Origin: Caballeronia catudaia
GTDB taxonomy: Bacteria; Pseudomonadota; Gammaproteobacteria; Burkholderiales; Burkholderiaceae
Assembly (NCBI RefSeq): GCF_001544755.2
Contig: NZ_FCOF02000006.1
Location: 62,001-126,000 of the forward strand
Direction of reading: 5' to 3'
Length of the DNA: 64,000 nucleotides
Under the pieces are notes generated by a model. It did not search any database. It saw only the letters and a list, made by a program, of their open reading frames with translations, and was not told where the DNA came from. A program made the position numbers and the translations under genes. Every line of letters starts with the position of its first letter. Within the stretch, counting starts at the first letter, position 1. Shown here piece after piece: positions 1-64,000 of this stretch.

Positions 1-1
1 G

Positions 2-346
2 ATCCTGACGATCTTCGCGGGCACGATGCACGAGCCCATCGCCGCGATGATCACGATCTTCTTCTGGGGCGTGCTCGCGTTCGCGATCGTGCCGCCGCTG
101 CAAATGTTGATCGTGAACCGCGCGAGCGATGCGCCGAATCTCGCGTCGACGTTGAATCAGGGCGCGTTCAACCTCGGCAACGCGACGGGTGCGTGGCTCG
201 GCGGCTGCGTGATCAGCGCGGGCGCGCCGCTCACGTCGCTGCCGTGGGTCGGCATTCTGATGGCGGCAAGCGCGTTCGGCCTCACGCTGCTCTCGGCGAC
301 GCTCGACAAGCGCGCGCGCCGTCTGTCGGTCGGGCAAACTGCCTGA
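2..346 (+). CDS. MFS transporter, C-terminal fragment (runs off left edge)
   Basis: The frame is open from the first bases of the window, so the ATG at 26 is probably internal and about 114 C-terminal residues are visible. They hold three to four hydrophobic segments. The stretch NLASTLNQGAFNLGNATGAW is typical of the second half of drug/arabinose-efflux-like MFS carriers of the AraJ/YdhP type. This is an inner-membrane secondary transporter whose substrate cannot be read. The next gene on the same strand, 22 bp downstream, is a second and unrelated MFS carrier, so the two may be co-transcribed. The family call is fairly safe; the real start lies outside the window. Confidence 0.75.
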   Translation: MLTIFAGTMHEPIAAMITIFFWGVLAFAIVPPLQMLIVNRASDAPNLASTLNQGAFNLGNATGAWLGGCVISAGAPLTSLPWVGILMAASAFGLTLLSATLDKRARRLSVGQTA

Positions 347-368
347 TTTCGTCGATGCGGTGCGGTGA

Positions 369-1514
369 ATGAAGGGCATTCTCTCGCGTGACTTTCTCGC
401 GCTGATTCTGAGCGTGGCGGTCGTCGGGCTGGGTCTCGGCGCGACGCTGCCGCTCACCGCGCTGGCGCTGACGCAGGCGGGCCACGGCACCGACATCGTC
501 GGCCTGATGACGGCGATGCAGGCAGGCGGCGGGCTCGCGATCGCGCCGTTCGCGAGCCGTGTGGCGCATCGGCTGGGCGCGCGCGAGACGATCGCCGGCA
601 CGGTGATCGTCGCGGCGCTGTCCACCATCGCGATGCAGTTCACCGCGAACCTGTGGCTGTGGGCCGTGCTGCGCTTCCTGTGCGGCGGGGCGCTGATGCT
701 GCTCTTCACCATCGGCGAGGCGTGGGTCACGCAACTCGCCGACGATTCGACGCGCGGCCGTGTCGTCGCCATTTACGCGACCAACTTCACGCTGTTCCAG
801 ATGACGGGCCCGGTGCTCATCACCGTGATCGGCGGATTGCCGACGATGCGCTTCGCGATCTGCGGCGCGATCTTTCTGCTGGCGCTGCCCGCGCTCGCCT
901 CGATACGCGGCACGCCGCATGCGCTGGCTGCGGAAGAAGGCGAACACGGCGACTGGCGCAGCGTGCTGCCGCGCATGCCGGCGCTCGTGATCGGCACGGG
1001 CTTCTTCGCGCTTTTCGACACGCTCGCCCTTTCGCTGATGCCGCTCTTCGCGATGTCGCACGGCATCGGCGAGGAAACCGGCGTGCTGTTCGCATCGGCG
1101 ATCCTGCTCGGCGACACGACGATGCAGTTTCCGATCGGCTGGCTCGCCGACCGCATCGGGCGCGCGAAGGTGCATGCGGGCGCGGGCGTCGTCGTGGTGC
1201 TGCTGTTGCCGCTCTTGCCGTGGGCCGTCGCGCATCCTTGGATTTGCTGGCCGCTGCTCTTCGTGACCGGCGCGGCGGCGGGCAGCGTCTATACGCTGTC
1301 GCTCGTCGCGTGCGGCGAACGCTTTCGCGGTCCGACGCTCGTTTCCGCGACGGCGATCATCGGCGCGTCGTGGAGCGTCGCGAGCTTCGGCGGGTCGATC
1401 GTCGCGGGCACGCTGATGGAGCGCATCGGCGCCGATGCGCTGATCGGCGTGCTGACGGCGGCGGCGGGGGCGTTTCTCGTGGCGGCGTGGTGGGAATGGC
1501 GTGCCGCGTCGTGA
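369..1514 (+). CDS. MFS transporter, YcaD-like
   Basis: The protein has 381 residues and about 12 hydrophobic segments, the full length expected for a compact MFS carrier. The GWLADRIGRAKV loop (near residues 255-267) is the classical MFS motif between membrane segments, here in the second half of the protein. The N-terminal half contains RVAHRLGARE, the corresponding loop of the first half. The layout resembles the YcaD/YfkF-type inner-membrane carriers, whose substrates are largely unknown. The start at 369 lies 22 bp after the previous MFS gene. The end converges on fahA with only 3 bp between the stop codons, and I see no terminator hairpin there. The substrate is unknown. Confidence 0.8.
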   Translation: MKGILSRDFLALILSVAVVGLGLGATLPLTALALTQAGHGTDIVGLMTAMQAGGGLAIAPFASRVAHRLGARETIAGTVIVAALSTIAMQFTANLWLWAVLRFLCGGALMLLFTIGEAWVTQLADDSTRGRVVAIYATNFTLFQMTGPVLITVIGGLPTMRFAICGAIFLLALPALASIRGTPHALAAEEGEHGDWRSVLPRMPALVIGTGFFALFDTLALSLMPLFAMSHGIGEETGVLFASAILLGDTTMQFPIGWLADRIGRAKVHAGAGVVVVLLLPLLPWAVAHPWICWPLLFVTGAAAGSVYTLSLVACGERFRGPTLVSATAIIGASWSVASFGGSIVAGTLMERIGADALIGVLTAAAGAFLVAAWWEWRAAS

Positions 1515-1517
1515 AAC

Positions 1518-2804
1518 TCACCCACGCGCCGGCAAAATCTCCCCGACACACTCCCCGAACCCGACGCGATACCCCTCTCCCTGACACCATCCGCGCAAGG
1601 TGATTTCGTCGCCGTCCAGCAGGAACGCGCGTTCGCCGCCCTCTTCCAGCTTGACCGGCCGCTGACCGTTCCACGTGCTTTCGAGCAAGCTGCCGCATGA
1701 ATCCGGCGTCGGTCCGCTGATGGTGCCCGAGCCCATCAGATCGCCGACGCGCGTGTTGCAGCCGCCGACCGTGTGATGCGCGAGCTGTTGCGCCATCGAC
1801 CAGTACATCAGCCGGAAGTTGGTGCGCGAGATGGTCGTCGCCCGTTGCGCGCCTTCCGGACGAAGCGTGACTTCCAGCTCGATATCGAACGCGTGATCGC
1901 CTTGATGACGCAGATACGCGAGCGGCTGCGGCTCCTGCGCGGGCGTCGCGGTGCGGAATGGTTCGAGCGCATCGAGCGTGACGATCCACGGCGAAATGGT
2001 CGTCGCGAAACCCTTCGAATTGAACGGCCCGAGCGGCACGTATTCCCATTGCTGGATATCGCGCGCGCTCCAGTCGTTGAGCAGCACCATGCCGAAGATA
2101 TGCGCCTCGGCGTCTTCACATGGGATCGGCTCGCCGAGCACATTGCTCTTCCCGACGATGAAACCCGTCTCCAGTTCGATATCGAGCTTGCGGCACGCGC
2201 TGAACACCGGCCGCTCGTCGCTGGGCAGCTTGATCTGGCCGTTCGGGCGCCGCACCTTTGTGCCGCTCACCACGACCGACGACGCGCGCCCGTTATAGCC
2301 GACGGGAAGCTCCGACCAGTTCGGCAGCAGCGCGTTCTTCGGATCGCGGAACATCGAGCCGACGTTCGTCGCGTGCTCTTTCGACGAATAGAAGTCCGTG
2401 TAGCCGGGAATCTCGACGGGCAGATGCATCGTCGCATCCTTGCGCGGCACGAGCGTGCGGCGGCGCAAGCCGGCGTCGTCGCGCAGCGTCGCGTTGCCTT
2501 GCGCGAGCAACGCGGAAAGCGCGATACGCACATCGCGCCAGGTTTGCTGGCCGAGCGCGATGAAGTCGTTCAGGCGCGACGCGCTGAACGTGCCGTGTCC
2601 GTCGATGAGACGTGCGTCTTCGAGCGCGGCCAGATCGGCGATCCAGTCGCCGATCGCGACGCCCGCGCGCGGTCGCGCGTTCACCGCGTCGCTGAAAATG
2701 CCGAACGGCAGATTCTGTATCGGGAAATCGCTCGCCGGATCGTTCGCGGATTCGATCCAGCTTTTCAATGCGGGGGCAAGCGTGGCTTTGAGCGCGTCGT
2801 TCAT
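1518..2804 (-). CDS. fahA: Fumarylacetoacetase
   Basis: This 428-residue enzyme hydrolyses fumarylacetoacetate to fumarate and acetoacetate, the last step of tyrosine and phenylalanine catabolism through homogentisate. Against the human enzyme the metal ligands fall at D137 ([10 protein letters not shown]), E210 and E212 (DIELETGF) and D244 (LLNDWSARD), and the catalytic histidine at H144. The ATG at 2804 overlaps the hmgA stop codon as ATGA, which fixes the start and implies translational coupling. A longer in-frame extension upstream only covers the hmgA coding region in another frame and was not used. Maleylacetoacetate isomerase, the intervening step, is not in the window. Confidence 0.96.
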
Positions 2805-4126
2805 CGTTGCTCCGGGTTGAAGTGTTTCGTGAGACCTTGCCAGCACTCGTAGTAATTGGCCTGCAATTGCGCCGTTTCGAGCGCGAACTGCGTGGGCTTG
2901 ATGAGCGTGCGCGTTTCGAACATGAAGGCCATCGTGGCGTCGACTTTGGCGGGCTTCGATGTATCGCTCTTCGATGCCTTTTCGAACGTCTCGGCGTCCG
3001 GGCCGTGCCCGGACATGCAGTTGTGCAGGCTCGCGCCGCCTGGCACGAAGCCTTCGGCCTTGGCGTCGTACACGCCGTGCACGAGGCCCATGAATTCGCT
3101 GGCCACATTGCGATGGAACCACGGCGGACGGAACGTATCCTCGGCGGCGAGCCAGCGCGGCGGGAAGATCACGAAGTCGATGGTATCGACGCCCGGCGTG
3201 TCGCTCGGCGATTGCAGCACGAGAAAAATCGACGGATCGGGATGGTCGTAGCTGATCGAGCCGATGGTGTTGAAGTGGCGCAGGTCGTACTTGTACGGCG
3301 CATAGTTGCCGTGCCACGCGACGACATCGAGCGGCGAGTGGCCAATATCGGCGCGCCAGAGCACGCCGTTCAACTTCGTGACGAGTTCGAATTTGCCTTC
3401 GCGGTCTTCATACGCGGCGTTCGGCGTGAGGAAATCGCGCGGATTCGCGAGCCCGTTCGAACCGATCGGCCCGAGATCCGGCAGTTGCAAGAGCGCGCCG
3501 AAGTTTTCGCAGACGTAGCCTCGCGCTTCGCCATCGGGCAAGCCCACTGCGAAACGCACGCCGCGCGGAATCACGGCGATTTCGTACGGTTCGATATCGA
3601 GTTTGCCTAGTTCCGTGAAGATCGCGAGCCGGCCCTGCTGCGGGACGATCAGCAATTCGCCGTCGGCGTTGTAGAAGAAGCGGTCCTGCATCGACCGGTT
3701 GGCGGCGTACAGATGAATCGCGCAGCCGGTCATCGATTCGGCGGCGCCGTTGCCGGCCATCGTCACCCAGCCGTCGATGAAATCGGTCGGCGCCGCGGGC
3801 ATCGGCAGCGGGTCCCAACGCAGTTGATTCGGCGGCGTCGGCGGAACCTCGGCAAAGTTCGCGACGAGTTTGCCGCGCCCGATCTGCGTGAACGGCTTGT
3901 GCACGGCGGCCGGCCGGATGCGATAGAGCCACGAGCGCCGGTTATGCGCGCGCGGCGCGGTGAACGCCGAGCCGGACAACTGCTCGGCGTACAGACCGTA
4001 GGCCGCGCGCTGCGGCGAGTTGCGGCCGATCGGCAGCGCGCCCGGCAACGCCTCCGTGGCGAAGTCGTTGGCGAAGCCGGATTGATAGTGCTGGTTCGCG
4101 TCCGTGTGCGTCTCGAACGTTGGCAT
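2801..4126 (-). CDS. hmgA: Homogentisate 1,2-dioxygenase
   Basis: This 441-residue Fe(II) dioxygenase opens the homogentisate ring to maleylacetoacetate. The iron ligands align with the human enzyme at H338 (PWFHRN), E344 (SEFMG) and H374 (SGHGPD), and the N-terminal block [17 protein letters not shown] is the family hallmark. The start was placed at 4126 because a GAGGA Shine-Dalgarno-like stretch lies about 8 bases upstream. The in-frame ATG at 4204 would add 26 residues not typical of the family. It is the first gene of a two-gene operon with fahA (4-bp overlap). A perfect 6-bp inverted repeat at 4211-4226 lies in the divergent promoter region and is a candidate operator. Confidence 0.97.
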
Positions 4127-4210
4127 GGTCGAAATCCTCGACGAAAAGAACGACAGGTCTGGCGACGACACGCATTTCGCTGCATGTCGCTGCGTTTTAC
4201 GCATGGTAAA

Positions 4211-4226
4211 ACTAATTACGATTAGT
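4211..4226. promoter_or_regulatory. Inverted repeat ACTAAT-TACG-ATTAGT between hmgA and the EAL gene
   Basis: A perfect 6-bp palindrome with a 4-bp spacer lies about 85 bp upstream of the hmgA start and about 105 bp upstream of the divergent EAL-like gene. Its AT-richness stands out in a GC-rich context. The form (TAAT-N4-ATTA within T-N11-A-like spacing) fits a LysR- or MarR-type operator. No regulator gene is adjacent, so the binding protein is unknown. Confidence 0.45.
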
Positions 4227-4330
4227 GAAATGTCTCGTAAACCCTTGATCGACGCATTCGCTACGGCATATCAATATGTGAATTTGGTGCTGGACGCGGT
4301 GTTGCGCGCTGATACCATCGACCAATTCCA

Positions 4331-5203
4331 ATGACAATCGCCTGGTACGGCCCGCCTTGCGAACCCGATCGCCCATTCATGATTGCGCCTTCCTTGCCTG
4401 AACTCGTTGCCCGCGCCTCGAAGCATCCGTTTCTCGGCGCGCATGTCGTGCTTGGAGAAAACGGGCATGCGGGGCAGGCCATCGCGCATTACCACGAGCT
4501 GTGCATTTCGAGCGCCTACGAGCCGATTTTCGATGTCGGCACGCACAGCTTTCCGCAGACTTTGAGCGCGTCGCCGGAGAGTGCGGAGCGTTTCGGCGAT
4601 GAACTCGGCGTGCAGGCGTTGACGCTCATTCAGGGCGACGCGCCGCGCGATCCTTTCGGGCAGCTCGAAGATGATCGGGAGCTCGTGGCTCTGGACCGGT
4701 TATCGCGGGCGCTGCATGCGTTCAATTTCTTCGGGCCGCATCGGCCGGGGTTGTTGTTCTTGCGGGTGCATGAGCGGCTTCTGAAGAGCGTGAAATACGA
4801 TCACGGGCAGCATTTCTCTTCCGTGCTGATGGAGTTCGGCTTGAGCCCGTCGCGCGTGGTGATCGAATTGCCTGCGGCGGCGGTCGCGCACAAGACGTTT
4901 CTTGGCTATCTCACCAAGAGCTATCAGCATTACGGGTTCAAGGTCGCGGGGAATCTGCCGAATGCCGGGCAGATCATGGCTGTGTCGGATATGGCGCGGC
5001 TTGATTTCATCAAGATGGATGCGGGTGCGGCTTTACGTGATTCTGTTGTAAAGCATCTCGTGGCTTATGCGCATCGGCTGAAGATTCCGCTCATTTTTTC
5101 GAATGTTACCGATGAAGCGATGTTTAACGCGCTTCAGCAGTTCGATGTGCATTTCGTGCAAGGGCCGGTGTTTGATGCGCATCCGATTCTTAATGCGCGG
5201 TAG
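4331..5203 (+). CDS. Degenerate EAL-domain protein
   Basis: The protein has 290 residues with EAL-domain architecture over residues 55-285. YEPIFDV stands where active phosphodiesterases have the YQPIV-type start, SRVVIELP stands for the LxxEITE strand, DFIKMDAG for the DxLKID metal strand, and FVQGPVF for the terminal QGY/F motif. The Glu-Ala-Leu signature itself is missing after YEPIFD, and the ExLxR element is not recognisable. The protein is therefore probably catalytically inactive and might bind c-di-GMP or a protein partner; that is inference. There is no GGDEF domain, signal peptide or membrane segment. The ATG at 4331 lacks a good Shine-Dalgarno, and an ATG at 4379 is an alternative. 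It is divergent from hmgA. Confidence 0.72.
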   Translation: MTIAWYGPPCEPDRPFMIAPSLPELVARASKHPFLGAHVVLGENGHAGQAIAHYHELCISSAYEPIFDVGTHSFPQTLSASPESAERFGDELGVQALTLIQGDAPRDPFGQLEDDRELVALDRLSRALHAFNFFGPHRPGLLFLRVHERLLKSVKYDHGQHFSSVLMEFGLSPSRVVIELPAAAVAHKTFLGYLTKSYQHYGFKVAGNLPNAGQIMAVSDMARLDFIKMDAGAALRDSVVKHLVAYAHRLKIPLIFSNVTDEAMFNALQQFDVHFVQGPVFDAHPILNAR

Positions 5204-5308
5204 GCTTTTTGCCGGATCCCGTACACGACTGACGTGGGCAGACTGGCAACTCGTGAAGCGAAGATACGGACCACAAACAACAAACGCAGCGATGCGCCTT
5301 CTCGGCAC

Positions 5309-5686
5309 CTATGCGATTTCTTGAATTGCAAGCGCATCAAATTCAACGGCTATCGCAAATCCCGCTGTCGGATGCAAGTAGACAACGTGTTGCGCTGTCC
5401 GTTTGCCTCGCAACGATTGCTTCAGAAGAAGCTGAGCAATTGCATTGACCTCGGTGTTAGGCCGAGCTTCCTCCATTGATAGCACGATGTTGACGGTGCC
5501 ACCGTTCTCAATGCCAAGGCGAGTCATGCCTGCGAAGGTGATTGAAACACGACGACTAGCGAGGCATAGACCCAGCGTCAACGTGTCAGGACAAGTGGAC
5601 GCGTCATTGCCTTGTAATGCAATACTGTCCACATACCAATCGTGAAAATAGTCGAACGTTTTCAGCGTCACATTAATGTCAGTCAC
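5309..5686 (-). CDS. Hypothetical protein, candidate immunity protein
   Basis: The product has 125 residues and I do not recognise its family. It is a small soluble acidic protein with alternating strand-like stretches and no signal peptide or membrane helix. It starts 8 bp after the stop of the toxin-like gene on the same strand, the usual place for a cognate immunity gene in polymorphic toxin systems. Its base composition is lower in GC than its neighbours, matching the toxin gene and suggesting shared acquisition. The immunity role is inferred from position and size only. Confidence 0.6.
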   Translation of the reverse strand: MTDINVTLKTFDYFHDWYVDSIALQGNDASTCPDTLTLGLCLASRRVSITFAGMTRLGIENGGTVNIVLSMEEARPNTEVNAIAQLLLKQSLRGKRTAQHVVYLHPTAGFAIAVEFDALAIQEIA

Positions 5687-5694
5687 TGCTCACC

Positions 5695-6765
5695 TCAACG
5701 AGGAAAAATCGATACCGGCCATCCTTGGTCGCGCGAAGTGCCGTCCCAATTATGCGCGTGCGGATTTGGCTGTCCGTGATGAGAATCAAAGTCGATGTCA
5801 ACTGCTGCCGATCCGTCAGTACCGTACATGCGCCATTGCTTTTTCATGCCGGGACCACTTTCGATCCACGAATTGGGATCGCCGTTCATGCTGGGAATCC
5901 CGGCGACATCGATCGCCTCGCCGCCTGGCATCCCGGGCGAGTATCCAAGAGGCTGCGCATCACCGAGCAACGATGCGCTGTCGCCGTCGTCAGTATCGCG
6001 GAAGCTCTTGAGCATCGAATCGCCGTGGTCATCGTCACTCGAAGCCGCGCCACCGAACGTGGCCCCGGCTATCGTCTCCGCAGCGCCAAGCCAGTCAAAG
6101 CCGCTTTCGTCACCACTCCCGCCGAAACAAGCGCCCGCGCTCGCTGTGGCAGCTTTGGCCGCAACCCGAACGGGAATGTAGGGCGAGTCATCGACAAAGG
6201 ACCCGTCCGCGTTAAGCGGTAGGTACTGACCGTTGCGGACCCCGTAGACGGTCGGCTTTGGGTCTGGCGCACGCTTCGCCCAGCTTTGCGGCGCATATTG
6301 CCGGGCAACCCGCCGGCTGCCCCGCCAAGCACGGTCAATAGCAGGAATGAGCTGGCCATCGCGTACCGCATCGCGGAGGATACGCGTCAGATCTTCTCCA
6401 TCAGCCGAACGCGCGATGCGCAAATGATCACTTATAAAGGTGACATACGTGCTGAAGTCGCTACAAGCACGAGCGTCGCGACGACTGACGGAAAGCCGGA
6501 GCAGCCGGTCGAAGTCCTGCCGATCCTGTTCGATCTGCTCTTCGCGCTGCTTGCGTGCGTTCTGCCGTTCCTCATAGGAGAGCTTCCAGCCGCGATCAAC
6601 GTCCTGCACGTCACGGGCAGGTACGAGCGAACATTCCCAGTCGCTCGTGAGTGACAACCACGGCGCGTTGTATGAGTATTGCCCAATCGGGAAACGACAT
6701 GTCACCTCCACGTTTAGCAGGAGTGCCAAGCGTAGCGGACAGCAATGCGACGTTCGCAAGTGCAT
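5695..6765 (-). CDS. Probable polymorphic toxin/effector with C-terminal HHGxP-type domain
   Basis: The protein has up to 356 residues in three parts. An N-terminal region of about 180 residues is rich in charged helices (SYEERQNARKQREEQIEQ) and includes an ILRDAVRDGQLIPAID block. A Gly/Ser/Asp-rich linker occupies about 200-290. A compact C-terminal domain of about 60 residues holds WRMYGTDGSAAVDIDFDSHH followed by GQPNPHAHNWDG. The DIDFDxHHGxPNPHxHxW pattern resembles toxin tips of contact-dependent or type VI-delivered polymorphic toxins; the exact family is not assigned. There is no PAAR, VgrG or Rhs region, so delivery would need partners elsewhere. The start is uncertain: a GTG at 6705 preceded directly by GGAG is an alternative. 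Fragments of a dispersed repeat border the pair. Confidence 0.55.
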   Translation of the reverse strand: MHLRTSHCCPLRLALLLNVEVTCRFPIGQYSYNAPWLSLTSDWECSLVPARDVQDVDRGWKLSYEERQNARKQREEQIEQDRQDFDRLLRLSVSRRDARACSDFSTYVTFISDHLRIARSADGEDLTRILRDAVRDGQLIPAIDRAWRGSRRVARQYAPQSWAKRAPDPKPTVYGVRNGQYLPLNADGSFVDDSPYIPVRVAAKAATASAGACFGGSGDESGFDWLGAAETIAGATFGGAASSDDDHGDSMLKSFRDTDDGDSASLLGDAQPLGYSPGMPGGEAIDVAGIPSMNGDPNSWIESGPGMKKQWRMYGTDGSAAVDIDFDSHHGQPNPHAHNWDGTSRDQGWPVSIFPR

Positions 6766-6891
6766 CGCAAAAACGAGGGGGGCGACGCCGATGTTCGCTC
6801 CTGCTCGAATTCCATGCGAGAAAAATTGCGTAGGAATCGCTATAACGTTCGGAAGATCATAGGGGAGCCAAACCGCGCGCGACCGGTCTTG

Positions 6892-6948
6892 AAGCTAATA
6901 AACCGACGCGACACGGGATTCTCCGAAAGCCAAAGCAACGAGCGAGAG
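6892..6948. repeat. Fragment of the dispersed ~660-bp intergenic repeat (outer edge)
   Basis: The sequence from GCTAATAAACCGAC onward, continuing through ACGGGAT and an AAAGCAACGAGC stretch, closely follows the outer right edge of the element ending at about 12665 (GCTAATAAACCGACACGAA, then CGGGATCC and AAAGCAACGAGC). The hairpin-bearing body of the element is absent here. It lies just upstream of the toxin gene. Confidence 0.6.
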
Positions 6949-6964
6949 AAAAAACCCAAAACCA

Positions 6965-8506
6965 TTACCCCCTCAACCGATGCATCAACGGCTTCAAAGC
7001 CGGATAAAGCTCCCGATAAACCTCAAACCGTTCCGAATAAACGAGTTGCCGCTCAGCATCCACCTGAGCCCTTTCCACCAACGTGACCCACCCGCCTTCA
7101 GCCGTTTCGCGAGAAACCAGCCCCGCGCCCAACGCGGCCAACAACGCCGCGCCCATCGGTGCTTCGACGTCCTGCTCGATCGACAGCACCGGATACCCGG
7201 TCACATCCGCAATGATCTGCATCCACAGATCCGAATGCGCCGCACCGCCGACGACGATCAGCCGGTCATCGAGCGATTGCGCTCCACGCCGCCCCGCCTC
7301 CATGTTGTGCTTCAACGCGAACGCCACCCCTTCGAGCACCGCACGATAGAGCGTCGCCCGCGTATGAAACAGATTCAACCCGACGAACGTCCCCGAAGCG
7401 CGCGCATCCCAGACCGGACTGCGCTCGCCCATCAGATAAGGCAGGAACACGACGCCATCCGAACCCGCCGCGACCTTCGACGCCGCCTCTTCCAGCAACC
7501 GATGCGGATCGCCATGCGGCGTCGCCTTGGCTGCGGCGATTTCGCCCTGGCAGAACTGATCGCGATACCACGCGACGCACTGCCCCGCCGTGCTCGCGCC
7601 GCCGAACACATACAGATCGTGCTTGCCGTTATAGACGTGCGGCATCGATACGAGTCCATGACTCGCATCGACGGTCTGATTGATGTAACCCCAGCACATG
7701 CTCGTGCCGATCATCGCGACATGATGACCCGCCTTCGTCACGCCCGCCGCAAACGTCGCCACGGCTGCATCGACGCCGCCCGCGACGACCGGCGTGCCCA
7801 CAGCAAGACCGAGTTCGCCGGCCCATCGCGGTAAAAGTCCGCCCACCACGTCCGATGACTCGACGAGGCGCTGCGGCATCATCGATGCGGGAATGCCGAG
7901 CATGTCGAGCGCCTCGTGCGACCATGCGCGCTTCGCAACGTCGTATACGCCGCCGAGATTGCCCGCCGAACTGTGATCGACAGCGAGCTCGCCCGTCAGG
8001 CGTTGAATCACGAACGCGTTGGGCGGCAGGAAATAGCGCGTCTTCTTCCACACGTCCGGCTGATTCTTGCGCAGCCAGAGCATCTTCGTGAAGCCGTAGT
8101 AACTGTCGACGCCATTGCCCGTGATCGACTCCAGCCGCTTCATGTCGACATGCTCGCGCACCCAGTCGACTTCCGCGGTCGCGCGCCGGTCCATCCAGAT
8201 GAGGCACGGATAAAGCGGCTCAATGTTCTCGTCGACGGGAATGCCCGAGCCGCCGTACAGGCTGCTCACGCAGAGCGACTTCACATCGCTCGCGGCAACG
8301 CCCTTCTCACGCGCCTTCGACACGACGCCGGCGATGCACTCCGTCACGGCATCGAACCAGACCGACGGCCATTGCTCGGCCCATAACGGCTTCGGCGTAT
8401 CGGGATGGTAGGCGCTCGAATGGTGCGCGACGATCGCGCCGTTCGTATCGACGAGCAATGCCTTCGTGCTCTGCGTCCCGATGTCGATGCCGATCACGTA
8501 ATCCAT
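6965..8506 (-). CDS. FGGY-family carbohydrate kinase
   Basis: This 513-residue sugar kinase belongs to the FGGY family (xylulose/ribulose/glycerol kinase fold). The N-terminal phosphate loop is IGIDIGTQSTKALLVD (residues 5-20). The C-terminal ATPase part holds VVGGAAHSDLWMQIIADVTG and the adenosine-binding EAPMGAALLAALGAG. It would phosphorylate a ketose or polyol with ATP in the cytoplasm. Length and the VSSLYGGSGIP region differ from the two XylB proteins in this window, so the substrate is probably not simply D-xylulose. It diverges from dalD across a 366-bp region holding a shared operator candidate, which ties it to the polyol regulon. Confidence 0.88.
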   Translation of the reverse strand: MDYVIGIDIGTQSTKALLVDTNGAIVAHHSSAYHPDTPKPLWAEQWPSVWFDAVTECIAGVVSKAREKGVAASDVKSLCVSSLYGGSGIPVDENIEPLYPCLIWMDRRATAEVDWVREHVDMKRLESITGNGVDSYYGFTKMLWLRKNQPDVWKKTRYFLPPNAFVIQRLTGELAVDHSSAGNLGGVYDVAKRAWSHEALDMLGIPASMMPQRLVESSDVVGGLLPRWAGELGLAVGTPVVAGGVDAAVATFAAGVTKAGHHVAMIGTSMCWGYINQTVDASHGLVSMPHVYNGKHDLYVFGGASTAGQCVAWYRDQFCQGEIAAAKATPHGDPHRLLEEAASKVAAGSDGVVFLPYLMGERSPVWDARASGTFVGLNLFHTRATLYRAVLEGVAFALKHNMEAGRRGAQSLDDRLIVVGGAAHSDLWMQIIADVTGYPVLSIEQDVEAPMGAALLAALGAGLVSRETAEGGWVTLVERAQVDAERQLVYSERFEVYRELYPALKPLMHRLRG

Positions 8507-8872
8507 GTCTGTCTCCCGCGGGCTGTTTTTTGCGCCTATCGTTGAAGCACTGGCTCACGCACCTTCGTTCAATGGCCGTCACGTTGCCTATCCGGGTTAT
8601 TCCCGATCCACGCTCGTCGTCGAAATTGGTGCGGCGCAGCGCGGCCCCGCCGCGCGCCTGCACGCCGCAATCGCATGCCGCACGGCGCGCGAATTGCGCC
8701 GCATCGCAAGAAATGACACGCAACGCGGCGCCTTGACTTTCCAGAGTGCGAATACGATCATTCGATCATTCAATGAGCAAATGCTCATTCATCCGCTTTG
8801 ACCGCCATCGCGCGGCGATGCGAGCTGCCGTCCGCAAGAACGGACGCACAGCCAATCAGAGGAAGAGAAGAC
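8507..8872. other. Divergent intergenic region, kinase/dalD
   Basis: This 366-bp non-coding region separates two divergent genes. Its right half carries the operator-like block at 8756-8795 and, just before the dalD ATG at 8873, an AGAGGAAGAGAAG purine tract serving as ribosome binding site. The left part (8520-8720) shows no repeat, RNA gene or convincing ORF. Confidence 0.7.
8756..8795 (+). promoter_or_regulatory. Candidate polyol operator, copy 1 (upstream of dalD)
   Basis: The block begins GATCATTCGATCATT and continues into a perfect 8-bp inverted repeat, AATGAGCA-AA-TGCTCATT, at 8772-8789. Nearly the same string occurs in the same orientation relative to the gene upstream of the SDR dehydrogenase (21899-21934 on the minus strand). 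Conservation in two unlinked promoters and dyad symmetry indicate a binding site for a shared regulator. The SorC-type regulator at 12725 is the obvious candidate (inference). Confidence 0.7.
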
Positions 8873-10252
8873 ATGACTAGCGAAGCCAACGTGATCCTGC
8901 ACATCGGCGCCGGGTCTTTTCATCGCGCGCATCAGGCGTGGTATCTGCATCGACTGAACGAGTCAGGCGATAAAAGCTGGTCGCTCGCCGTCGGCAATAT
9001 TCGCGGCGACATGAACGCCGTGCTCGACGCCCTCGCCGCGCAAAACGGCGAATACACGCTCGAAACCGTTACGCCGAAGGGCGAGCGCGAGTACGAGACC
9101 ATCCGCGCGATCAGGAAGGTCGTGCCATGGTCGGCGGATCTGGCTGAGCTCATCTCCGTGGGCGCGGACCCGACAACGAAGATCGTCTCTTTCACCGTCA
9201 CGGAAGGCGGCTATTACCTCGACGAACACGACAAGCTCGACACCGCCAACGCCGACCTCGCCGCCGATCTCAAAGGCGGGAAGACCACGATCTACGGCGC
9301 GCTCGCCGCGATCCTCGATGCGCGCATGAAGAACGGCGCGGGCAAGGTGTCGCTGCAGAACTGCGACAACCTGCGCAGCAACGGCGACCGCTTCAAGGCC
9401 GGCATGCTCGAATTCCTGCAACGGCGTGGCGAGACCGCGCTGCGTGAGTGGATGATCGCGAATACCTCGTGCCCGAACGCGATGGTCGACCGCATCACGC
9501 CGCGCCCGACGCCCGATGTCGCCGAGCGCGTGAAGGCCGCAACCGGTTTGGACGACAAAGCGCCCGTGATGGCTGAGAAGTTCATCCAGTGGGTGATCGA
9601 GGACGACTTCATCGCGGGACGGCCCGCGTGGGAAAAGGTCGGCGCGGAGATGGTCGAATCGGTGCATCCGTACGAGGAGGCGAAGATCCGCATCCTCAAC
9701 GCGAGCCATAGCTGCATCGCGTGGGCGGGCACGCTCGTCGGCCTTCAATACATTCACGAGGGCACGCAGGACATGGAGATTCGCGCGCTCGCGGACGCCT
9801 ACGTCACCGACGACGTGATTCCCTGCCTCACGCCGAGCCCGATCGATCTCGCGAAGTATCGCGATGTCGTGCTCGACCGCTTCAGCAATCCGTATATCAA
9901 GGACACCAATCAGCGCGTCGCGGCCGATGGCTTTTCGAAGCTGCCAGGCTTCATCGCGCCGACGCTGTCCGAATGTTTCGCGCGCAACGTCGATCCGGAT
10001 TCGACCGCGATCCTGCCCGCGCTCTTCTTCCGCTTTCTCGAACGCTGGCATGAAGGCAAGCTACCCTACACGTATCAGGACGGCGTGATGGACCCGGCCG
10101 TCGCGCACGGCTTCTTCACGGCGTCCGATCCGATCAAGGCGTTCACCGCCGACAAGCTCTTGTGGGGCAGCATGGCGCAGTCGGAAGGGCTAGAGCGCGT
10201 GATGCGAAACGCAGTCGCGAAGGTCGATGCGTGGCTGAAGAACCGGCCATAA
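8873..10252 (+). CDS. dalD: D-arabinitol 4-dehydrogenase (mannitol dehydrogenase family)
   Basis: This 459-residue polyol-specific long-chain dehydrogenase oxidises D-arabinitol to D-xylulose with NAD+. The N-terminal [15 protein letters not shown] block is the family's nucleotide-binding start. The catalytic K-x4-N-x2-H motif is K271, N276, H279 in [12 protein letters not shown]. Close relatives act on mannitol or other polyols, so the arabinitol assignment rests on overall resemblance and on the following xylulokinase gene. The start at 8873 was chosen over an ATG 75 bases upstream because of the strong purine-rich ribosome binding site; the longer version would begin right after the operator. 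Expression is probably controlled from the 8756-8795 site. Confidence 0.9.
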
Positions 10253-10290
10253 GCAGGTTGTTATCACTGCGTTAAGCGCCATCGTGAAGC

Positions 10291-10338
10291 GCGCGCCGCG
10301 CCGCTCGGGTAATGTGCTCATGGCGCGGCGCGGCGCGC
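10291..10338 (+). repeat. Long GC-rich intercistronic hairpin between dalD and xylB
   Basis: GCGCGCCGCGCCGC (10291-10304) pairs perfectly with GCGGCGCGGCGCGC (10325-10338) across a 20-base loop. No T-run follows the downstream arm, so it is not a standard intrinsic terminator. It more likely stabilises or attenuates the dalD-xylB transcript. Confidence 0.65.
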
Positions 10339-10428
10339 GGCGGTAAATTAGCGCCTCCCGCCGCACTGCACTGGCTTCGCTCCTGGTTTTTCGCCGGGTT
10401 TCCTCCCGCAACGACTAAGGGTTCGTTC

Positions 10429-11910
10429 ATGTACTTAGGCATCGACCTCGGCACGTCCGAAGTGAAAGTTCTGCTGCTCGCCGCCGACGGCGCCGTGGTT
10501 GGCACGGCGGGCACGCCATTCACCGTTTCGCGTCCGAAGCCGCGCTGGTCCGAGCAGAATCCGCTCGACTGGTGGGAAGGCACGCGCGCCGCGCTGTCCA
10601 GGCTGCGCGAGAAGTTTCCCGACGAATTCGCGCAAGTGCGCGGCATCGGCCTCTCGGGACAAATGCACGGCGCGGTGCTGCTCGATTCGCACGACAACGT
10701 GCTGCGCCCCGCGATCCTCTGGAACGACATGCGCAGCGACAAGGAATGCGCCGAGCTCTACGAACGCGCGCCGAACCTGCACGAGATCGCCGGCAATCTG
10801 GCGATGCCTGGTTTCACTGCGCCGAAGCTTCTGTGGGTCGCGCACAACGAGCCTGAAATCTTCAATCGGACCGCGTGCGTGCTGTTGCCGAAGGACTATC
10901 TGCGCATGCATCTGACGGGCACGAAAGTGTCGGATCCTTCGGATGCCGCCGGCACGCTCTGGCTCGATGTCGCGCGCCGCGACTGGTCCGACGAACTGCT
11001 TGCCGCGTGCAGGATGTCGCGCCAGCAGATGCCGTCGCTGGCCGAGGGCAGCGCGCCTTCGGGCACGTTGCGACCCGAGCTTGCGCGCGAATTCGGTTTG
11101 CGCGATGGCGTGGTGGTCGCGGCAGGCGGCGGCGACAATGCCGCGAGCGCGGTGGGCATCGGCGCGACCGATCCCGGCGACGGCTTCCTGTCGCTCGGCA
11201 CGTCGGGCGTGCTGTGCGTGATCGGCGATCGCTTCCGGCCGAATCCCGCATCGGCGGTTCATGCGTTCTGCCATGCGATTCCGGATCGGTGGCATCAGAT
11301 GAGCGTGGTGCTGTCGGCGGCGAGCTGTTTGCGCTGGGCGTGCAAGCTGACGTCCACCGACGAGCCGACGCTGCTCGCGGAAATCGAAGCCTTGCCCGCC
11401 GATACGCTGCCTTCCGCGCCGCTCTTTCTGCCGTATCTGAGCGGCGAGCGCACGCCGCACAACGATCCGTATGCGCAGGGCGTGTTCTTCGGCATGACGC
11501 ACGCGACCGATCGCGCGCTGCTCGGCTATTCGGTGCTCGAGGGCGTGACACTCTCGCTGACCGATGGACTGGATGCGCTGGAATCGGCGGGTACGCAGGC
11601 GCGTGCATTGTCGATGCTTGGCGGCGGCGCGCGCAGCGCCTACTGGGCACAAATGTTCGCCGATGCCTTCGATACCCCGACGCGCACGCATGGCGGCGGT
11701 GAGACCGGCGCGGCGCTGGGCGCGGCGCGGCTCGGCTGGCTCGCGGCGGGCGGCGATCCGGCGACGGTGCTCGCGAAGCCCGAGATCAAGCAGGAATTCG
11801 CGCCGAATGCGGCGCGGCATGAGATGTTGCGGGACCGGTTGAAGGGGTTTCGGGAGTTGTATCAGCATGTGAGGCCGTTGTTCGATCCCGCTCGGCCGCG
11901 GTTGGCTTGA
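10429..11910 (+). CDS. xylB: Xylulokinase
   Basis: This 493-residue FGGY kinase phosphorylates D-xylulose to D-xylulose 5-phosphate. The features are characteristic of XylB: MYLGIDLGTSEVKVLLL at the N-terminus, GLSGQMHGAVLLD near residues 75-90 (the sugar-binding SGQMHG motif), LPYLSGERTPHNDP, and the C-terminal LGGGARSAYWAQMFAD. The start at 10429 matches the family N-terminus; an upstream in-frame ATG at 10312 would add a non-family tail covering the hairpin. It follows dalD by 176 bp on the same strand, so D-arabinitol would flow to D-xylulose and then into the pentose phosphate pathway. A second xylulokinase lies at 29260-30705. Confidence 0.94.
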   Translation: MYLGIDLGTSEVKVLLLAADGAVVGTAGTPFTVSRPKPRWSEQNPLDWWEGTRAALSRLREKFPDEFAQVRGIGLSGQMHGAVLLDSHDNVLRPAILWNDMRSDKECAELYERAPNLHEIAGNLAMPGFTAPKLLWVAHNEPEIFNRTACVLLPKDYLRMHLTGTKVSDPSDAAGTLWLDVARRDWSDELLAACRMSRQQMPSLAEGSAPSGTLRPELAREFGLRDGVVVAAGGGDNAASAVGIGATDPGDGFLSLGTSGVLCVIGDRFRPNPASAVHAFCHAIPDRWHQMSVVLSAASCLRWACKLTSTDEPTLLAEIEALPADTLPSAPLFLPYLSGERTPHNDPYAQGVFFGMTHATDRALLGYSVLEGVTLSLTDGLDALESAGTQARALSMLGGGARSAYWAQMFADAFDTPTRTHGGGETGAALGAARLGWLAAGGDPATVLAKPEIKQEFAPNAARHEMLRDRLKGFRELYQHVRPLFDPARPRLA

Positions 11911-11999
11911 TTTTGGGGTTCGTTTGAGCTTCTATGGAACTTGCGGCCGTGTTGGTTTCCTTGTTTGCTCTGCCTGCTTTGGGCTTCTATGGAATCCTG

Positions 12000-12665
12000 T
12001 TTTCGTGCCGGTCTATTTGTGTTGCCCCTGTGCGGGGCGGCAGTCACTTTCTTTACACCGCTGCAAAGAAAGTAACCAAAGAAACAGCTATCCCCAGCCT
12101 AAGCATTCATGCCGGCCGCGGCACAGGCGATCGATAAGTGGTCCGGCAGTAGCGAGTGCCTCCAAAGGTCGAACCGGGCGTGGATCGCACACGGTCTGAC
12201 CAGCCATAACTCTACGCACACTGGTTCAGCACAAATGGCTCCGGCACAGCGCTACGCGCTGCCGCCGGGTCTGCAAGGGAAACCAACGGTAGGCAGGCAC
12301 ATGCAGTGAGATTGAGACGTCAGCAAGAAAACGCGCGCAGACCCGATTGACCGGTCGGCCGCGAAGCGGGCTGGAGCTATTGGTGCTGAACCGGTCAGTA
12401 GTGCGGCGCGATGTGACGGACCGTGCGCGATCCAAGCCGCGTGAGTATTGTGAGGGCACTCGCTACTGCCGGACCACGAGAGTAGTTCTGTGCCGCGGCC
12501 GGCATGAAGTGCTCAGGCTGGGGATAGCTGCTTTCTTTGCCTACTTTCTTTGCGTCGACCAGAGTTGGCGCTTTAGCGCTTACTCTGGTCCCGAGCAAAG
12601 AAAGTAGGTGCCGCCCCGCACAGGGGCAATGCTAATAAACCGACACGAATACGGGATCCGGCAAA
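12000..12665. repeat. Dispersed intergenic element A, imperfect inverted repeat (~660 bp)
   Basis: Left and right arms are imperfect reverse complements of each other. Each holds, from outside inward, a GTCTATT/AATAAAC edge, a GCCCC-TGTGC-GGGGC hairpin, an ACTTTCTTT...AAAGAAAGT inverted pair, CTATCCCCAGCCTAAGCA-type sequence, GCCGGCCGCGGCACA, and a GCAGTAGCGAGTGC block. The right ACTTTCTTT pair encloses an extra hairpin, GACCAGAGT...ACTCTGGTC; the left pair has only a short loop. No convincing ORF lies inside. Element B at 25222 is the same structure inverted. It fills the gap between xylB and the SorC regulator, whose start may lie just outside it. No transposase is present. Confidence 0.8.
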
Positions 12666-12724
12666 AACCAAAGCGAAAGCAACGAGCAAAGAGCAAAGAG
12701 CAAAAAAACCAAACCATACCCACA

Positions 12725-13672
12725 GTGCCCAAATCCACCGAAAAACTCGATCTCGCAACACGCGCAGCGTGGCTCTACTACGTCGCCGGCAACACCCAAA
12801 ACGAGATCGCCGAAAAGCTCCAGATCTCGCGCCCGGTGGCGCAGCGGCTCGTCGCCTTCGCGGTCGAAAAGAACCTCATCCGCGTGCGCGTCGATCACCG
12901 CATCGCGGATTGCCTGTCGCTCGCAAAAGCGCTCAGCGACCGCTACGGCCTCGCGATGTGCGAAGTCGTGCCCATCGACGGCGACGCGCCCGAACAAGTC
13001 GACCGCAAGCTCGCGGTGGCAGGCGCGCAGGTCATGGAGCGCTATCTGCTCGATGAGAAGCCGCTCGTCGTGTCGATCGGCAGCGGCCGCACGCTCAAGG
13101 CTTGCGTCGAGCAGATCGGGCAGATCGACCGGCCGCAGCATCGCTTCGTGTCGATGGTCGGCGCGATTGCTCAGGACGGCTCGTCGAACCGTTATGACGT
13201 GGCGCAGCAGCTATCGGAGAAAACCGGCGGCAAGCACTTCATGCTGCCCGCGCCGCTCATGGCCGACAGCGTCGCCGAGCGCGCGCAATGGGTCAATCAC
13301 CGGCTGTATCGCATCGTCGATGAACTCGCGCACCGAGCCGACGTGGCGTTCGTCGGCATCGGCAATGTGGGCATGAACTGCCCGCTGCACGAGGACGGCT
13401 TCATCACGAGCGCGGAAGTCGACGAGCTGGTGTCGGCGGGCGCGGTGGCCGAATGCCTCGGCCTGCCGATCGATGCCAACGGACGCCGCGTGCAGTCGAA
13501 AACCGGCGCGCGCGCGACGAGCCTCGCACTCGACTCGCCGCCCAAACGCCCGACGATCGGCTTCGCGGGCGGGCAGCGCAAGCGCAACGCGCTGATCGCG
13601 GCGTTGAACGGGCAATGGCTGTCGGGGCTCGTGACCGATGAGTTGTGCGCGAAGGCGGCGCTGGACGCGTGA
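12725..13672 (+). CDS. SorC/DeoR-family sugar-binding transcriptional regulator
   Basis: The protein has 315 residues. An N-terminal helix-turn-helix (about residues 20-45, GNTQNEIAEKLQISRPVAQRL) is followed by a SorC-type effector-binding domain with VVSIGSGRTLKACVEQI, MVGAIAQDGSSNRYDVAQQL and the VAFVGIGNVGMNCPLHEDGF block. These regulators bind a phosphorylated sugar or polyol and control sugar-alcohol operons. The GTG start at 12725 gives the family length; the in-frame ATG at 12608 lies inside the repeat element and would add a low-complexity Lys/Gln tail. Its probable targets are the dalD-xylB and ABC transporter/SDR genes, which share an operator-like motif (inference). Confidence 0.87.
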   Translation: MPKSTEKLDLATRAAWLYYVAGNTQNEIAEKLQISRPVAQRLVAFAVEKNLIRVRVDHRIADCLSLAKALSDRYGLAMCEVVPIDGDAPEQVDRKLAVAGAQVMERYLLDEKPLVVSIGSGRTLKACVEQIGQIDRPQHRFVSMVGAIAQDGSSNRYDVAQQLSEKTGGKHFMLPAPLMADSVAERAQWVNHRLYRIVDELAHRADVAFVGIGNVGMNCPLHEDGFITSAEVDELVSAGAVAECLGLPIDANGRRVQSKTGARATSLALDSPPKRPTIGFAGGQRKRNALIAALNGQWLSGLVTDELCAKAALDA

Positions 13673-13673
13673 T

Positions 13674-14555
13674 TCATTGCCGCTCGGCCAACAACCTCCG
13701 GCACGCCTCATAGAATCGCATGCCGAGTCGATATTCCGGTGAAGGCTCGGTCAGCGGATCGATCGCAAGCTGCAGGATGTCCTGCTCACTCAGATCCGCG
13801 TCGCCGGCAAACAGGAGTCGTCGAATACCGTTGCTGAGAAGTCCTTCCCGCTCCCCCAGATTCAAGGATTCGAGTTCCGCGTAAGCGATCGTGGATTCGT
13901 TTCTGAACTTCGGCGTGGCGAGAAACGGCACGGTGATCCTTGCCTGCAGTTTCCCGCGCGCGATCCACTCCTTGTACAACACATCCACTGCGATTTCACT
14001 CCGCTCGGCCGGGAACAATTCTCTGAGTGTCTGCTTCCCCTTCGGAGTGACGAGGTAAGACGCTGCGCAATAGGCGTAAATACCTTTCGCGTCCAGCAGA
14101 TTGACGCCGGAAATGCGGTGTCGATCCGCCTCTTCTCCCGCGGCTGCGCAACGTCCGCGCATCTGCTGCTCCGCAAGACTAAGGAGAAACGGAGCCTGAT
14201 GATTGAACGGACAGCAATCGAAGAACAACACGTCAGCATCCGCATTCCCATTGACGAAGGCGTCGATCACGCTCTCGTTGAACACTGTCGGAAATTGACG
14301 GCTGATCTCCACGTCGTCTTCGAGAATCAAGGTTGCAGAAAGCGGCGGCGACTGAAAGATCGCCTCCTCGTGCGAACGCCGGCAGGCCCAGACGCCGTTT
14401 GTCCCCGCGTTATCGAGTGGTCCTTGCGTAAGGCCATCTATCGCCGGGAAGCGCGTGATGCAGCCCTGATAGCCAAGCGCGCTCAATTGCGCCTCCATGC
14501 GTTCAAACCTGTCGCGGCTCGACGCCAGGTTGATGTAGTACCCGTCCAACCGCAT
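13674..14555 (-). CDS. Glycosyltransferase family 25 protein
   Basis: The protein has 293 residues. The N-terminal YYINLASSRDRFERMEAQL and the LILEDDVEISR motif (near residue 80, the DxD-like metal/nucleotide-sugar site) are typical of GT25 enzymes, which add galactose or similar sugars to lipopolysaccharide or glycoproteins. The region around CRRSHEEAI also fits. It has no signal peptide or membrane helix, so action at the cytoplasmic face of the inner membrane is expected. The coding sequence is somewhat less GC-rich than its neighbours. It converges on the SorC regulator gene with 1 bp between stop codons and interrupts the polyol cluster. Acceptor and donor are unknown. Confidence 0.8.
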   Translation of the reverse strand: MRLDGYYINLASSRDRFERMEAQLSALGYQGCITRFPAIDGLTQGPLDNAGTNGVWACRRSHEEAIFQSPPLSATLILEDDVEISRQFPTVFNESVIDAFVNGNADADVLFFDCCPFNHQAPFLLSLAEQQMRGRCAAAGEEADRHRISGVNLLDAKGIYAYCAASYLVTPKGKQTLRELFPAERSEIAVDVLYKEWIARGKLQARITVPFLATPKFRNESTIAYAELESLNLGEREGLLSNGIRRLLFAGDADLSEQDILQLAIDPLTEPSPEYRLGMRFYEACRRLLAERQ

Positions 14556-14702
14556 GCCTTATGTTCCTGTTGTCGTTCCCGTATTAAGGGAATTGAAAAG
14601 CAACATCGTAGTATCGACTTGGCTAATCAAGGATACGGCGATCCCATTTGAGAAAAAATTCCACACCGCCGTCATCGGTGCCGCCCCCGCGACACGGACT
14701 CA

Positions 14703-15554
14703 TCAATATCCGATTTCCGCCTCCACCTCCAGCCCAACCTCAAGCACGACACCCTCGCCACCCACGACGATCGCGTTCTTGCCGAACGTGAGCGCGCCGT
14801 CGAACTGATCGCTGCCGCGATACGCGCTCATCGTGTCGAGTGGTTCGTGCGGCCACGACGGATTTGGCGCGCCCGTGTCCTGATCGATCGACGGAATCGG
14901 GCAGCGCGTGCAAAGCTTCACGAGCCGCAATTGCGCCTCGCCGATGCGCATCTCCGCGACATAATCCTCCTCGTAGGCATCGAGTCCGCCGATCACGAGA
15001 TTCGGCCGGAAGCGATTCGCCGCGATGCCCGGCGCGCCCTTGATCGACAAGCGCGCGTTGAGATCGTCGAGCGATGACTGGCCAACCACCAGCAGCGGGA
15101 ACTGATCCGCGAAACGCGTGTGCGCGGAAAGCGGCGCGGTCCATTCGTCGCTGACATCGCGGCGTGCGGACGGTGCGAACCGCGCGAGGCGCGCTGGCAG
15201 GCCGAGGAACGCCGTGAACCATTGCGCCGTGTGCTCGCCGGTGTCGAGCGCATCGACGGTGTCGCGCCAGACGGTCGCGCGCATCGGCCGCGCATCCGCA
15301 AGCGCCTGGGCTTGCAAGGGCGTGCGCAGCGTCGGCATGCCGGGCGCATCGATGACGAGATCGTCGCCATCGAACGCGGTCTTGATCAACGCCATGCGCG
15401 AATGCGCGCGCTGCGTGAACATGCCGCCCTGCGCGTCGGTCACCATCCAGTGGCGGTCGTATTCGAGCCCCGTGTCGAAGAGCATCGCGCGGCGCAGCGA
15501 AATGCCCGCGCAAGACTTGATCGGATAGACGAAGAGTTCGTTCAGGACAGGCAT
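14703..15554 (-). CDS. MOSC-domain protein
   Basis: This 283-residue protein has an N-terminal MOSC beta-barrel (MPVLNELFVYPIKSCAGISL, YDRHWMVTDAQGGMFTQR) and a C-terminal MOSC domain with the conserved Cys region KLCTRCPIPSIDQDTG near residues 210-225. Relatives (YcbX, mARC) bind molybdenum cofactor and reduce N-hydroxylated compounds; the ferredoxin domain found in YcbX is absent here. The start at 15554 corresponds to the family's usual beginning; an in-frame ATG at 15584 is possible. It lies downstream of the ABC transporter operon but behind a terminator hairpin, so it probably has its own promoter. Confidence 0.87.
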   Translation of the reverse strand: MPVLNELFVYPIKSCAGISLRRAMLFDTGLEYDRHWMVTDAQGGMFTQRAHSRMALIKTAFDGDDLVIDAPGMPTLRTPLQAQALADARPMRATVWRDTVDALDTGEHTAQWFTAFLGLPARLARFAPSARRDVSDEWTAPLSAHTRFADQFPLLVVGQSSLDDLNARLSIKGAPGIAANRFRPNLVIGGLDAYEEDYVAEMRIGEAQLRLVKLCTRCPIPSIDQDTGAPNPSWPHEPLDTMSAYRGSDQFDGALTFGKNAIVVGGEGVVLEVGLEVEAEIGY

Positions 15555-15634
15555 GGCGATAGCGTGTGGGAGCGCGCCGGCCATCGGGTGTGGCCAGTCG
15601 GAACCGCGATTATCGCGCGTATACAACGTTCAAG

Positions 15635-15663
15635 AAAAAAGCGCCGCTCTCCCGAACGGCGCT
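15635..15663 (-). terminator. Intrinsic terminator of the polyol ABC operon
   Basis: AGCGCCG (15640-15646) pairs with CGGCGCT (15657-15663), and on the minus strand the stem is followed by a six-T tract. It lies about 20 bp after the ATPase gene stop. Confidence 0.85.
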
Positions 15664-15684
15664 GTGCATGCCATCAGACGCACA

Positions 15685-16821
15685 TCAGGCCGCCGTCGCA
15701 TGCTCCCGCAGCCACGAATCGACGACCTTGCGCGTGAACGCCTGCCCTTGCGCGTCGAACAGATGGCAATGATCCGGCGCTGCGCCGAGCTTCAGCTTCT
15801 CCCCGCGCGCATGCTTTTCCAGCGGCGGAATGCGCGAGATCAATCCATCCGGCGCGACCTCGGTTTCGGCATAGAGATAAGCCGCATCCCCGAGCGTTTC
15901 GACCGTCATCGCCGAAGCGGACAAACCATACTCGCCCGCCTCCGGTGAATTCGGCTGCAAGTGCTCCGGACGCACGCCGACCGTCACCGCATCGCCCGGC
16001 TTCGCATTGCCCGGCAACACGCCGACGAGCTGCGTCTCGCCCGTCGCATACTTCACGAGCACGCCGTCGTTCTGCACCGCGGCCACCGTTCCCGACATGA
16101 AGTTCATTTTCGGCGAACCGATGAAACCCGCCACGAACCGGTTCGCCGGCGCGTGATACAGCGTGTTCGGCGTGCCGACCTGCTCGATATTCCCCGCCGA
16201 CAACACCACGATCTTGTCCGCGAGCGTCATTGCTTCGACCTGATCGTGCGTCACGTAGATCATCGTCGTCTTGAGATCGTCGTGCAGGCGCGCGAATTCG
16301 AGGCGCATCTTCACGCGCAATGCGGCGTCGAGGTTCGAAAGCGGTTCGTCGAAGAGAAACACCTTCGGCTTGCGCGTGATCGCGCGGCCGATCGCCACGC
16401 GCTGACGCTGTCCGCCGGAGAGCTGCTTCGGCTTGCGATCGAGCAGATGGTCGATGTGCAAGACCTTCGCGGCATTCTTCACCGCAGCGTCGATCGCGGG
16501 CTTCTTCTCGCCCGCGAGCTTGAGGCCGAACGCCATGTTGTCGTAGAGCGTCATGTGCGGATAGAGCGCGTACGACTGGAACACCATCGCGATGCCGCGC
16601 TTCGCGGGCGGCAACTCGTTCACGCGCGCGCTGTCGATCATCAGTTCGCCTCCGCTGATGTCTTCCAGACCGGCGATCATGCGCATCAACGTCGACTTGC
16701 CGCAGCCCGACGGGCCCACGAACACGACGAACTCGCCGTCGTCGATATCGAGGTTGATGTTGCGCATCACCTCGGTTTCTTCGTAACGCTTGCTGATGTT
16801 GCGCAGTGTCAGGCTAGCCAT
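15685..16821 (-). CDS. Polyol/sugar ABC transporter ATP-binding protein (UgpC/SmoK type)
   Basis: This 378-residue ATPase belongs to the CUT1 carbohydrate importer class. Walker A is GPSGCGKST (about 36-44), the ABC signature LSGGQRQR (about 134-141), Walker B VFLFDEP, the switch histidine is in YVTHDQ, and the C-terminal TOBE/MalK-like domain contains VGVRPEHL. It energises the two permeases encoded upstream. It is the last gene of the operon (binding protein, two permeases, HAD phosphatase, ATPase) and is followed by a clear terminator. Gene order and the neighbouring polyol dehydrogenase suggest a mannitol/sorbitol/arabitol importer of the SmoEFGK type; the substrate was not tested. Confidence 0.93.
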   Translation of the reverse strand: MASLTLRNISKRYEETEVMRNINLDIDDGEFVVFVGPSGCGKSTLMRMIAGLEDISGGELMIDSARVNELPPAKRGIAMVFQSYALYPHMTLYDNMAFGLKLAGEKKPAIDAAVKNAAKVLHIDHLLDRKPKQLSGGQRQRVAIGRAITRKPKVFLFDEPLSNLDAALRVKMRLEFARLHDDLKTTMIYVTHDQVEAMTLADKIVVLSAGNIEQVGTPNTLYHAPANRFVAGFIGSPKMNFMSGTVAAVQNDGVLVKYATGETQLVGVLPGNAKPGDAVTVGVRPEHLQPNSPEAGEYGLSASAMTVETLGDAAYLYAETEVAPDGLISRIPPLEKHARGEKLKLGAAPDHCHLFDAQGQAFTRKVVDSWLREHATAA

Positions 16822-16869
16822 GATGTGTGTCTCCTATGCTTTCGGCGCGGTGTCGAACCGCGTCCGGCG

Positions 16870-17583
16870 CTATCTGATTTCGAACGTCGCGTTTTGCAGC
16901 CATTGATCGACCAGGAGAGGCAGGCGCGTCATGTCATCGAATACGAGCTGCGCGCCCGCTCGCTCCAGCGCGCCGATCTGCCCTTCCGTTGCATGGCCGC
17001 CGCCGATGAAGCCGAGCACCGGCATGCCCGCCGCCTTCGCCGCCGTGACGCCCGTCACGCTGTCCTCGACGACGAGGCAGCGCAGCGGATCGATGCGCAT
17101 CGCGCGCGCCGCCGCGAGGTACACGTCCGGCGCGGGCTTCGGGTTTTCGACCATGTCCGCGCAGAAACGCCGCTCGCCGAAGAAGCGCACGAGGCCGGTG
17201 CGTTGCAGCACGGCATCGACATACGTCGAAAAGCTGTTGCTCGCGCACGCCTTCGTGAAAGGCACGGCCGCGAGCGCCTCGGCGATGCCCTGCACCGCCG
17301 GCGCCTGCATCGCCGCTGCTTCGACAGAGCGCCGGATCACGACGACCTGATCGTGCGTCAGCGTGCGGCCGACCGTATCGGCGGCGCTCGCGAGCACCGC
17401 CTCGATGCGCAGGCCGAGCAGCGGCATCACGACCGGCTCGACATCGACGCCTGGCCACACCGCCTGCAACTCCGCGACGAGCATGCGCGCCGCCACCGCT
17501 TCGCTGTCGATGAGCACGCCGTCGCAATCGCAGATCAGCAGACGATCTTCGAGATTGGCCCGTTCCAGTGGAGTGAGATTCAC
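16870..17583 (-). CDS. HAD-superfamily phosphatase/phosphomutase
   Basis: The protein has 237 residues. HAD motif I is CDCDGVLIDSEA (about residues 18-29, nucleophile and acid/base aspartates), motif II is the Ser/Thr region KACASNSFSTY, and motif III/IV is PAPDVYLAA...CLVVEDSVTG. A helical cap (subfamily I) separates motifs I and II. It acts on a small phosphorylated metabolite, probably a sugar phosphate. It sits between the second permease gene and the ATPase gene of the polyol ABC operon, with spacings of 10 and 48 bp, so a role in polyol-phosphate metabolism or repair is likely but unproven. Confidence 0.85.
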   Translation of the reverse strand: MNLTPLERANLEDRLLICDCDGVLIDSEAVAARMLVAELQAVWPGVDVEPVVMPLLGLRIEAVLASAADTVGRTLTHDQVVVIRRSVEAAAMQAPAVQGIAEALAAVPFTKACASNSFSTYVDAVLQRTGLVRFFGERRFCADMVENPKPAPDVYLAAARAMRIDPLRCLVVEDSVTGVTAAKAAGMPVLGFIGGGHATEGQIGALERAGAQLVFDDMTRLPLLVDQWLQNATFEIR

Positions 17584-17593
17584 GCTCGCATCC

Positions 17594-18445
17594 TCACTTC
17601 ACCGCGCCAAACGTGAGACCGCGCACGAGCTGCTTCTGCGAGACCCAGCCGACGATCAGGATCGGCGCGACCGCCAGCAGCGAAGCCGCCGAGAGCTTCG
17701 CCCAGAACAGGCCTTCCGGACTCGAATACGACGCGATGAACACGGTAAGCGGCGCCGCGTTCGAGCTCGACAGATTGATGCTCCAGAACGCCTCGTTCCA
17801 CGACAGGATGATGAGCAGCAGGCCCGTCGATGCAAGGCCGGGCAGCGCCATCGGCATCAGCAGATAGACGATCTCCTGCCACGTCGTCGCGCCGTCGATG
17901 CGGCCCGCTTCGAGAATGTCCTTCGGCACTTCGTTGAAGTACGTGTAGGCCATCCACACCGCGATCGGCAAGTTGATCAGCGTGTACACGATGACGAGAC
18001 CCGAAACCGTATCGAGCAGGCCCGTGTTCTTCCACAGCAGATAGATCGGCACGAGCACGCCGACCGACGGCATCATCTTCGTGGAAAGCATCCACAGCAG
18101 GACCGACTGCGTTTTCCTGGTCGGGAAGAAGGCCATCGCGTAGGCGCACGGCACCGCCAGAATCAGGCAGAGCAGCGTGACGCCGACTGAAATCAGCACC
18201 GAATTCCACGCGAAGCCGAAGTAGTTGCTGCGCGCGAACACTTCCTTGAAGCTATCGAGCGTCGGCGTGAAGAACAGCGACGACGAATACGCCTGCTGCT
18301 CGGTCTTGAACGCGGTGATCGTCATCCAGAAGATCGGGAAGAACAGCAGGATCGACACGATCCACGCAACGATGCCCGGCACGATGTTCTTGACGTGATC
18401 GAGCGCGGAGGCTCGCGGCGGTGCGGAAACCGATTGCGTGCTCAT
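17594..18445 (-). CDS. Polyol/sugar ABC transporter permease (MalG/SmoG type)
   Basis: This 283-residue inner-membrane protein has six predicted helices. The EAA motif EVPKDILEAGRIDGATTWQE, the cytoplasmic loop that docks on the ATPase, is seen near residues 190-210. The ATG at 18445 overlaps the stop of the preceding permease as ATGA, fixing the start. A longer in-frame reading to 19258 merely runs antiparallel through the other permease and was discarded. It forms a heterodimeric channel with the product of 18442-19380. Confidence 0.93.
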   Translation of the reverse strand: MSTQSVSAPPRASALDHVKNIVPGIVAWIVSILLFFPIFWMTITAFKTEQQAYSSSLFFTPTLDSFKEVFARSNYFGFAWNSVLISVGVTLLCLILAVPCAYAMAFFPTRKTQSVLLWMLSTKMMPSVGVLVPIYLLWKNTGLLDTVSGLVIVYTLINLPIAVWMAYTYFNEVPKDILEAGRIDGATTWQEIVYLLMPMALPGLASTGLLLIILSWNEAFWSINLSSSNAAPLTVFIASYSSPEGLFWAKLSAASLLAVAPILIVGWVSQKQLVRGLTFGAVK

Positions 18446-19380
18446 GACTCGTACTCCCCTTTGAGGTTCTTCGCGAGCATTCTCACGAGGAAGAACGCGA
18501 CGATGTTGGCGAGAATCACCGCAAGAATGCCGCCCGCCGATGCGAGACCGACGTCGAACTGCTGCAGACCCAGCGCATAGATCAGGTACGACAGGTTGGT
18601 CGTCGCGGTGCCGGGGCCGCCGCCGGTCGTCGTGTAGATTTCCGCGAAGATCGACAGCAGGAAGATGGTTTCCATCATCACGACGACTGCGATCGCGCGT
18701 TTCAGATGCGGCAGCGTGATGAAGAAGAACATCGCGAAGGGACCTGCGCCATCGATGCGCGCCGCTTCCTTCTGTTCCTGATCGAGCGACTGAATCGCCG
18801 TGAACAGAATCAGGAACGCGAACGGCAGCCACTGCCACGCGACGATGACGATCACCGCGAAGAGCGGATACTCGGCGAACCAGTCGATCGGCTGCATGCC
18901 CATCGAGCGCATGAGTCCCGCGATCAGGCCGTACACCGGATGCAGGATCATGTTCTTCCAGATGAGCGCGGAGACCGTCGGCATCACGAAGAACGGCGCG
19001 ATCACGAGCAGCCGCGCGATGCCCTGCCCGATGAACTTGCGATCGAACAGCACGGCGAGCAGCGTGCCGCCTACCACGGTGATGACCAGCACCGAAATGA
19101 TCAGCGTCAGCGTATGGCCGATGGATGGCCCGAACGCCGGATCGGTGACGAGGAACTCGAAGTTGTCGAAGCCCGCGAAGCCTTTTACGTCCGGATTCAG
19201 CAGGTTGTAGCGCGAGAACGAAAACCAGATCGTCATCGCGAGCGGAATGGCCATCCACAGGAAAAGCAGTCCCGTCGATGGCGAGATCAGCCAGCGCACC
19301 GACTTCGCGCGCCGCTTGTCACGCTCGGCGGCGGACTCCTCCAGATGATGATCGGTGATGGGGGGATTCAGTTGACTCAT
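18442..19380 (-). CDS. Polyol/sugar ABC transporter permease (MalF/SmoF type)
   Basis: This 312-residue inner-membrane protein has six or more hydrophobic segments, the first at about residues 30-52. The EAA loop reads DQEQKEAARIDGAGPFAMFF. The N-terminal cytoplasmic tail is long and charged (ESAAERDKRRAK). It is coupled to the next permease gene by a 4-bp overlap and lies 63 bp after the solute-binding protein gene. It belongs to the CUT1 importers. Confidence 0.93.
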   Translation of the reverse strand: MSQLNPPITDHHLEESAAERDKRRAKSVRWLISPSTGLLFLWMAIPLAMTIWFSFSRYNLLNPDVKGFAGFDNFEFLVTDPAFGPSIGHTLTLIISVLVITVVGGTLLAVLFDRKFIGQGIARLLVIAPFFVMPTVSALIWKNMILHPVYGLIAGLMRSMGMQPIDWFAEYPLFAVIVIVAWQWLPFAFLILFTAIQSLDQEQKEAARIDGAGPFAMFFFITLPHLKRAIAVVVMMETIFLLSIFAEIYTTTGGGPGTATTNLSYLIYALGLQQFDVGLASAGGILAVILANIVAFFLVRMLAKNLKGEYES

Positions 19381-19443
19381 CGTGACACCTCTCGATGATG
19401 ATGCTGTCGGGCCGCATCGAAAGACACGGCCCGCGTACCGACG

Positions 19444-20811
19444 TTACTTCTGATAACCGGCCTGCTTGACCGCGCGATCCGCCGCCGCATTGGCCGCCTT
19501 CAGCGCGTTGTCGACGCTCGTCTGCCCCGCGACGACACCCGCGATCGACTGACCGACGACCGTGCCGAACGACTGGAACTCCGGAATGCCGACGAACTGG
19601 ACGCCGGAGTACGGCACCTTCTTGAGCGTCGCGTCGTTCGGATCGGCGGTTTCGATCGCCTTCAAAACGAAGTCGCCGAACGGCGCGGCCTGCTTGTACT
19701 CGGGGCGCGCGTAGGTCGATTTGCGCGTGCCCGGCGGCACGGACGCCCAGCCTTCATCCTTGCCGACCATCTCGATATATTCCTTCGAGGTCGCCCACGC
19801 GGCGAACTTCTTGGCCGCTTCCTGCTGCTTCGACGTCTTCGGGATCGCGAGCGACCACGACCACAGCCAGTGCGAGCCCTTCGGCGTGACGGCGATGGGC
19901 GCGGCCGCAAAGCCGATCTTGTCCGACACCTGCGATTGCGCCTTGTTGTAGAGGATGCCCGCGGCGACGGTCGCGTCGATCCACATCGCGCACTTGCCGG
20001 ACGACATCAGCGTGAGGTTCTCGTTGAAGCCGTTCGAGCTCGCTCCCGGCGGGCCGTCGTTCTTCAGGAGATCCGCGTAGAAGCCGACCGCCTTCTTCCA
20101 TTCGGGCGTATCGAGCTGCGCCTGCCACTTCTCGTTGAACCACTCGCCGCCGAACGTGTTCACGACCGTCGTTACGAACGCCATGTTCTCGCCCCAGCCC
20201 GCCTTGCCGCGCAAACAGATGCCGTACTGGCCTTTGGATTTGTCGGTGAGCTTGTCGGCGAACTGCTTGATCTGATCGTAGTTCGGCTGATCGGGCATCT
20301 TCAGGCCCGCGGCCTGGAACAGGTCCTTGCGGTAATACGTCATCGAGCTTTCGACGTAGAACGGCAGCGCGAACAGCGTGCCGTTGTACGAGAGGCCATC
20401 GCGCGCGGTCTTCACGACATCGTCGAGATCGTAGTTGGCGGGCAGACCGGTCATCGGCGAGAGCCAGCCGCGCTTGCCCCATTGCGGCGCCTCGTAGGTG
20501 CCGATCGTGATCACGTCGAACTGGCCGCTGTTCGTGGTGATGTCGGTGGTCGCGCGCTGGCGCAGCACGTTCTCTTCGAGAATCACCCATTTCAGCTGGA
20601 TGTCCGGATTCGCCTTCTCGAAGGCCGGCGCGAGCTTTTTCAGCTCGATCATGTCCGGGTTGTTCAACGTGGCGATGGTGATGGTCGCGGCATGCGCCGA
20701 CATCGGCACGAGCGCGGCGGCGGCCAGCGCGGCGGAAAACGCGGTGGCGGCGCGACGTGCCCGCGGTTGTGCCCGAACGATGCGTTGAGTGCGCTTTTGA
20801 GTCGGTTTCAT
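19444..20811 (-). CDS. Polyol/sugar ABC transporter periplasmic binding protein
   Basis: This 455-residue family 1 extracellular solute-binding protein has a long, Arg-rich signal sequence ending at about residue 41 (SAHAATITIATLNNPDM). The mature protein captures the substrate in the periplasm. SGQFDVITIGTYEAPQWGKRGW and FNENLTLMSSGKCAMWIDAT are typical of SmoE/MtlE-like mannitol/sorbitol binding proteins. The start at 20811 gives the basic n-region directly; an ATG at 20865 would add 18 residues before it. It is separated by 262 bp from the SDR dehydrogenase upstream, so the transporter may have its own promoter there, although no operator copy is visible in that gap. Confidence 0.92.
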   Translation of the reverse strand: MKPTQKRTQRIVRAQPRARRAATAFSAALAAAALVPMSAHAATITIATLNNPDMIELKKLAPAFEKANPDIQLKWVILEENVLRQRATTDITTNSGQFDVITIGTYEAPQWGKRGWLSPMTGLPANYDLDDVVKTARDGLSYNGTLFALPFYVESSMTYYRKDLFQAAGLKMPDQPNYDQIKQFADKLTDKSKGQYGICLRGKAGWGENMAFVTTVVNTFGGEWFNEKWQAQLDTPEWKKAVGFYADLLKNDGPPGASSNGFNENLTLMSSGKCAMWIDATVAAGILYNKAQSQVSDKIGFAAAPIAVTPKGSHWLWSWSLAIPKTSKQQEAAKKFAAWATSKEYIEMVGKDEGWASVPPGTRKSTYARPEYKQAAPFGDFVLKAIETADPNDATLKKVPYSGVQFVGIPEFQSFGTVVGQSIAGVVAGQTSVDNALKAANAAADRAVKQAGYQK

Positions 20812-21073
20812 GCTGGTTCGTCTCCTTTTTGTTGGCACGGGCGCGAGCGGTGTCTCTCGTGACAAGACCGCGCGTGCCGTGTATGCCGCTGCCTGCTTTC
20901 GAGGGTGCGCGATCGAAAAATCGCGTGGTTGCCGTGTTTATCCTTGTGCAGCGCCTGCCATCACCGTAGTGGACCTTTCGTCCTTTGCAGCATCGCCGCA
21001 TTCGACGCGACGCCGTTTCACTATAGACGGTGCTTTCCGCGCTTCAAGCCGCATGCAGCGCACAAGCGGTGCA

Positions 21074-21847
21074 TCAACTCATCCAGTTGCCGCCGTCGAC
21101 GTTGATCGTCTGCGCGGTGATGTAATCCGCATCCGATGACGCCAGAAAAAGCGCCGCGCCCGTCAGGTCGGCGGGCAAGCCCATGCGCCCGAGCGGCACT
21201 TCCTCGCCGACGAGCCGTTTCTTCTCGCCGAGCGGACGATTCTCGTAGCGCGCGAAAAGTGCGTCGACCTCGTTCCACATGGGTGTATCGACGACGCCCG
21301 GCGCGATACCGTTTACGTTGATGCGCTCTTTCGCGAGCGCGAGCGCCGCCGATTGCGTGTAGCTGATGACCGCCGCCTTGGTCGCGCAGTAATGCGACAC
21401 GAGCGCTTCGCCGCGCCGCCCGGCCTGCGATGACATATTGATGATCTTGCCGCCGCGCCCCTGCTGGACCATGCGCTTAGCGACGGCCTGCATCAGAAAG
21501 AACATGCCTTTGACGTTCACCGCGAAGAGGCGGTCGTAGACGTCCCAGGATTCGTCGAGGATCGGGCGCATGTCGAAGAGCGCCGCGTTGTTGAAGAGAA
21601 TGTCGATGCCGCCGAAACGCTCGATGGCGCGCGCCACGATGCGTTCGATATCGTCGCGGCGCGTAACGTCGGCCTGCAGCGCGAGCACGTGCGCCGAGAC
21701 GTCGGCGAAGCGCTGCGCCATGCCGTGCTCATCCTTAACGTCGACGATGACGACTCGCGCGCCTTCCTCCAGATAGCGCCGCGCGACAGCTTCTCCGATG
21801 CCGCTCGCCGCGCCCGTGATGATGGCGACCTTCTCTTTCAGTCTCAC
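21074..21847 (-). CDS. SDR polyol dehydrogenase (sorbitol/L-iditol 2-dehydrogenase type)
   Basis: This 257-residue classical short-chain dehydrogenase has the cofactor motif TGAASGIG (11-18), DV in VIVDV indicating NAD preference, NNAA, and the catalytic Ser (MSSQAG) with YxxxK (YCATK). Overall it resembles bacterial sorbitol dehydrogenase SmoS/PolS, which oxidises sorbitol to fructose or related polyols to ketoses. It is transcribed toward the ABC transporter genes and is the likely first gene of the polyol uptake operon. A motif nearly identical to the dalD upstream operator lies about 55 bp before its ATG. Confidence 0.88.
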   Translation of the reverse strand: MRLKEKVAIITGAASGIGEAVARRYLEEGARVVIVDVKDEHGMAQRFADVSAHVLALQADVTRRDDIERIVARAIERFGGIDILFNNAALFDMRPILDESWDVYDRLFAVNVKGMFFLMQAVAKRMVQQGRGGKIINMSSQAGRRGEALVSHYCATKAAVISYTQSAALALAKERINVNGIAPGVVDTPMWNEVDALFARYENRPLGEKKRLVGEEVPLGRMGLPADLTGAALFLASSDADYITAQTINVDGGNWMS

Positions 21848-21898
21848 CGATGTCTCCGAGTTTTTGCCTCGCTCTCTCGCAGTGAGCGAACGCTCCGC

Positions 21899-21934
21899 GG
21901 ATGAACAATTGCTCGTTGTTTGATCGAATGATCG
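21899..21934 (-). promoter_or_regulatory. Candidate polyol operator, copy 2 (upstream of SDR dehydrogenase)
   Basis: On the minus strand the block reads GATCATTCGATCA, then a short variable piece, then CGAGCAATTGTTCATCC. This matches copy 1 (8756-8795) in order, spacing and orientation to the gene. Its dyad is imperfect (GAGCA...TGTTC) where copy 1 is perfect. Confidence 0.68.
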
Positions 21935-22092
21935 GCGCTGCGCGTGATCGTGTCAAGGAATCGGCACAGTTTTCGATGCTGCAACGCGCAATCGTCTGGA
22001 ACCTCGGGAAAACCCGTCTGGCAAGGCGCAGCCGAGCAAGCAACGTTCCGTGCCGATGAAGAAAGACGCGCCTTAGGGCGTGCACGTCGATG

Positions 22093-22107
22093 TGATACGT
22101 TATATCA
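22093..22107 (+). promoter_or_regulatory. Candidate Zur box upstream of zur-znuACB
   Basis: TGATACGTTATATCA is a dyad with 5-bp arms (TGATA/TATCA) and an AT-rich core, like Zur-type operators. It lies about 50 bp upstream of the zur start in an otherwise GC-rich gap, consistent with zinc-dependent autoregulation of the operon. Confidence 0.65.
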
Positions 22108-22158
22108 TCGCCAAATCGTCCTACCTTGCCGAGGCCGCGTCACCGTGGCCGTCATGAC

Positions 22159-22617
22159 ATGACCGCATCCGTCGAAACCATGCTGGCCCGCGCCGAAGCC
22201 CTCTCCGCCGAACGCGGTGTCGCGCTCACGCCGCTGCGCCGCCAGGTGTACGAACTTGTGCTGAAGGCACACAAGCCAATCGGCGCCTACGACCTCATCG
22301 ACGCGATGGAGCCGCAGCGCGGCGCGCGCGTGCCACCGACCACCGTGTATCGCGCACTCGACTTTCTGGTCGAAAACGGCTTCGTGCATCGCATCGAATC
22401 GAAGAACGCGTTCATCGCGTGCTGCGACGCGGGCAAGCCGCACGAGAGCCAGTTCCTCATCTGCGACGAATGCGGCAATACGCTCGAAATCCAGGGCCGC
22501 GAGCTTGCGTCGTCGCTGTCCGCGAGCCCGCCCGCGCACGGCTTTCAGGTGCATCACCAGGTCGTCGAACTGAGCGGGCTGTGCGCCGATTGTCAGAAGA
22601 AGCATCACGGTGTCTGA
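22159..22617 (+). CDS. zur: Fur-family zinc uptake regulator
   Basis: This 152-residue Fur-superfamily repressor has an N-terminal winged helix (LTPLRRQVYELVLKAHKPIGAYDL, then VPPTTVYRALDFLVENGFVH). A dimerisation/metal domain follows with CC...H (ACCDAGKPHESQF) and the structural zinc cysteines CDEC and CADC. Zn-bound Zur represses zinc import. The start at 22159 gives the family length and follows the dyad at 22093-22107. The stop is 34 bp before znuA, so the regulator is the first gene of the operon it probably controls. Zur rather than Fur is inferred from context and from cysteine content. Confidence 0.92.
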   Translation: MTASVETMLARAEALSAERGVALTPLRRQVYELVLKAHKPIGAYDLIDAMEPQRGARVPPTTVYRALDFLVENGFVHRIESKNAFIACCDAGKPHESQFLICDECGNTLEIQGRELASSLSASPPAHGFQVHHQVVELSGLCADCQKKHHGV

Positions 22618-22651
22618 GCGCGTCATCCATCACCATCACAAAAGGAATTCA

Positions 22652-23533
22652 ATGAAACTCGCGCATCTCCTGACCTGCTTCGCCCTCGCGCTCGGCTTTT
22701 GCGACGTGGCTTCAGCGCAATCGGCGCGCGTGCCGGTCGTCGCCGCAGAGAATTTTTATGGCGATGTCATCCGTCAGCTCGGCGGCGATCACGTGCAGGT
22801 GACGAGCATCCTGAACAATCCGGACCAGGACCCGCATCTCTTCGAAGCGAGCCCGAAGACCGCGCGTTTATTGCAGCATGCGGCGCTCGTCGTCTATAAC
22901 GGCGCGGACTACGATCCGTGGATGGAGAAGCTGCTCGCGGTATCGCGAAGCAACGACAAGCGCACGGTGATCGTCGCGGCGCAGCTCGTCGGCAAGAAGG
23001 CCGGCGACAATCCGCATCTCTGGTACGACCCGTCGACGATGCCCGCCGTCGCGAAAGCGGTGAGCGCGTATTTGTCGGGCGCGGACCCGTCGCACAAGAG
23101 CGATTACGACGCGCGCCTCGCGGCCTTTCTCGACACGCTGAAGCCCATCGACGCGAGCATTGCGCAGATGAAGGCGCACTACAAGGGCGTGCCGGTCACG
23201 GCGACCGAGCCGGTGTTCGGCTACATGGCCGATGCGATCGGCTTCGAGATGCGCAATCAGCGCTTCCAGATGGCGGAGATGAACGAGACCGAGCCGAGCG
23301 CCGGCGATATTGCCGCGTTCGAAAAAGACCTGCGCGAGCGCCGCGTGCACGTGCTTATCTATAACAGCCAGGCGACGGGCGCGCTGACGAAGCGTCTGCT
23401 CGACGTCGCGAAGGACGCGCATGTGCCGAGCGTCAGCGTGACGGAGACCTTGCCCGCGAAGAAGACGTATCAGCAATGGATGCAGTCGCAGCTCGACGCG
23501 CTTGCGGGCGCGCTGCAAGGATGGCAACGATGA
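22652..23533 (+). CDS. znuA: Zinc ABC transporter substrate-binding protein
   Basis: This 293-residue cluster A-I metal-binding protein has a signal peptide (residues 1-22, cleavage after ASA). Metal ligands appear as His in QDPHLFEASP and His in DNPHLWYDPSTM. The third position, usually His in HDAFGYF-like segments, reads TEPVFGYMADA, so Glu may replace it; the fourth acidic residue is in VSVTETLP. The His-rich loop of enterobacterial ZnuA is absent. It delivers Zn2+ to the ZnuB channel. The start at 22652 has AAAGGA upstream. The stop overlaps the znuC start as ATGA. Confidence 0.9.
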   Translation: MKLAHLLTCFALALGFCDVASAQSARVPVVAAENFYGDVIRQLGGDHVQVTSILNNPDQDPHLFEASPKTARLLQHAALVVYNGADYDPWMEKLLAVSRSNDKRTVIVAAQLVGKKAGDNPHLWYDPSTMPAVAKAVSAYLSGADPSHKSDYDARLAAFLDTLKPIDASIAQMKAHYKGVPVTATEPVFGYMADAIGFEMRNQRFQMAEMNETEPSAGDIAAFEKDLRERRVHVLIYNSQATGALTKRLLDVAKDAHVPSVSVTETLPAKKTYQQWMQSQLDALAGALQGWQR

Positions 23534-24411
23534 ACGCCGCTGCAACGACGCAAGCCGCGCTCGAAGTCGACCGTGTGACGCTCGCGCTCGGCGGCCGCGA
23601 GATTCTCAACGATACGAGCTTCACCGTGCGCAACGGCGAGTTCATCGGCGTGCTCGGGCCGAACGGCGCGGGCAAGACCACGCTGATGCGCGCGCTGCTC
23701 GGGCTCGTGCCGCTGAAGAGCGGATCGATACGCGTGAATGGCGAGGCGGTCGTGCGCGGTAACGCGTCGATCGGCTATATGCCTCAGATCCGCACGGGGC
23801 TCGCCAACCGCCGCGTGCTCGGCCGCGATTTCGTCGCGATGGCCGCGGACGGGCATCACTGGGGGCTGCCGCATCGCAATGCGCGCATTCGCGCGGATGT
23901 CGAGCGCGTGCTGGAACTTGTCGGCGCGCATCAGCTGGCGTCGCGTCCGCTGTCGGAACTGTCGGGCGGCGAGCGCCAGCGGCTTCTCCTCGCGCAATGT
24001 CTGCTCGGCAATCCGCGTCTGCTGCTGCTCGACGAACCGCTCATCAGTCTCGATCCGCGGCATCAGACGGGCGTCGTCGAGCTTGTGCGGCGCGTGCAGC
24101 GCGAGTTGAACATCACCGTGCTGTTTTCTGCGCACGAGCTCAATCCGCTTCTGAATTCCCTCGACCGCGTGCTTTATCTTGGCAGCGGGAGGGCGGCGCT
24201 CGGCACCGTCGACGAGGTCATTTCGAAGCCGGTGCTCTCGCGGCTGTACGGCTCGCCCATCGACGTGATGCGCGTGAATGGCCGCATCTTCGTGATGTCG
24301 GGCGATGTCGAGATCGACAAGCTCGATCACGCGCACGAAGAAGGCGACGAACACGAGCATGAGCATGACCACGGTCATGAGCACGATCACCACCACAGTC
24401 ACGAGAAGTAA
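23530..24411 (+). CDS. znuC: Zinc ABC transporter ATPase with His-rich tail
   Basis: This 293-residue ABC ATPase has Walker A GPNGAGKTT, signature LSGGERQRL, Walker B LLLLDEPLISLD and the switch His in FSAHELN. The last about 30 residues are dominated by His, Asp and Glu (EHEHEHDHGHEHDHHHSHEK), a probable zinc-binding tail on the cytoplasmic side; it may buffer or sense imported zinc (inference). The start at 23530 overlaps the znuA stop; an ATG at 23521 is possible. znuB follows after 2 bp. Confidence 0.93.
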   Translation: MNAAATTQAALEVDRVTLALGGREILNDTSFTVRNGEFIGVLGPNGAGKTTLMRALLGLVPLKSGSIRVNGEAVVRGNASIGYMPQIRTGLANRRVLGRDFVAMAADGHHWGLPHRNARIRADVERVLELVGAHQLASRPLSELSGGERQRLLLAQCLLGNPRLLLLDEPLISLDPRHQTGVVELVRRVQRELNITVLFSAHELNPLLNSLDRVLYLGSGRAALGTVDEVISKPVLSRLYGSPIDVMRVNGRIFVMSGDVEIDKLDHAHEEGDEHEHEHDHGHEHDHHHSHEK

Positions 24412-24413
24412 CA

Positions 24414-25202
24414 ATGTTCGAATACGACTTCATGGTGAACGCATTCGCGGCGTCGGGAATCGTCGCGGTGCTGGCGGGGATCGTCGGGTACTTTCTCGTG
24501 CTGCGCGGGCAGACTTTCGCGGGTCACGCGCTATCGCACGTCGGCTTCACGGGTGCGACCGGCGCGGTGCTGCTCGGCATGCCGCCGCTTTGGGGCATGG
24601 TCGGCTTTACGCTCGCGGCGGGCGTGGGCATGGGCGCGTTGGGCGAGCGTCTGTCGGGCCGCGATGTCGCGATCGGCGTGATTCTTTCGCTTTCGCTCGG
24701 GTTTGGGCTGCTGTTTCTGCACTTCTTCACCGCGTACGCGACGCAGGCTACGGCGCTGTTATTCGGCAACGTGCTCGGCGTGAGTCATGACACGCTGGTC
24801 GTGCTGGCGGGGCTTGCGCTCGTGAGCCTCGGGGCGTTGGCGTTCATCATGCGGCCGCTTTTGTTCGCGTCGTTGCAGCCGGAGCTTGCCGAAGCCAAGG
24901 GCGTGTCGCTGCGGCTCGTGTCGGTGCTGTTTCTCGCGATCACCGCGCTCGCGGTTGCGGCTTGTACGCAGATCGTTGGGGTGTTGCTGGTTTTTGCGTT
25001 GATGGTCGGGCCGGCGGCGGCGGCGCAGAACGTGACGACACGTTTGTCGTCGGGGTTGATGCTCGCGGCGCTGTTTGCGCTCGGGCAGGCGTGGGTTGGA
25101 CTTACGCTCGCCTACTACACCGACTGGCCGACGAGTTTCTGGATCACCATGCTTGCCGCGCTTGTGTATGGCGCGAGTTTGCTTGGGCGGCGGGGGCATT
25201 GA
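24414..25202 (+). CDS. znuB: Zinc ABC transporter permease
   Basis: This 262-residue ABC-3 family inner-membrane channel has about eight hydrophobic segments. GQTFAGHALSHVGFTGATGA near residue 30 and VGVLLVFALMVGPAAAAQN near residue 190 are hallmark regions of ZnuB/MntB permeases. It partners ZnuC and ZnuA to import Zn2+. It is the last gene of the zur-znuA-znuC-znuB operon and is followed after 20 bp by the repeat element B, whose hairpins may end or protect the transcript. Confidence 0.94.
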   Translation: MFEYDFMVNAFAASGIVAVLAGIVGYFLVLRGQTFAGHALSHVGFTGATGAVLLGMPPLWGMVGFTLAAGVGMGALGERLSGRDVAIGVILSLSLGFGLLFLHFFTAYATQATALLFGNVLGVSHDTLVVLAGLALVSLGALAFIMRPLLFASLQPELAEAKGVSLRLVSVLFLAITALAVAACTQIVGVLLVFALMVGPAAAAQNVTTRLSSGLMLAALFALGQAWVGLTLAYYTDWPTSFWITMLAALVYGASLLGRRGH

Positions 25203-25221
25203 AGGTTTTTTTGCTTCTGCT

Positions 25222-25893
25222 TTCGCCGGATCCCGTGTTCGTGTCGGTTTATTAGCTTCGCCCCTGTGCGGGGCGGCAGTCACTTTCTTTGCTCGGGACC
25301 AGAGTAAGCGCTAAAGCGCCAACTCTGGTCGACGCAAAGAAAGTAACCAAAGAAACAGCTATCCCCAGCCTAAGCACTTCATGCCGGCCGCGGCACAGAA
25401 CTACTCTCGTGGTCCGGCAGTAGCGAGTGCCCTCACAAAACTCACCGGGCTTGGATCGCGCACGGTCCGTCACATCGCACCGCACTACTGACTGGTTCGG
25501 CAACTCAAGCTCCGGCCCGCTTCGCGGCCGATCGGTCAATCGGGTCTGCGCGTGCTTCTTTGCTTAAATCTCTATCTCACTGCACACGCACAAGTTGGTT
25601 CGCCCTGCATACCCAACGGCAGCGCGTAGCGCTGTGCCGGAACTCTCTCGTGCTGAACCTGCACGCCCAACGTTCCCGCACGGCAGACCGTGCGCGATCC
25701 AAGCCCCGTTAGACCTTCGAGAACACTCGCTACTCCGGGGGCCATTAGATCAATCGCCTGTGCCGCGGCCGGTGTGAAGTGCTTAGGCTGGGGACAGCTG
25801 CTTTCTTTGCCTACTTTCTTTGCAGCAGCAAAGAAAGTAGGTGCCGCCCCGCATAGGGGCAGTGCTAATAGACCGACACGAAATCAGGATTCC
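25222..25893. repeat. Dispersed intergenic element B, imperfect inverted repeat (~670 bp)
   Basis: Its left arm (25222-25560) is nearly identical to the reverse complement of the right arm of element A, including the GACCAGAGT...ACTCTGGTC hairpin set inside ACTTTCTTTGC/GCAAAGAAAGT. Its right arm (25650-25893) matches the reverse complement of A's left arm. A and B are therefore the same structure in opposite orientation. Small ORFs across it (for example a peptide ending CGAAVTFFARDQSKR) look like translated repeat, not genes. It fills the gap between convergent znuB and the formylglutathione hydrolase gene. Confidence 0.8.
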
Positions 25894-25921
25894 ACAAAAA
25901 AAACAATAAAAAACCAAAAAA

Positions 25922-26767
25922 TCACCCACCCAAAACCCGCGCATGATGCGCGACATGCTCTCCGACGAATGTCGAAATAAAGAAGTACCCGTGGTCATAA
26001 CCTTCATGCCGCCTCACGGTTACCTTATGCCCTGCCGCAAGCGCATTGCGCTCCAACACCTCGGGATAAAGCTGCTCCGCGAGAAACTGATCCGCCAGTC
26101 CCTGATCGATGAGAATCCCGCCTTCGAACCGCGCCGCCGCATCGCTCTTGATCAACTCACTGGCATCGTATTTCGCCCAGGCGGCGCGATCATCCCCGAG
26201 ATAGCCGGTAAAAGCCTTAACGCCCCAGGGACACAGCGAAGGCGCCGCGATCGGCGCAAACGCCGACACACTGCGATAGAGACCAGGATTGCGCAACGCA
26301 AGAACGAGCGCACCATGCCCGCCCATCGAATGCCCGAAGATACCGATGCGATCCTCCCGCACCGGCAGCTCCGCAAGCACGACGTCCCGCAACTCCTGCA
26401 CATACGAATACATCCGATAACGCCGCGCCCAAGGCTCACGCGTCGCATCGACATAAAAGCCCGCACCGACGCCGAAATCCCACGCATCTTTCTCGCCGGG
26501 AATATCCGCGCCGCGCGGGCTCGTGTCCGGCGCGATCAGCGCAATGCCGTGCTCGGCGGCGTAACGCTGCGCGCCCGCCTTGATCGGAAACGTCTCTTCG
26601 GTACACGTGAGCCCGGCGAGATAAAACAGCGCCGGCACCTTCCCCGACGCCGCCCGCGCAGGCAGGAAGACGGAAAACCGCATCGGCAGGCCGATCGTCC
26701 GCGAATCGTGACGATAAACGCGCTGCACACCATCGAAGCAACGATGTTCTTCCACGAGCTCCAGCAT
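25922..26767 (-). CDS. fghA: S-formylglutathione hydrolase
   Basis: This 281-residue alpha/beta-hydrolase cleaves S-formylglutathione to formate and glutathione. The nucleophile elbow is GHSMGGHGA (Ser near residue 145), the oxyanion region is YLAGLTCTEETFPIKAGAQ, and the catalytic His lies in EGYDHGYFFI. The ATG at 26767 is preceded by GAGGAGAAAGCG, a strong ribosome binding site; a TTG at 26785 is less likely. It starts 14 bp after frmA and completes the glutathione-dependent formaldehyde detoxification pair. Confidence 0.95.
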   Translation of the reverse strand: MLELVEEHRCFDGVQRVYRHDSRTIGLPMRFSVFLPARAASGKVPALFYLAGLTCTEETFPIKAGAQRYAAEHGIALIAPDTSPRGADIPGEKDAWDFGVGAGFYVDATREPWARRYRMYSYVQELRDVVLAELPVREDRIGIFGHSMGGHGALVLALRNPGLYRSVSAFAPIAAPSLCPWGVKAFTGYLGDDRAAWAKYDASELIKSDAAARFEGGILIDQGLADQFLAEQLYPEVLERNALAAGHKVTVRRHEGYDHGYFFISTFVGEHVAHHARVLGG

Positions 26768-26781
26768 CGCTTTCTCCTCGC

Positions 26782-27888
26782 TCAATAAATGACGACCGAG
26801 CGGATCGACTCGCCCTTTTTCATCAGGTCGAACCCGTCGTTGATCTGCTCCAGCTTGAGATGATGCGTGATCAGATCGTCGATATTGATCTTGCCTTCCA
26901 TGTACCAGTCAACGATCTTCGGCACGTCGGTGCGGCCGCGCGCGCCGCCGAATGCCGAGCCCTTCCACTCGCGCCCCGTGACGAGCTGGAACGGACGCGT
27001 GCTGATCTCTTCGCCCGCCGCCGCCACGCCGATGATGAACGACTGCCCCCAGCCCTTGTGCGTGCATTCGAGCGCCTGACGCATCAGCTTCACGTTGCCG
27101 ACACATTCGAACGAGTAATCCGCGCCGCCATCGGTCAGTTGCACAATATGGTCGACGACGTTCTCGACTTCCTTCGGGTTGATGAAGTGCGTCATGCCGA
27201 ACTTCTTCGCCAGCTCGACGCGGCCCGGATTGATATCGACACCGATGATCTTGTCCGCGCCGACCATCTTCGCGCCCTGAATCACGTTCAGGCCGATGCC
27301 GCCGAGACCGAACACGACGACATTCGCGCCCGCCTCGACCTGCGCCGAATAGACGACCGCGCCAACGCCCGTCGTCACGCCGCAGCCGATGTAGCAGATC
27401 TTGTCGAAAGGCGCGTCTTCGCGCACTTTCGCCACCGCGATCTCGGGCACGACGATGTAGTTCGAAAACGTCGATGTCCCCATGTAATGGAACAACGGCT
27501 TGCCATCGAGTGAAAAGCGCGAGGTCGCATCGGGCATCAAGCCTTTGCCCTGCGTCGAACGAATCGCCTGACAGAGATTCGTCTTGCGCGACAGACAGAA
27601 CTTGCACTGCCGGCATTCCGGCGTGTAGAGCGGAATGACGTGATCGCCCTTCTTCAACGTGCCGACACCCGGCCCGACATCTACGATCACGCCCGCGCCT
27701 TCATGCCCGAGAATCGCCGGGAAAATGCCTTCGGGATCGGCGCCGGAAAGCGTGTAGTAATCGGTGTGGCAGATGCCCGTCGCCTTCACTTCGATCAGCA
27801 CTTCACCCGCGCGAGGGCCTTCGAGATCGACTTCCTCGATCGTCAACGGCTTGCCGGCTTCCCATGCGATTGCTGCTTTCGTCTTCAT
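26782..27888 (-). CDS. frmA: S-(hydroxymethyl)glutathione dehydrogenase / class III alcohol dehydrogenase
   Basis: This 368-residue zinc medium-chain dehydrogenase oxidises S-hydroxymethylglutathione with NAD+. The catalytic zinc region is [18 protein letters not shown] with GHEGAGVI, the structural zinc cysteines are in [15 protein letters not shown], and the Rossmann motif is [17 protein letters not shown]. The following VDINP indicates NAD. It also acts as S-nitrosoglutathione reductase in many bacteria. It is first in the frmA-fghA operon; no FrmR-type repressor gene is present nearby. Confidence 0.96.
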
Positions 27889-27924
27889 CGTTGAACTCCC
27901 AGGTTATGAATGTGTTGAATGTCT

Positions 27925-29154
27925 TCAGCGCACGACGTTCAGGACTTCGTAACATGCGCCCATCGTGTGATAGTCGGTCTTGCCAGCCGGGCTTTTCTCG
28001 TCGCTGTACTGGCGGTTGTCGCGCGTGAGGATGCGATACCACGCGCCCCACTTGTGATCGACGAAATGCTTCCAGCTATAGGTCCACAGACGGTCGTAAT
28101 CGTTCCAGTAACGTGCGGCCCGCGCGGTATCGCCATCGCGTTGCGCACGATCGGCGAGCAAGGCCGCCGCCGCGAGCGATTCCGCCTGAACCCAGAAGTA
28201 TTTGTCCTCGTCGTAGAACTTGCCTTCCGTGTCGAAACCGTACACCATGCCGCCGTGCTCGTGATCCCACGAAAGCGCCAGCGCGCGGTCGAACATTTCG
28301 CGCGCTCTCACGGCATGCCACGCCTCTGGCCGATGACGATCGAGGATCAGCAGCAGCTTCGCCCATTCCGTCTGATGTCCCGGCTGAAAGCCCCACGGCC
28401 TGAAGATGTTGCTGCGATCGCCCTTGTTGTAGTCCCAGTCGATCGACCAGTCCGGCTTGTAATGTTCCCACACGAGCCCGCCCGCGAGGGACGCCTGACG
28501 GTTCACCATGTTATCGGCGAGCAAGGCCGCGCGATCGAGATAACGCGCTTCGCCCGTCGCTTCGAACGCGGCGAGCAACGCCTCGCAGGTATGCATGTTC
28601 GCGTTCTGGCCGCGATAGTCAGACACCCGCCAGTCCGCGCCCGCTTCGTCCTTGTAGAGGCCGTGCTGCGCGTCCCAGAAGCGCGTTTCCATCACGTTCC
28701 AGGTTTCGTCGAGATACGCGCGCGCTTCGTCAAACCCGGCTTCGACCGCCTTCGCATACGCGAGCACGACGAACGCGAGGCCGTAGCAATGATTCGTCGC
28801 ATCGGTGACGTCGCGGCCTTTGAGCGTCCACGCGTAGCCGCCCGTACGCGGATCGCGATGAAACTCGCGCAGGTATTCGACGCCATGCGCCACGCCGCCG
28901 CGATATTCATCGAGCCCGAAATGCTTGTACGCCATCGCGTAGTTGAAGACGAAGCGGGTGCTCGACACGAGATGACGCGATGTGCGGTCATAGACCGTGC
29001 CGTCGTTCTTGTAGTAGTGATAGAAGCCGCCCGCCGGGTCCATGCAGTGCGGGTGATAGAAGGTCATCGTGCGCAACGCGTGATCGAGCAGAAACTCACG
29101 CGAACGGAAATCGGGTGGCGCTGCGTCCGGATGCGACGGTGAGGGTGTGGGCAT
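27925..29154 (-). CDS. AGE-family sugar isomerase/epimerase (YihS/mannose isomerase type)
   Basis: This 409-residue all-helical (alpha/alpha)6-barrel protein belongs to the N-acylglucosamine 2-epimerase superfamily. Typical motifs are GGFYHYYKNDGTVYD, SSTRFVFNYAMAY, NCYG-like ATNHCYGLAF, RGQNANMHTCEALLAA with a catalytic-type His, and QPGHQTEWAKLLL with a second His. Such enzymes interconvert aldoses and ketoses such as mannose/fructose or sulfoquinovose derivatives. It lies 105 bp downstream of a xylulokinase gene on the same strand, so a pathway from an aldose to a ketose and then a ketose phosphate is plausible. The substrate is not determined. Confidence 0.82.
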   Translation of the reverse strand: MPTPSPSHPDAAPPDFRSREFLLDHALRTMTFYHPHCMDPAGGFYHYYKNDGTVYDRTSRHLVSSTRFVFNYAMAYKHFGLDEYRGGVAHGVEYLREFHRDPRTGGYAWTLKGRDVTDATNHCYGLAFVVLAYAKAVEAGFDEARAYLDETWNVMETRFWDAQHGLYKDEAGADWRVSDYRGQNANMHTCEALLAAFEATGEARYLDRAALLADNMVNRQASLAGGLVWEHYKPDWSIDWDYNKGDRSNIFRPWGFQPGHQTEWAKLLLILDRHRPEAWHAVRAREMFDRALALSWDHEHGGMVYGFDTEGKFYDEDKYFWVQAESLAAAALLADRAQRDGDTARAARYWNDYDRLWTYSWKHFVDHKWGAWYRILTRDNRQYSDEKSPAGKTDYHTMGACYEVLNVVR

Positions 29155-29259
29155 GGCAGATGTCGACGTTGTCGTGATGAAGCAAACATCATGGTCCGCT
29201 CATATGAAGCCGCGCTTCATGAGCGGGAATGGCGACGCGATACTGCAGAGCGCCCAAGT

Positions 29260-30705
29260 TTAAGCGGACTTGCGCTTGGGCGTGAACCAGTCTTCGACAC
29301 GCTTGTACAGATCGATGAAACGCGCGAACCGTTCATCGAGCGATGCATCCGCGCGCGGCGTGGCGGCGAGCGTGGCGCCAGGCGCGAGCGCCGCGAGATC
29401 GTCCACGCGCCAGTGGCCCGCCGCGATGCCGCCGAGTATCGCCGCGCCGCGCGTCGCGGCGTTCGGGCAATCGATGGCATGCAGATCGACGCGCAGTGCA
29501 TCGGCGAGCAGTTGGCGCCAGCGCGGATCGACCGAGCCGCCGCCCGCGAGCAGCATCGAGTCGAGCGGTGTGCCGTTCTCGCGTATCGCATCGAGTCCCG
29601 CACGCAATGCGAATGCCACGCCTTCGAAAGCGGCGCGCATCAGCGTGCCGCGCGTGTCGTCGAGGCCGAGACCGAGCCAGCCGCCGCGCGCGTCGGGGTT
29701 CATCCACGGGGAACGCTCGCCGCTCAGGTACGGCAGGAAGCTCACGGATGCGCTGGCGCTCGCGGCGAACGCGTCCTCGTAGGCTTCGGGCCACGACGCA
29801 TAGCCGAGCCAGCCGCGCACCGCTTCCAGCGCGACGCCGACGTTCTGCATCGCCGCCATGCGATACCAAGCGCCAGTCGCCGCGCGATACGTATGCAGGC
29901 CGTGAACGGGCGTCGGCGCTTCGTCGCACATCACGACGATCTGGCCGCCGGTGCCGGTGGTGAGCAGCGCATCGCCATCGGATGACAGGCCACTGCCGAG
30001 CGCGGCGCACGGCGTATCGCCCGCGCCGACGGCCAGCGGAATGCCCGGGCGCAAGCCCAGTTCCGACGCCGCTTCGTCCGACAACGCGCCGCCGCTTTCA
30101 TGCGATGCCGCGAGCGGCGCGAACCACGCGCGCGGCAAGCCGAGCCGCTCGATGAGCGCGTCGTCCCATGCGCCGGAGGGCATCGCGAGCGCGGTGGCGC
30201 AGGCATCGGAGGCATCGGTGACGAAGCTGGCGGAAGCGGCGCCGCCGAGCTTCGCGCGCAGCCAGTCTTTCGGCTGCAAGGCCCAGCGTGTTTCGGCGGC
30301 GACGTGCGGTTCGTTCTGCACGAGCCAGCGCAACAACGGCCCCGCCATGCCGGGCGCAACCGGATTCGGTTGCGGCAAACCCCAGGCGTCGAGCAGATCG
30401 CGGGCGCGCGTGTCGGGCCAGAGCATCGCGGCGCGCAGCGCTCGGCCATCGGCGGCGGCCGGCACGACGCCGTGCATCTGCCCGGAAAAGCCGATCGCGC
30501 GCACTGTATCGCGCTCGTTCGCGGGGAGGCGCGAGGCCGCATTGACGAGCGCCGAGTGCCACGCGTCGACGGTGGTTTCCGCCCAGCCGGGACGCGCGCT
30601 CGTCACTGCGTACGATGCGCTCGCGGACGCGGTTTCGCGCCCGTTTTCGTCGATGATGGCGAGTTTCAGAGAGCCCGTACCGAGATCGATGCCTAAAAAA
30701 CGCAT
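29260..30705 (-). CDS. xylB: Xylulokinase (second copy)
   Basis: This 481-residue FGGY kinase has MRFLGIDLGTGSLKLAIID, GFSGQMHGVVPAA, VGAGDTPCAALGSG, FLPYLSGERSPWMNP and LLAGGGSVDPRWRQLLAD. These are the XylB landmarks, though the protein is clearly diverged from the xylulokinase at 10429. It presumably phosphorylates D-xylulose or a related ketose. It is transcribed together with the AGE-family isomerase gene. A GGGGTATACCCC palindrome at 30750-30761 lies 45 bp upstream of the start. The two kinases may serve different inducers or substrates. Confidence 0.87.
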   Translation of the reverse strand: MRFLGIDLGTGSLKLAIIDENGRETASASASYAVTSARPGWAETTVDAWHSALVNAASRLPANERDTVRAIGFSGQMHGVVPAAADGRALRAAMLWPDTRARDLLDAWGLPQPNPVAPGMAGPLLRWLVQNEPHVAAETRWALQPKDWLRAKLGGAASASFVTDASDACATALAMPSGAWDDALIERLGLPRAWFAPLAASHESGGALSDEAASELGLRPGIPLAVGAGDTPCAALGSGLSSDGDALLTTGTGGQIVVMCDEAPTPVHGLHTYRAATGAWYRMAAMQNVGVALEAVRGWLGYASWPEAYEDAFAASASASVSFLPYLSGERSPWMNPDARGGWLGLGLDDTRGTLMRAAFEGVAFALRAGLDAIRENGTPLDSMLLAGGGSVDPRWRQLLADALRVDLHAIDCPNAATRGAAILGGIAAGHWRVDDLAALAPGATLAATPRADASLDERFARFIDLYKRVEDWFTPKRKSA

Positions 30706-31040
30706 GGGATGCCGAGTCTGAAAAGACGTTAGGGAAAACGCGTAAATCGGGGGTATACCCCGCCATCTCGCGATGAAGGCGAAAAACGGACTATACGCGC
30801 GGCGTGATGAACATCATAACGAGCGCCCCAAGATTGCGGCCTTCCGTCACGCGACGAAATTCCTCGCGCATGCGTCAAACCCCTTGCGGCAAGGGCTTGC
30901 GCAGCTTTGCGCCACCGGTGGCGCGCGAAACCCATATCGCCCCGCGAACGCGACGTATAGCGCCCTGCGGTCTTGTTTGTGCTTTTTGATGCACTTAACT
31001 TGGAGGCCATTCAAATGGATTGGCATACAAGGAGAGAGAC
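30706..31040. other. Divergent intergenic region, xylB2/NCS2 permease
   Basis: This 335-bp non-coding region contains two perfect palindromes: GGGGTATACCCC at 30750-30761 near xylB2, and GCGCCACCGGTGGCGC at 30909-30924 upstream of the permease. An AAGGAGAG ribosome binding site precedes the permease ATG at 31041. No gene or RNA family was recognised. Confidence 0.6.
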
Positions 31041-32432
31041 ATGGCGTTGGGTTCGACAGATTCCACGGTGCATCCCGTCGACGAACGGTTGCCGACCGGC
31101 CAGTTGTTGACGCTCGGCATCCAGCACGTTCTCGTGATGTACGCGGGCGCGGTCGCGGTGCCGCTGATTCTCGGCGCCGCGATGAACCTGCCGAAAGATC
31201 AGGTCGCGTTTCTCATCAGCGCGGACCTGTTTTCGTGCGGCATCGCCACCCTGATCCAGACGCTCGGGCTGTGGATCTTCGGCATCCGCCTGCCTGTCAT
31301 CATGGGTTGCACGTTCGCGGCCGTCGGCCCGATGGTCGCGATCGGCACGAATCCCTCGCTCGGCATTCTCGACGTGTTCGGCGCGACTATCGCGGCGGGC
31401 GTGATCGGCATCGTGCTCGCGCCGATGATCGGCAAGCTGCTGCGCTTCTTTCCGCCGGTCGTGGTCGGCACGGTGATCGCGGTGATCGGGCTCTCGCTGA
31501 TGGGCGTGGGCATCAACTGGGCGGCGGGCGGCATCGGCAATCCCGATTACGGCAATCCCGTGTTTCTGCTGCTGTCGCTCGTCGTGCTGTCGCTGATCCT
31601 GCTCATCAACAAGTTCGCGCGCGGCTTCATCGCGAATATCTCGGTGCTGCTCGGAATCGTCGTGGGGTTCGGCATCGCCGCGATGCTCGGCCGCGTGAAC
31701 ATGGATGGCGTCGCGCACGCGCCGTGGGTCGGCATCGTGCTGCCGTTTCACTTCGGCCTGCCGCATTTCGATGCGCTTTCCGTCGCGACGATGGTCATCG
31801 TCATGTTCGTGACATTCATCGAATCGACGGGGATGTTCCTCGCGGTCGGCGATCTGGTCGAGCGTCCCGTCGATCAGAAAGCGCTGGTGCGCGGCCTGCG
31901 TGTCGATGGGCTCGGCACGCTGATCGGTGGCATCTTCAATTCGTTTCCGCACACGTCGTTTTCGCAGAATGTCGGTCTGATCGGCGTGACGGGCGTGAAG
32001 AGCCGTTTCGTCTGCGCGACGGGCGGCGTGATTCTCGTGGCGCTCGGCCTCTTTCCGAAGATGGCGCAGGTCGTCGCTTCGGTGCCGCCGTTCGTGCTCG
32101 GCGGCGCGGGCATCGTGATGTTCGGCATGGTCGCGGCGAACGGCATCAAGACGCTGTCGCGCGTGGATTTTTCGAAGAACCAGCACAACCTGTTCATCGT
32201 CGCTGTGAGCGTGGGGATGGGAATGGTGCCGGTCGTCGCGCCGAAGTTCTTCACGCAACTGCCGCACGCGCTCGAACCGATTCTGCATAGCGGAATTTTG
32301 CTGGCGTCGGTGACGGCGGTGGTGCTGAACATCGTGTTCAACGGCGTGCGCAAGGAGCGCGAGGCGCGGCGCGATGCGATCGAAGCCGCGCACGAATTTG
32401 AAGGCGCGGCTCATGCGGGCGACGCGCACTGA
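31041..32432 (+). CDS. NCS2-family nucleobase:cation symporter (xanthine/uracil permease type)
   Basis: This 463-residue inner-membrane protein has about 14 hydrophobic segments. The family signature region FVTFIESTGMFLAVGDLVER, the GGIFNSFPHTSFSQNVGLIGVTGV block and the QHVLVMYAGAVAVPLI start are typical of NCS2 xanthine/uric acid permeases such as XanP, UacT and PbuX. The Q/E-N pattern suggests a xanthine or urate carrier rather than uracil, but this is tentative. The start at 31041 has AAGGAGAG at a suitable distance. It is a single-gene unit followed by a strong intrinsic terminator. Confidence 0.9.
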   Translation: MALGSTDSTVHPVDERLPTGQLLTLGIQHVLVMYAGAVAVPLILGAAMNLPKDQVAFLISADLFSCGIATLIQTLGLWIFGIRLPVIMGCTFAAVGPMVAIGTNPSLGILDVFGATIAAGVIGIVLAPMIGKLLRFFPPVVVGTVIAVIGLSLMGVGINWAAGGIGNPDYGNPVFLLLSLVVLSLILLINKFARGFIANISVLLGIVVGFGIAAMLGRVNMDGVAHAPWVGIVLPFHFGLPHFDALSVATMVIVMFVTFIESTGMFLAVGDLVERPVDQKALVRGLRVDGLGTLIGGIFNSFPHTSFSQNVGLIGVTGVKSRFVCATGGVILVALGLFPKMAQVVASVPPFVLGGAGIVMFGMVAANGIKTLSRVDFSKNQHNLFIVAVSVGMGMVPVVAPKFFTQLPHALEPILHSGILLASVTAVVLNIVFNGVRKEREARRDAIEAAHEFEGAAHAGDAH

Positions 32433-32474
32433 GGAGTTGGCCGCTGGGAGTGCTTGCTGGCTGTTTGCGTTATG

Positions 32475-32503
32475 CGCCGCGGTGGGAGCCGCGGCGTTTT
32501 TTT
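32475..32503 (+). terminator. Intrinsic terminator after the NCS2 permease
   Basis: CGCCGCGG (32475-32482) and CCGCGGCG (32489-32496) form an 8-bp stem with a 6-base loop, followed by seven T residues. It lies about 40 bp after the permease stop. Confidence 0.92.
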
Positions 32504-32572
32504 GCTTTTGCGAAGCGAGCGTGGCGGTACGCGACGCGCCCGTTCTCTGCAAAGTGGCGATTCAAAGTAGAA

Positions 32573-32604
32573 CGCCTCAAGAGCGGCTTCCCGCGCTTGA
32601 GGCG
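32573..32604 (-). terminator. Stem-loop downstream of RND operon 1
   Basis: CGCCTCAAG (32573-32581) pairs with CTTGAGGCG (32596-32604). On the minus strand it lies about 30 bp after the outer-membrane factor stop and is followed by TTCTACTTTG, a weak T-tract. It probably ends the first efflux operon. Confidence 0.65.
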
Positions 32605-32631
32605 CTTTATTGCGCGATGGCTTGGCCGCGC

Positions 32632-34119
32632 TTATCCCGCCGAAACGCGTGCGTCACTCGCCGAAGCGGCATCCACCGCCCGCGGCTGATCCCCCGTCCG
32701 CTCGATCCACCCACCGCCCAGCGCCTGATACAGCGTCACGAGATTCGACAGGCGCTGCGTGCGAGCCGTAATCAGCGTCTGCTGCACCGAATACAGATCC
32801 TGCTGCGCCGTCAACACGCCGAGATAGCTATCGACGCCTTGCCGGTATCGCAGCGTCGACAGATCCAGCCGACGCTGCTGCGCCGCCGTGTCGCGCTCGA
32901 GCGCGGCGATCTGCTGGTCGTAGGTGCCGCGCGCGGCGAGGCCATCGGCTACGTCACGGAACGCCGATTGAATGGCCTTCTCGTACTGCGCGACCTCGAT
33001 CTTCTTCTGGATGTGCGCGAGATCGAGATTCGCGAGGTTCTGCCCGCCTTCGAAAATCGGCAACGTGATGGTCGGCGCGAAACCCCACGCCGCCGAGCCC
33101 GCCTTGAACAGCCCGCCCAGCGTCGGGCTCAGCGTGCCGAAGTTGCCCGTCAGCGAGATGCTCGGAAAAAACGCTGCGCGCGCCGCGCCGATGTTCGCGT
33201 TGGCCGCCAGCAGGTTCTGCTCGGCCTCCATGATGTCCGGACGGCGCAGCAGCAGATCCGAAGGCAGCCCTGCCGGAATGTCCGTAAGCAGGTTCTGACC
33301 GCCGAGCGGCAGGCCGCCCGGCAGATCGGCCGGCATCGGCTCGCCCAGCAGCAGCACGAGCGCATTCACCGCCTGCGCGCGCGCACGCTCCTGCGACTGC
33401 AGATTCGCCGCCGCGCTCTCCATCACCGTCTGCGCCTGGCTCAGGTCCAGGTCGGACGCCGTGCCGTTGTCGAACTGGAGCTTCACGATGCCGTACGAAT
33501 CGCTGGCGCTCTTGAGCGTCTGACGCGTGACGGCGAGCAGGTCATCGGCTTGCAGCACTTGCAGATACTGCGTCGCGACCTGCGACACCAGCGAGATTTC
33601 CGCCGCCTTGCGCGCATACGCGGTCGCGAAGTACTTCGCCAGAGCCTGATCCTTCAGGCTCTGCACGCGGCCGAACAGGTCGATCTCCCACGACGCGTTC
33701 AGCCCGACCGAATACTGGTTCGAGATGGTCTGGTTGAAGAACGACAGATCCCGCGGCGTGCGCGCCTTGTTCTGCCCGGCTTGCGCTCCGAGCGTCGGGA
33801 ACAGCTCCGAGCGCACGATGCGATATTGCGCCTGCGCAGCCTGCACGTTGAGCATGGCGACGCGCAGATCGCGGTTGTTCTTCAGCGCCATGTCGATGAG
33901 CTGCTGCAGCCGCGCATCGACGAAGAAGTCGCGCCAGCCGATATCGGCGGCCGCCACGCCCTCGGCGCTGTGCGCGCCTGCGGCGCCGGGCTGTGTCGCG
34001 TACACGCCGCCCGTCGGGAAATTCGCCGTCACGGGCGCGGCGGGGCGCTCGTACTTCGGCGCCATCGTGCAGCCGCTCGCCAGTATGGCCGCCGTTGCGA
34101 TCAGGGTAAGTCTACGCAT
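32632..34119 (-). CDS. RND efflux outer-membrane factor (OprM/NodT family), system 1
   Basis: This 495-residue outer-membrane lipoprotein has signal peptide MRRLTLIATAAILASGC with the lipobox Cys at 17. Two repeated TolC-like coiled-coil halves follow, with the typical GWRDFFVDARLQQLIDMALKNNRDLR block near residue 70 and LRRPDIMEAEQNLLAANANIGAARAAFFPSISL near 300. It forms the trimeric exit duct for the pump encoded just upstream. The gap to the pump gene is 1 bp. It is closely similar to the factor at 39125-40651. Confidence 0.94.
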   Translation of the reverse strand: MRRLTLIATAAILASGCTMAPKYERPAAPVTANFPTGGVYATQPGAAGAHSAEGVAAADIGWRDFFVDARLQQLIDMALKNNRDLRVAMLNVQAAQAQYRIVRSELFPTLGAQAGQNKARTPRDLSFFNQTISNQYSVGLNASWEIDLFGRVQSLKDQALAKYFATAYARKAAEISLVSQVATQYLQVLQADDLLAVTRQTLKSASDSYGIVKLQFDNGTASDLDLSQAQTVMESAAANLQSQERARAQAVNALVLLLGEPMPADLPGGLPLGGQNLLTDIPAGLPSDLLLRRPDIMEAEQNLLAANANIGAARAAFFPSISLTGNFGTLSPTLGGLFKAGSAAWGFAPTITLPIFEGGQNLANLDLAHIQKKIEVAQYEKAIQSAFRDVADGLAARGTYDQQIAALERDTAAQQRRLDLSTLRYRQGVDSYLGVLTAQQDLYSVQQTLITARTQRLSNLVTLYQALGGGWIERTGDQPRAVDAASASDARVSAG

Positions 34120-34120
34120 G

Positions 34121-37100
34121 TCAATGTCCTTCCTTGCCTTGTTGCGCGCGCCGCTGTTCCTCGTACCGCGCGAGCGCCGTCGCAGCGTCTTCCTTGTCGC
34201 CGCCGAAGTGCGCGCGCACGACGACGAAGAACATCGGCACCATGAAGATCGCGAGGAAGGTCGCGGTCACCATGCCGCCGATCACGCCGGTGCCGATCGC
34301 GTGCTGGCTCGCCGAACCCGCGCCGTTGCTGATCGCGAGCGGCATCGTGCCGAGAATGAACGCGAGCGAGGTCATCAGGATCGGGCGCAGACGCAGGCGC
34401 GCCGCTTCCATCGCCGCCTCGATCGGCCCCATCTTTTGCGATATCTGCAAGTCGCGCGCGAACTCGACGATCAGAATCGCGTTCTTTGCCGATAGCCCGA
34501 CCGTCGTCAGCAGGCCGACCTGGAAGAACACGTCGTTTTCCAGACCGCGCATCGACACGGCGAGCAGCGCGCCGAGCACGCCGAGCGGCACGACCATGAT
34601 CACGGAGAACGGAATCGACCAGCTCTCGTACAGCGCCGCCAGACACAGGAACACGACGAGGATCGAGATGCCGTAGAGAATCGGCGCCTGCGAGCCGGAC
34701 TGGATCTGCTGATACGACAGCCCCGTCCATTCGTAGCCGATGCCCTGCGGCAGCTTCGCCGCGAGCGCTTCCATCGCGGTCATCGCCTGGCCGGTCGATT
34801 TGCCCGGCGCCGCGACGCCCTGGATTTCGATCGCCGAAAGACCGTTGTAGCGCTCGAGCTTCGGCGAACCGTAGCTCCATTCGCCGGTCGCGAACGACGA
34901 GAACGGCACCATCGATCCCGAGGTATTGCGCACGTACCAGTTGTTGATGTTTTCCGGCGACATGCGGAACGGCGCGTCGCTCTGCATGTACACCTTCTTG
35001 ATCCGGCTGTCTGTATCGAGAAAGTTGTTCACATACTTCGACGCCCACGCGATCGAGAACGTCTGGTCGATCGTCGACGGATCCACACCCTGCGACTGCG
35101 CCTTCTCGCGGTCGATGTTCACCTTGAACTGCGCGGTGTCGTTCAGGCCGTTCGGACGCACCTGCGCGAGCGACGGGTCTTTCGCGGCCATGCCGAGCAG
35201 CATCGCGCGCGCCTCCATGAGCTTCTCGTGACCCAGGCCCGCACGGTCCTGAAGTTCGAAGTCGAAGCCCGAGGCGGTGCCGAGTTCGGGGATCGACGGC
35301 GGGTTGATCGGAAACACGAGCGCGTTCTTGTAACCCGCGAAGTGACCGTAGGTGCGGCCCACCAGCGCCGCCACCTTCTCGTCCGCCTTCGTGCGCTTGT
35401 CGAAGTCCTTCATCCGCACGAACACGAGGCCCGAGTTCTGGCCGCGTCCCGCGTAGCTATAGCCGTTCACCGTGAATACGGAATCGACGACGGCGCTTTC
35501 CTTCTTCAGCAGGTAGTCCGACACATCGTCCAGCGCGCGCTGCGTCATTTCCTGCGTGGACCCGGCGGGCGTCGACACGAGCACGAACATCGTGCCCTGA
35601 TCCTCGTCGGGCAGGAACGCCTTCGGCAAGCGGTTGAACAGCATGCCGACGCCGACGATGATCACGAGATAGACAATCAGGAAGCGTCCCGAGCGCCTGA
35701 GCACATGCGCGACGCCGCTGTGATACTTCTCCTGGCTCTTCGCGAAAGTACGGTTGAACCAGCCGAAGAAGCCCGTCTTCTTCTCCTCGTGGCCCTTCGG
35801 CAGCGGCTTGAGCAAGGTCGCGCACAGCGCCGGTGTCAGGACCATCGCGGTGAAGACCGAAAGGCCCATTGCCGAGACGATGGTGAGCGAAAACTGCCGG
35901 TAGATCGCGCCGACCGATCCGCCCGTGAACGCGACCGGCACGAACACCGCCGCGAGCACGAGCGCAACACCGATGAGCGCGCCGGTGATCTGCTCCATCG
36001 CCTTGCGGGTCGCCTCTTTGGGCGACAAGCCCTCCTCGCTCATCACCCGCTCGACGTTCTCCACGACCACGATCGCGTCGTCCACGAGAAGGCCGATTGC
36101 GAGCACGAGGCCGAACATCGACAGCGTGTTGATCGAGAAGCCGACCGCCCCCATGATCGCGAACGTGCCAAGCAGCACGACCGGCACGGCGATGGTCGGG
36201 ATCAGCGTCGCCCGCAGGTTCTGCAGGAACAGATACATCACGAGGAACACGAGCACGATCGCTTCGAACAGCGTCACCGCCACGTCGGAGATCGACTGCT
36301 TCACGAAGGGTGTCGTGTCGTACGGATACTTCACGACGAGACCATGCGGGAAGTACTTCGAGAGCTCCGCCACCTTCGCGCGCACCGCATTGGAGGTCGC
36401 GAGCGCGTTCGCGCCGGTCGCGAGCTGAATGCCGAAGCCGGCGGCAGGCTTGCCGTTGTACTGCGTCACGAAGTTGAAGTTCTCGCCGGCGAGATCGATG
36501 CGCGCCACATCCCTGATGCGCACCTGCGAGCCATCCTGGTTCACCTTCAGCAGCACGTTGCCGAACTGCTCCGGCGTGCGCAAGAGGGTCGCCTCGGTGA
36601 TGGTCGCCTGCATCGACTGGCCCGGCACCGCGGGCGTGCCGCCCAACTGGCCGGCCGCGACCTGCACGTTCTGCTGTTGCAGCGCGTTCTGCACGTCGAT
36701 CGGCGTGAGGTTGAACTTGTTCAGCTTGTTCGGATCGAGCCAGACGCGCATCGCGTATTGCGAGCCGAACAGCGTCACCGTGCCGACCCCGTTCAGGCGG
36801 CTGATCGGGTCCTGGACGTTCGACGCCACGTAGTTGGCGAGGTCGTCGCGGCTCATGCTGCCGTCCTCGGACACGAACGCCAGCACGAGCAGGAAGCTGC
36901 TGCTCGACTTCGCCACGGTGATACCCAACTGCTGCACCACTTGCGGCAGGTTCGGCGTCGCCAGTTGCAGCTTGTTCTGCACCTGCACCTGCGCGATATC
37001 CGCGTTGGTGCCGGCCGAGAAAGTCAGCGTGACGGTCGCGGTGCCGGTGTCATCGGAGGTGGAGGACAGATAGAGCAGGTGATCCAGGCCGCTCATTTGC

Positions 37101-37300
37101 TGCTCGATCACCTGCGTGACGGTGTTTTCCACCGTCTGCGCCGAAGCGCCCGGATAGTTGGCGGTGATCGAGATGGCGGGCGGTGCGATGGTCGGATACT
37201 GCGCGACCGGCAGCGACGTCACCGAAGCGAGGCCCGCCAGCATCATGATGATGGCGATCACCCACGCGAAAATGGGGCGATCGATAAAAAATTTAGCCAT
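34121..37300 (-). CDS. RND multidrug efflux pump, HAE-1 family, system 1
   Basis: This 1059-residue AcrB/MexB-type inner-membrane proton antiporter has two repeats of six transmembrane helices plus large periplasmic loops. The proton-relay Asp pair is seen in [18 protein letters not shown] near residue 407, [14 protein letters not shown] is the family N-terminus, and [21 protein letters not shown] lies near residue 930. It expels hydrophobic and amphiphilic compounds. The middle gene of an adaptor-pump-factor operon, it is strongly similar throughout to the pump at 40653-43838, pointing to tandem duplication. Substrate range is unknown. Confidence 0.96.
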
Positions 37301-37317
37301 GAGGCGTACTCCCCTCC

Positions 37318-38529
37318 TTACGCGCCGGCGGCGGAGGCGGCCTGCGCACCCGACGCCTGAGCCGCCGCCGTTGCCGGAGCGGCAGGCGCAGCGGGCAGAT
37401 GCGCGGGCACCGCCTTCACCGGCATGCCCGGCCGCACCTTGTCGATGCCCTCGACGATCACGCGGTCACCCGGATTCAGGCCGCTGTCGACGACCCAGTT
37501 CTGGCCATAGGTGCCCGAGGTCACGAGCGGACGCATCGCCACCTTGCCGTCCTTGTCGACGACCATCGCGAGCGCCGTGCCCTTCTGGTCGTGCGTCACG
37601 CCCTGCACCGGCACGACGAGCGCTTCCGGATTCACCCCTTCCTCGATGTGCGCGCGCACGAACATGCCCGGCAGGAGGACACGGTCCGCGTTGCGGAAGA
37701 TCGCCCGCACGGTGACGGAGCCGGTGGACTTGTCCACGGTCACATCGCTGAATTGCAGCTTGCCCTGCTCGGAATAGACGCGGCCGTCCTCGAGAATCAG
37801 CGTGACCTTCGCGGCGTTCGGGCCGTTCGTCGACAGACGCCCTTCCTGGATCTGACGCCGCAGCTTCAGACCGTCGAGGCTCGATTGCGTGAGATCGACA
37901 TACATCGGATCGAGTTGCTGCACGGTGACCATCAGCGTGGCCTGCGCGCCCTGCACGTAAGCGCCCGGCGTCACCTGCGAGATGCCCGCCTGGCCCGTCA
38001 CGGGAGACGTCACGTCGGTGTAGCCGAGATTGATCTGCGCGGTGTCGATCGCGGCCTTGGCCGATGCGACGTCGGCTTCGGCCTGGCCCATCGCCGCGAC
38101 CGCGTTGTCGTAGTCCTGCTTGCTGACCGCGTTCGACGCGACCAGCACCTTGTAACGCTCCGCCTGCGCGGTCGTCGAAAGCAGATTGGCGTGCGCTTTC
38201 GCGTACGACGCCTTCGCGGTGTTCAACTGCGCGATGAACGGCGCGGGGTCGATCTTGTACAGACGCTGGCCTTGCTTGACGACGCTGCCCTCGGTGAACT
38301 CGCGGCGCAGCACGATGCCATCGACGCGCGCGCGCACCTGCGCATCGAGGAACGCGCTCGTGCGGCCCGTCAGTTCCGCGGTGACCGGCACGGCGGCCGG
38401 TTGAAGTGTGACGACGCCGACTTCCGGCGTGTGTTGCGCCATCGGGGGATGCTTCTCCCCGCAGCCCGCCGCAAGCAGGGCGGCCGCCGTGACACCGACG
38501 AGGCGGTATGGAATCCGTTTGAGATACAT
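37318..38529 (-). CDS. RND efflux periplasmic adaptor (MFP), system 1
   Basis: This 403-residue periplasmic lipoprotein adaptor has lipobox LLAAGC (Cys near 20), a beta-barrel/lipoyl start [21 protein letters not shown] and a coiled-coil hairpin of about 60 residues (residues 95-160). A lipoyl return, [13 protein letters not shown], and an Ala-rich C-terminal tail follow. It bridges pump and outer-membrane factor. The ATG at 38529 begins the signal peptide directly; an upstream ATG at 38715 would add 62 unrelated residues. It is the first gene of operon 1, which has no regulator gene next to it. Confidence 0.94.
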
Positions 38530-39075
38530 GGGACGCAGACCTCCGTGATTACTGAAAATGAATGGCGTGCGGTCCTCGCGCTCATGGCGGGCCGCGCACG
38601 CGACGTGTTCTCGTGCGATGCGGGAAACAGATGGCGGCGCTGTCCGTACCGATGGGCCGGATGCGCGTCGTAAGTGGCTGATCGCCGCGTCGCATGGCAA
38701 GGCGCCGCCGGACATCCAGCGGAGTCATTTCCCTTCCGGGATGACAGCCCTTATTTTTTGGATACCTAAATTTAAGATTAGCCCTAGAGCGAAAATCATC
38801 GAGCCGGATGCAGCGACAACGAAAACGGCGTCTGGTCGATGCCTTGACCGGACTTCGTGACAAATTGTCTTTAAAGGACCGCTGGAGCGGGTCGCGCGAA
38901 ACCGGCTGACGATGATGGCCGAGACAAGCAGCCGATTATAGATACCACCCGCGATGAGGATGCCTAATCGACAGGCAGATGTGTGAAGATTTGATGGAGA
39001 TTAGAAGAAATGCAGCGCAGGCGCGCGCGATCGGGAACCGCGCTGCGAGCCCGCGCTCGATCGAAGCGCACATGT
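38530..39075. other. Promoter region of RND operon 1
   Basis: The gap between the adaptor of operon 1 and the terminator of operon 2 is about 545 bp. It contains AT-rich stretches (CCTAAATTTAAGATTAG at about 38765, and TGACAAATTGTCT at about 38858 with 4-bp GACA/TGTC arms) suitable for promoter or operator function. There is no recognisable gene. A regulator gene, usual for such operons, is missing here. Confidence 0.5.
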
Positions 39076-39102
39076 AAAAAAAGCCCGGCACGCGGCCGGG
39101 CT
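39076..39102 (-). terminator. Intrinsic terminator of RND operon 2
   Basis: AGCCCGGC (39082-39089) and GCCGGGCT (39095-39102) form an 8-bp stem; on the minus strand a seven-T tract follows. It lies about 22 bp after the outer-membrane factor stop and insulates operon 1 from operon 2. Confidence 0.92.
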
Positions 39103-39124
39103 CTCTACATCGCGTCGAGGCGGA

Positions 39125-40651
39125 TCAACTCGCCGCAGGCGCCGAGGCGGGCTGCGGCGCGCCTTGCGAGCCGTAGTCGACGGGCACATCCGCCGGGCGC
39201 GGGGCATCGCCCGAACGCTCGATCCATCCGCCGCCGAGAAACTGATACAGATCGACGAGGTTGGTCAGCCGGTTCAGGCGCGCCGTGATGAGCAACTGCT
39301 GCGCCTCGTAGAGCGCCGTCTGCGCGGTCAGCACGGAGAGATAGCTATCCACGCCGTTGCGATATCGCAGGTCCGACAGCTCCAGACGACGGCTCTGCGA
39401 ATTCACGAAGCGTTCGAGGGACTTGATCTGCTCATCGAAGGTGCCACGCGCGGCGAGACCATCGGCGACTTCGCGGAACGCGGTCTGGATCGCCTTCTCA
39501 TAATTGGCGATCTCGATGCGCTTCTGCACGTTCGCAAGATCGAGGTTGGCCTTGTTCTGGCCGCCCTCGAAGATCGGCACCGTGATTTGCGGCGCGAACG
39601 ACCACGCGGCCGACCCCGGCTTGAAGAGGCCGCCGAGCGTCGGCGACAGCGTGCCGAAGCTGCCCGTCAGCGACACGCGCGGGAAAAACGCCGCGCGCGC
39701 CGCGCCGATGTTCGCATTCGCGGCCAGCAGCGACTGCTCCGCCGCCGCGATGTCGGGACGGCGCGTGAGCAGCTCGGACGGCAGGCCCGCCGGAATGTCC
39801 GACAGCACGTTCTGCGTGTCGAGCGGCATGCCCGTCGGCAGATCGGCCGGCAACGGTTCGCCGACGAGCAGCACGAGCGCGTTCTCCGCCTGCGCGCGCA
39901 GACGCGACTGCGTTTGCAGATTCGCCTGCGCCTCTTCGACCACGCCTTCCGACTGACGCAGATCCAGTTCGGTGCCGGTGCCGTTATCGAACTGCAGCTT
40001 CGTGATACGGAACGACTCCTGCGCCGTCTTCAGCGTGTTCTGCGTGACGACGAGCTGATCGTCGAAAGCGATCATCGTCAGATACTGATCCGCCACCGAC
40101 GACACCAGCGCGATCTCCGCCGCCTTGCGCGATTCCGCCGTCGACAGATATTGCGCGAGCGCCTGATCCTTCAGGCTGCGGATGCGCCCGAAGAAGTCGA
40201 TTTCCCACGACGCGTTCAACCCGACCGAATACTGGTTCGAGATCGTCCGGTCGAGGAACGAAAGGTTCCTCGGCGTGCGCTGCTTGCTCTGCGACGCGGA
40301 CGCATCGAGCGTCGGGAACAGGCCCGCGCGCGTGATCTGATACTGCGCGCGCGCCGCCTCGACGTTGAGCACCGAGACGCGCAGGTCGCGGTTGTTCTTC
40401 AGCGCGAGCTCGACGATTCTTTGCAGGCGCGCATCGGCGAAAAAGTCGCGCCAGCCGATATCCGGCGCGCTCTGCCCGTTCGCGGTGCGGCCATTGCTCG
40501 CCGTCGACGACGCGTCCGGCTGGTGCGCGTACACGCCGCCTTCCGGAAACGTCTGCGTGACGGGCGCCGCCGGCTGCTCATACTTCGGCTGCAGCGTGCA
40601 GCCGGCGGCGAACAGGGCCACGGCGGCCGTGATCAAAGAGTGTTTAAGCAT
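39125..40651 (-). CDS. RND efflux outer-membrane factor (OprM/NodT family), system 2
   Basis: This 508-residue outer-membrane lipoprotein has signal peptide MLKHSLITAAVALFAAGC with the lipobox Cys at 18. The two TolC-like repeats contain GWRDFFADARLQRIVELALKNNRDLR and LTRRPDIAAAEQSLLAANANIGAARAAF. The start at 40651 sets the signal peptide at the N-terminus; an upstream ATG adds an implausible Arg-rich leader. It lies 1 bp after the pump gene. It shares motif after motif with the factor of system 1, with more divergence at the C-terminus. Confidence 0.94.
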   Translation of the reverse strand: MLKHSLITAAVALFAAGCTLQPKYEQPAAPVTQTFPEGGVYAHQPDASSTASNGRTANGQSAPDIGWRDFFADARLQRIVELALKNNRDLRVSVLNVEAARAQYQITRAGLFPTLDASASQSKQRTPRNLSFLDRTISNQYSVGLNASWEIDFFGRIRSLKDQALAQYLSTAESRKAAEIALVSSVADQYLTMIAFDDQLVVTQNTLKTAQESFRITKLQFDNGTGTELDLRQSEGVVEEAQANLQTQSRLRAQAENALVLLVGEPLPADLPTGMPLDTQNVLSDIPAGLPSELLTRRPDIAAAEQSLLAANANIGAARAAFFPRVSLTGSFGTLSPTLGGLFKPGSAAWSFAPQITVPIFEGGQNKANLDLANVQKRIEIANYEKAIQTAFREVADGLAARGTFDEQIKSLERFVNSQSRRLELSDLRYRNGVDSYLSVLTAQTALYEAQQLLITARLNRLTNLVDLYQFLGGGWIERSGDAPRPADVPVDYGSQGAPQPASAPAAS

Positions 40652-40652
40652 C

Positions 40653-43600
40653 TCAGTGTCCTTCCTTTTCGGACCCATTCTGCGAGCCGCCATGCGGACC
40701 TTCGAAATCGCCCGACGTACCCGGCGACGGCACATCCTTGCTCTTGCTGAACTTGCTGATAACGACGAAGAACATCGGAATCAGGAAGATGGCGAGGAAG
40801 GTCGCGGTCAACATGCCGCCGATCACGCCGGTGCCGATCGCGTGCTGGCTCGCCGAGCCCGCGCCGTTGCTGATCGCGAGCGGCAGCACGCCGAGAATGA
40901 ACGCGAGCGACGTCATCAGGATCGGGCGCAACCGCAGACGCGACGCTTCCATTGCCGCTTCGACCGTCGACATGCCCTGCATGCGCAGCTCGCGCGCGAA
41001 CTCCACGATCAGAATCGCGTTCTTCGCCGACAAGCCCACCGTCGTCAACAGGCCGACCTGGAAGAACACGTCGTTTTCCAGACCGCGCAGCGTGGCGGCG
41101 AGCAGCGCGCCCAGCACGCCGAGCGGCACGACCATGATCACCGAGAACGGAATCGACCAGCTTTCATACAGCGCCGCAAGACACAGGAACACGACGAGAA
41201 TCGAGATGCCGTACAGGATCGGCGCCTGCGAACCGGACTGGCGCTCCTGATACGACAAGCCCGTCCATTCGTAGCCGATGCCCGCGGGCAGCTTCGCCGC
41301 GATCGCTTCCATCGCGGTCATCGCCTGACCGGTCGACTTGCCGGGAGCCGCCGCGCCCTGGATTTCCACCGACGAGATGCCGTTGTAGCGCTCGAGCTTC
41401 GGCGAGCCGTAAATCCAGTTGCCGGTCGCGAACGCGCCGAACGGCACCATCGTTCCCGCGCCGTTGCGCACGTACCACTTCTCGAGGTCTTCCGGATTCA
41501 TGCGGAACCGTGCATCGCCCTGCACGTAGACCTTCTTGATCCGGTTGTCGACGTCGAGGAAGTTGTTCACGTACTGCGACGCCCATGCGACCGAGAACGT
41601 CTGGTCGATGTCCGACACCGATACGCCGAGCGCATTCGCCTTCTCGCGATCGATGTTCACCTTGAACTGCGGCGTGTCGTTCAGGCCGTTCGGCCGCACC
41701 TGCGCGAGCGTCGGGTCCTTCGCGGCCATGCCGAGCAGCATGTTGCGCGCTTCCATCAGCTTCGCGTGACCGACGCCCGAGCGGTCCTGCAGCTCGAAGT
41801 CGAAGCCCGCGGCGGTGCCGAGTTCCGGAATCGACGGCGGATTGACCGGGAAGATCAGCGCGTCCTTGTACGGCGCGAAATGCATGAACATCCGGCCGAC
41901 GAGGGCCTGCACCTTCTGGTCGCTGTGCTGGCGCTCCGCGTAGTCCTTCATCCGCACGAACACGAGACCGGAGTTCTGGCCGCGTCCCGCGAACGAGAAG
42001 CCGTTCACGGTAAACACCGATTCGACGATCGATTTCTGGTCGGTCAGCAGCCAGTCCTGCACGTCCTTGAGCACGTGCGCGGTGTATTCCTGCGTGGACC
42101 CGGGCGGCGCCTGCACGAGCACGAACATCGTGCCCTGGTCTTCATCGGGCAGGAAGGACTTCGGCAGACGCAGGAACAGCATGCCCACCGCGACGATCAC
42201 GACGATATAGATGATGAGCCATCGTCCCGAGCGCCGGATCACGTGCTGCACGCCCTTGTGATACTTGTCCTGGCTCTTGTTGAAGTTGCGGTTGAACCAG
42301 CCGAAGAAGCCCTTCTTCTCCGGCTCGTGCCCTTCCGGATGCGGCTTCAGGATCGTCGCGCACAGCGCCGGCGTGAGAATCAGCGCGACCATCACGGACA
42401 GCACCATCGCGGCGACGATCGTCAGCGAGAACTGCCGGTAGATCGCGCCGACCGAGCCGCCCGAGAACGCCACCGGCACGAACACCGCCGACAGCACGAG
42501 CGCCACGCCGATCAGCGCGCCGGTGATCTGGCCCATCGCTTTTCGTGTCGCTTCGCGCGGCGATAAATGCTCTTCCGACATCACCCGCTCGACGTTCTCG
42601 ACGACCACGATGGCATCGTCGACCAGGAGACCGATCGCCAGCACGAGGCCGAACATCGACAGCACGTTGATCGAGAAGCCCACCGCCGACATGATCGCGA
42701 ACGTGCCGAGCAGCACGACCGGCACCGCGATCGTCGGGATGATCGTCGCCCGCAGGTTCTGCAGGAACAGATACATCACGAGGAACACGAGCACGATACC
42801 TTCGATCAGCGTCTTGACCACTTCCTCGATCGACAGGCGCACGAACGGCGTCGTGTCATACGGGTACTTCACGACGAGACCGTTCGGGAAGTACTTCGAC
42901 AACTCGTCGATCTTGGCGCGGACCGCCTTCGCCGTGGCGAGCGCGTTCGCGCCCGTCGCGAGCTGGATACCGAAGCCGGCGGTAGGCTGGCCGTTGTACT
43001 TCGTGTCGAAGTTGTAGTTTTCGCCGCCGAGCTCGATTCTCGCGACATCCTTGAGGCGCACTTGCGAGCCGTCCCGATTCACCTTCAGCAGGATGTTGCC
43101 GAACTGCTCCGGCGTCTGCAGCAGCGTCGCCTCGGTGATGGTCGCCTGCAGCATCTGCCCCGGCACCGACGGCGTGCCGCCGAGCGAACCCGCCGCCACC
43201 TGCACGTTCTGATTGCTGATCGCCGTCTTCACGTCCACGGGCGTGAGCGCGTAGTTCGTGAGCTTGGTCGCGTCGAGCCAGATGCGCATGGCGTACTGCG
43301 AGCCGAACAAGGTCGTGGTGCCGACACCATCGAGACGCGAGAGCGGGTCCGCCACCTTCGACGCCACGTAGTTCGCGAGGTCGTACTTGCTCATGCTGCC
43401 GTCTTCGGACACGAACGCGAGCACGAGCAGGAAGCTCGAGCTCGACTTCGTGACCTTGGTGCCGAGCTGCTGCACGACCTGCGGCAAGAGCGGCGTGGCG
43501 AGCTGCAGCTTGTTCTGCACCTGCACCTGCGCGATGTCCGGATTCGTGCCGGCCGCGAACGTCAGCGTGACGGTGGCCGTGCCCGAGTCATCGGAGGTCG

Positions 43601-43838
43601 ACGAGAGATACAGCAAGTGATCGAGACCGGTCATCTGCTGCTCGATCACCTGCGTCACCGTGTTTTCCACGGTGCTCGCCGATGCGCCCGGATAGTTCGC
43701 GCTGATCTGGATCGCAGGCGGCGCGATCGTCGGATACTGCGAGACCGGCAGCGTGAAGATCGACGCCATCCCCGCGAGCATCAGGATGATCGCGATCACC
43801 CATGCGAAGATCGGTCGATCGATAAAAAACTTTGCCAT
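40653..43838 (-). CDS. RND multidrug efflux pump, HAE-1 family, system 2
   Basis: This 1061-residue AcrB/MexB-type pump keeps the proton-relay motif [18 protein letters not shown], the N-terminal [14 protein letters not shown] and the C-terminal [14 protein letters not shown]. The C-terminus carries a Ser/Gly/Lys-rich tail ([20 protein letters not shown]) absent from system 1. It is the middle gene of the operon whose adaptor gene faces the TetR regulator. The system resembles the BpeAB-OprB/AmrAB and TtgABC types, known for exporting macrolides, aminoglycosides or solvents; the exact spectrum cannot be read. Confidence 0.96.
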
Positions 43839-43853
43839 GTAACAGGCTCCCTT

Positions 43854-45158
43854 TTATTGCGCGCCCGAAGCGGCCGATGCGGGTTGTGCGCCGCTTGCGC
43901 CGCTCGTACCGCTCGTACCGCTTGCACCGCTTCCATTCGCCGCAGCCGGAGCCGCCGCCGCGCCCTGCGCGCCCGATGCGGCGCCCGGCGCCTGGGCAGC
44001 CTGCGCGTCCGAGGCGGGATACGGGAATTTCGCGGCGACCGGCTTCACCTGCATGCCGGGCTTCGCCTTGTCGACGCCGTTCACGATCACGCGGTCGCCC
44101 GCGTTCAGGCCGCTGTCGACCACCCAGTTGTTGCCGAAGGTGCCGCCCGTGACGAGCTGGCGGATCTCGACCTTGTCGTCCTTGCCCACGACGAGCGCCG
44201 TCGGCTGGCCCTTCTGATCGTGCGTGACGCCGATCTGCGGCACGACGAGCGCGCGGTCGTTCACGCCTTCCTGGATGCGCGCGCGCACGAACATGCCCGG
44301 CAGCAGCACGCGGTCCTTGTTCTGGAAGATCGCGCGGACCGTGACGGAGCCGGTGCTCTGGTCGACGCTCACGTCGGAGAACTGCAGCTTGCCCTGCTCG
44401 GTGTAAGTGCGGCCGTCTTCCAGCACGAGCGAGACCTTCGCGGCGTGAATGCCCTCGGTCTGCAGACGCCCTTCCTGAATCTGGCGGCGCAGCTTGAGGC
44501 CTTCGACGCTCGACTGCGTCAGATCGACGTAAATCGGGTCGAGCTGCTGCACGGTCGTGAGCAGGGTCGCCGCGCTCGCCTGCACGTACGCGCCGGGCGT
44601 GACCTGCGACAGACCCGTGCGGCCGGTGATAGGCGAGACGACGTCGGTGTAGCCGAGATTGATCTGCGCGGTATCGACGGCAGCCTTGCCAGCGGCGATA
44701 TCCGCGACGGCCTGACCTTGCGCGGCCACGGCGTTGTCGTAGTCCTGCTTCGACACGGCGTTCGCCGCGACGAGGATCTTGTAGCGCGACACGAGCGCGT
44801 TCTGCGACGCGACGTTCGCCTGCGCCTTCGCCAGCGACGCCTTCGCGTTGTTCAACTGCGCGATGTACGGCGCCGGATCGATCTTGTAGAGCCGCTGACC
44901 GGCCTTGACCTCGGCGCCTTCGGTAAACTCTCGGCGCTGCACGATGCCGTCGACCCGTGCACGCACTTGCGCGACGAGATACGCGCTGGTGCGGCCCGGC
45001 AAGTCGACTACGACCGGCACGCTCGTCGGCTGCACGGTGACGACGCCCACTTCGGGCGTTTGCGGCGGAGGTGCTGATTGTTTTTGCCCGCACGCTGCCA
45101 GAAACACGGCAGCCGTCGCGGCGGTGATTAAGCGGAGTGGAACCCGTTCGACGCGCAT
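43854..45158 (-). CDS. RND efflux periplasmic adaptor (MFP), system 2
   Basis: This 434-residue lipoprotein adaptor has lipobox VFLAAC (Cys near 22), the lipoyl segment [21 protein letters not shown], a coiled-coil hairpin, YTDVVSPITGRTGLSQV, and a C-terminal Ala/Gly/Ser-rich low-complexity tail of about 45 residues with SGTSGTSGASG repeats. The start at 45158 begins the signal sequence; a longer reading to 45290 is unlikely. It is the first gene of operon 2, divergent from the TetR gene across the AcrR-like operator. Confidence 0.94.
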   Translation of the reverse strand: MRVERVPLRLITAATAAVFLAACGQKQSAPPPQTPEVGVVTVQPTSVPVVVDLPGRTSAYLVAQVRARVDGIVQRREFTEGAEVKAGQRLYKIDPAPYIAQLNNAKASLAKAQANVASQNALVSRYKILVAANAVSKQDYDNAVAAQGQAVADIAAGKAAVDTAQINLGYTDVVSPITGRTGLSQVTPGAYVQASAATLLTTVQQLDPIYVDLTQSSVEGLKLRRQIQEGRLQTEGIHAAKVSLVLEDGRTYTEQGKLQFSDVSVDQSTGSVTVRAIFQNKDRVLLPGMFVRARIQEGVNDRALVVPQIGVTHDQKGQPTALVVGKDDKVEIRQLVTGGTFGNNWVVDSGLNAGDRVIVNGVDKAKPGMQVKPVAAKFPYPASDAQAAQAPGAASGAQGAAAAPAAANGSGASGTSGTSGASGAQPASAASGAQ

Positions 45159-45622
45159 GGAGCGACCTCTGTCTAAGACTGAGAGTGAAGTAAGTGCGCG
45201 GCCGCCTTCCCCGGGCGATGCCGCGCACAAAGCGTCGTAAAGACGCTGACCAAAAGCAGTGAGACCAGTGGCGCCAAGGCCGGCTTGCAACGGGCGCTTC
45301 CTTGTTTTTCACGCGACGCCTTCGAACGCCGCCGAAGACTGAAAACAGCCAGAAACATCGAAGAGCGGCCAGAACGGCCATCTCAAAAATAAGGCGCGCT
45401 GCACACCACGCCGCCGTTACAACTTGGGCTTACTGGTCGGTGGGTGGTATTGTATATACATTCACGAATGAATGTAAAAAACAAGCACAACCCGATCTTA
45501 CAGCGTGTTAGGCGAAATTCGCTTGAACATACAATCAATTAGACAGAATCTCGACGAAGGGAACGCCTTTCGCGCGTCGTCGGGGCGAGACATGCAGGAG
45601 AAGACGGCCACCGCCGCACGAT
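45159..45622. other. Divergent promoter region, RND operon 2/TetR
   Basis: This 464-bp region separates the adaptor gene from the TetR regulator. It includes the operator at 45453-45476 and AT-rich flanks (TGGTATTGTATATA before it, AATGTAAAAAACAAGC after it) that look like overlapping divergent promoters. The stretch 45180-45440 shows nothing recognisable. Confidence 0.65.
45453..45476. promoter_or_regulatory. AcrR/TtgR-like operator
   Basis: TACATTCA-CGAA-TGAATGTA (45457-45476) is a perfect 8-bp inverted repeat preceded by TATA. It closely follows the AcrR consensus, where TACATACATT and GAATGTATGTA half-sites face each other. Its position between the TetR gene and the divergent RND operon supports repression of both. 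Confidence 0.8.
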
Positions 45623-46267
45623 ATGGTCAGACGAACCAAGGAAGAAGCGCAGGCGACGCGCAACCGCGTGCTCGACGCAGCCGAGCGCGTGTTTTACGAA
45701 AAGGGGGTGTCGCGGACGACGCTCGCGGATATCGCGCAGGCCGCGGGCGTGACGCGCGGCGCAATTTACTGGCACTTCGCCAATAAGGGCGATCTCTTTA
45801 ACGCGATGTTCGACCGCAGCCTGCTGCCGCTGGACGAACTCGTCGAAGCGACGCTGGACGGCAAGGAAGAAGACCCGCTCGCGCGTCTGCGCGAGCTTTT
45901 CGTCTGGTGCATGCGCAATATCACGAGCGACGAGCAGCGCCGCCGCGTGTTCGACATCCTTTTCCTGAAGTGCGAGTTCGTCGAGGAAATGGGGCCTGTG
46001 CGCGAGCGGCATCAGAACAACATGCGCGACGGCATGGAGCGCATCGAGCGCGCGCTGCGCAACGCCGTCGAACAGAAGCAGTTGCCCGCGACGCTCGACA
46101 CGTCGCGCGCGACCGTCATGCTGCACTGCCTCTTCACCGGCATCCTGCACGATTCGCTGATGCTGCCCGATCTCGTGCATCCGGAACGCGACGCCGAAGC
46201 GCTCATCGATGCGTGCTTCGATGCCCTGCGTTGCAGCCCCGCCCTGCTGTCACCGGCTGGCGGCTGA
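45623..46267 (+). CDS. TetR/AcrR-family repressor of RND operon 2
   Basis: This 214-residue TetR-family repressor has an N-terminal DNA-binding domain (ERVFYEKGVSRTTLADIAQAAGVTRGAIYWHFANKGDLF, about residues 22-60), almost the AcrR/TtgR signature, and a C-terminal ligand-binding helical domain. The N-terminus MVRRTKEEAQATRNRVLDAA is the classical AcrR beginning. Effector molecules are expected to be pump substrates that release DNA. It diverges from the adaptor gene. Its last 18 bp overlap the end of the convergent isochorismatase-like gene. Confidence 0.92.
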   Translation: MVRRTKEEAQATRNRVLDAAERVFYEKGVSRTTLADIAQAAGVTRGAIYWHFANKGDLFNAMFDRSLLPLDELVEATLDGKEEDPLARLRELFVWCMRNITSDEQRRRVFDILFLKCEFVEEMGPVRERHQNNMRDGMERIERALRNAVEQKQLPATLDTSRATVMLHCLFTGILHDSLMLPDLVHPERDAEALIDACFDALRCSPALLSPAGG

Positions 46268-46882
46268 GTTCGCCGCGAGCGCCCGCTGGTTCGACGCGTA
46301 GATGTTGTCGCGCGCGGGCGGCTCGCCGCTTTCGAGCGCGCCGATCCACTCGTGCGTGTCGAGCACGGCGGCGAAGCGCGATTGCATCACCACCGTGAAC
46401 ACGCGGTGGATCTCCTCGGCGCTCGCCTTGCCCGCGCGGTTTTCGTAGGGCACGGCGCCCGTCGCATCCGCGAGAAATTCGACTGACAAACCCGCATGCG
46501 CCGCGTGCTTCACGGTGGAATCGTCGCAATTGTGGGTCATGTAGCCTGCGATCACGATCGTGTCGATGTCGTTGGCCGCGAGCCATTCCGCGAGATCGGT
46601 GCCCGCGAACGCGCTCGGCAGCGATTTCTCGACGTAATGCGCGCGCGGCCGCGATGCCACCGTTTCATGCAGTTCCGCCATCGCCGAGCCGCGCGCGAAG
46701 ATCGGCGCGCTCGCGGGCGCGAAATTCTGCACGACGACGACCGGCACGCCGTGCTTTTTGGCGGCGTCCATCGCCCGGCCGATATTGGCGAGCGACACGT
46801 TCACATCGGGATATTCGATCAGCAGGTTGCCTTCGACGTACTCGTTCTGCACGTCGATGACGATCAGGGCGCGGCGCGGCAT
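46250..46882 (-). CDS. Isochorismatase-family cysteine hydrolase
   Basis: This 210-residue protein has the cysteine hydrolase catalytic triad D10 (VIDVQNEY), K86 (VEKSLPSAF) and C119 (GYMTHNCDDST), with the cis-peptide region before the Cys. Relatives hydrolyse nicotinamide, N-carbamoyl compounds or isochorismate; the substrate here is not evident. It is convergent and slightly overlapping with the TetR gene. It starts 128 bp from the divergent GlxA-type regulator, a pairing seen in other genomes where the regulator controls the hydrolase. Confidence 0.87.
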   Translation of the reverse strand: MPRRALIVIDVQNEYVEGNLLIEYPDVNVSLANIGRAMDAAKKHGVPVVVVQNFAPASAPIFARGSAMAELHETVASRPRAHYVEKSLPSAFAGTDLAEWLAANDIDTIVIAGYMTHNCDDSTVKHAAHAGLSVEFLADATGAVPYENRAGKASAEEIHRVFTVVMQSRFAAVLDTHEWIGALESGEPPARDNIYASNQRALAANSAASR

Positions 46883-47010
46883 GGTTCATCTCCTTTAGGT
46901 GTCGCTGCATTGTCGCCGCGTGCGTGCGAAGCCGAGAAGTGGCCCGATCGCCATCTTTCGACGAAACCGGGCCAAAATACCCGAATCCATCGTTTCGGAA
47001 GGGCCGAGCC

Positions 47011-47966
47011 ATGAAGCGCCATTCGATCGCCGTCGTCGCGTTCGACCGCATCAGCCCGTTTCATCTCGCGGTGCCGTGCATCGTGTTCGGCGAGGAGCGC
47101 GGCGCGATCGGCGTGCCGTCGTTCGATTTCCGGGTCTGCGCCGCCGAGCCGCAGGCGCTGTCGACATCGGCGGGATTCACGATCGCGGCCCGCCATGCGC
47201 TCGATGCGCTCGATTCCGCCGACGTGATCATCGTCCCTTCCTGGCGCGATCCCGCCGAAACGCCGCCGGCCGCGCTGCTCGCTTCGCTGCGCGCGGCGCA
47301 CGCACGCGGCGCGTGGGTCGTTGGGCTGTGTCTTGGCTCCTACGTCCTTGCGGCGGCGGGCCTGCTCGACGGCCGCGCGGCCACGACGCACTGGGCGTGG
47401 GCCGACGATTTCGCGCGCCGCTTTCCGCGCGTGCGGCTCGACCCGAACGTGCTTATATCGACGACGACAACATCACGACTTCCGCCGGCACCGCGGCGGG
47501 GCTCGATTGCTGTCTGCATGTGCTGCGCAAGCTGGCCGGCTCGCACGCGGCGAACCAGGTTGCGCGGCGGCTCGTGGTGCCGCCGCATCGGCAGGGCTCG
47601 CAGGCGCAGTTCATCGATGAACCGCTGCCCGAGCGCGCGAACGGCGAAAAGCTCGCCGGACTGCTCGACTGGCTGCGCGCCAATCTGCAAACGGATCATT
47701 CGCTGGATGCGCTTGCCGCGCGCATGGCGATGAGCCGCCGCAACTTTACGCGGCGCTTTCGGCAGACGACGGGCACGACGGTCGGCGCGTGGCTCGTCGG
47801 GCAACGCGTCGCGCTGGCGCAACGGCTGCTCGAGGACACGGATTTGCCGGTCGATCGCATTGCGGAGACGAGCGGCTTTCGCACCGGCGCGACGCTGCGC
47901 CAGCAGTTCGCACAGACGCTGAAGACGTCGCCCTCGGCTTATCGACGCGCGTTTCGTGGGGTTTAG
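47011..47966 (+). pseudogene. GlxA-family AraC-type regulator, broken by a single-base frameshift
   Basis: The first about 146 codons (47011 to about 47450) encode a DJ-1/PfpI-like domain with VGLCLGSYVLAAAGLLDGRAAT. The frame then closes out of register. The remainder continues at once in another frame as YIDDDNITTSAGTAAGLDCC, followed by the AraC helix-turn-helix domain (MAMSRRNFTRRFRQTTG...). One missing base at about 47449-47455, in GTGCTTATATCG, explains the break: adding one base restores a normal 318-residue protein. It is either a recent inactivation or a sequencing error. It would have regulated the divergent isochorismatase-like gene (inference). Confidence 0.88.
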
Positions 47967-48763
47967 CGCAAGCCCACGTGCTGCGCGAGATACGCGAACA
48001 GCGCGATGCACACGAGCATCGCGGCCCACGCCCACACCGGCAGGCCGAGCGGATGCGGGTCGTGTGAATGATCGCGGTCGTGATGCACGAAGCCATGCCC
48101 GTGCAGACGATGCCGCAGCACGCCGCTCGCATGCGCATCGGCGGATGGCGCGCGCAGCGCGCCCGAGCGACGCGAGAACGCCACCGACATCGAGCTGGGC
48201 CGCAGAAACACATGCCGGCGCGCGGCGCTTTCGCCCGCGGCGCGCATCGACGGCAAGCCGTGCTTCGCGCGCACCACTTCGCAGAATTCCGCGAAGAAGT
48301 CGTCGGCGCCTTCGCGCAGCGCGTTCTCGATCTGCCGTGATGGCAAGCCGGCCAGCGGGCCCGACACCGTCGCCCAGACCGTGTACTCGATCCAGGTCGA
48401 ATCGCCGTCGTCTTCGTCGGGATTGAGCGCAACCGCGATCTGCCCGCGCAGCGAACCCACGCCCTCGCCGCGCGCCTTGAAGCTCAGCGTGCGCGCGTAG
48501 GCGACATCGGCATCGGCGGGTTCCGTGGTGTCGCCCTCGGCATGCGCAGCCTGACGCGTGCGCCCCGCGGCATGCGCGCGGATTTCGTAGCGTGCCCGCA
48601 GCGCGCCGAGCGGCACGATCAGCGTGAGGGCATACTCGCCGCCGGGCGTGCGCGTGAATGATTCGCAGTTGTCCAGACTCGCCCGCAGCAGCGCGAGATC
48701 GCCCAGCGCGTCCCGGACATGCGCCGGGTCGAGCGGAACGCGCAATGCATCGGTGACTTCCAT
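47963..48763 (-). CDS. CoxG-family SRPBCC protein with C-terminal membrane anchor
   Basis: The protein has 266 residues. Residues 1-165 form a SRPBCC/CoxG fold (PLDPAHVRDALGDLALLRASLDNCESFTR, ...WIEYTVWATVSGPLAGLPSRQIENAL). A His-rich segment (HRLHGHGFVHHDRDHSHDPH) and one C-terminal transmembrane helix, WAWAAMLVCIALFAYLA, follow. In CO dehydrogenase clusters CoxG helps anchor or mature the enzyme at the membrane; no cox genes are present here, so its partner is unknown. The start at 48763 is the family start. It overlaps the end of the convergent GlxA-type gene by 4 bp. Confidence 0.78.
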   Translation of the reverse strand: MEVTDALRVPLDPAHVRDALGDLALLRASLDNCESFTRTPGGEYALTLIVPLGALRARYEIRAHAAGRTRQAAHAEGDTTEPADADVAYARTLSFKARGEGVGSLRGQIAVALNPDEDDGDSTWIEYTVWATVSGPLAGLPSRQIENALREGADDFFAEFCEVVRAKHGLPSMRAAGESAARRHVFLRPSSMSVAFSRRSGALRAPSADAHASGVLRHRLHGHGFVHHDRDHSHDPHPLGLPVWAWAAMLVCIALFAYLAQHVGLR

Positions 48764-48838
48764 TCGAGCCTCCGCTGGCAGGGATCGCATGCGTTCGTTA
48801 TGGCTGAGCGGTGTGTCAATGTCTGTTCGAAGGCGCGC

Positions 48839-49216
48839 CTAAGAAGTCTCGTCGATCCGATCGACCCGCGCGCGGTGGAACGCGAGATAGCCCTTGATCT
48901 TCGCGGCGGCGTCGGGCGGCGACTCGTAACTCCACGCGGCGTTCTCGACCGGGCCGTCTTCCGTCAGCAGATGATAGTGCGTGGCCTGGCCCTTGATCGG
49001 GCAATGCGTGATGTGGATCGAGCGTTCGAGGCGCGCCATGTTGACGTCGGCGCGCGGGAAGTAGTGCACTTTTTCGGCGTCCGTCTCGACGAGCGTGAGA
49101 GCGGCGTGGGTATCGGCGTAGGTGACGCCCTGATGGATCACGCGGCAGCGCCGGCCGTTCGGCGTGACCTCGATCCGATGCGCCGCTTCGTGCCCGTCGT
49201 TGAGTTCCGTGCCCAT
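48839..49216 (-). CDS. DUF427-domain protein
   Basis: This 125-residue protein has the DUF427 core pattern: ALTLVETDAEKVHYFPRADVN, HCPIKGQATHYHL and ENAAWSYESPPDAAAKIKGYLAF. The fold is a small all-beta domain of unknown function found widely in bacteria. There is no signal peptide or membrane helix. The start at 49216 is preferred over the ATG at 49264, whose extra residues are Arg-rich and lie near a terminator hairpin. It is a monocistronic gene in the same direction as the CoxG-like gene. Confidence 0.82.
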   Translation of the reverse strand: MGTELNDGHEAAHRIEVTPNGRRCRVIHQGVTYADTHAALTLVETDAEKVHYFPRADVNMARLERSIHITHCPIKGQATHYHLLTEDGPVENAAWSYESPPDAAAKIKGYLAFHRARVDRIDETS

Positions 49217-49254
49217 CCTGATGCGCCTCCCGCGTCTGAACCGAAATGCCCAAG

Positions 49255-49287
49255 AAAAAGCCACGCGGCATCGAGATACCCGTGGCT
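49255..49287 (-). terminator. Intrinsic terminator after the secreted protein gene
   Basis: AGCCACG (49259-49265) and CGTGGCT (49281-49287) form the stem; a T-rich tract (TTTTTC) follows on the minus strand. It is about 75 bp downstream of the gene at 49362-49856. Confidence 0.8.
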
Positions 49288-49361
49288 TAATTATGAGACA
49301 AACTTCGGATGCTGGGTGAGCGCTTTCTATGCCCCGCGCGTTCTCTCTTGGACGCGCGCGC

Positions 49362-49856
49362 CTATTGAATGTTCCAGTGGAACGCGGCCTTGGCCGTGCC
49401 CGGACCGGCGACGCTCACCGTCTGCTTTTTCTCCTGATCCTTGTACTTCGCGTAGACCGTATAGCTGCCGGGCGGCAGCTTGACGAGCATGTACGGACCC
49501 ATTGATTCGGTGGAGAGCACTTCGCCGCCCTTCCCGCCGACGACGCGCACGGTCACGCCCGAGAGGTATTCGGTGGTCGGGCCCGTGAAGCGCAGCGAAA
49601 GCGGCCAATGCGCCTGTTCGCGCAACAGTGCGCGCGATTCGTCGAGTCCGACGCCGCCCGACGTGTAGGAAACGTCGCCTTGCTGCTGGACTTGCGGCAG
49701 GCCGCCGCCGTTGGTGTTGCCTGCGCTCGAGGTATCGCTCGTGGTTCCGCCTGTCGTGGCGCCCGACGCCTGCGCCCAGGCGCCGCCCGCCATGCCTGCG
49801 CTCATCCCGGCAACGACCAGCGCGGCCGCCAGCTTGCCCGTGGTTCTGCTCGTCAT
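49362..49856 (-). CDS. Secreted protein, carboxypeptidase-regulatory-like beta domain
   Basis: This 164-residue protein has a signal peptide (residues 1-28, cleavage near AWAQA). A Gly/Thr/Ser-rich low-complexity stretch (30-60) follows, then a beta-sandwich-like domain with YLSGVTVRVVGGKGGEVLS, GPYMLVKLPPGSYTVYAKYKDQEKKQ and ending AAFHWNIQ. The pattern is common in periplasmic proteins described as carboxypeptidase regulatory-like; no catalytic residues are visible. It follows the DegQ-type protease gene on the same strand after 140 bp and may be a substrate or stress partner (inference). Confidence 0.65.
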   Translation of the reverse strand: MTSRTTGKLAAALVVAGMSAGMAGGAWAQASGATTGGTTSDTSSAGNTNGGGLPQVQQQGDVSYTSGGVGLDESRALLREQAHWPLSLRFTGPTTEYLSGVTVRVVGGKGGEVLSTESMGPYMLVKLPPGSYTVYAKYKDQEKKQTVSVAGPGTAKAAFHWNIQ

Positions 49857-49996
49857 GTTCGTGCTCCTTTATCCGATGCCGCCGCGCCTCGAAAAGCGCG
49901 CCAGCGGCGTCACGCCCGATGCGCCGAGACCACGCGATGGGGCACCAGGCAACGGTAGAGCATGGTTCGTGCCCGAATCGCGTGACCCAGCCGCGC

Positions 49997-51514
49997 TCAG
50001 CCGAGATCGACCGGAACGAAGATCTGCGCGTCGTCGCGCTGGATCAGGAGCGCGATGCTGTCGCCGGCGCGCTGCACCATCGACTTCAACTGCTGCACCG
50101 ACGTGACCGGCTGGCCGTTGACCGCGAGAATCACATCGCCCGGCTGGATGCCCGCGTTCGCCGCCGCGCCGCCCGCCTGCTGCACGAGCAGCCCGCGCGA
50201 GAGCGAATCGTTCTGCTTTTCCTCCGGCGTGAGCGGCCGCACCGCGACGCCGAGCCGCGCGTCCTGCGCCGACGCTTCGTCGTCGCCGCCCGCGCTCGCT
50301 TTCGCGCTCGCGGTCTTCGCGTCCTTGAGCGCGCCAATCGTCACGCTCAGGTCCTTCGCGCTCTTGTCGCGCCACACCGTCACCTTCGCCGACGTGCCGG
50401 GCGAGAGGCCCGCGACCTGCGACGGCAGCGAGGTCGAGTCCGTCACCGCCACGCCGTTCAGCGCAGTGATGACGTCGCCCGGCTGCAGGCCTGCCTTCGC
50501 CGCCGGCCCGCCCGGCTCGATCGAGCTCACGAGCGCGCCTTGCGGCGACTTCATGCCGAACGAATTGGCGAGCGTCTGGTTCATGCCCTGCACCGTCACG
50601 CCGAGACGGCCGCGATCCACGTGCCCCGTCTTGATGAGCGCATCCTTCACCTTGATCGCTTCATTGATCGGGATGGCGAACGAAAGACCCTGGAAGCCGC
50701 CCGTCTGCGAATAGATCATCGAGTTGATGCCGATGACTTCGCCTTGCAGGTTGAAGAGCGGACCGCCCGAGTTGCCGGGGTTCACCGGCACGTCGGTCTG
50801 GATGAACGGCGTGTAGTTCTCGTTGGGCAGCGCGCGCGATTTCGCGCTGATGATGCCCGAGGTCACGGTGTTGTCGAAGCCGTAAGGCGAGCCGATCGCG
50901 ACGACCCATTGCCCGACCTTGCTGCCGTTAGGATCGCCGATCTTCACGGTCGGCAGGCTCTTCGCATCGATCTTCAGCACGGCGACGTCCGACTGCTTGT
51001 CCGCGCCGATAACCTTCGCGCGGTACTCGCGCTTGTCCGTGAGCTTCACGGTGACGACATTGGCGTTATCGACGACGTGCGCGTTCGTGAGGATATAGCC
51101 GTCGCTGCTCACGATGAAGCCGGAGCCGAGGCCTTCGCTCGGACGATCCGCGCCGGGACCGCCAGGACCGCCGGGGCCGCCGAAGCCCGGGATTCCGCCG
51201 AAGCGCTTGAAGAATTGATAGAACGGATCGTCGGGGTCCATCGGCAACTGATTGCGGCTGCTGCGCGCCGACGTCTCCTTGACGACATGCTTCGCGCTGA
51301 TGTTCACCACCGCCGGGCCATAGGTTTCGACGAGGCCGGAGAAATCGGGGACGCCCGTCTTGGCTGCGGCTTCGGCGGGCATCATCGCCGCCGCGGTCGC
51401 GGGCGAGATGACCTGCGGCGCAGGCACGTTGTTATGACCGGCCACATAGCCCGCCGACAAGGCAACGGCAACGGCGGCCGCGACGGCGCTACGGGTGAGG
51501 ATCTTTGCTTTCAT
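49997..51514 (-). CDS. degQ: Periplasmic serine protease, DegQ/DegP (Do) family
   Basis: This 505-residue HtrA protease has a signal sequence or anchor (residues 7-26), a catalytic triad H146 (TNAHVV), D176 (SDVAVLK) and S249 (GNSGGPLF), and two PDZ domains (about 290-380 and 400-500). A Gly/Pro-rich LA-loop-like stretch lies at 107-122. It degrades misfolded periplasmic proteins. It also resembles MucD of Pseudomonas. It lies downstream of the two-component genes on the same strand, separated by a terminator and a tandem repeat; envelope stress control by that system is plausible, not shown. Confidence 0.93.
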   Translation of the reverse strand: MKAKILTRSAVAAAVAVALSAGYVAGHNNVPAPQVISPATAAAMMPAEAAAKTGVPDFSGLVETYGPAVVNISAKHVVKETSARSSRNQLPMDPDDPFYQFFKRFGGIPGFGGPGGPGGPGADRPSEGLGSGFIVSSDGYILTNAHVVDNANVVTVKLTDKREYRAKVIGADKQSDVAVLKIDAKSLPTVKIGDPNGSKVGQWVVAIGSPYGFDNTVTSGIISAKSRALPNENYTPFIQTDVPVNPGNSGGPLFNLQGEVIGINSMIYSQTGGFQGLSFAIPINEAIKVKDALIKTGHVDRGRLGVTVQGMNQTLANSFGMKSPQGALVSSIEPGGPAAKAGLQPGDVITALNGVAVTDSTSLPSQVAGLSPGTSAKVTVWRDKSAKDLSVTIGALKDAKTASAKASAGGDDEASAQDARLGVAVRPLTPEEKQNDSLSRGLLVQQAGGAAANAGIQPGDVILAVNGQPVTSVQQLKSMVQRAGDSIALLIQRDDAQIFVPVDLG

Positions 51515-51629
51515 CGTGTGCTCCTGACGAGGGATGCGCTCCGTAAGAGCGCGCTATATCAATGAAAGGAGCTTACGGGGTGTCGCTTAAACCTTTCTTA
51601 AAAATGGAGGTTCGGCGGGAACTTTGAAC

Positions 51630-51664
51630 AAAAAGGGCGCCTGTTCGAATGAACAGGCGCCCTT
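51630..51664 (-). terminator. Intrinsic terminator after the two-component operon
   Basis: AAGGGCGCCTGTTC (51633-51646) and GAACAGGCGCCCTT (51651-51664) form a perfect 14-bp stem with a GAAT loop, followed on the minus strand by a five-T tract. It ends the response regulator/kinase transcript after it passes the tandem repeat. Confidence 0.9.
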
Positions 51665-51711
51665 GGCACTGCGACTTGCTGCTTCTGCGATTTACCGCGG
51701 GTACTGTTTTG

Positions 51712-51823
51712 CTTCACTGCTTCACTGCTTCACTGCTTCACTGCTTCACTGCTTCACTGCTTCACTGCTTCACTGCTTCACTGCTTCACTGCTTCACTGC
51801 TTCACTGCTTCACTGCTTCACTG
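51712..51823. repeat. 8-bp tandem repeat, 14 perfect copies of CTTCACTG
   Basis: CTTCACTG is repeated 14 times without a mismatch over 112 bp in a non-coding gap. Perfection of all copies means recent expansion or active slippage, so copy number probably varies between strains. The minus strand, the sense of both flanking genes, has stops in this unit. Confidence 0.95.
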
Positions 51824-52061
51824 CTGCTACTGCCAACTGCAACTTCCTTACTACGGACTGCTACGACAACTGCCTTCTGCTGCTTACCTCAATTTCCTGC
51901 ACGACTACGTACTTCAACTTCTTCACTGCTACTGCCTGCTGCCTGCTGCCTGCTGCTTCAGAACACTCAACCAACAAGAGAGATATTAGCGATTAGGAAG
52001 TCTCATTCGAAGCAGACAAATCCGAAACTTCATTGCAGAGGTTGAGGCCGCGAACGCGGCT

Positions 52062-53363
52062 TCAGAACCTGACGGCGACCTTGAGGCCGCCCGCTTCCGA
52101 TTCCCCGAGCGAAACCGATGCGCCATGCTGAACCGCGATGCGCCGCACGATCGCGAGGCCGAGGCCGCTGCCGGCCACATCGGTGCGCGGGCGGTTCGCG
52201 CTTTCGCCCACGCGATAGAAACGGTCGAACACGCGTTCGCGTTCTTCGGCGGGGATGCCCGGACCGGTATCGGCGATTTCGACGACGGGACGCCCGTCTT
52301 TGAGTGTCAGGCAGACATCGACTTTGCCGCCCTTCGGCGTGTACTTCGTCGCGTTGTCGATGAGATTGTTGAACATCACGCGCAGCGAATCCGGATCGCC
52401 GTTGACGATGGCGGATTCGCCCGCCTCGATGCCGAGATCGACGCCACGTTCCTGCGCGACGAGCACGTAGCCGCGCACGCATTCTTCCAGCAGTTCCTTC
52501 AGGTCGACGCGTGTTTCCACCGCCTTGCCATCCGGCTCCGACCGCGCCAGCGCGAGCAACTGCTCGGCGAGCCGCGTCGCGCGCGCGATGCCTTCGTTCA
52601 GGTCGGCGAGCGCCTCGCGCCGCGTCACGTCGTCCTGCGCACGGCCGACGAGCTGTGCCTGGATCTGCACGGCCGCAAGCGGTGTGCGCAATTCATGCGC
52701 GGCATCGGCGACGAAGGCCTTCTGCGTATCGAGCGCCGCCGACAAACGCGACAGCAGCGCATTCAGCGCCCGCACCACGGGCCGCACTTCCTGCGGCAGA
52801 CGTTGATCGGAGAGCGGATCGAGCGCTTCGGGATGACGTGTATCGAGCGCGCGCGTCACGCGCTGCAAAGGCGCGAGCCCGCGTCCGACGATCACCCAGA
52901 TCGCGACGCCGAGCAGCGGCAGCAGCAGCACGAGCGGCCACAAGGTGCGCCACGCGACCCCCGCCGCGACGCGATTGCGGATCGACAGCGGCTGCGCGAG
53001 CTGCACGACGTTATCGCCGACGATCGCGCTATACACGCGCCATTCGCCGCGCGGGGTCATTTCGGTGGAGAAGCCGAGTTCCGCGTGGGGCGCGAGCGGC
53101 ACGCGCGGATGCGAGTAGTACATCAGCACGCCATTGCGATTCCAGATCTGGATGACGACGCCCTCGTCGCTCTCGCTGCGCGAACTCAGCACCGACGAAA
53201 ACGGCTCCGACGGCAACGCCGCCGCGATCTGCTGCAGTTGATAGTCGAAGAGTTCGTTGGCTTCGGCGAGCGCCTGCCGATAGATGAGCCATCCGGCGAA
53301 GCCCACGCCGACGATCACGAGCGCAAGCAGCCAGATCAGCAATTGCCGGCGGATCGACCGCAT
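52062..53363 (-). CDS. Sensor histidine kinase
   Basis: This 433-residue membrane kinase has TM1 at about 8-29, a periplasmic sensor of about 110 residues, TM2 at about 139-160 and a HAMP-like linker. The HisKA domain carries phospho-accepting H223 (ADAAHELRTPLAAVQ), and the ATPase domain has N-box NNLIDNATKYTP and G-boxes DTGPGIP and GSGLGLAI. It belongs to the QseC/TctE-like group paired with OmpR-type regulators. The ATG at 53363 overlaps the regulator stop (TGATG), showing tight coupling. The signal is unknown. Confidence 0.93.
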   Translation of the reverse strand: MRSIRRQLLIWLLALVIVGVGFAGWLIYRQALAEANELFDYQLQQIAAALPSEPFSSVLSSRSESDEGVVIQIWNRNGVLMYYSHPRVPLAPHAELGFSTEMTPRGEWRVYSAIVGDNVVQLAQPLSIRNRVAAGVAWRTLWPLVLLLPLLGVAIWVIVGRGLAPLQRVTRALDTRHPEALDPLSDQRLPQEVRPVVRALNALLSRLSAALDTQKAFVADAAHELRTPLAAVQIQAQLVGRAQDDVTRREALADLNEGIARATRLAEQLLALARSEPDGKAVETRVDLKELLEECVRGYVLVAQERGVDLGIEAGESAIVNGDPDSLRVMFNNLIDNATKYTPKGGKVDVCLTLKDGRPVVEIADTGPGIPAEERERVFDRFYRVGESANRPRTDVAGSGLGLAIVRRIAVQHGASVSLGESEAGGLKVAVRF

Positions 53364-54025
53364 CAGGCGTCCTTCGCGACCATGTAGCCGAGGCCACGCA
53401 CGTTGCGGATGAGATCGGCGCCGAGCTTCTTCCTCAGCGAATGGATATACACCTCGACGGTATTGCTGCCGATTTCCTCGCCCCAACCGTAGATTTTCTC
53501 TTCGAGCTGGCTCTTCGACAGCACCGCGCCGGGCCGCGCCATCAGCGCTTCGAGCAGCGCGAACTCACGCGCGGACAACGCGACGGGATTGCCCGCGAGC
53601 GTCACCTGATGGCCGACCGGATCGAGCGTCAGTTCACCGTGCCGCACGAGCGATTCGCCGCGCCCGACGTGACGGCGGATCAGCGCACGCATGCGCGCGC
53701 CGAGCTCGTCGAGGTCGAAGGGCTTCACGAGGTAATCGTCCGCGCCGGCATCGAGTCCTTTCACGCGGTCCGCGATGGCGTCGCGCGCGGTGACGATCAG
53801 CACCGGCAGCGCGTTGGCGCGCGCGCGCAACGTCTTCAGCACGTCGAGGCCATCGCGCCTGGGCAGGCCGAGATCGAGCAACATCAGGTCGTAGGACTCA
53901 CCGGCCACCGCCGTGAGCGCGGCCTCGCCGTCCTGCACCCAGTCGACTGCGAAGCCGTCCGCGCGCAGCGCCTTGCGCACGCCTTCGGCGATCATCCGGT
54001 CATCTTCGACAAGCAGGATTCGCAT
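53363..54025 (-). CDS. OmpR-family response regulator
   Basis: This 220-residue protein has a receiver domain with the acidic pocket EDD (7-9), phosphoacceptor D51 (LLDLGLP), Thr in VTARD and Lys in LVKPFD. A C-terminal winged-helix OmpR domain (LSAREFALLEALMARPGAVLSK, TVEVYIHSLRKKLG) follows. It resembles QseB/PmrA/TctD. It is first in a two-gene operon with the kinase. The start at 54025 fits the family; an in-frame ATG at 54109 would add 28 residues. Confidence 0.95.
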   Translation of the reverse strand: MRILLVEDDRMIAEGVRKALRADGFAVDWVQDGEAALTAVAGESYDLMLLDLGLPRRDGLDVLKTLRARANALPVLIVTARDAIADRVKGLDAGADDYLVKPFDLDELGARMRALIRRHVGRGESLVRHGELTLDPVGHQVTLAGNPVALSAREFALLEALMARPGAVLSKSQLEEKIYGWGEEIGSNTVEVYIHSLRKKLGADLIRNVRGLGYMVAKDA

Positions 54026-54287
54026 GGCACATGTCTGTTCGTGGTTACGGTTTATAGGAGGCAGGCAGCCCTGGGACCGCGATTCATTGTAGCCGCGAGG
54101 CCGCGCCACAGGCTTAAACGGGACTTAACCGCGCGCATCGTCCACTTTCACGGATCAATAACGACGACGATTTCCCGCCCGTACGATTTTCGCAAGCCAG
54201 CTTGTCTACAATAGCCGCTTCCCACGCCGCGACGCCTGCCCGCGCGCTCGCCGCAGCCAGCCATCAGCCCAAGAACAACGCTCGTCC

Positions 54288-55913
54288 ATGCCGCTCGCTT
54301 CCCGCTCCTCGCCCTCGCACCGCTGTCTTTCTTCGTTCGCGCTCGCCGCAGCCCTCGTCTGCGCGGCGCTCGGCCACGTGCCCGACGCCTTCGCGCGCGG
54401 CGGCACGAAAGCCGAATCGCAGGCGCAGTCGCCGGAGCGCGCGGCGAAGGGCAAGCGCCCCGCGAAGAGCGAGACGAAGGGCGAAGCCAAGGGCAAAAAA
54501 GCCGGGCACATCGCGAAAGCGAGCGTGCCGGCCGGCCCGCTGCCCGCATCGGTGATGACGGCGCTCGCGCGCGCGCACGTGCCGCTCTCGTCGATAAGCG
54601 TAGTCGTGCAGCGGGTCGGCGCGCCGGTCCCGCTCGTCTCGGTCAATGCGAACGAGCCGATGCTGCCCGCCTCCACGATGAAGCTCGTCACCACGTATGC
54701 GGGACTTTCGATACTCGGACCCGACTATCGCTGGAAGACGACCGCGTACGCCGACGGCGAGCCCGACGCGCAAGGCGTGCTGCACGGAAACCTCTACATT
54801 CAGGGCACGGGCGATCCGAAGCTCGTACCGGAAGAACTGATCGATCTCGTCGAGCAGATTCGCAAGAACGGCATCACGGGCATCGACGGCGCGCTCGTGC
54901 TCGACAAACGTTATTTCGACGCCTCCACCCGCGATCTGCCCGCCTTCGACAACGACGACAGCGCGCCCTACAACGTCGGCCCCGATCCCCTGCTCTATGC
55001 GTTCAAATCGCTGTCCTTCACCTTGACGCCGAGCGCGGACGGTCAGGTGGCCATCGACGTATTGCCGCAGCTCGCGCAACTGCAGATCGACAACGAATTG
55101 CGCGTCACGCGCGGCGCGTGCACGGGATCGCTGCAGGCGGCGTCGCCGAGCGTCGCGCAGACGCAGGGCGGGTTCGTGCAGGCGTCGTTCATCGGCGACT
55201 ATCCGCTGCGCTGCGGCTCGCGCACGGTCAACGTCGCCGCGCTCGATCATTCGACCTTCTTCGCGGGCGGTTTTCTGGCGCTGTGGAAGCAGGCGGGCGG
55301 CACGTTCCAGGGCACGACGCGCGAAGGCCCGACGCCGTCGAACGCGAGGCTCGTCGGCACGCATCGCAGCCCGGTGCTGTCGGATGTCGTGCGCGACATC
55401 AACAAGTTCAGCAACAACGTGATGGCGCGCAACCTGTTCCTCACGATCGGCGCGTCGCAAGCGAAGCCGCCCGCGACGACGGCGAAATCCGCCGCGGCGA
55501 TCCAGTCGTTCCTGAAGCGCAGCGCCCTGCCGATGAACGGCCTCGCGCTCGACAACGGCTCGGGCCTTTCGCGCGATGAGCACATCACCGCAACTTCGCT
55601 CGCCGATCTCCTGCAGGCGGCGAACGCGAGCCCGGTCGCTCAGGTGTTCGTCGAATCGCTGCCGATCGCGGGCGTCGACGGCACGATGCGCAACCGTCTC
55701 ACCAACGCGGGCGCGCTCGGCAACGCGCATATCAAGACCGGCACGCTGCGCGACGTGCGGGCGATCGCGGGTTATGTCGGCGCGGCGAACGGCGAGAGTT
55801 ACGTGGTCGTGAGCTTCATCAACGATCCGCGCGCCGAAGCTGCGCGCGCCGCGCACGACGCGCTGCTCGAATGGGTTTATGAGGGCGCGCGCCGCGCGGA
55901 TGCGGCGGAGTAA
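54288..55913 (+). CDS. dacB: D-alanyl-D-alanine carboxypeptidase/endopeptidase (PBP4 family)
   Basis: This 541-residue class C penicillin-binding protein has a signal peptide at about residues 1-37. A Lys/Glu-rich linker (40-78, KGKRPAKSETKGEAKGKKAG) unusual for the family leads to the active-site SxxK at S129-K132 (PASTMK), SxN in KFSNNVMARN, and KTG in AHIKTGTLRD. It trims peptidoglycan stem peptides in the periplasm. It diverges from the two-component genes with 262 bp between. No other cell wall gene is adjacent. Confidence 0.93.
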   Translation: MPLASRSSPSHRCLSSFALAAALVCAALGHVPDAFARGGTKAESQAQSPERAAKGKRPAKSETKGEAKGKKAGHIAKASVPAGPLPASVMTALARAHVPLSSISVVVQRVGAPVPLVSVNANEPMLPASTMKLVTTYAGLSILGPDYRWKTTAYADGEPDAQGVLHGNLYIQGTGDPKLVPEELIDLVEQIRKNGITGIDGALVLDKRYFDASTRDLPAFDNDDSAPYNVGPDPLLYAFKSLSFTLTPSADGQVAIDVLPQLAQLQIDNELRVTRGACTGSLQAASPSVAQTQGGFVQASFIGDYPLRCGSRTVNVAALDHSTFFAGGFLALWKQAGGTFQGTTREGPTPSNARLVGTHRSPVLSDVVRDINKFSNNVMARNLFLTIGASQAKPPATTAKSAAAIQSFLKRSALPMNGLALDNGSGLSRDEHITATSLADLLQAANASPVAQVFVESLPIAGVDGTMRNRLTNAGALGNAHIKTGTLRDVRAIAGYVGAANGESYVVVSFINDPRAEAARAAHDALLEWVYEGARRADAAE

Positions 55914-56158
55914 GTCTCGCTTTGCGATGTGCTGCGCGGGCATGATCGCCCGGCGCGACCGAAGATTTCTTCTACGAAGTCGCGTTCGATAAGGCGCGCG
56001 CGGCGTGTAAGGTGTCGGGCACGGCGCACGGCCGGGGTGCATCGCGCTTCAGAAGGGCGTGCGGCATCGCTTAATATGCAGCTATGCGGCGTGAAGACCG
56101 CAAGATGGTCGGGCGCCGCAACCGAACTAGAAAACACCGAAGAAGGGAGACGAGGTCC

Positions 56159-57265
56159 ATGAAGAAACAACGCTCGATGCGCGCCGCTCTGGTGCGCTTT
56201 GCTCAAGTCGCGACGGCCAGCGCGGCCTTCACCCTGCTCGCCGCGTGCGGCGGCGGCGGTGACGACAACAACTCCACGCCGGCGGGCGGCGTCAAGCTGC
56301 AGATCGTGTCCTTCGGCGATAGTCTCTCCGATGTCGGCACGTACGCGCCCGTCGCGGCGGCGAATTTCGGCGGTGGGCGATTCACGACGAATCCGGGACA
56401 GGTCTGGGTGCAGAACGTCGCGCAGTATTACGGCGATACGCTGACGCCCGCGATGACGGGCGGTTTCGGGGTCGCGCCGGCGACGCAGGCGGGGCTGGGT
56501 TATGCGCAGGGCGGCGCGCTGGTGACGAATCCGATCGGGATCAACCACGTTTCGACCGATCCGGCGAATTACACCGGTGCGTTGACTGTGCCGATCGTGC
56601 AGCAGGTCACGAACTATCTCAGCGCGCATGGGAGTTTCAATTCGGGGCAGCTCGTGATCGTCAATGGCGGCGGCAACGACATCCTCTATAACTTTCAATT
56701 GGCCGTGGCCGGCGCAATTACGCCTGCCCAGGCGAGCGCGGCGATCGGCAAGGCGGCAATCGATCTTGCGGGCGTGATCGGCAAAGTCGTGCAAAGCGGC
56801 GCGACGCACGTGCTGGTGTCGAACGTGCCGGACATCGGCGCGACGCCGCAGGGCATGATGAGCTCGGCGGCGAATCGCGCGTTGCTCACGCAGGCATCGC
56901 TCGGGTTCAACCAGGCGCTCGCGGCAGCGCTGACGCAATCAGGGCTGATGTCGAAGGTGATTTATCTCGACATCGTGCCGGTGCTTGCCAATGTCACGGC
57001 GAATTTTTCGCAGTTCGGATTCACGGTGTCGAACACGGGCACGGCGTGTAATCTGCAGGCGATGGCGGCGGCGGCGCAGAAGTTCGGCGAGCCGAATCCG
57101 GCTGCTTTTGCGACTTCGCTTTTTTGCTCGCCGGAGACTTTGACCGTTGCTGGCGCGGATCAGACGTATATGTACGCCGATACCGTGCATCCGACGACGC
57201 ATCTGGGCGCGTTGTATGCGCAGGCGGCGGAGCAGGCGGTTGCGAAAGCGGGGTTGGGGAAGTAA
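56159..57265 (+). CDS. GDSL/SGNH-family lipoprotein esterase
   Basis: This 368-residue protein has signal peptide and lipobox LLAAC (Cys30), a GGGGDDN spacer, block I with the nucleophile S55 (SFGDSLSDVG), block III NGGGNDILY and block V DTVHPTTHLG with the Asp/His pair. It is a surface or periplasmic lipid-anchored esterase/lipase; the substrate is unknown. The start at 56159 follows GACGAGG and begins the signal peptide. The terminator at 57290 follows directly. No lipase foldase or secretion gene is adjacent. Confidence 0.88.
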   Translation: MKKQRSMRAALVRFAQVATASAAFTLLAACGGGGDDNNSTPAGGVKLQIVSFGDSLSDVGTYAPVAAANFGGGRFTTNPGQVWVQNVAQYYGDTLTPAMTGGFGVAPATQAGLGYAQGGALVTNPIGINHVSTDPANYTGALTVPIVQQVTNYLSAHGSFNSGQLVIVNGGGNDILYNFQLAVAGAITPAQASAAIGKAAIDLAGVIGKVVQSGATHVLVSNVPDIGATPQGMMSSAANRALLTQASLGFNQALAAALTQSGLMSKVIYLDIVPVLANVTANFSQFGFTVSNTGTACNLQAMAAAAQKFGEPNPAAFATSLFCSPETLTVAGADQTYMYADTVHPTTHLGALYAQAAEQAVAKAGLGK

Positions 57266-57565
57266 GCGATTCCGTTTGAGAATGTAAAAACCGCTCGGAC
57301 GAGGGATCGTCCGGGCGGTTTTTGTTTTTGTTGATGCAGTGATCTCCGCTGGAGCGGAGGGAACCTGGTGGCGTCAAATTAACGCCGGGTGGTGGCATTT
57401 TGACACCAAAAGTGATACACTTGGACTTCCTGTGCGCATAGGATCAGCCTATTAAGGCTGGAGAAGTCAGGGTTAAAGCCCAAATTAGTCACTTACACGA
57501 GAAACCACAGGCTGCAACCGCCGGGAGGCGTCGTAGGCCGAGTCACTTAGAGGAACGAACAAACG
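57266..57565. other. Gap before the toxin-antitoxin pair
   Basis: After the terminator (57290-57324) the region turns less GC-rich. At 57400-57422 TTGACA is followed by a 13-bp dyad AAGTG-ATA-CACTT (57410-57422), a candidate autoregulatory operator/promoter for the downstream antitoxin. The rest (57430-57565) shows no further structure. Confidence 0.5.
57290..57324 (+). terminator. Intrinsic terminator after the GDSL gene
   Basis: ACCGCTCGGACG (57290-57301) pairs with CGTCCGGGCGGT (57308-57319), allowing one G-T type mismatch, and is followed by a T-rich tract. Confidence 0.9.
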
Positions 57566-57874
57566 ATGGCTATCAAGCACAGCGATACGGAAACCTCCGT
57601 TCGCGGGCGGATCACTGCCCGGTTAAGTGCGGAGAACCAAGAAATCCTGCAACTCGCTGCAGATCTTCAGGGGAGTACCCTCAACCAGTTCGTCGTGCAG
57701 GCAGCACTACGGGCGGCAGAGCAGGTGATCGAGCATGATGACGTCATTCGGAACATCCGCTTGTCGGTGAAGCAGTCCGAACGCTTCTTTGCGTTACTCG
57801 ATGCACCTCCGAAGCCGAACGAAGCGCTGCAGCGCGCGATGGAACGTTTTCGGAAAAATAAAATTGGAAGCTGA
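57566..57874 (+). CDS. DUF1778-family antitoxin
   Basis: This 102-residue ribbon-helix-helix antitoxin of the TacA/DUF1778 class has RGRITARLSAENQEILQLAADLQ, GSTLNQFVVQAALRAAEQVI, and a C-terminal toxin-wrapping part (SERFFALLDAPPKPNEALQRAMERFR). The N-terminal half binds DNA and the C-terminus neutralises the acetyltransferase. Its stop overlaps the toxin start region by 11 bp. A dyad about 145 bp upstream is a possible autoregulation site. Confidence 0.93.
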   Translation: MAIKHSDTETSVRGRITARLSAENQEILQLAADLQGSTLNQFVVQAALRAAEQVIEHDDVIRNIRLSVKQSERFFALLDAPPKPNEALQRAMERFRKNKIGS

Positions 57875-58364
57875 AATTCGAAGCCTGGAATCGAAGGACG
57901 ATCGCAGTAGCTTTGACTGTGGCGTTCCTTCACTGAACGATTGGCTGCAGAGGACAGCCAAGCAGCATCAAGAAAAGAACCTGTCGCGCACATTCGTCGC
58001 GATTTTGCCCGGCGATCCGTCTGGAATCGCCGGGTACTATGCTCTCGCCGCCACCTCGGTTGGCACCGCGGGCATGTCTGGCAAGAAACTTCCACGGAAT
58101 GTATCCGCAGTGCTCTTGGCACGGCTCGCCGTTGACAGGAACCATAAAGGTCAGGGCCTCGGCGAATACCTTCTGATGCACGCGCTCGATTCGATCGTCG
58201 GCACGGCGAAAACCATCGGTGTTCAGTGCGTCATCGTTGACGCCATCAACGATGACGCGGCCCGCTTCTACAAGAAGTATGGTTTCGAGCCGCTTACCGA
58301 TCAACCGCTGACGCTGTTCCTGCCGGTGGCATCCATACCGGAACCCGATACAGAGCCGGAGTAG
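57864..58364 (+). CDS. GNAT-family acetyltransferase toxin (TacT type)
   Basis: This protein of about 166 residues has the acetyl-CoA loop DRNHKGQGLGEYLLMHAL and the C-terminal DDAARFYKKYGFEPL with the catalytic-type Tyr. LSRTFVA and IAGYYALAATSV are typical of TacT/AtaT-like toxins, which acetylate aminoacyl-tRNA and stop translation. The start is set at the TTG at 57864, overlapping the antitoxin end; no ATG lies at a suitable place. It pairs with the DUF1778 antitoxin. The CRISPR array begins 225 bp downstream. Confidence 0.9.
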   Translation: MEAEIRSLESKDDRSSFDCGVPSLNDWLQRTAKQHQEKNLSRTFVAILPGDPSGIAGYYALAATSVGTAGMSGKKLPRNVSAVLLARLAVDRNHKGQGLGEYLLMHALDSIVGTAKTIGVQCVIVDAINDDAARFYKKYGFEPLTDQPLTLFLPVASIPEPDTEPE

Positions 58365-58588
58365 CGATAGGGCGCGCCGGGAAACTGGTGTCCTGCACTG
58401 TGGCGGCGCTGGGCGGATTTTCTGTTTTACAAGTTTTCTCCCACCCGTCGCCAGCGCACGCCATGCGCGCTACTACACAATTGGCATGAGCGGCCCTTGC
58501 GTCACCAGAGAGAGAATGGTTTCCTCGGCCCAGACATGAAGGGGTAGGCGGGCGTGTTCGCGCGGCGTTTTCAAGCCCGGCGAGTGAG

Positions 58589-59286
58589 GGTTAAGCTCCG
58601 CGCACGCGGAGGAAACACGGGAGGCATTCCCTGAAAGACCTGCGTCGAGGGTCTATCTCCGCGCATGCGGAGGAAACGCGAGCTTTTTCTGATAGTCGCT
58701 CGCGCGATACGGCCTATCTCCGCACACGCGGAGGAAACGATTTGGCGCGCTGGCGTGCGTCTGAAATGCCGGGTCTATCTCCGCGGACGCGGAGAAAACC
58801 CCTGCGGCATCACACCGTCCTCGTAGCGCACCGGTCTATCTCCGCGCACGCAGAGGAAACCTGCCGCAATTGAAACTCATCGACGGCCAAAAGGGTCTAT
58901 CTCCGCGCGCGCGGAGGAAACGCTCGCCCGCCGTGCTTCAAACGCCGCGATCCGGGTCTATGTCCGCCCACGCGGAGGAACACACTCGTCGGGCCCACTT
59001 CGCCCGCCGATACGGGTCTATCTCCGCCCACGCGGAGGAAACTACTTCTCGAATATCTCGTTCGCCGCGCCCTCAGGTCTATCTCCGCGCACGCGGAGGA
59101 AACCCTTGCAATCTCACGAGTCTGACGCCTGCCGGAGGTCTATCTCCGCGCACGCGTAGGAAACGCATCGCCGATGACGGAGTCGACGCGGCACGGGAGT
59201 CTATCTCCGCGCACGCGGAGGAAACTTCATCCAGACGGGTGGGGTGGCGGCCAAGCAAGGTCTATCTCCGCGCACGCGGAGGAAAC
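58589..59286 (+). CRISPR. CRISPR array, type I-E-like, 12 repeats and 11 spacers
   Basis: Twelve 28-base repeats of the form GGTCTATCTCCGCG...CGCGGAGGAAAC, with a CTCCGCG/CGCGGAG inner stem, are separated by spacers of 33 bases (one of 32). Repeat starts are 58589, 58650, 58711, 58772, 58833, 58894, 58955, 59015, 59076, 59137, 59198 and 59259. The first repeat is strongly altered (GGTTAAGCTCC), and most inner ones carry one to three substitutions; 59076 and 59259 match the consensus. The repeat resembles type I-E repeats. No cas gene lies in the window and no AT-rich leader is evident on either side, so the array looks orphaned and decaying, with the intact side at the right. Confidence 0.97.
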
Positions 59287-59366
59287 CTAAATCATAACCA
59301 TCTGATCCAAAAGCGAAATCCCTGCAATCCATCTTCACAGTTGAGCGCCAAAAAAAGCGCAGCAAA

Positions 59367-60389
59367 TCACTCCTCAGCCTCAAACGCCGCCGCCGCCCTT
59401 CCCAACCGGTCATTAACAGCAATCCACTCCACCGTCTCCGGCAGCTTCTCGATCAAGATCCGCTCCACATTCGCCCGATCGAGCGCCCGCAGCAAGCCAT
59501 AAAGCCCCCGCGCATACGACTGCGGATCTTCCGGCGCCGCCACGAAGTGAACATGCGCAGCCCGCGCCCATTCCCCCGCACTCGACGGCCGCGCCACCAG
59601 CGCGATCTTCCTCCCGCCATCACGACGAAGCATCGCCTCGATCGACGAAAACGGCAGCAGCAAGAGCGGCGTCCTCGGCGCGTAATGCGCCTTCAACGTC
59701 CCCGAAGCCCGCGGCGCCGTCGCATCCGACCCATCGGGCAATTTCGGCGCAACGCCGATCACATCCGCAATCTCCCGCGGACTCACATGCCCCGGCCTCA
59801 GCAACGCCGGAAACCCACGCGACAAATCCAGAATCGTCGACTCGATGCCGACATCCGCCGCGCCGCCATCGAGCACATGCACCGCGCCGCCGAACTCATC
59901 GCGCACATGCTGGGCCGTCGTCGGACTCACGTGCCCGAAGCGATTCGCCGATGGCCCCGCCACCCCGCCCTGCTTCCCGCTAGCAAGACGCCGCGCGTGA
60001 AACGCCGACAACAACTGCTGCGCCACCGGATGCGACGGACACCGCACGCCCACCGAATCCTGACCACCGCTCACAGCCGCCGGAATATGCGCGGCGCGCT
60101 TGAGAATCAGCGTCAACGGGCCGGGCCAGAACGCATCGATGAGCTTTTGCGCATCGGCGGGCAGCTCGCGCACCCAATACCCCGGATCGGCTTCGGGCGC
60201 GAGATGCACGATCACCGGATGATTCGCCGGCCGCCCTTTCGCCGCATAGATGCGCGCGATGGCATCGGGACTTTCGGCGTCGCCGCCGAGCCCGTAGACC
60301 GTCTCGGTCGGAAACGCGACGAGTTCGCCGGCATCGAGCAAGGCTGCGGCTTCATCGATCTGCGCCGCACTCGGATAAATGATGGTCAT
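59367..60389 (-). CDS. Threonylcarbamoyl-AMP synthase (Sua5/YciO/YrdC family)
   Basis: This 340-residue Sua5-type enzyme has an N-terminal YrdC domain (residues 5-210: FPTETVYGLGGDAESPDAI, KGRPANHPVIVH, GPLTLILKR, VAGPSANRFGHVSPT, ADVGIESTILDLS, LLRPGHVS). The Sua5 C-terminal domain follows (TLKAHYAPRTP...), ending VNDRLGRAAAAFEAEE. It makes the L-threonylcarbamoyl-AMP used for t6A in ANN-decoding tRNAs. It is the last gene of the purC-purE-purK-sua5 cluster, 21 bp after purK. Its end lies only 80 bp from the CRISPR array. Confidence 0.95.
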   Translation of the reverse strand: MTIIYPSAAQIDEAAALLDAGELVAFPTETVYGLGGDAESPDAIARIYAAKGRPANHPVIVHLAPEADPGYWVRELPADAQKLIDAFWPGPLTLILKRAAHIPAAVSGGQDSVGVRCPSHPVAQQLLSAFHARRLASGKQGGVAGPSANRFGHVSPTTAQHVRDEFGGAVHVLDGGAADVGIESTILDLSRGFPALLRPGHVSPREIADVIGVAPKLPDGSDATAPRASGTLKAHYAPRTPLLLLPFSSIEAMLRRDGGRKIALVARPSSAGEWARAAHVHFVAAPEDPQSYARGLYGLLRALDRANVERILIEKLPETVEWIAVNDRLGRAAAAFEAEE

Positions 60390-60410
60390 TGCTTCGACAA
60401 CGAAAGAAAC

Positions 60411-61598
60411 TCAATCGAGCGCGATATGCAGCATGCGCGCGCAGTCACGCGCCGCCGTGCGCGCTTCTTCGAGCGTCGCCGCCGTGAAATTGATGTGACC
60501 CATCTTGCGGCCGCGGCGCGCGTCCTCCTTGCCGTACAGATGCAGCCGCGCCGATGGCATCGCGGCGACTTCGGCCCACGCGGGTGCGCGAGCTTTGTCG
60601 CCATCGAACCAGATATCGCCGAGCAGATTCAGCATCGCGGCAGGCGAATGCTGGCGCGTGTCGCCGAGCGGCATGCCGGTCATCGCGCGCACTTGCTGCT
60701 CGAACTGGCTGGTCGCGCAGGCATCGACCGTATAGTGGCCGGAATTGTGCGGACGCGGCGCCATCTCGTTGGCGATCAGCGAGCCATCTTCCAGCACGAA
60801 GAACTCGACGCACAGCACGCCGACATAACCCAGCTTCGCCGCGATGGTCAGCGCCGCGTCCTGCGCCTGAGCGACGAGCGCATCGGAGGCATCGGGCGCG
60901 GGCACGACCGTCTTCGCGAGAATGCCGCTCACGTGCACGTTCTGCGCGAGCGGAAACACGGCGGACTTGCCGTCGCCGCCGCGCGCGATCAGCACGGACA
61001 CTTCGTACTTGAGCGGCATGCGCTTTTCCAGCACGCACGGCACGCCAGAAAGCGATGCATGCGCGTTGCGCACTTCAGCGACATTGCGCACGCTGACCTG
61101 GCCCTTGCCGTCGTATCCGAGGCGCGCGGTCTTCAGAATGCCCGGCAACACGGCGGCGATCTTCTCGTCGGGAATCGCGGCGAGCGCCTGCGCCGACTCG
61201 ATCACCACATGCGGCGCGACCGGCACGCCCGATTCCGCGATGAAGCGCTTCTCCGCGACGCGATCCTGCGCGATCGCCACGCAACTCGCGGCGGGACTGA
61301 CGAACGTGCAGGACGCGAGGAATTCGAGGCTCGCGGACGGCACGTTCTCGAATTCCGTCGATATCGCCGCGCACAGCCGGCCAAGCTCGATGAGCGCGGC
61401 GCGGTCGTCGTAGGCCGCGCGGATGTGGCGGTCCGCGACGGCGCCCGCGGGGCTCGTCTCGTCCGGATCGAGGACGGCGACGCGGTAGCCCATCGATTGC
61501 GCGGCGAAGCAGAACATGCGGCCGAGCTGGCCGCCGCCGACCATGCCTAGCCACGCGCCCGGCAGAATCGGGGAGATTGGGGAGTTTTGTGGATTCAT
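60411..61598 (-). CDS. purK: 5-(Carboxyamino)imidazole ribonucleotide synthase
   Basis: This 395-residue ATP-grasp enzyme converts AIR, bicarbonate and ATP to N5-CAIR in purine synthesis. Motifs are [15 protein letters not shown] (about 19-33), [73 protein letters not shown] and TGMPLGDT. It works directly with PurE, encoded 137 bp upstream in the same operon. The N-terminal residues before MVGGGQLG ([18 protein letters not shown]) are typical for this genus group. Confidence 0.96.
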
Positions 61599-61735
61599 CG
61601 TGGGGCTGAACGTGGGCTACGTTGCGTTTCGTGGGCGACGCGCACTGCCAACTGCTGATTTCACATTAAACGATGCGACGAAGTGGGAACAGCAACTTCG
61701 CCGCGCACTGGCATCACATCACATTGAAAAGCGCA

Positions 61736-62248
61736 TCAAAGCGGCGGCAGCGCCATGTCGCGCGCGGCCTGATTCTGCTTCACGCGGAAAGCGGCGAGCG
61801 CATCGGCGTACTTCGAATCCGTCGCGCTCAGAATCGATACCGCGAACAGCGCCGCGTTCGCCGCGCCCGCCTCGCCGATGGCGAACGTCGCGACCGGCAC
61901 GCCCTTGGGCATCTGCACGATCGAATGCAGCGAATCGACACCCTTCAGATACCGGCTCGCGACCGGCACGCCGAGCACCGGCAGCGTCGTCTTCGCAGCG
62001 AGCATGCCCGGCAGATGCGCCGCGCCGCCCGCACCCGCGATGATCGCGACGATGCCACGACCGCGCGCGCTCTCGGCGTAAGCGAACATCTCGTCCGGCA
62101 TGCGATGCGCCGACACGACCTTCGCCTCGTACGGCACGCCGAATTCCTGAAGAATCGCGACGGCGTTCTTCATCACGTCCCAGTCGGAGCTGGAGCCCAT
62201 CAATACACCGATGAGCGGTTTGTCATGCGTATGAACTTCGTTCGTCAT
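61736..62248 (-). CDS. purE: N5-Carboxyaminoimidazole ribonucleotide mutase
   Basis: This 170-residue class I PurE has the substrate-binding [16 protein letters not shown], the catalytic-His loop [14 protein letters not shown], and the glycine-rich [20 protein letters not shown] plus PVLGVPV. It rearranges N5-CAIR to CAIR. The ATG at 62248 has AAAGAG upstream and is preferred over a TTG 9 bases earlier. It follows purC by 10 bp. Confidence 0.96.
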
Positions 62249-62258
62249 CTCTTTCAAC

Positions 62259-63149
62259 TCAATCGAGCGTCTTGCCCGTCAAGCGCTGCAGCGCTTCCTG
62301 ATACTTCTCCGACGTCTTCGCGATCACGTCGTCCGGCAGCTTCGGCGCGGGCGGTTCCTTCTTCCACGTCTGCGTTTCGAGCCAGTCGCGCACGAACTGC
62401 TTGTCGAACGACGGCGGATTCGTGCCGACCTGATAGCCATCGGCGGGCCAGAAACGCGACGAATCGGCGGTCAGCACTTCGTCCATCAGATAGAGCTCGC
62501 CCTTGTCGTCGAGGCCGAACTCGAACTTCGTATCCGCAATGATGATGCCGCGCGTCGCCGCGTATTCCGCCGCTTCCTCGTACAACTGGATGGAAATGCG
62601 CTTGATCGTCGCGGAGAGCTCCGTCCCGATGCGGCGTTCCATCTCATCGTAGGTGATGTTTTCGTCGTGATGGCCCATTTCGGCCTTCGCGGCGGGCGTG
62701 AAGATCGGCTCGGGCAGCTTTTGCGCGTTCTGCAAACCCGGCGGCAGTTCGACGCCGCACACGGAACCGGTCGCCTGATAGTCCTTCCAGCCGCTGCCCG
62801 CGAGATAGCCGCGCACGACCGCTTCGACCAGGATCGGCTCCAGACGCTTCACGACGGCCGCGCGGCCTTTCACTTGCGCGGCTTCATCGGTTGACACGAC
62901 CGTCGACGGATCGATGCCCGTGTTGTGGTTCGGCACGATGTGACCGAGCTTCTCGAACCAGAAATCGGCCATCGTGTTCAGCACGCGGCCCTTGTTCGGA
63001 ATCGGCTCGCCCATGACGACGTCGAATGCGGAAAGGCGGTCGGTCGTCACGATCAGGAGCTTGTCCTGACCGACTGCGTAGTTGTCGCGGACCTTGCCGC
63101 GGCCGAGCAGCGGCAGCGATTTGATCGTGGATTCGTATAGCGTGGACAT
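62259..63149 (-). CDS. purC: SAICAR synthetase
   Basis: This 296-residue enzyme joins CAIR and aspartate. Motifs are [87 protein letters not shown] and [10 protein letters not shown]. The start at 63149 ([13 protein letters not shown]) is the family start; an upstream ATG at 63212 adds unrelated residues. It is the first gene of the pur cluster, 155 bp downstream of the fba gene and its terminator. Confidence 0.96.
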
Positions 63150-63230
63150 CGTCATGTACCGGAAAAAAGTGATTTGCCGCCTGGAGACGCAAAGCGGCGA
63201 GGAATCAACCAAAGGGCAAGAGGCGAAACC

Positions 63231-63266
63231 AAAAAAGACGAACGGGCTCCGAACCCGGAACCCGTT
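63231..63266 (-). terminator. Intrinsic terminator after fba
   Basis: AACGGG (63241-63246) pairs with CCCGTT (63261-63266), with an additional CC/GG inner pairing. On the minus strand a TCTTTTTT tract follows. It lies between fba and purC. Confidence 0.8.
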
Positions 63267-63304
63267 GATTTTACTTTACAAAACCCGCCTGTCTCAGATG
63301 ATGC

Positions 63305-64000
63305 TTATTTTACGATCTGCGCGAGCGCGCCGGACTTGTACTTCTCGGCGATCTTGTCGAGGGAAACCGGCTTGATCTTGCCTGCCATGCCCTCGCAGCC
63401 GAACTGCATGTAGCGCTGACGGCAAATTTCCTTCGCCGCCTCGCGCGCGGGCTTCAGATAGTCGCGCGGATCGAACTTCGACGGATTCTCGAACAGGTAG
63501 CGGCGGATCGCGCCGGTGATCGCGAGCCGCAAGTCGGTGTCGATATTCACTTTGCGCACGCCGTGCTTGATGCCTTCCTGGATCTCTTCGACGGGCACGC
63601 CATACGTTTCCTTCATGTCGCCGCCGAATTCGCGGATTTCGGCCAGCAATTCCTGCGGCACCGACGACGAACCGTGCATCACCAGATGCGTGTTCGGAAT
63701 GCGCTGGTGGATTTCGCGGATGCGGTCGATCGCGAGGATATCGCCCGTGGGCTTCTTCGAGAACTTGTACGCGCCGTGCGACGTGCCGATCGCAATCGCG
63801 AGCGCATCGCACTGCGTCTGCTTCACGAAGTCGGCGGCCTGCTCGACGTCGGTCAGAAGCTGCTCGCGCGTCATCGTGCCTTCGGCGCCGTGGCCGTCTT
63901 CCTTGTCGCCTTTCATGGTTTCGAGCGAGCCGAGCACGCCCAGTTCGGCTTCGACAGTCACGCCGATCGAATGCGAGAACTCCACGACCTGCTTCGACAC
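63305..64000 (-). CDS. fba: Class II fructose-bisphosphate aldolase, C-terminal part (runs off right edge)
   Basis: About 231 C-terminal residues of a class II (metal-dependent) aldolase are visible. They include [17 protein letters not shown] with a metal-site Glu region, [13 protein letters not shown] with a metal-ligand His, [13 protein letters not shown] with another His, and [21 protein letters not shown] for the phosphate/substrate loop. The frame is still open at base 64000, so the apparent first residue is internal and about 120 residues lie outside the window. It interconverts fructose 1,6-bisphosphate with DHAP and glyceraldehyde 3-phosphate. Order fba-purC-purE-purK is usual in Burkholderia relatives. 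Confidence 0.94.

What the first reader, a model, noticed from the sequence alone, without database searches (positions are those of the whole stretch)
12000..25893. Two ~660-bp inverted-repeat elements face each other across 13 kb
Elements A (12000-12665) and B (25222-25893) are the same structure in opposite orientation, and each is itself an imperfect inverted repeat. A's right arm and the reverse complement of B's left arm are almost identical over about 300 bp, including a GACCAGAGT...ACTCTGGTC hairpin nested inside ACTTTCTTTGC/GCAAAGAAAGT. Only one of the two arms of each element carries this nested hairpin. No coding gene is inside. The pair could be mobile, could act as large RNA or DNA hairpins, and could allow inversion of the 13-kb interval holding the SorC regulator, polyol transporter and zinc operon.
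Basis: partly seen in the sequence, partly recalled or inferred. Interest (0 to 1): 0.72.

Follow-up and report, generated by a model that had tools for sequence, protein, structure and literature searches.

The report
Dispersed nested-hairpin DNA repeat family
The two facing elements are two copies of a non-coding, hairpin-within-hairpin DNA repeat scattered between genes of this soil bacterium and its relatives; its sites tend to stay put while its sequence is swapped among copies, and a jumping gene lands in its hairpin loop.

Summary
A (about 11991-12661) and B (about 25227-25893) are one structure in opposite orientation, each a nested imperfect palindrome (DNA-fold z -25.7 and -21.0). 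They are not a special pair: 28 long copies were extracted from this genome, and the family occurs across the genus (Caballeronia by its named hits). Where sites are shared with C. arvi, flanks are 93-97% identical, yet the occupants are hardly more alike than unrelated copies (86.8% vs 85.6%). Two sites shared by two near-complete assemblies agree. Cores sometimes lie inverted between unchanged flanks, and other species carry collapsed forms or other subfamilies at the same sites. I read this as fixed sites whose content turns over by ectopic recombination. The inner hairpin also occurs in Xanthomonadaceae and other distant bacteria. An IS481-family insertion sequence sits in its loop at 18 of 23 distinct junctions read. 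None of the 29 testable site-A loci shows the proposed 13-kb inversion. Arms do not match within elements, so a selected RNA hairpin is not supported. What first spread the elements is unknown. Closest known: REP/BIME/REPIN repeats, but no RAYT gene lies beside this repeat.

The parts
11991..12661 (+). Element A, full nested palindrome
   Evidence: edges approximate
12024..12038 (+). A left outer GC hairpin GCCCCTGTGCGGGGC
12046..12073 (+). A left inner hairpin ACTTTCTTT..GCAAAGAAAGT
12543..12605 (+). A right inner hairpin ACTTTCTTTGC..GCAAAGAAAGT with the nested hairpin 12557-12590
12613..12627 (+). A right outer GC hairpin GCCCCGCACAGGGGC
25227..25893 (-). Element B, full nested palindrome, opposite orientation to A
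   Evidence: edges approximate
25260..25274 (+). B left outer GC hairpin
25282..25344 (+). B left inner hairpin with the nested hairpin 25297-25330
25813..25838 (+). B right inner hairpin without the nested hairpin
25846..25860 (+). B right outer GC hairpin
25181..25289 (-). Rfam RF02421 (Bp1_684) match, which is the outer end of B
   Evidence: 49.2 bits, gathering 44

Best explanation
A and B are two copies of a dispersed, non-coding palindromic DNA repeat that works like a very long REP/BIME. Each copy is an end module (outer GC hairpin, then an inner hairpin of nearly fixed sequence), a core of about 400 bp, and the mirror-image end module. Shown: copies lie between genes and mostly just behind stop codons; sites can be shared between species; the occupant sequence there is exchanged, sometimes flipped or collapsed; and the loop of the inner hairpin is a preferred landing point of an IS481-family insertion sequence. 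Inferred: hairpins extrude or stall replication and are cut (for example by SbcCD), and repair from another copy converts arms and cores; recombination between an element's own inverted arms flips the core; deletion between repeats within the hairpins leaves the nested small forms. Also inferred: a first dispersal by an unknown transposase. The facing layout of A and B over 13 kb has no special role.
For: 121 matching pieces and 28 long copies extracted in this genome. 12 of 28 own sites coincide with sites of the 27 C. arvi copies fetched, flanks 93-97% identical. At 11 scored sites the same-site elements average 86.8% identity, other cross-genome pairs 85.6%; same-site ranks run from 2 to 17 of 26; longest shared exact runs are no longer at the same site (51 vs 54.5 bp), while other pairs share exact runs up to 140 bp. 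Two sites shared by the 5- and 7-contig assemblies rank 8 and 12 of 25. Core flipped at site B and clearly at 2 of 34 usable rows. Collapsed nested forms and other subfamilies at the same sites. Arms of one element are no more alike than arms of different elements. 20 of 26 gene-facing edges lie within 100 bp of a stop codon. IS481-family insertion in the loop at 18 of 23 distinct junctions.
Against: A small vertical signal remains (permutation p 0.0002), and same-site copies rank first in 4 of 34 usable rows. No exchange was watched directly and no break was measured; SbcCD is a guess. The 16 own sites not matched in C. arvi were not examined there. Both genomes of the main comparison are draft assemblies. 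Recurrent insertion at favoured sites could mimic conversion, and the other-subfamily elements at site A (L065, L070) fit that as well.
Confidence: 0.6

Rival explanations
1. A REPIN-like family moved by a RAYT (Y1 transposase): the end module (GTNAC beside a GC hairpin) is a REP, and the chromosomal PF01797 protein mobilises it.
For: All 10 hairpin-carrying genomes tested have a PF01797 protein; one in this genome. The arrangement of two inverted hairpin units resembles a REPIN.
Against: PF01797 is found in 123 of 185 class genomes anyway. None of 18 PF01797 loci has the inner hairpin within about 1.5 kb, whereas REPs lie beside RAYTs in the REPIN paper's genomes (PMC3116915, passages read). 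Elements are 520-660 bp, not about 100 bp.
Confidence: 0.15
2. A non-autonomous transposon (MITE-like) whose transposase is elsewhere; shared sites reflect repeated insertion at favoured places.
For: Terminal inverted repeats, many copies, copies behind genes, different subfamilies at one site.
Against: No target duplication or clean empty site was seen; patchwork exact runs up to 139 bp between copies about 86% alike fit exchange better.
Confidence: 0.14
3. A structured RNA or 3' regulatory hairpin kept for its transcript.
For: Very stable folds; Rfam RF02421 matches B's outer end; alifold gives 22 of 151 pairs with two or more Watson-Crick types; slight GT over AC excess, outer 298:261, core 266:204.
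Against: Arms do not match within elements: 0.831 vs 0.843, p 0.98, n 20; one block of four (110-150) goes the other way, p 0.05. The core's orientation varies. Flanking T-runs lie on the wrong side for intrinsic terminators (read).
Confidence: 0.08
4. The pair A/B is a 13-kb inversion switch.
For: Two inverted copies, 85% identical, 13 kb apart.
Against: Normal junction in 29 of 29 testable site-A loci; many similar copies elsewhere.
Confidence: 0.02

Closest known systems
REP sequences and BIMEs
   Same: Dispersed intergenic hairpins, inverted units with linkers, placement behind genes, landing sites for insertion sequences (Tobes and Pareja 2006, PMC1525189, passages read, names IS3, IS110, IS4, IS256 and IS5 families)
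   Different: Far longer (520-660 bp), nested hairpins, an inner hairpin nearly identical in distant lineages, and the insertion sequence here is IS481 family
REPINs with RAYT transposases (PMC3116915, passages read)
   Same: Two inverted hairpin units forming one large hairpin; dispersed between genes
   Different: No RAYT beside the repeat (0 of 18 loci); core of about 400 bp
Rfam RF02421 Bp1_684
   Same: B's outer end matches above the gathering score; A's below it
   Different: The model covers an end plus flank; the element is a DNA palindrome of which this is one edge
Rfam RF01731 TwoAYGGAY
   Same: In one Thiotrichales genome (L200) two facing matches lie within about 310 bp of the same inner hairpin
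   Different: Not found in A or B at E up to 1, nor in five other hairpin loci at E up to 0.5

Membership tests
REP/BIME-type repeat | many dispersed copies between genes | tested here: met
REP/BIME-type repeat | short palindromic unit of about 20-40 nt in alternating orientation | tested here: inconclusive
   outer and inner hairpins are such units, but they sit in a fixed long element
REP/BIME-type repeat | binding of gyrase, IHF or polymerase I | not testable with these tools
   needs protein assays
REPIN | repeat unit beside a RAYT gene | tested here: not met
   0 of 18 PF01797 loci
REPIN | two inverted hairpin units forming one hairpin | tested here: met
   the compact 175-bp form L068
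MITE | terminal inverted repeats | tested here: met
MITE | target-site duplication and clean empty site | tested here: inconclusive
   no clean pair found
Invertible 13-kb segment | inverted junction in some relative | tested here: not met
   0 of 29 testable site-A loci
Structured RNA family | compensatory changes between paired arms | tested here: not met
   mild contrary signals
Structured RNA family | expressed transcript | not testable with these tools
   no RNA-seq

The most novel reading that the evidence does not exclude
The inner hairpin GTYACTTTCTTTGC-loop-GCAAAGAAAGTNACCAAAGAAA, preceded by a GC hairpin whose sequence varies but whose stem is kept, marks one undescribed superfamily of long palindromic DNA elements spanning Burkholderiales, Xanthomonadales and other bacteria, recognised by a shared but unidentified recombination enzyme. 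In Caballeronia it forms a network of fixed landing sites whose cassette-like cores are swapped and flipped.
Probability: 0.35. Interest if true: 0.8.

Novelty: new variant of a known kind. Interest (0 to 1): 0.58.

Why it matters
Repeats of this kind are usually thought of as genus-bound (recalled), yet this hairpin recurs nearly letter for letter in distant lineages with different flanks. The family can keep its addresses between species while its content is exchanged, so it offers a natural assay of ectopic recombination at palindromes. The loop-targeting IS481-family element gives a concrete, testable transposase-hairpin pair. It also accounts for 10 contig ends of this assembly and suggests that an Rfam sRNA entry is one end of a DNA repeat.

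Tried and rejected
Coding content: only mechanical ORFs under 100 aa. RNA hairpin by covariation: alifold counts looked favourable (GU 350 vs AC 114), but alifold prefers GU pairs; with strand-neutral pairing the excess shrank to 298:261 and 266:204, and within-element matching was absent. RAYT partnership: 10 of 10 carriers have PF01797, but so do 123 of 185 class genomes, and 0 of 18 loci are adjacent. Phage carriage: no match in the phage collection and 3 stretches in viral contigs, one of them beside the IS. Annotated gene context: the six plasmid stretches asked for carry no listed genes there, so a codon model was used. A first gene-context script was too crude and was replaced. A first scan missed minus-strand loci and was redone. 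Literature: five sequence strings gave 0 papers; topic searches listed nothing that by title or abstract describes this element; subscription papers are not held. PMC10987360, PMC3521395, PMC2864571 and PMC4333381 were searched for passages only; PMC2817692 was seen in a listing only.

Rows dropped before counts: truncated or odd copies (L011, L012, L013, L017, L021, L025, L028, L030; also L039); own copies of 560 bp or less and C. arvi copies of 545 bp or less; duplicate loci L001, L003, L024, L029, L031. Of 36 rows, two (with L025, flanks 69%) are spurious, leaving 34. In one search a 600-bp limit left 12 of 16 copies with both neighbours called; the four dropped are one tandem, one convergent and two divergent. 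In one search the loci were picked by me; those from L219 on were judged by flanking sequence, as their titles were not shown.

Full report
OBSERVATION. A (11991-12661) and B (25227-25893) are confirmed nested palindromes in opposite orientation. Reading inward, each arm has an end around GGATCC/GGAATCC and TTCGTGTCGGT, an outer GC hairpin (GCCCCTGTGCGGGGC), an inner hairpin (ACTTTCTTTGC..GCAAAGAAAGT), then conserved blocks. The nested GACCAGAGT hairpin sits in the loop of the inner hairpin in one arm of A and of B; across the family it is in the left arm, the right arm, both or neither.

FAMILY. Searching the window's genome with A gave 121 pieces; 28 long copies, A and B included and some cut by contig ends, were extracted from the loci fetched. 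With B, 14 of 21 genomes in the relatives draw matched, 2 of 9 genera, and 67 of 150 in the family draw, 8 of 25 genera; the listed matches outside the home genus are short, mainly the end modules. Named plasmid records with a match are Caballeronia 11, Paraburkholderia 9, Burkholderia 3. The close relative G007 has a contig whose length equals that of a Caballeronia arvi LMG 29317 contig, so I call it C. arvi by inference. Compact forms of about 170 bp also occur in this genome, apparently right behind genes, at C120 and C142.

SITES. I looked at site A (upstream of the SorC gene; matched in 56 of 58 genus genomes) and site B (downstream of znuB; 57 of 58) in the best 30 loci each. Site A: 10 full elements of this family, 2 two-armed elements of other subfamilies (L065, L070), one 175-bp form (L068), four forms of about 95 bp (L053, L055, L056, L058), one of about 40 bp (L046), 1 cut by a contig end, 11 with none recognised. 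Site B: 7 full, 4 partial (two cut by contig ends), 2 short (L081, L088), 17 with none recognised. The short forms are the outer hairpins joined at GCCCC/GGGGC, or at the inner hairpin, as expected from deletion between short direct repeats within the hairpins (inference).

REPLACEMENT AT FIXED SITES. 12 of 28 own sites match sites of the 27 C. arvi copies fetched, some by one flank only because of contig ends; the other 16 sites were not examined in C. arvi. Flanks are 93-97% identical. At the 11 sites long enough to score, same-site elements average 86.8% identity against 85.6% for other pairs between the genomes, 86.3% within this genome and 85.9% within C. arvi; each same-site copy ranks between 2 and 17 of 26. 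Longest exact runs average 51 bp at the same site and 54.5 bp otherwise, with runs up to 139-140 bp between other copies. A small vertical signal remains (permutation p 0.0002). Against a draft-assembly artefact: the 5- and 7-contig assemblies G001 and G011 share two sites, with ranks 8 and 12 of 25. Over all 34 usable same-site rows the same-site copy ranks first in 4. Core flips: in 1 of 12 pairs, site B (same orientation 0.799, opposite 0.844; arms in place); the opposite orientation scores higher in 4 of 34 rows, clearly in two: L385/L023 (0.726 vs 0.827) and L400/L028 (0.781 vs 0.857).

NOT AN RNA PAIRING SIGNAL. Left and right arms of one element are no more alike than arms of different elements (0.831 vs 0.843, n 20, p 0.98); of four blocks one goes the other way (p 0.05). 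Mismatch classes are nearly strand-symmetric, with a mild GT excess. The palindrome therefore seems to persist because all arms belong to one exchanging pool rather than through compensatory change within copies. The outer GC hairpin, however, keeps a stem with changing sequence across lineages: 33 of 42 with at least 5 pairs, 19.6 expected from mononucleotide shuffles, 11 of 40 upstream windows.

PLACE. With a codon model, 20 of 26 edges that follow a gene lie within 100 bp of its stop codon (median 38). Of 12 copies with both neighbours within 600 bp, 9 are tandem, 3 convergent and 0 divergent, against 56, 8 and 22 in background gaps of 60 bp or more; without the 600-bp limit it is 10, 4 and 2 of 16.

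CROSS-LINEAGE HAIRPIN. The exact 22-mer GCAAAGAAAGTAACCAAAGAAA was found in 118 stretches, a capped scan, including Xanthomonas, Lysobacter, Pseudoxanthomonas, Stenotrophobium, Marinobacterium, Hydrogenophilus, Thiotrichales, Niastella, Ignavibacteriae and Selenomonadales records. 156 of 166 matches have the other half of the hairpin, and 100 of 128 with enough sequence have a mirror copy within 1 kb; many of these are Caballeronia. A 39-bp two-sided pattern hit 4 of 274 genomes in the class draw and 4 of 299 in the phylum draw, own included in both, so it is sparse; the reversed control pattern hit 0. Distant single records, especially MAGs, could be binning errors. The Hydrogenophilus (L175) and G556 (L282) copies are themselves two-armed.

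INSERTION SEQUENCE IN THE LOOP. The IS end TGTATAGACCGGNGACAT occurs 63 times in 5 of 7 genomes searched. In the 30 loci fetched I read 23 distinct junctions; 18 are in the loop of the inner hairpin and 5 are not. Three of the four two-sided copies checked by script (all three in G011) are flanked by the same 6 bp, the loop plus its closing pair; the fourth (G012) joins a nested-hairpin half to an inner-hairpin half; a fifth (L376) shows the same 6 bp when its two printed junctions are read by eye. In this genome 10 of 14 junctions read, of 16 present, are in the loop, each within about 80 bp of a contig end. The IS is 1278-1282 bp and its transposase, read from a frame cut at its start, scores 224.6 bits to NF033577, IS481 family, cut-off 224. 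The junctions came from loci fetched for the repeat and are biased; the 18 of 23 come from a search for the IS end, though only 30 of 63 ends were fetched.

VERDICT. A REP/BIME-like, very long nested palindromic repeat family with sites often kept, content exchanged and a loop-targeting insertion sequence; a new variant of a known kind. How it first spread is open.

Noticed in passing
window 38249-38418 and 44878-45050, minus strand: Two Rfam RF02836 (Bcj14) sRNA matches, 98.3 and 129.8 bits, near ORFs of 1059 and 1061 aa.
   Followed up: no
L331 322-613 (G012) and L333 (G097): The nested hairpin also stands alone as tandem arrays: 5.9 copies of a 49-bp unit in G012 and three copies in G097 read by eye.
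   Followed up: partly
own genome contigs C47, C49, C74, C98, C100, C108, C115, C117, C142, C153: Ten contig ends stop at an IS481-family end inserted in the hairpin loop, which accounts for those assembly breaks.
   Followed up: yes
L200 6633-6940 (Thiotrichales MAG): Two facing TwoAYGGAY RNA matches just inside the same inner hairpin.
   Followed up: partly
own contig C84 about 68893-68935 against C. arvi C140 from 124757: A site with only a decayed right end in this genome where C. arvi keeps an element end interrupted by the IS.
   Followed up: partly
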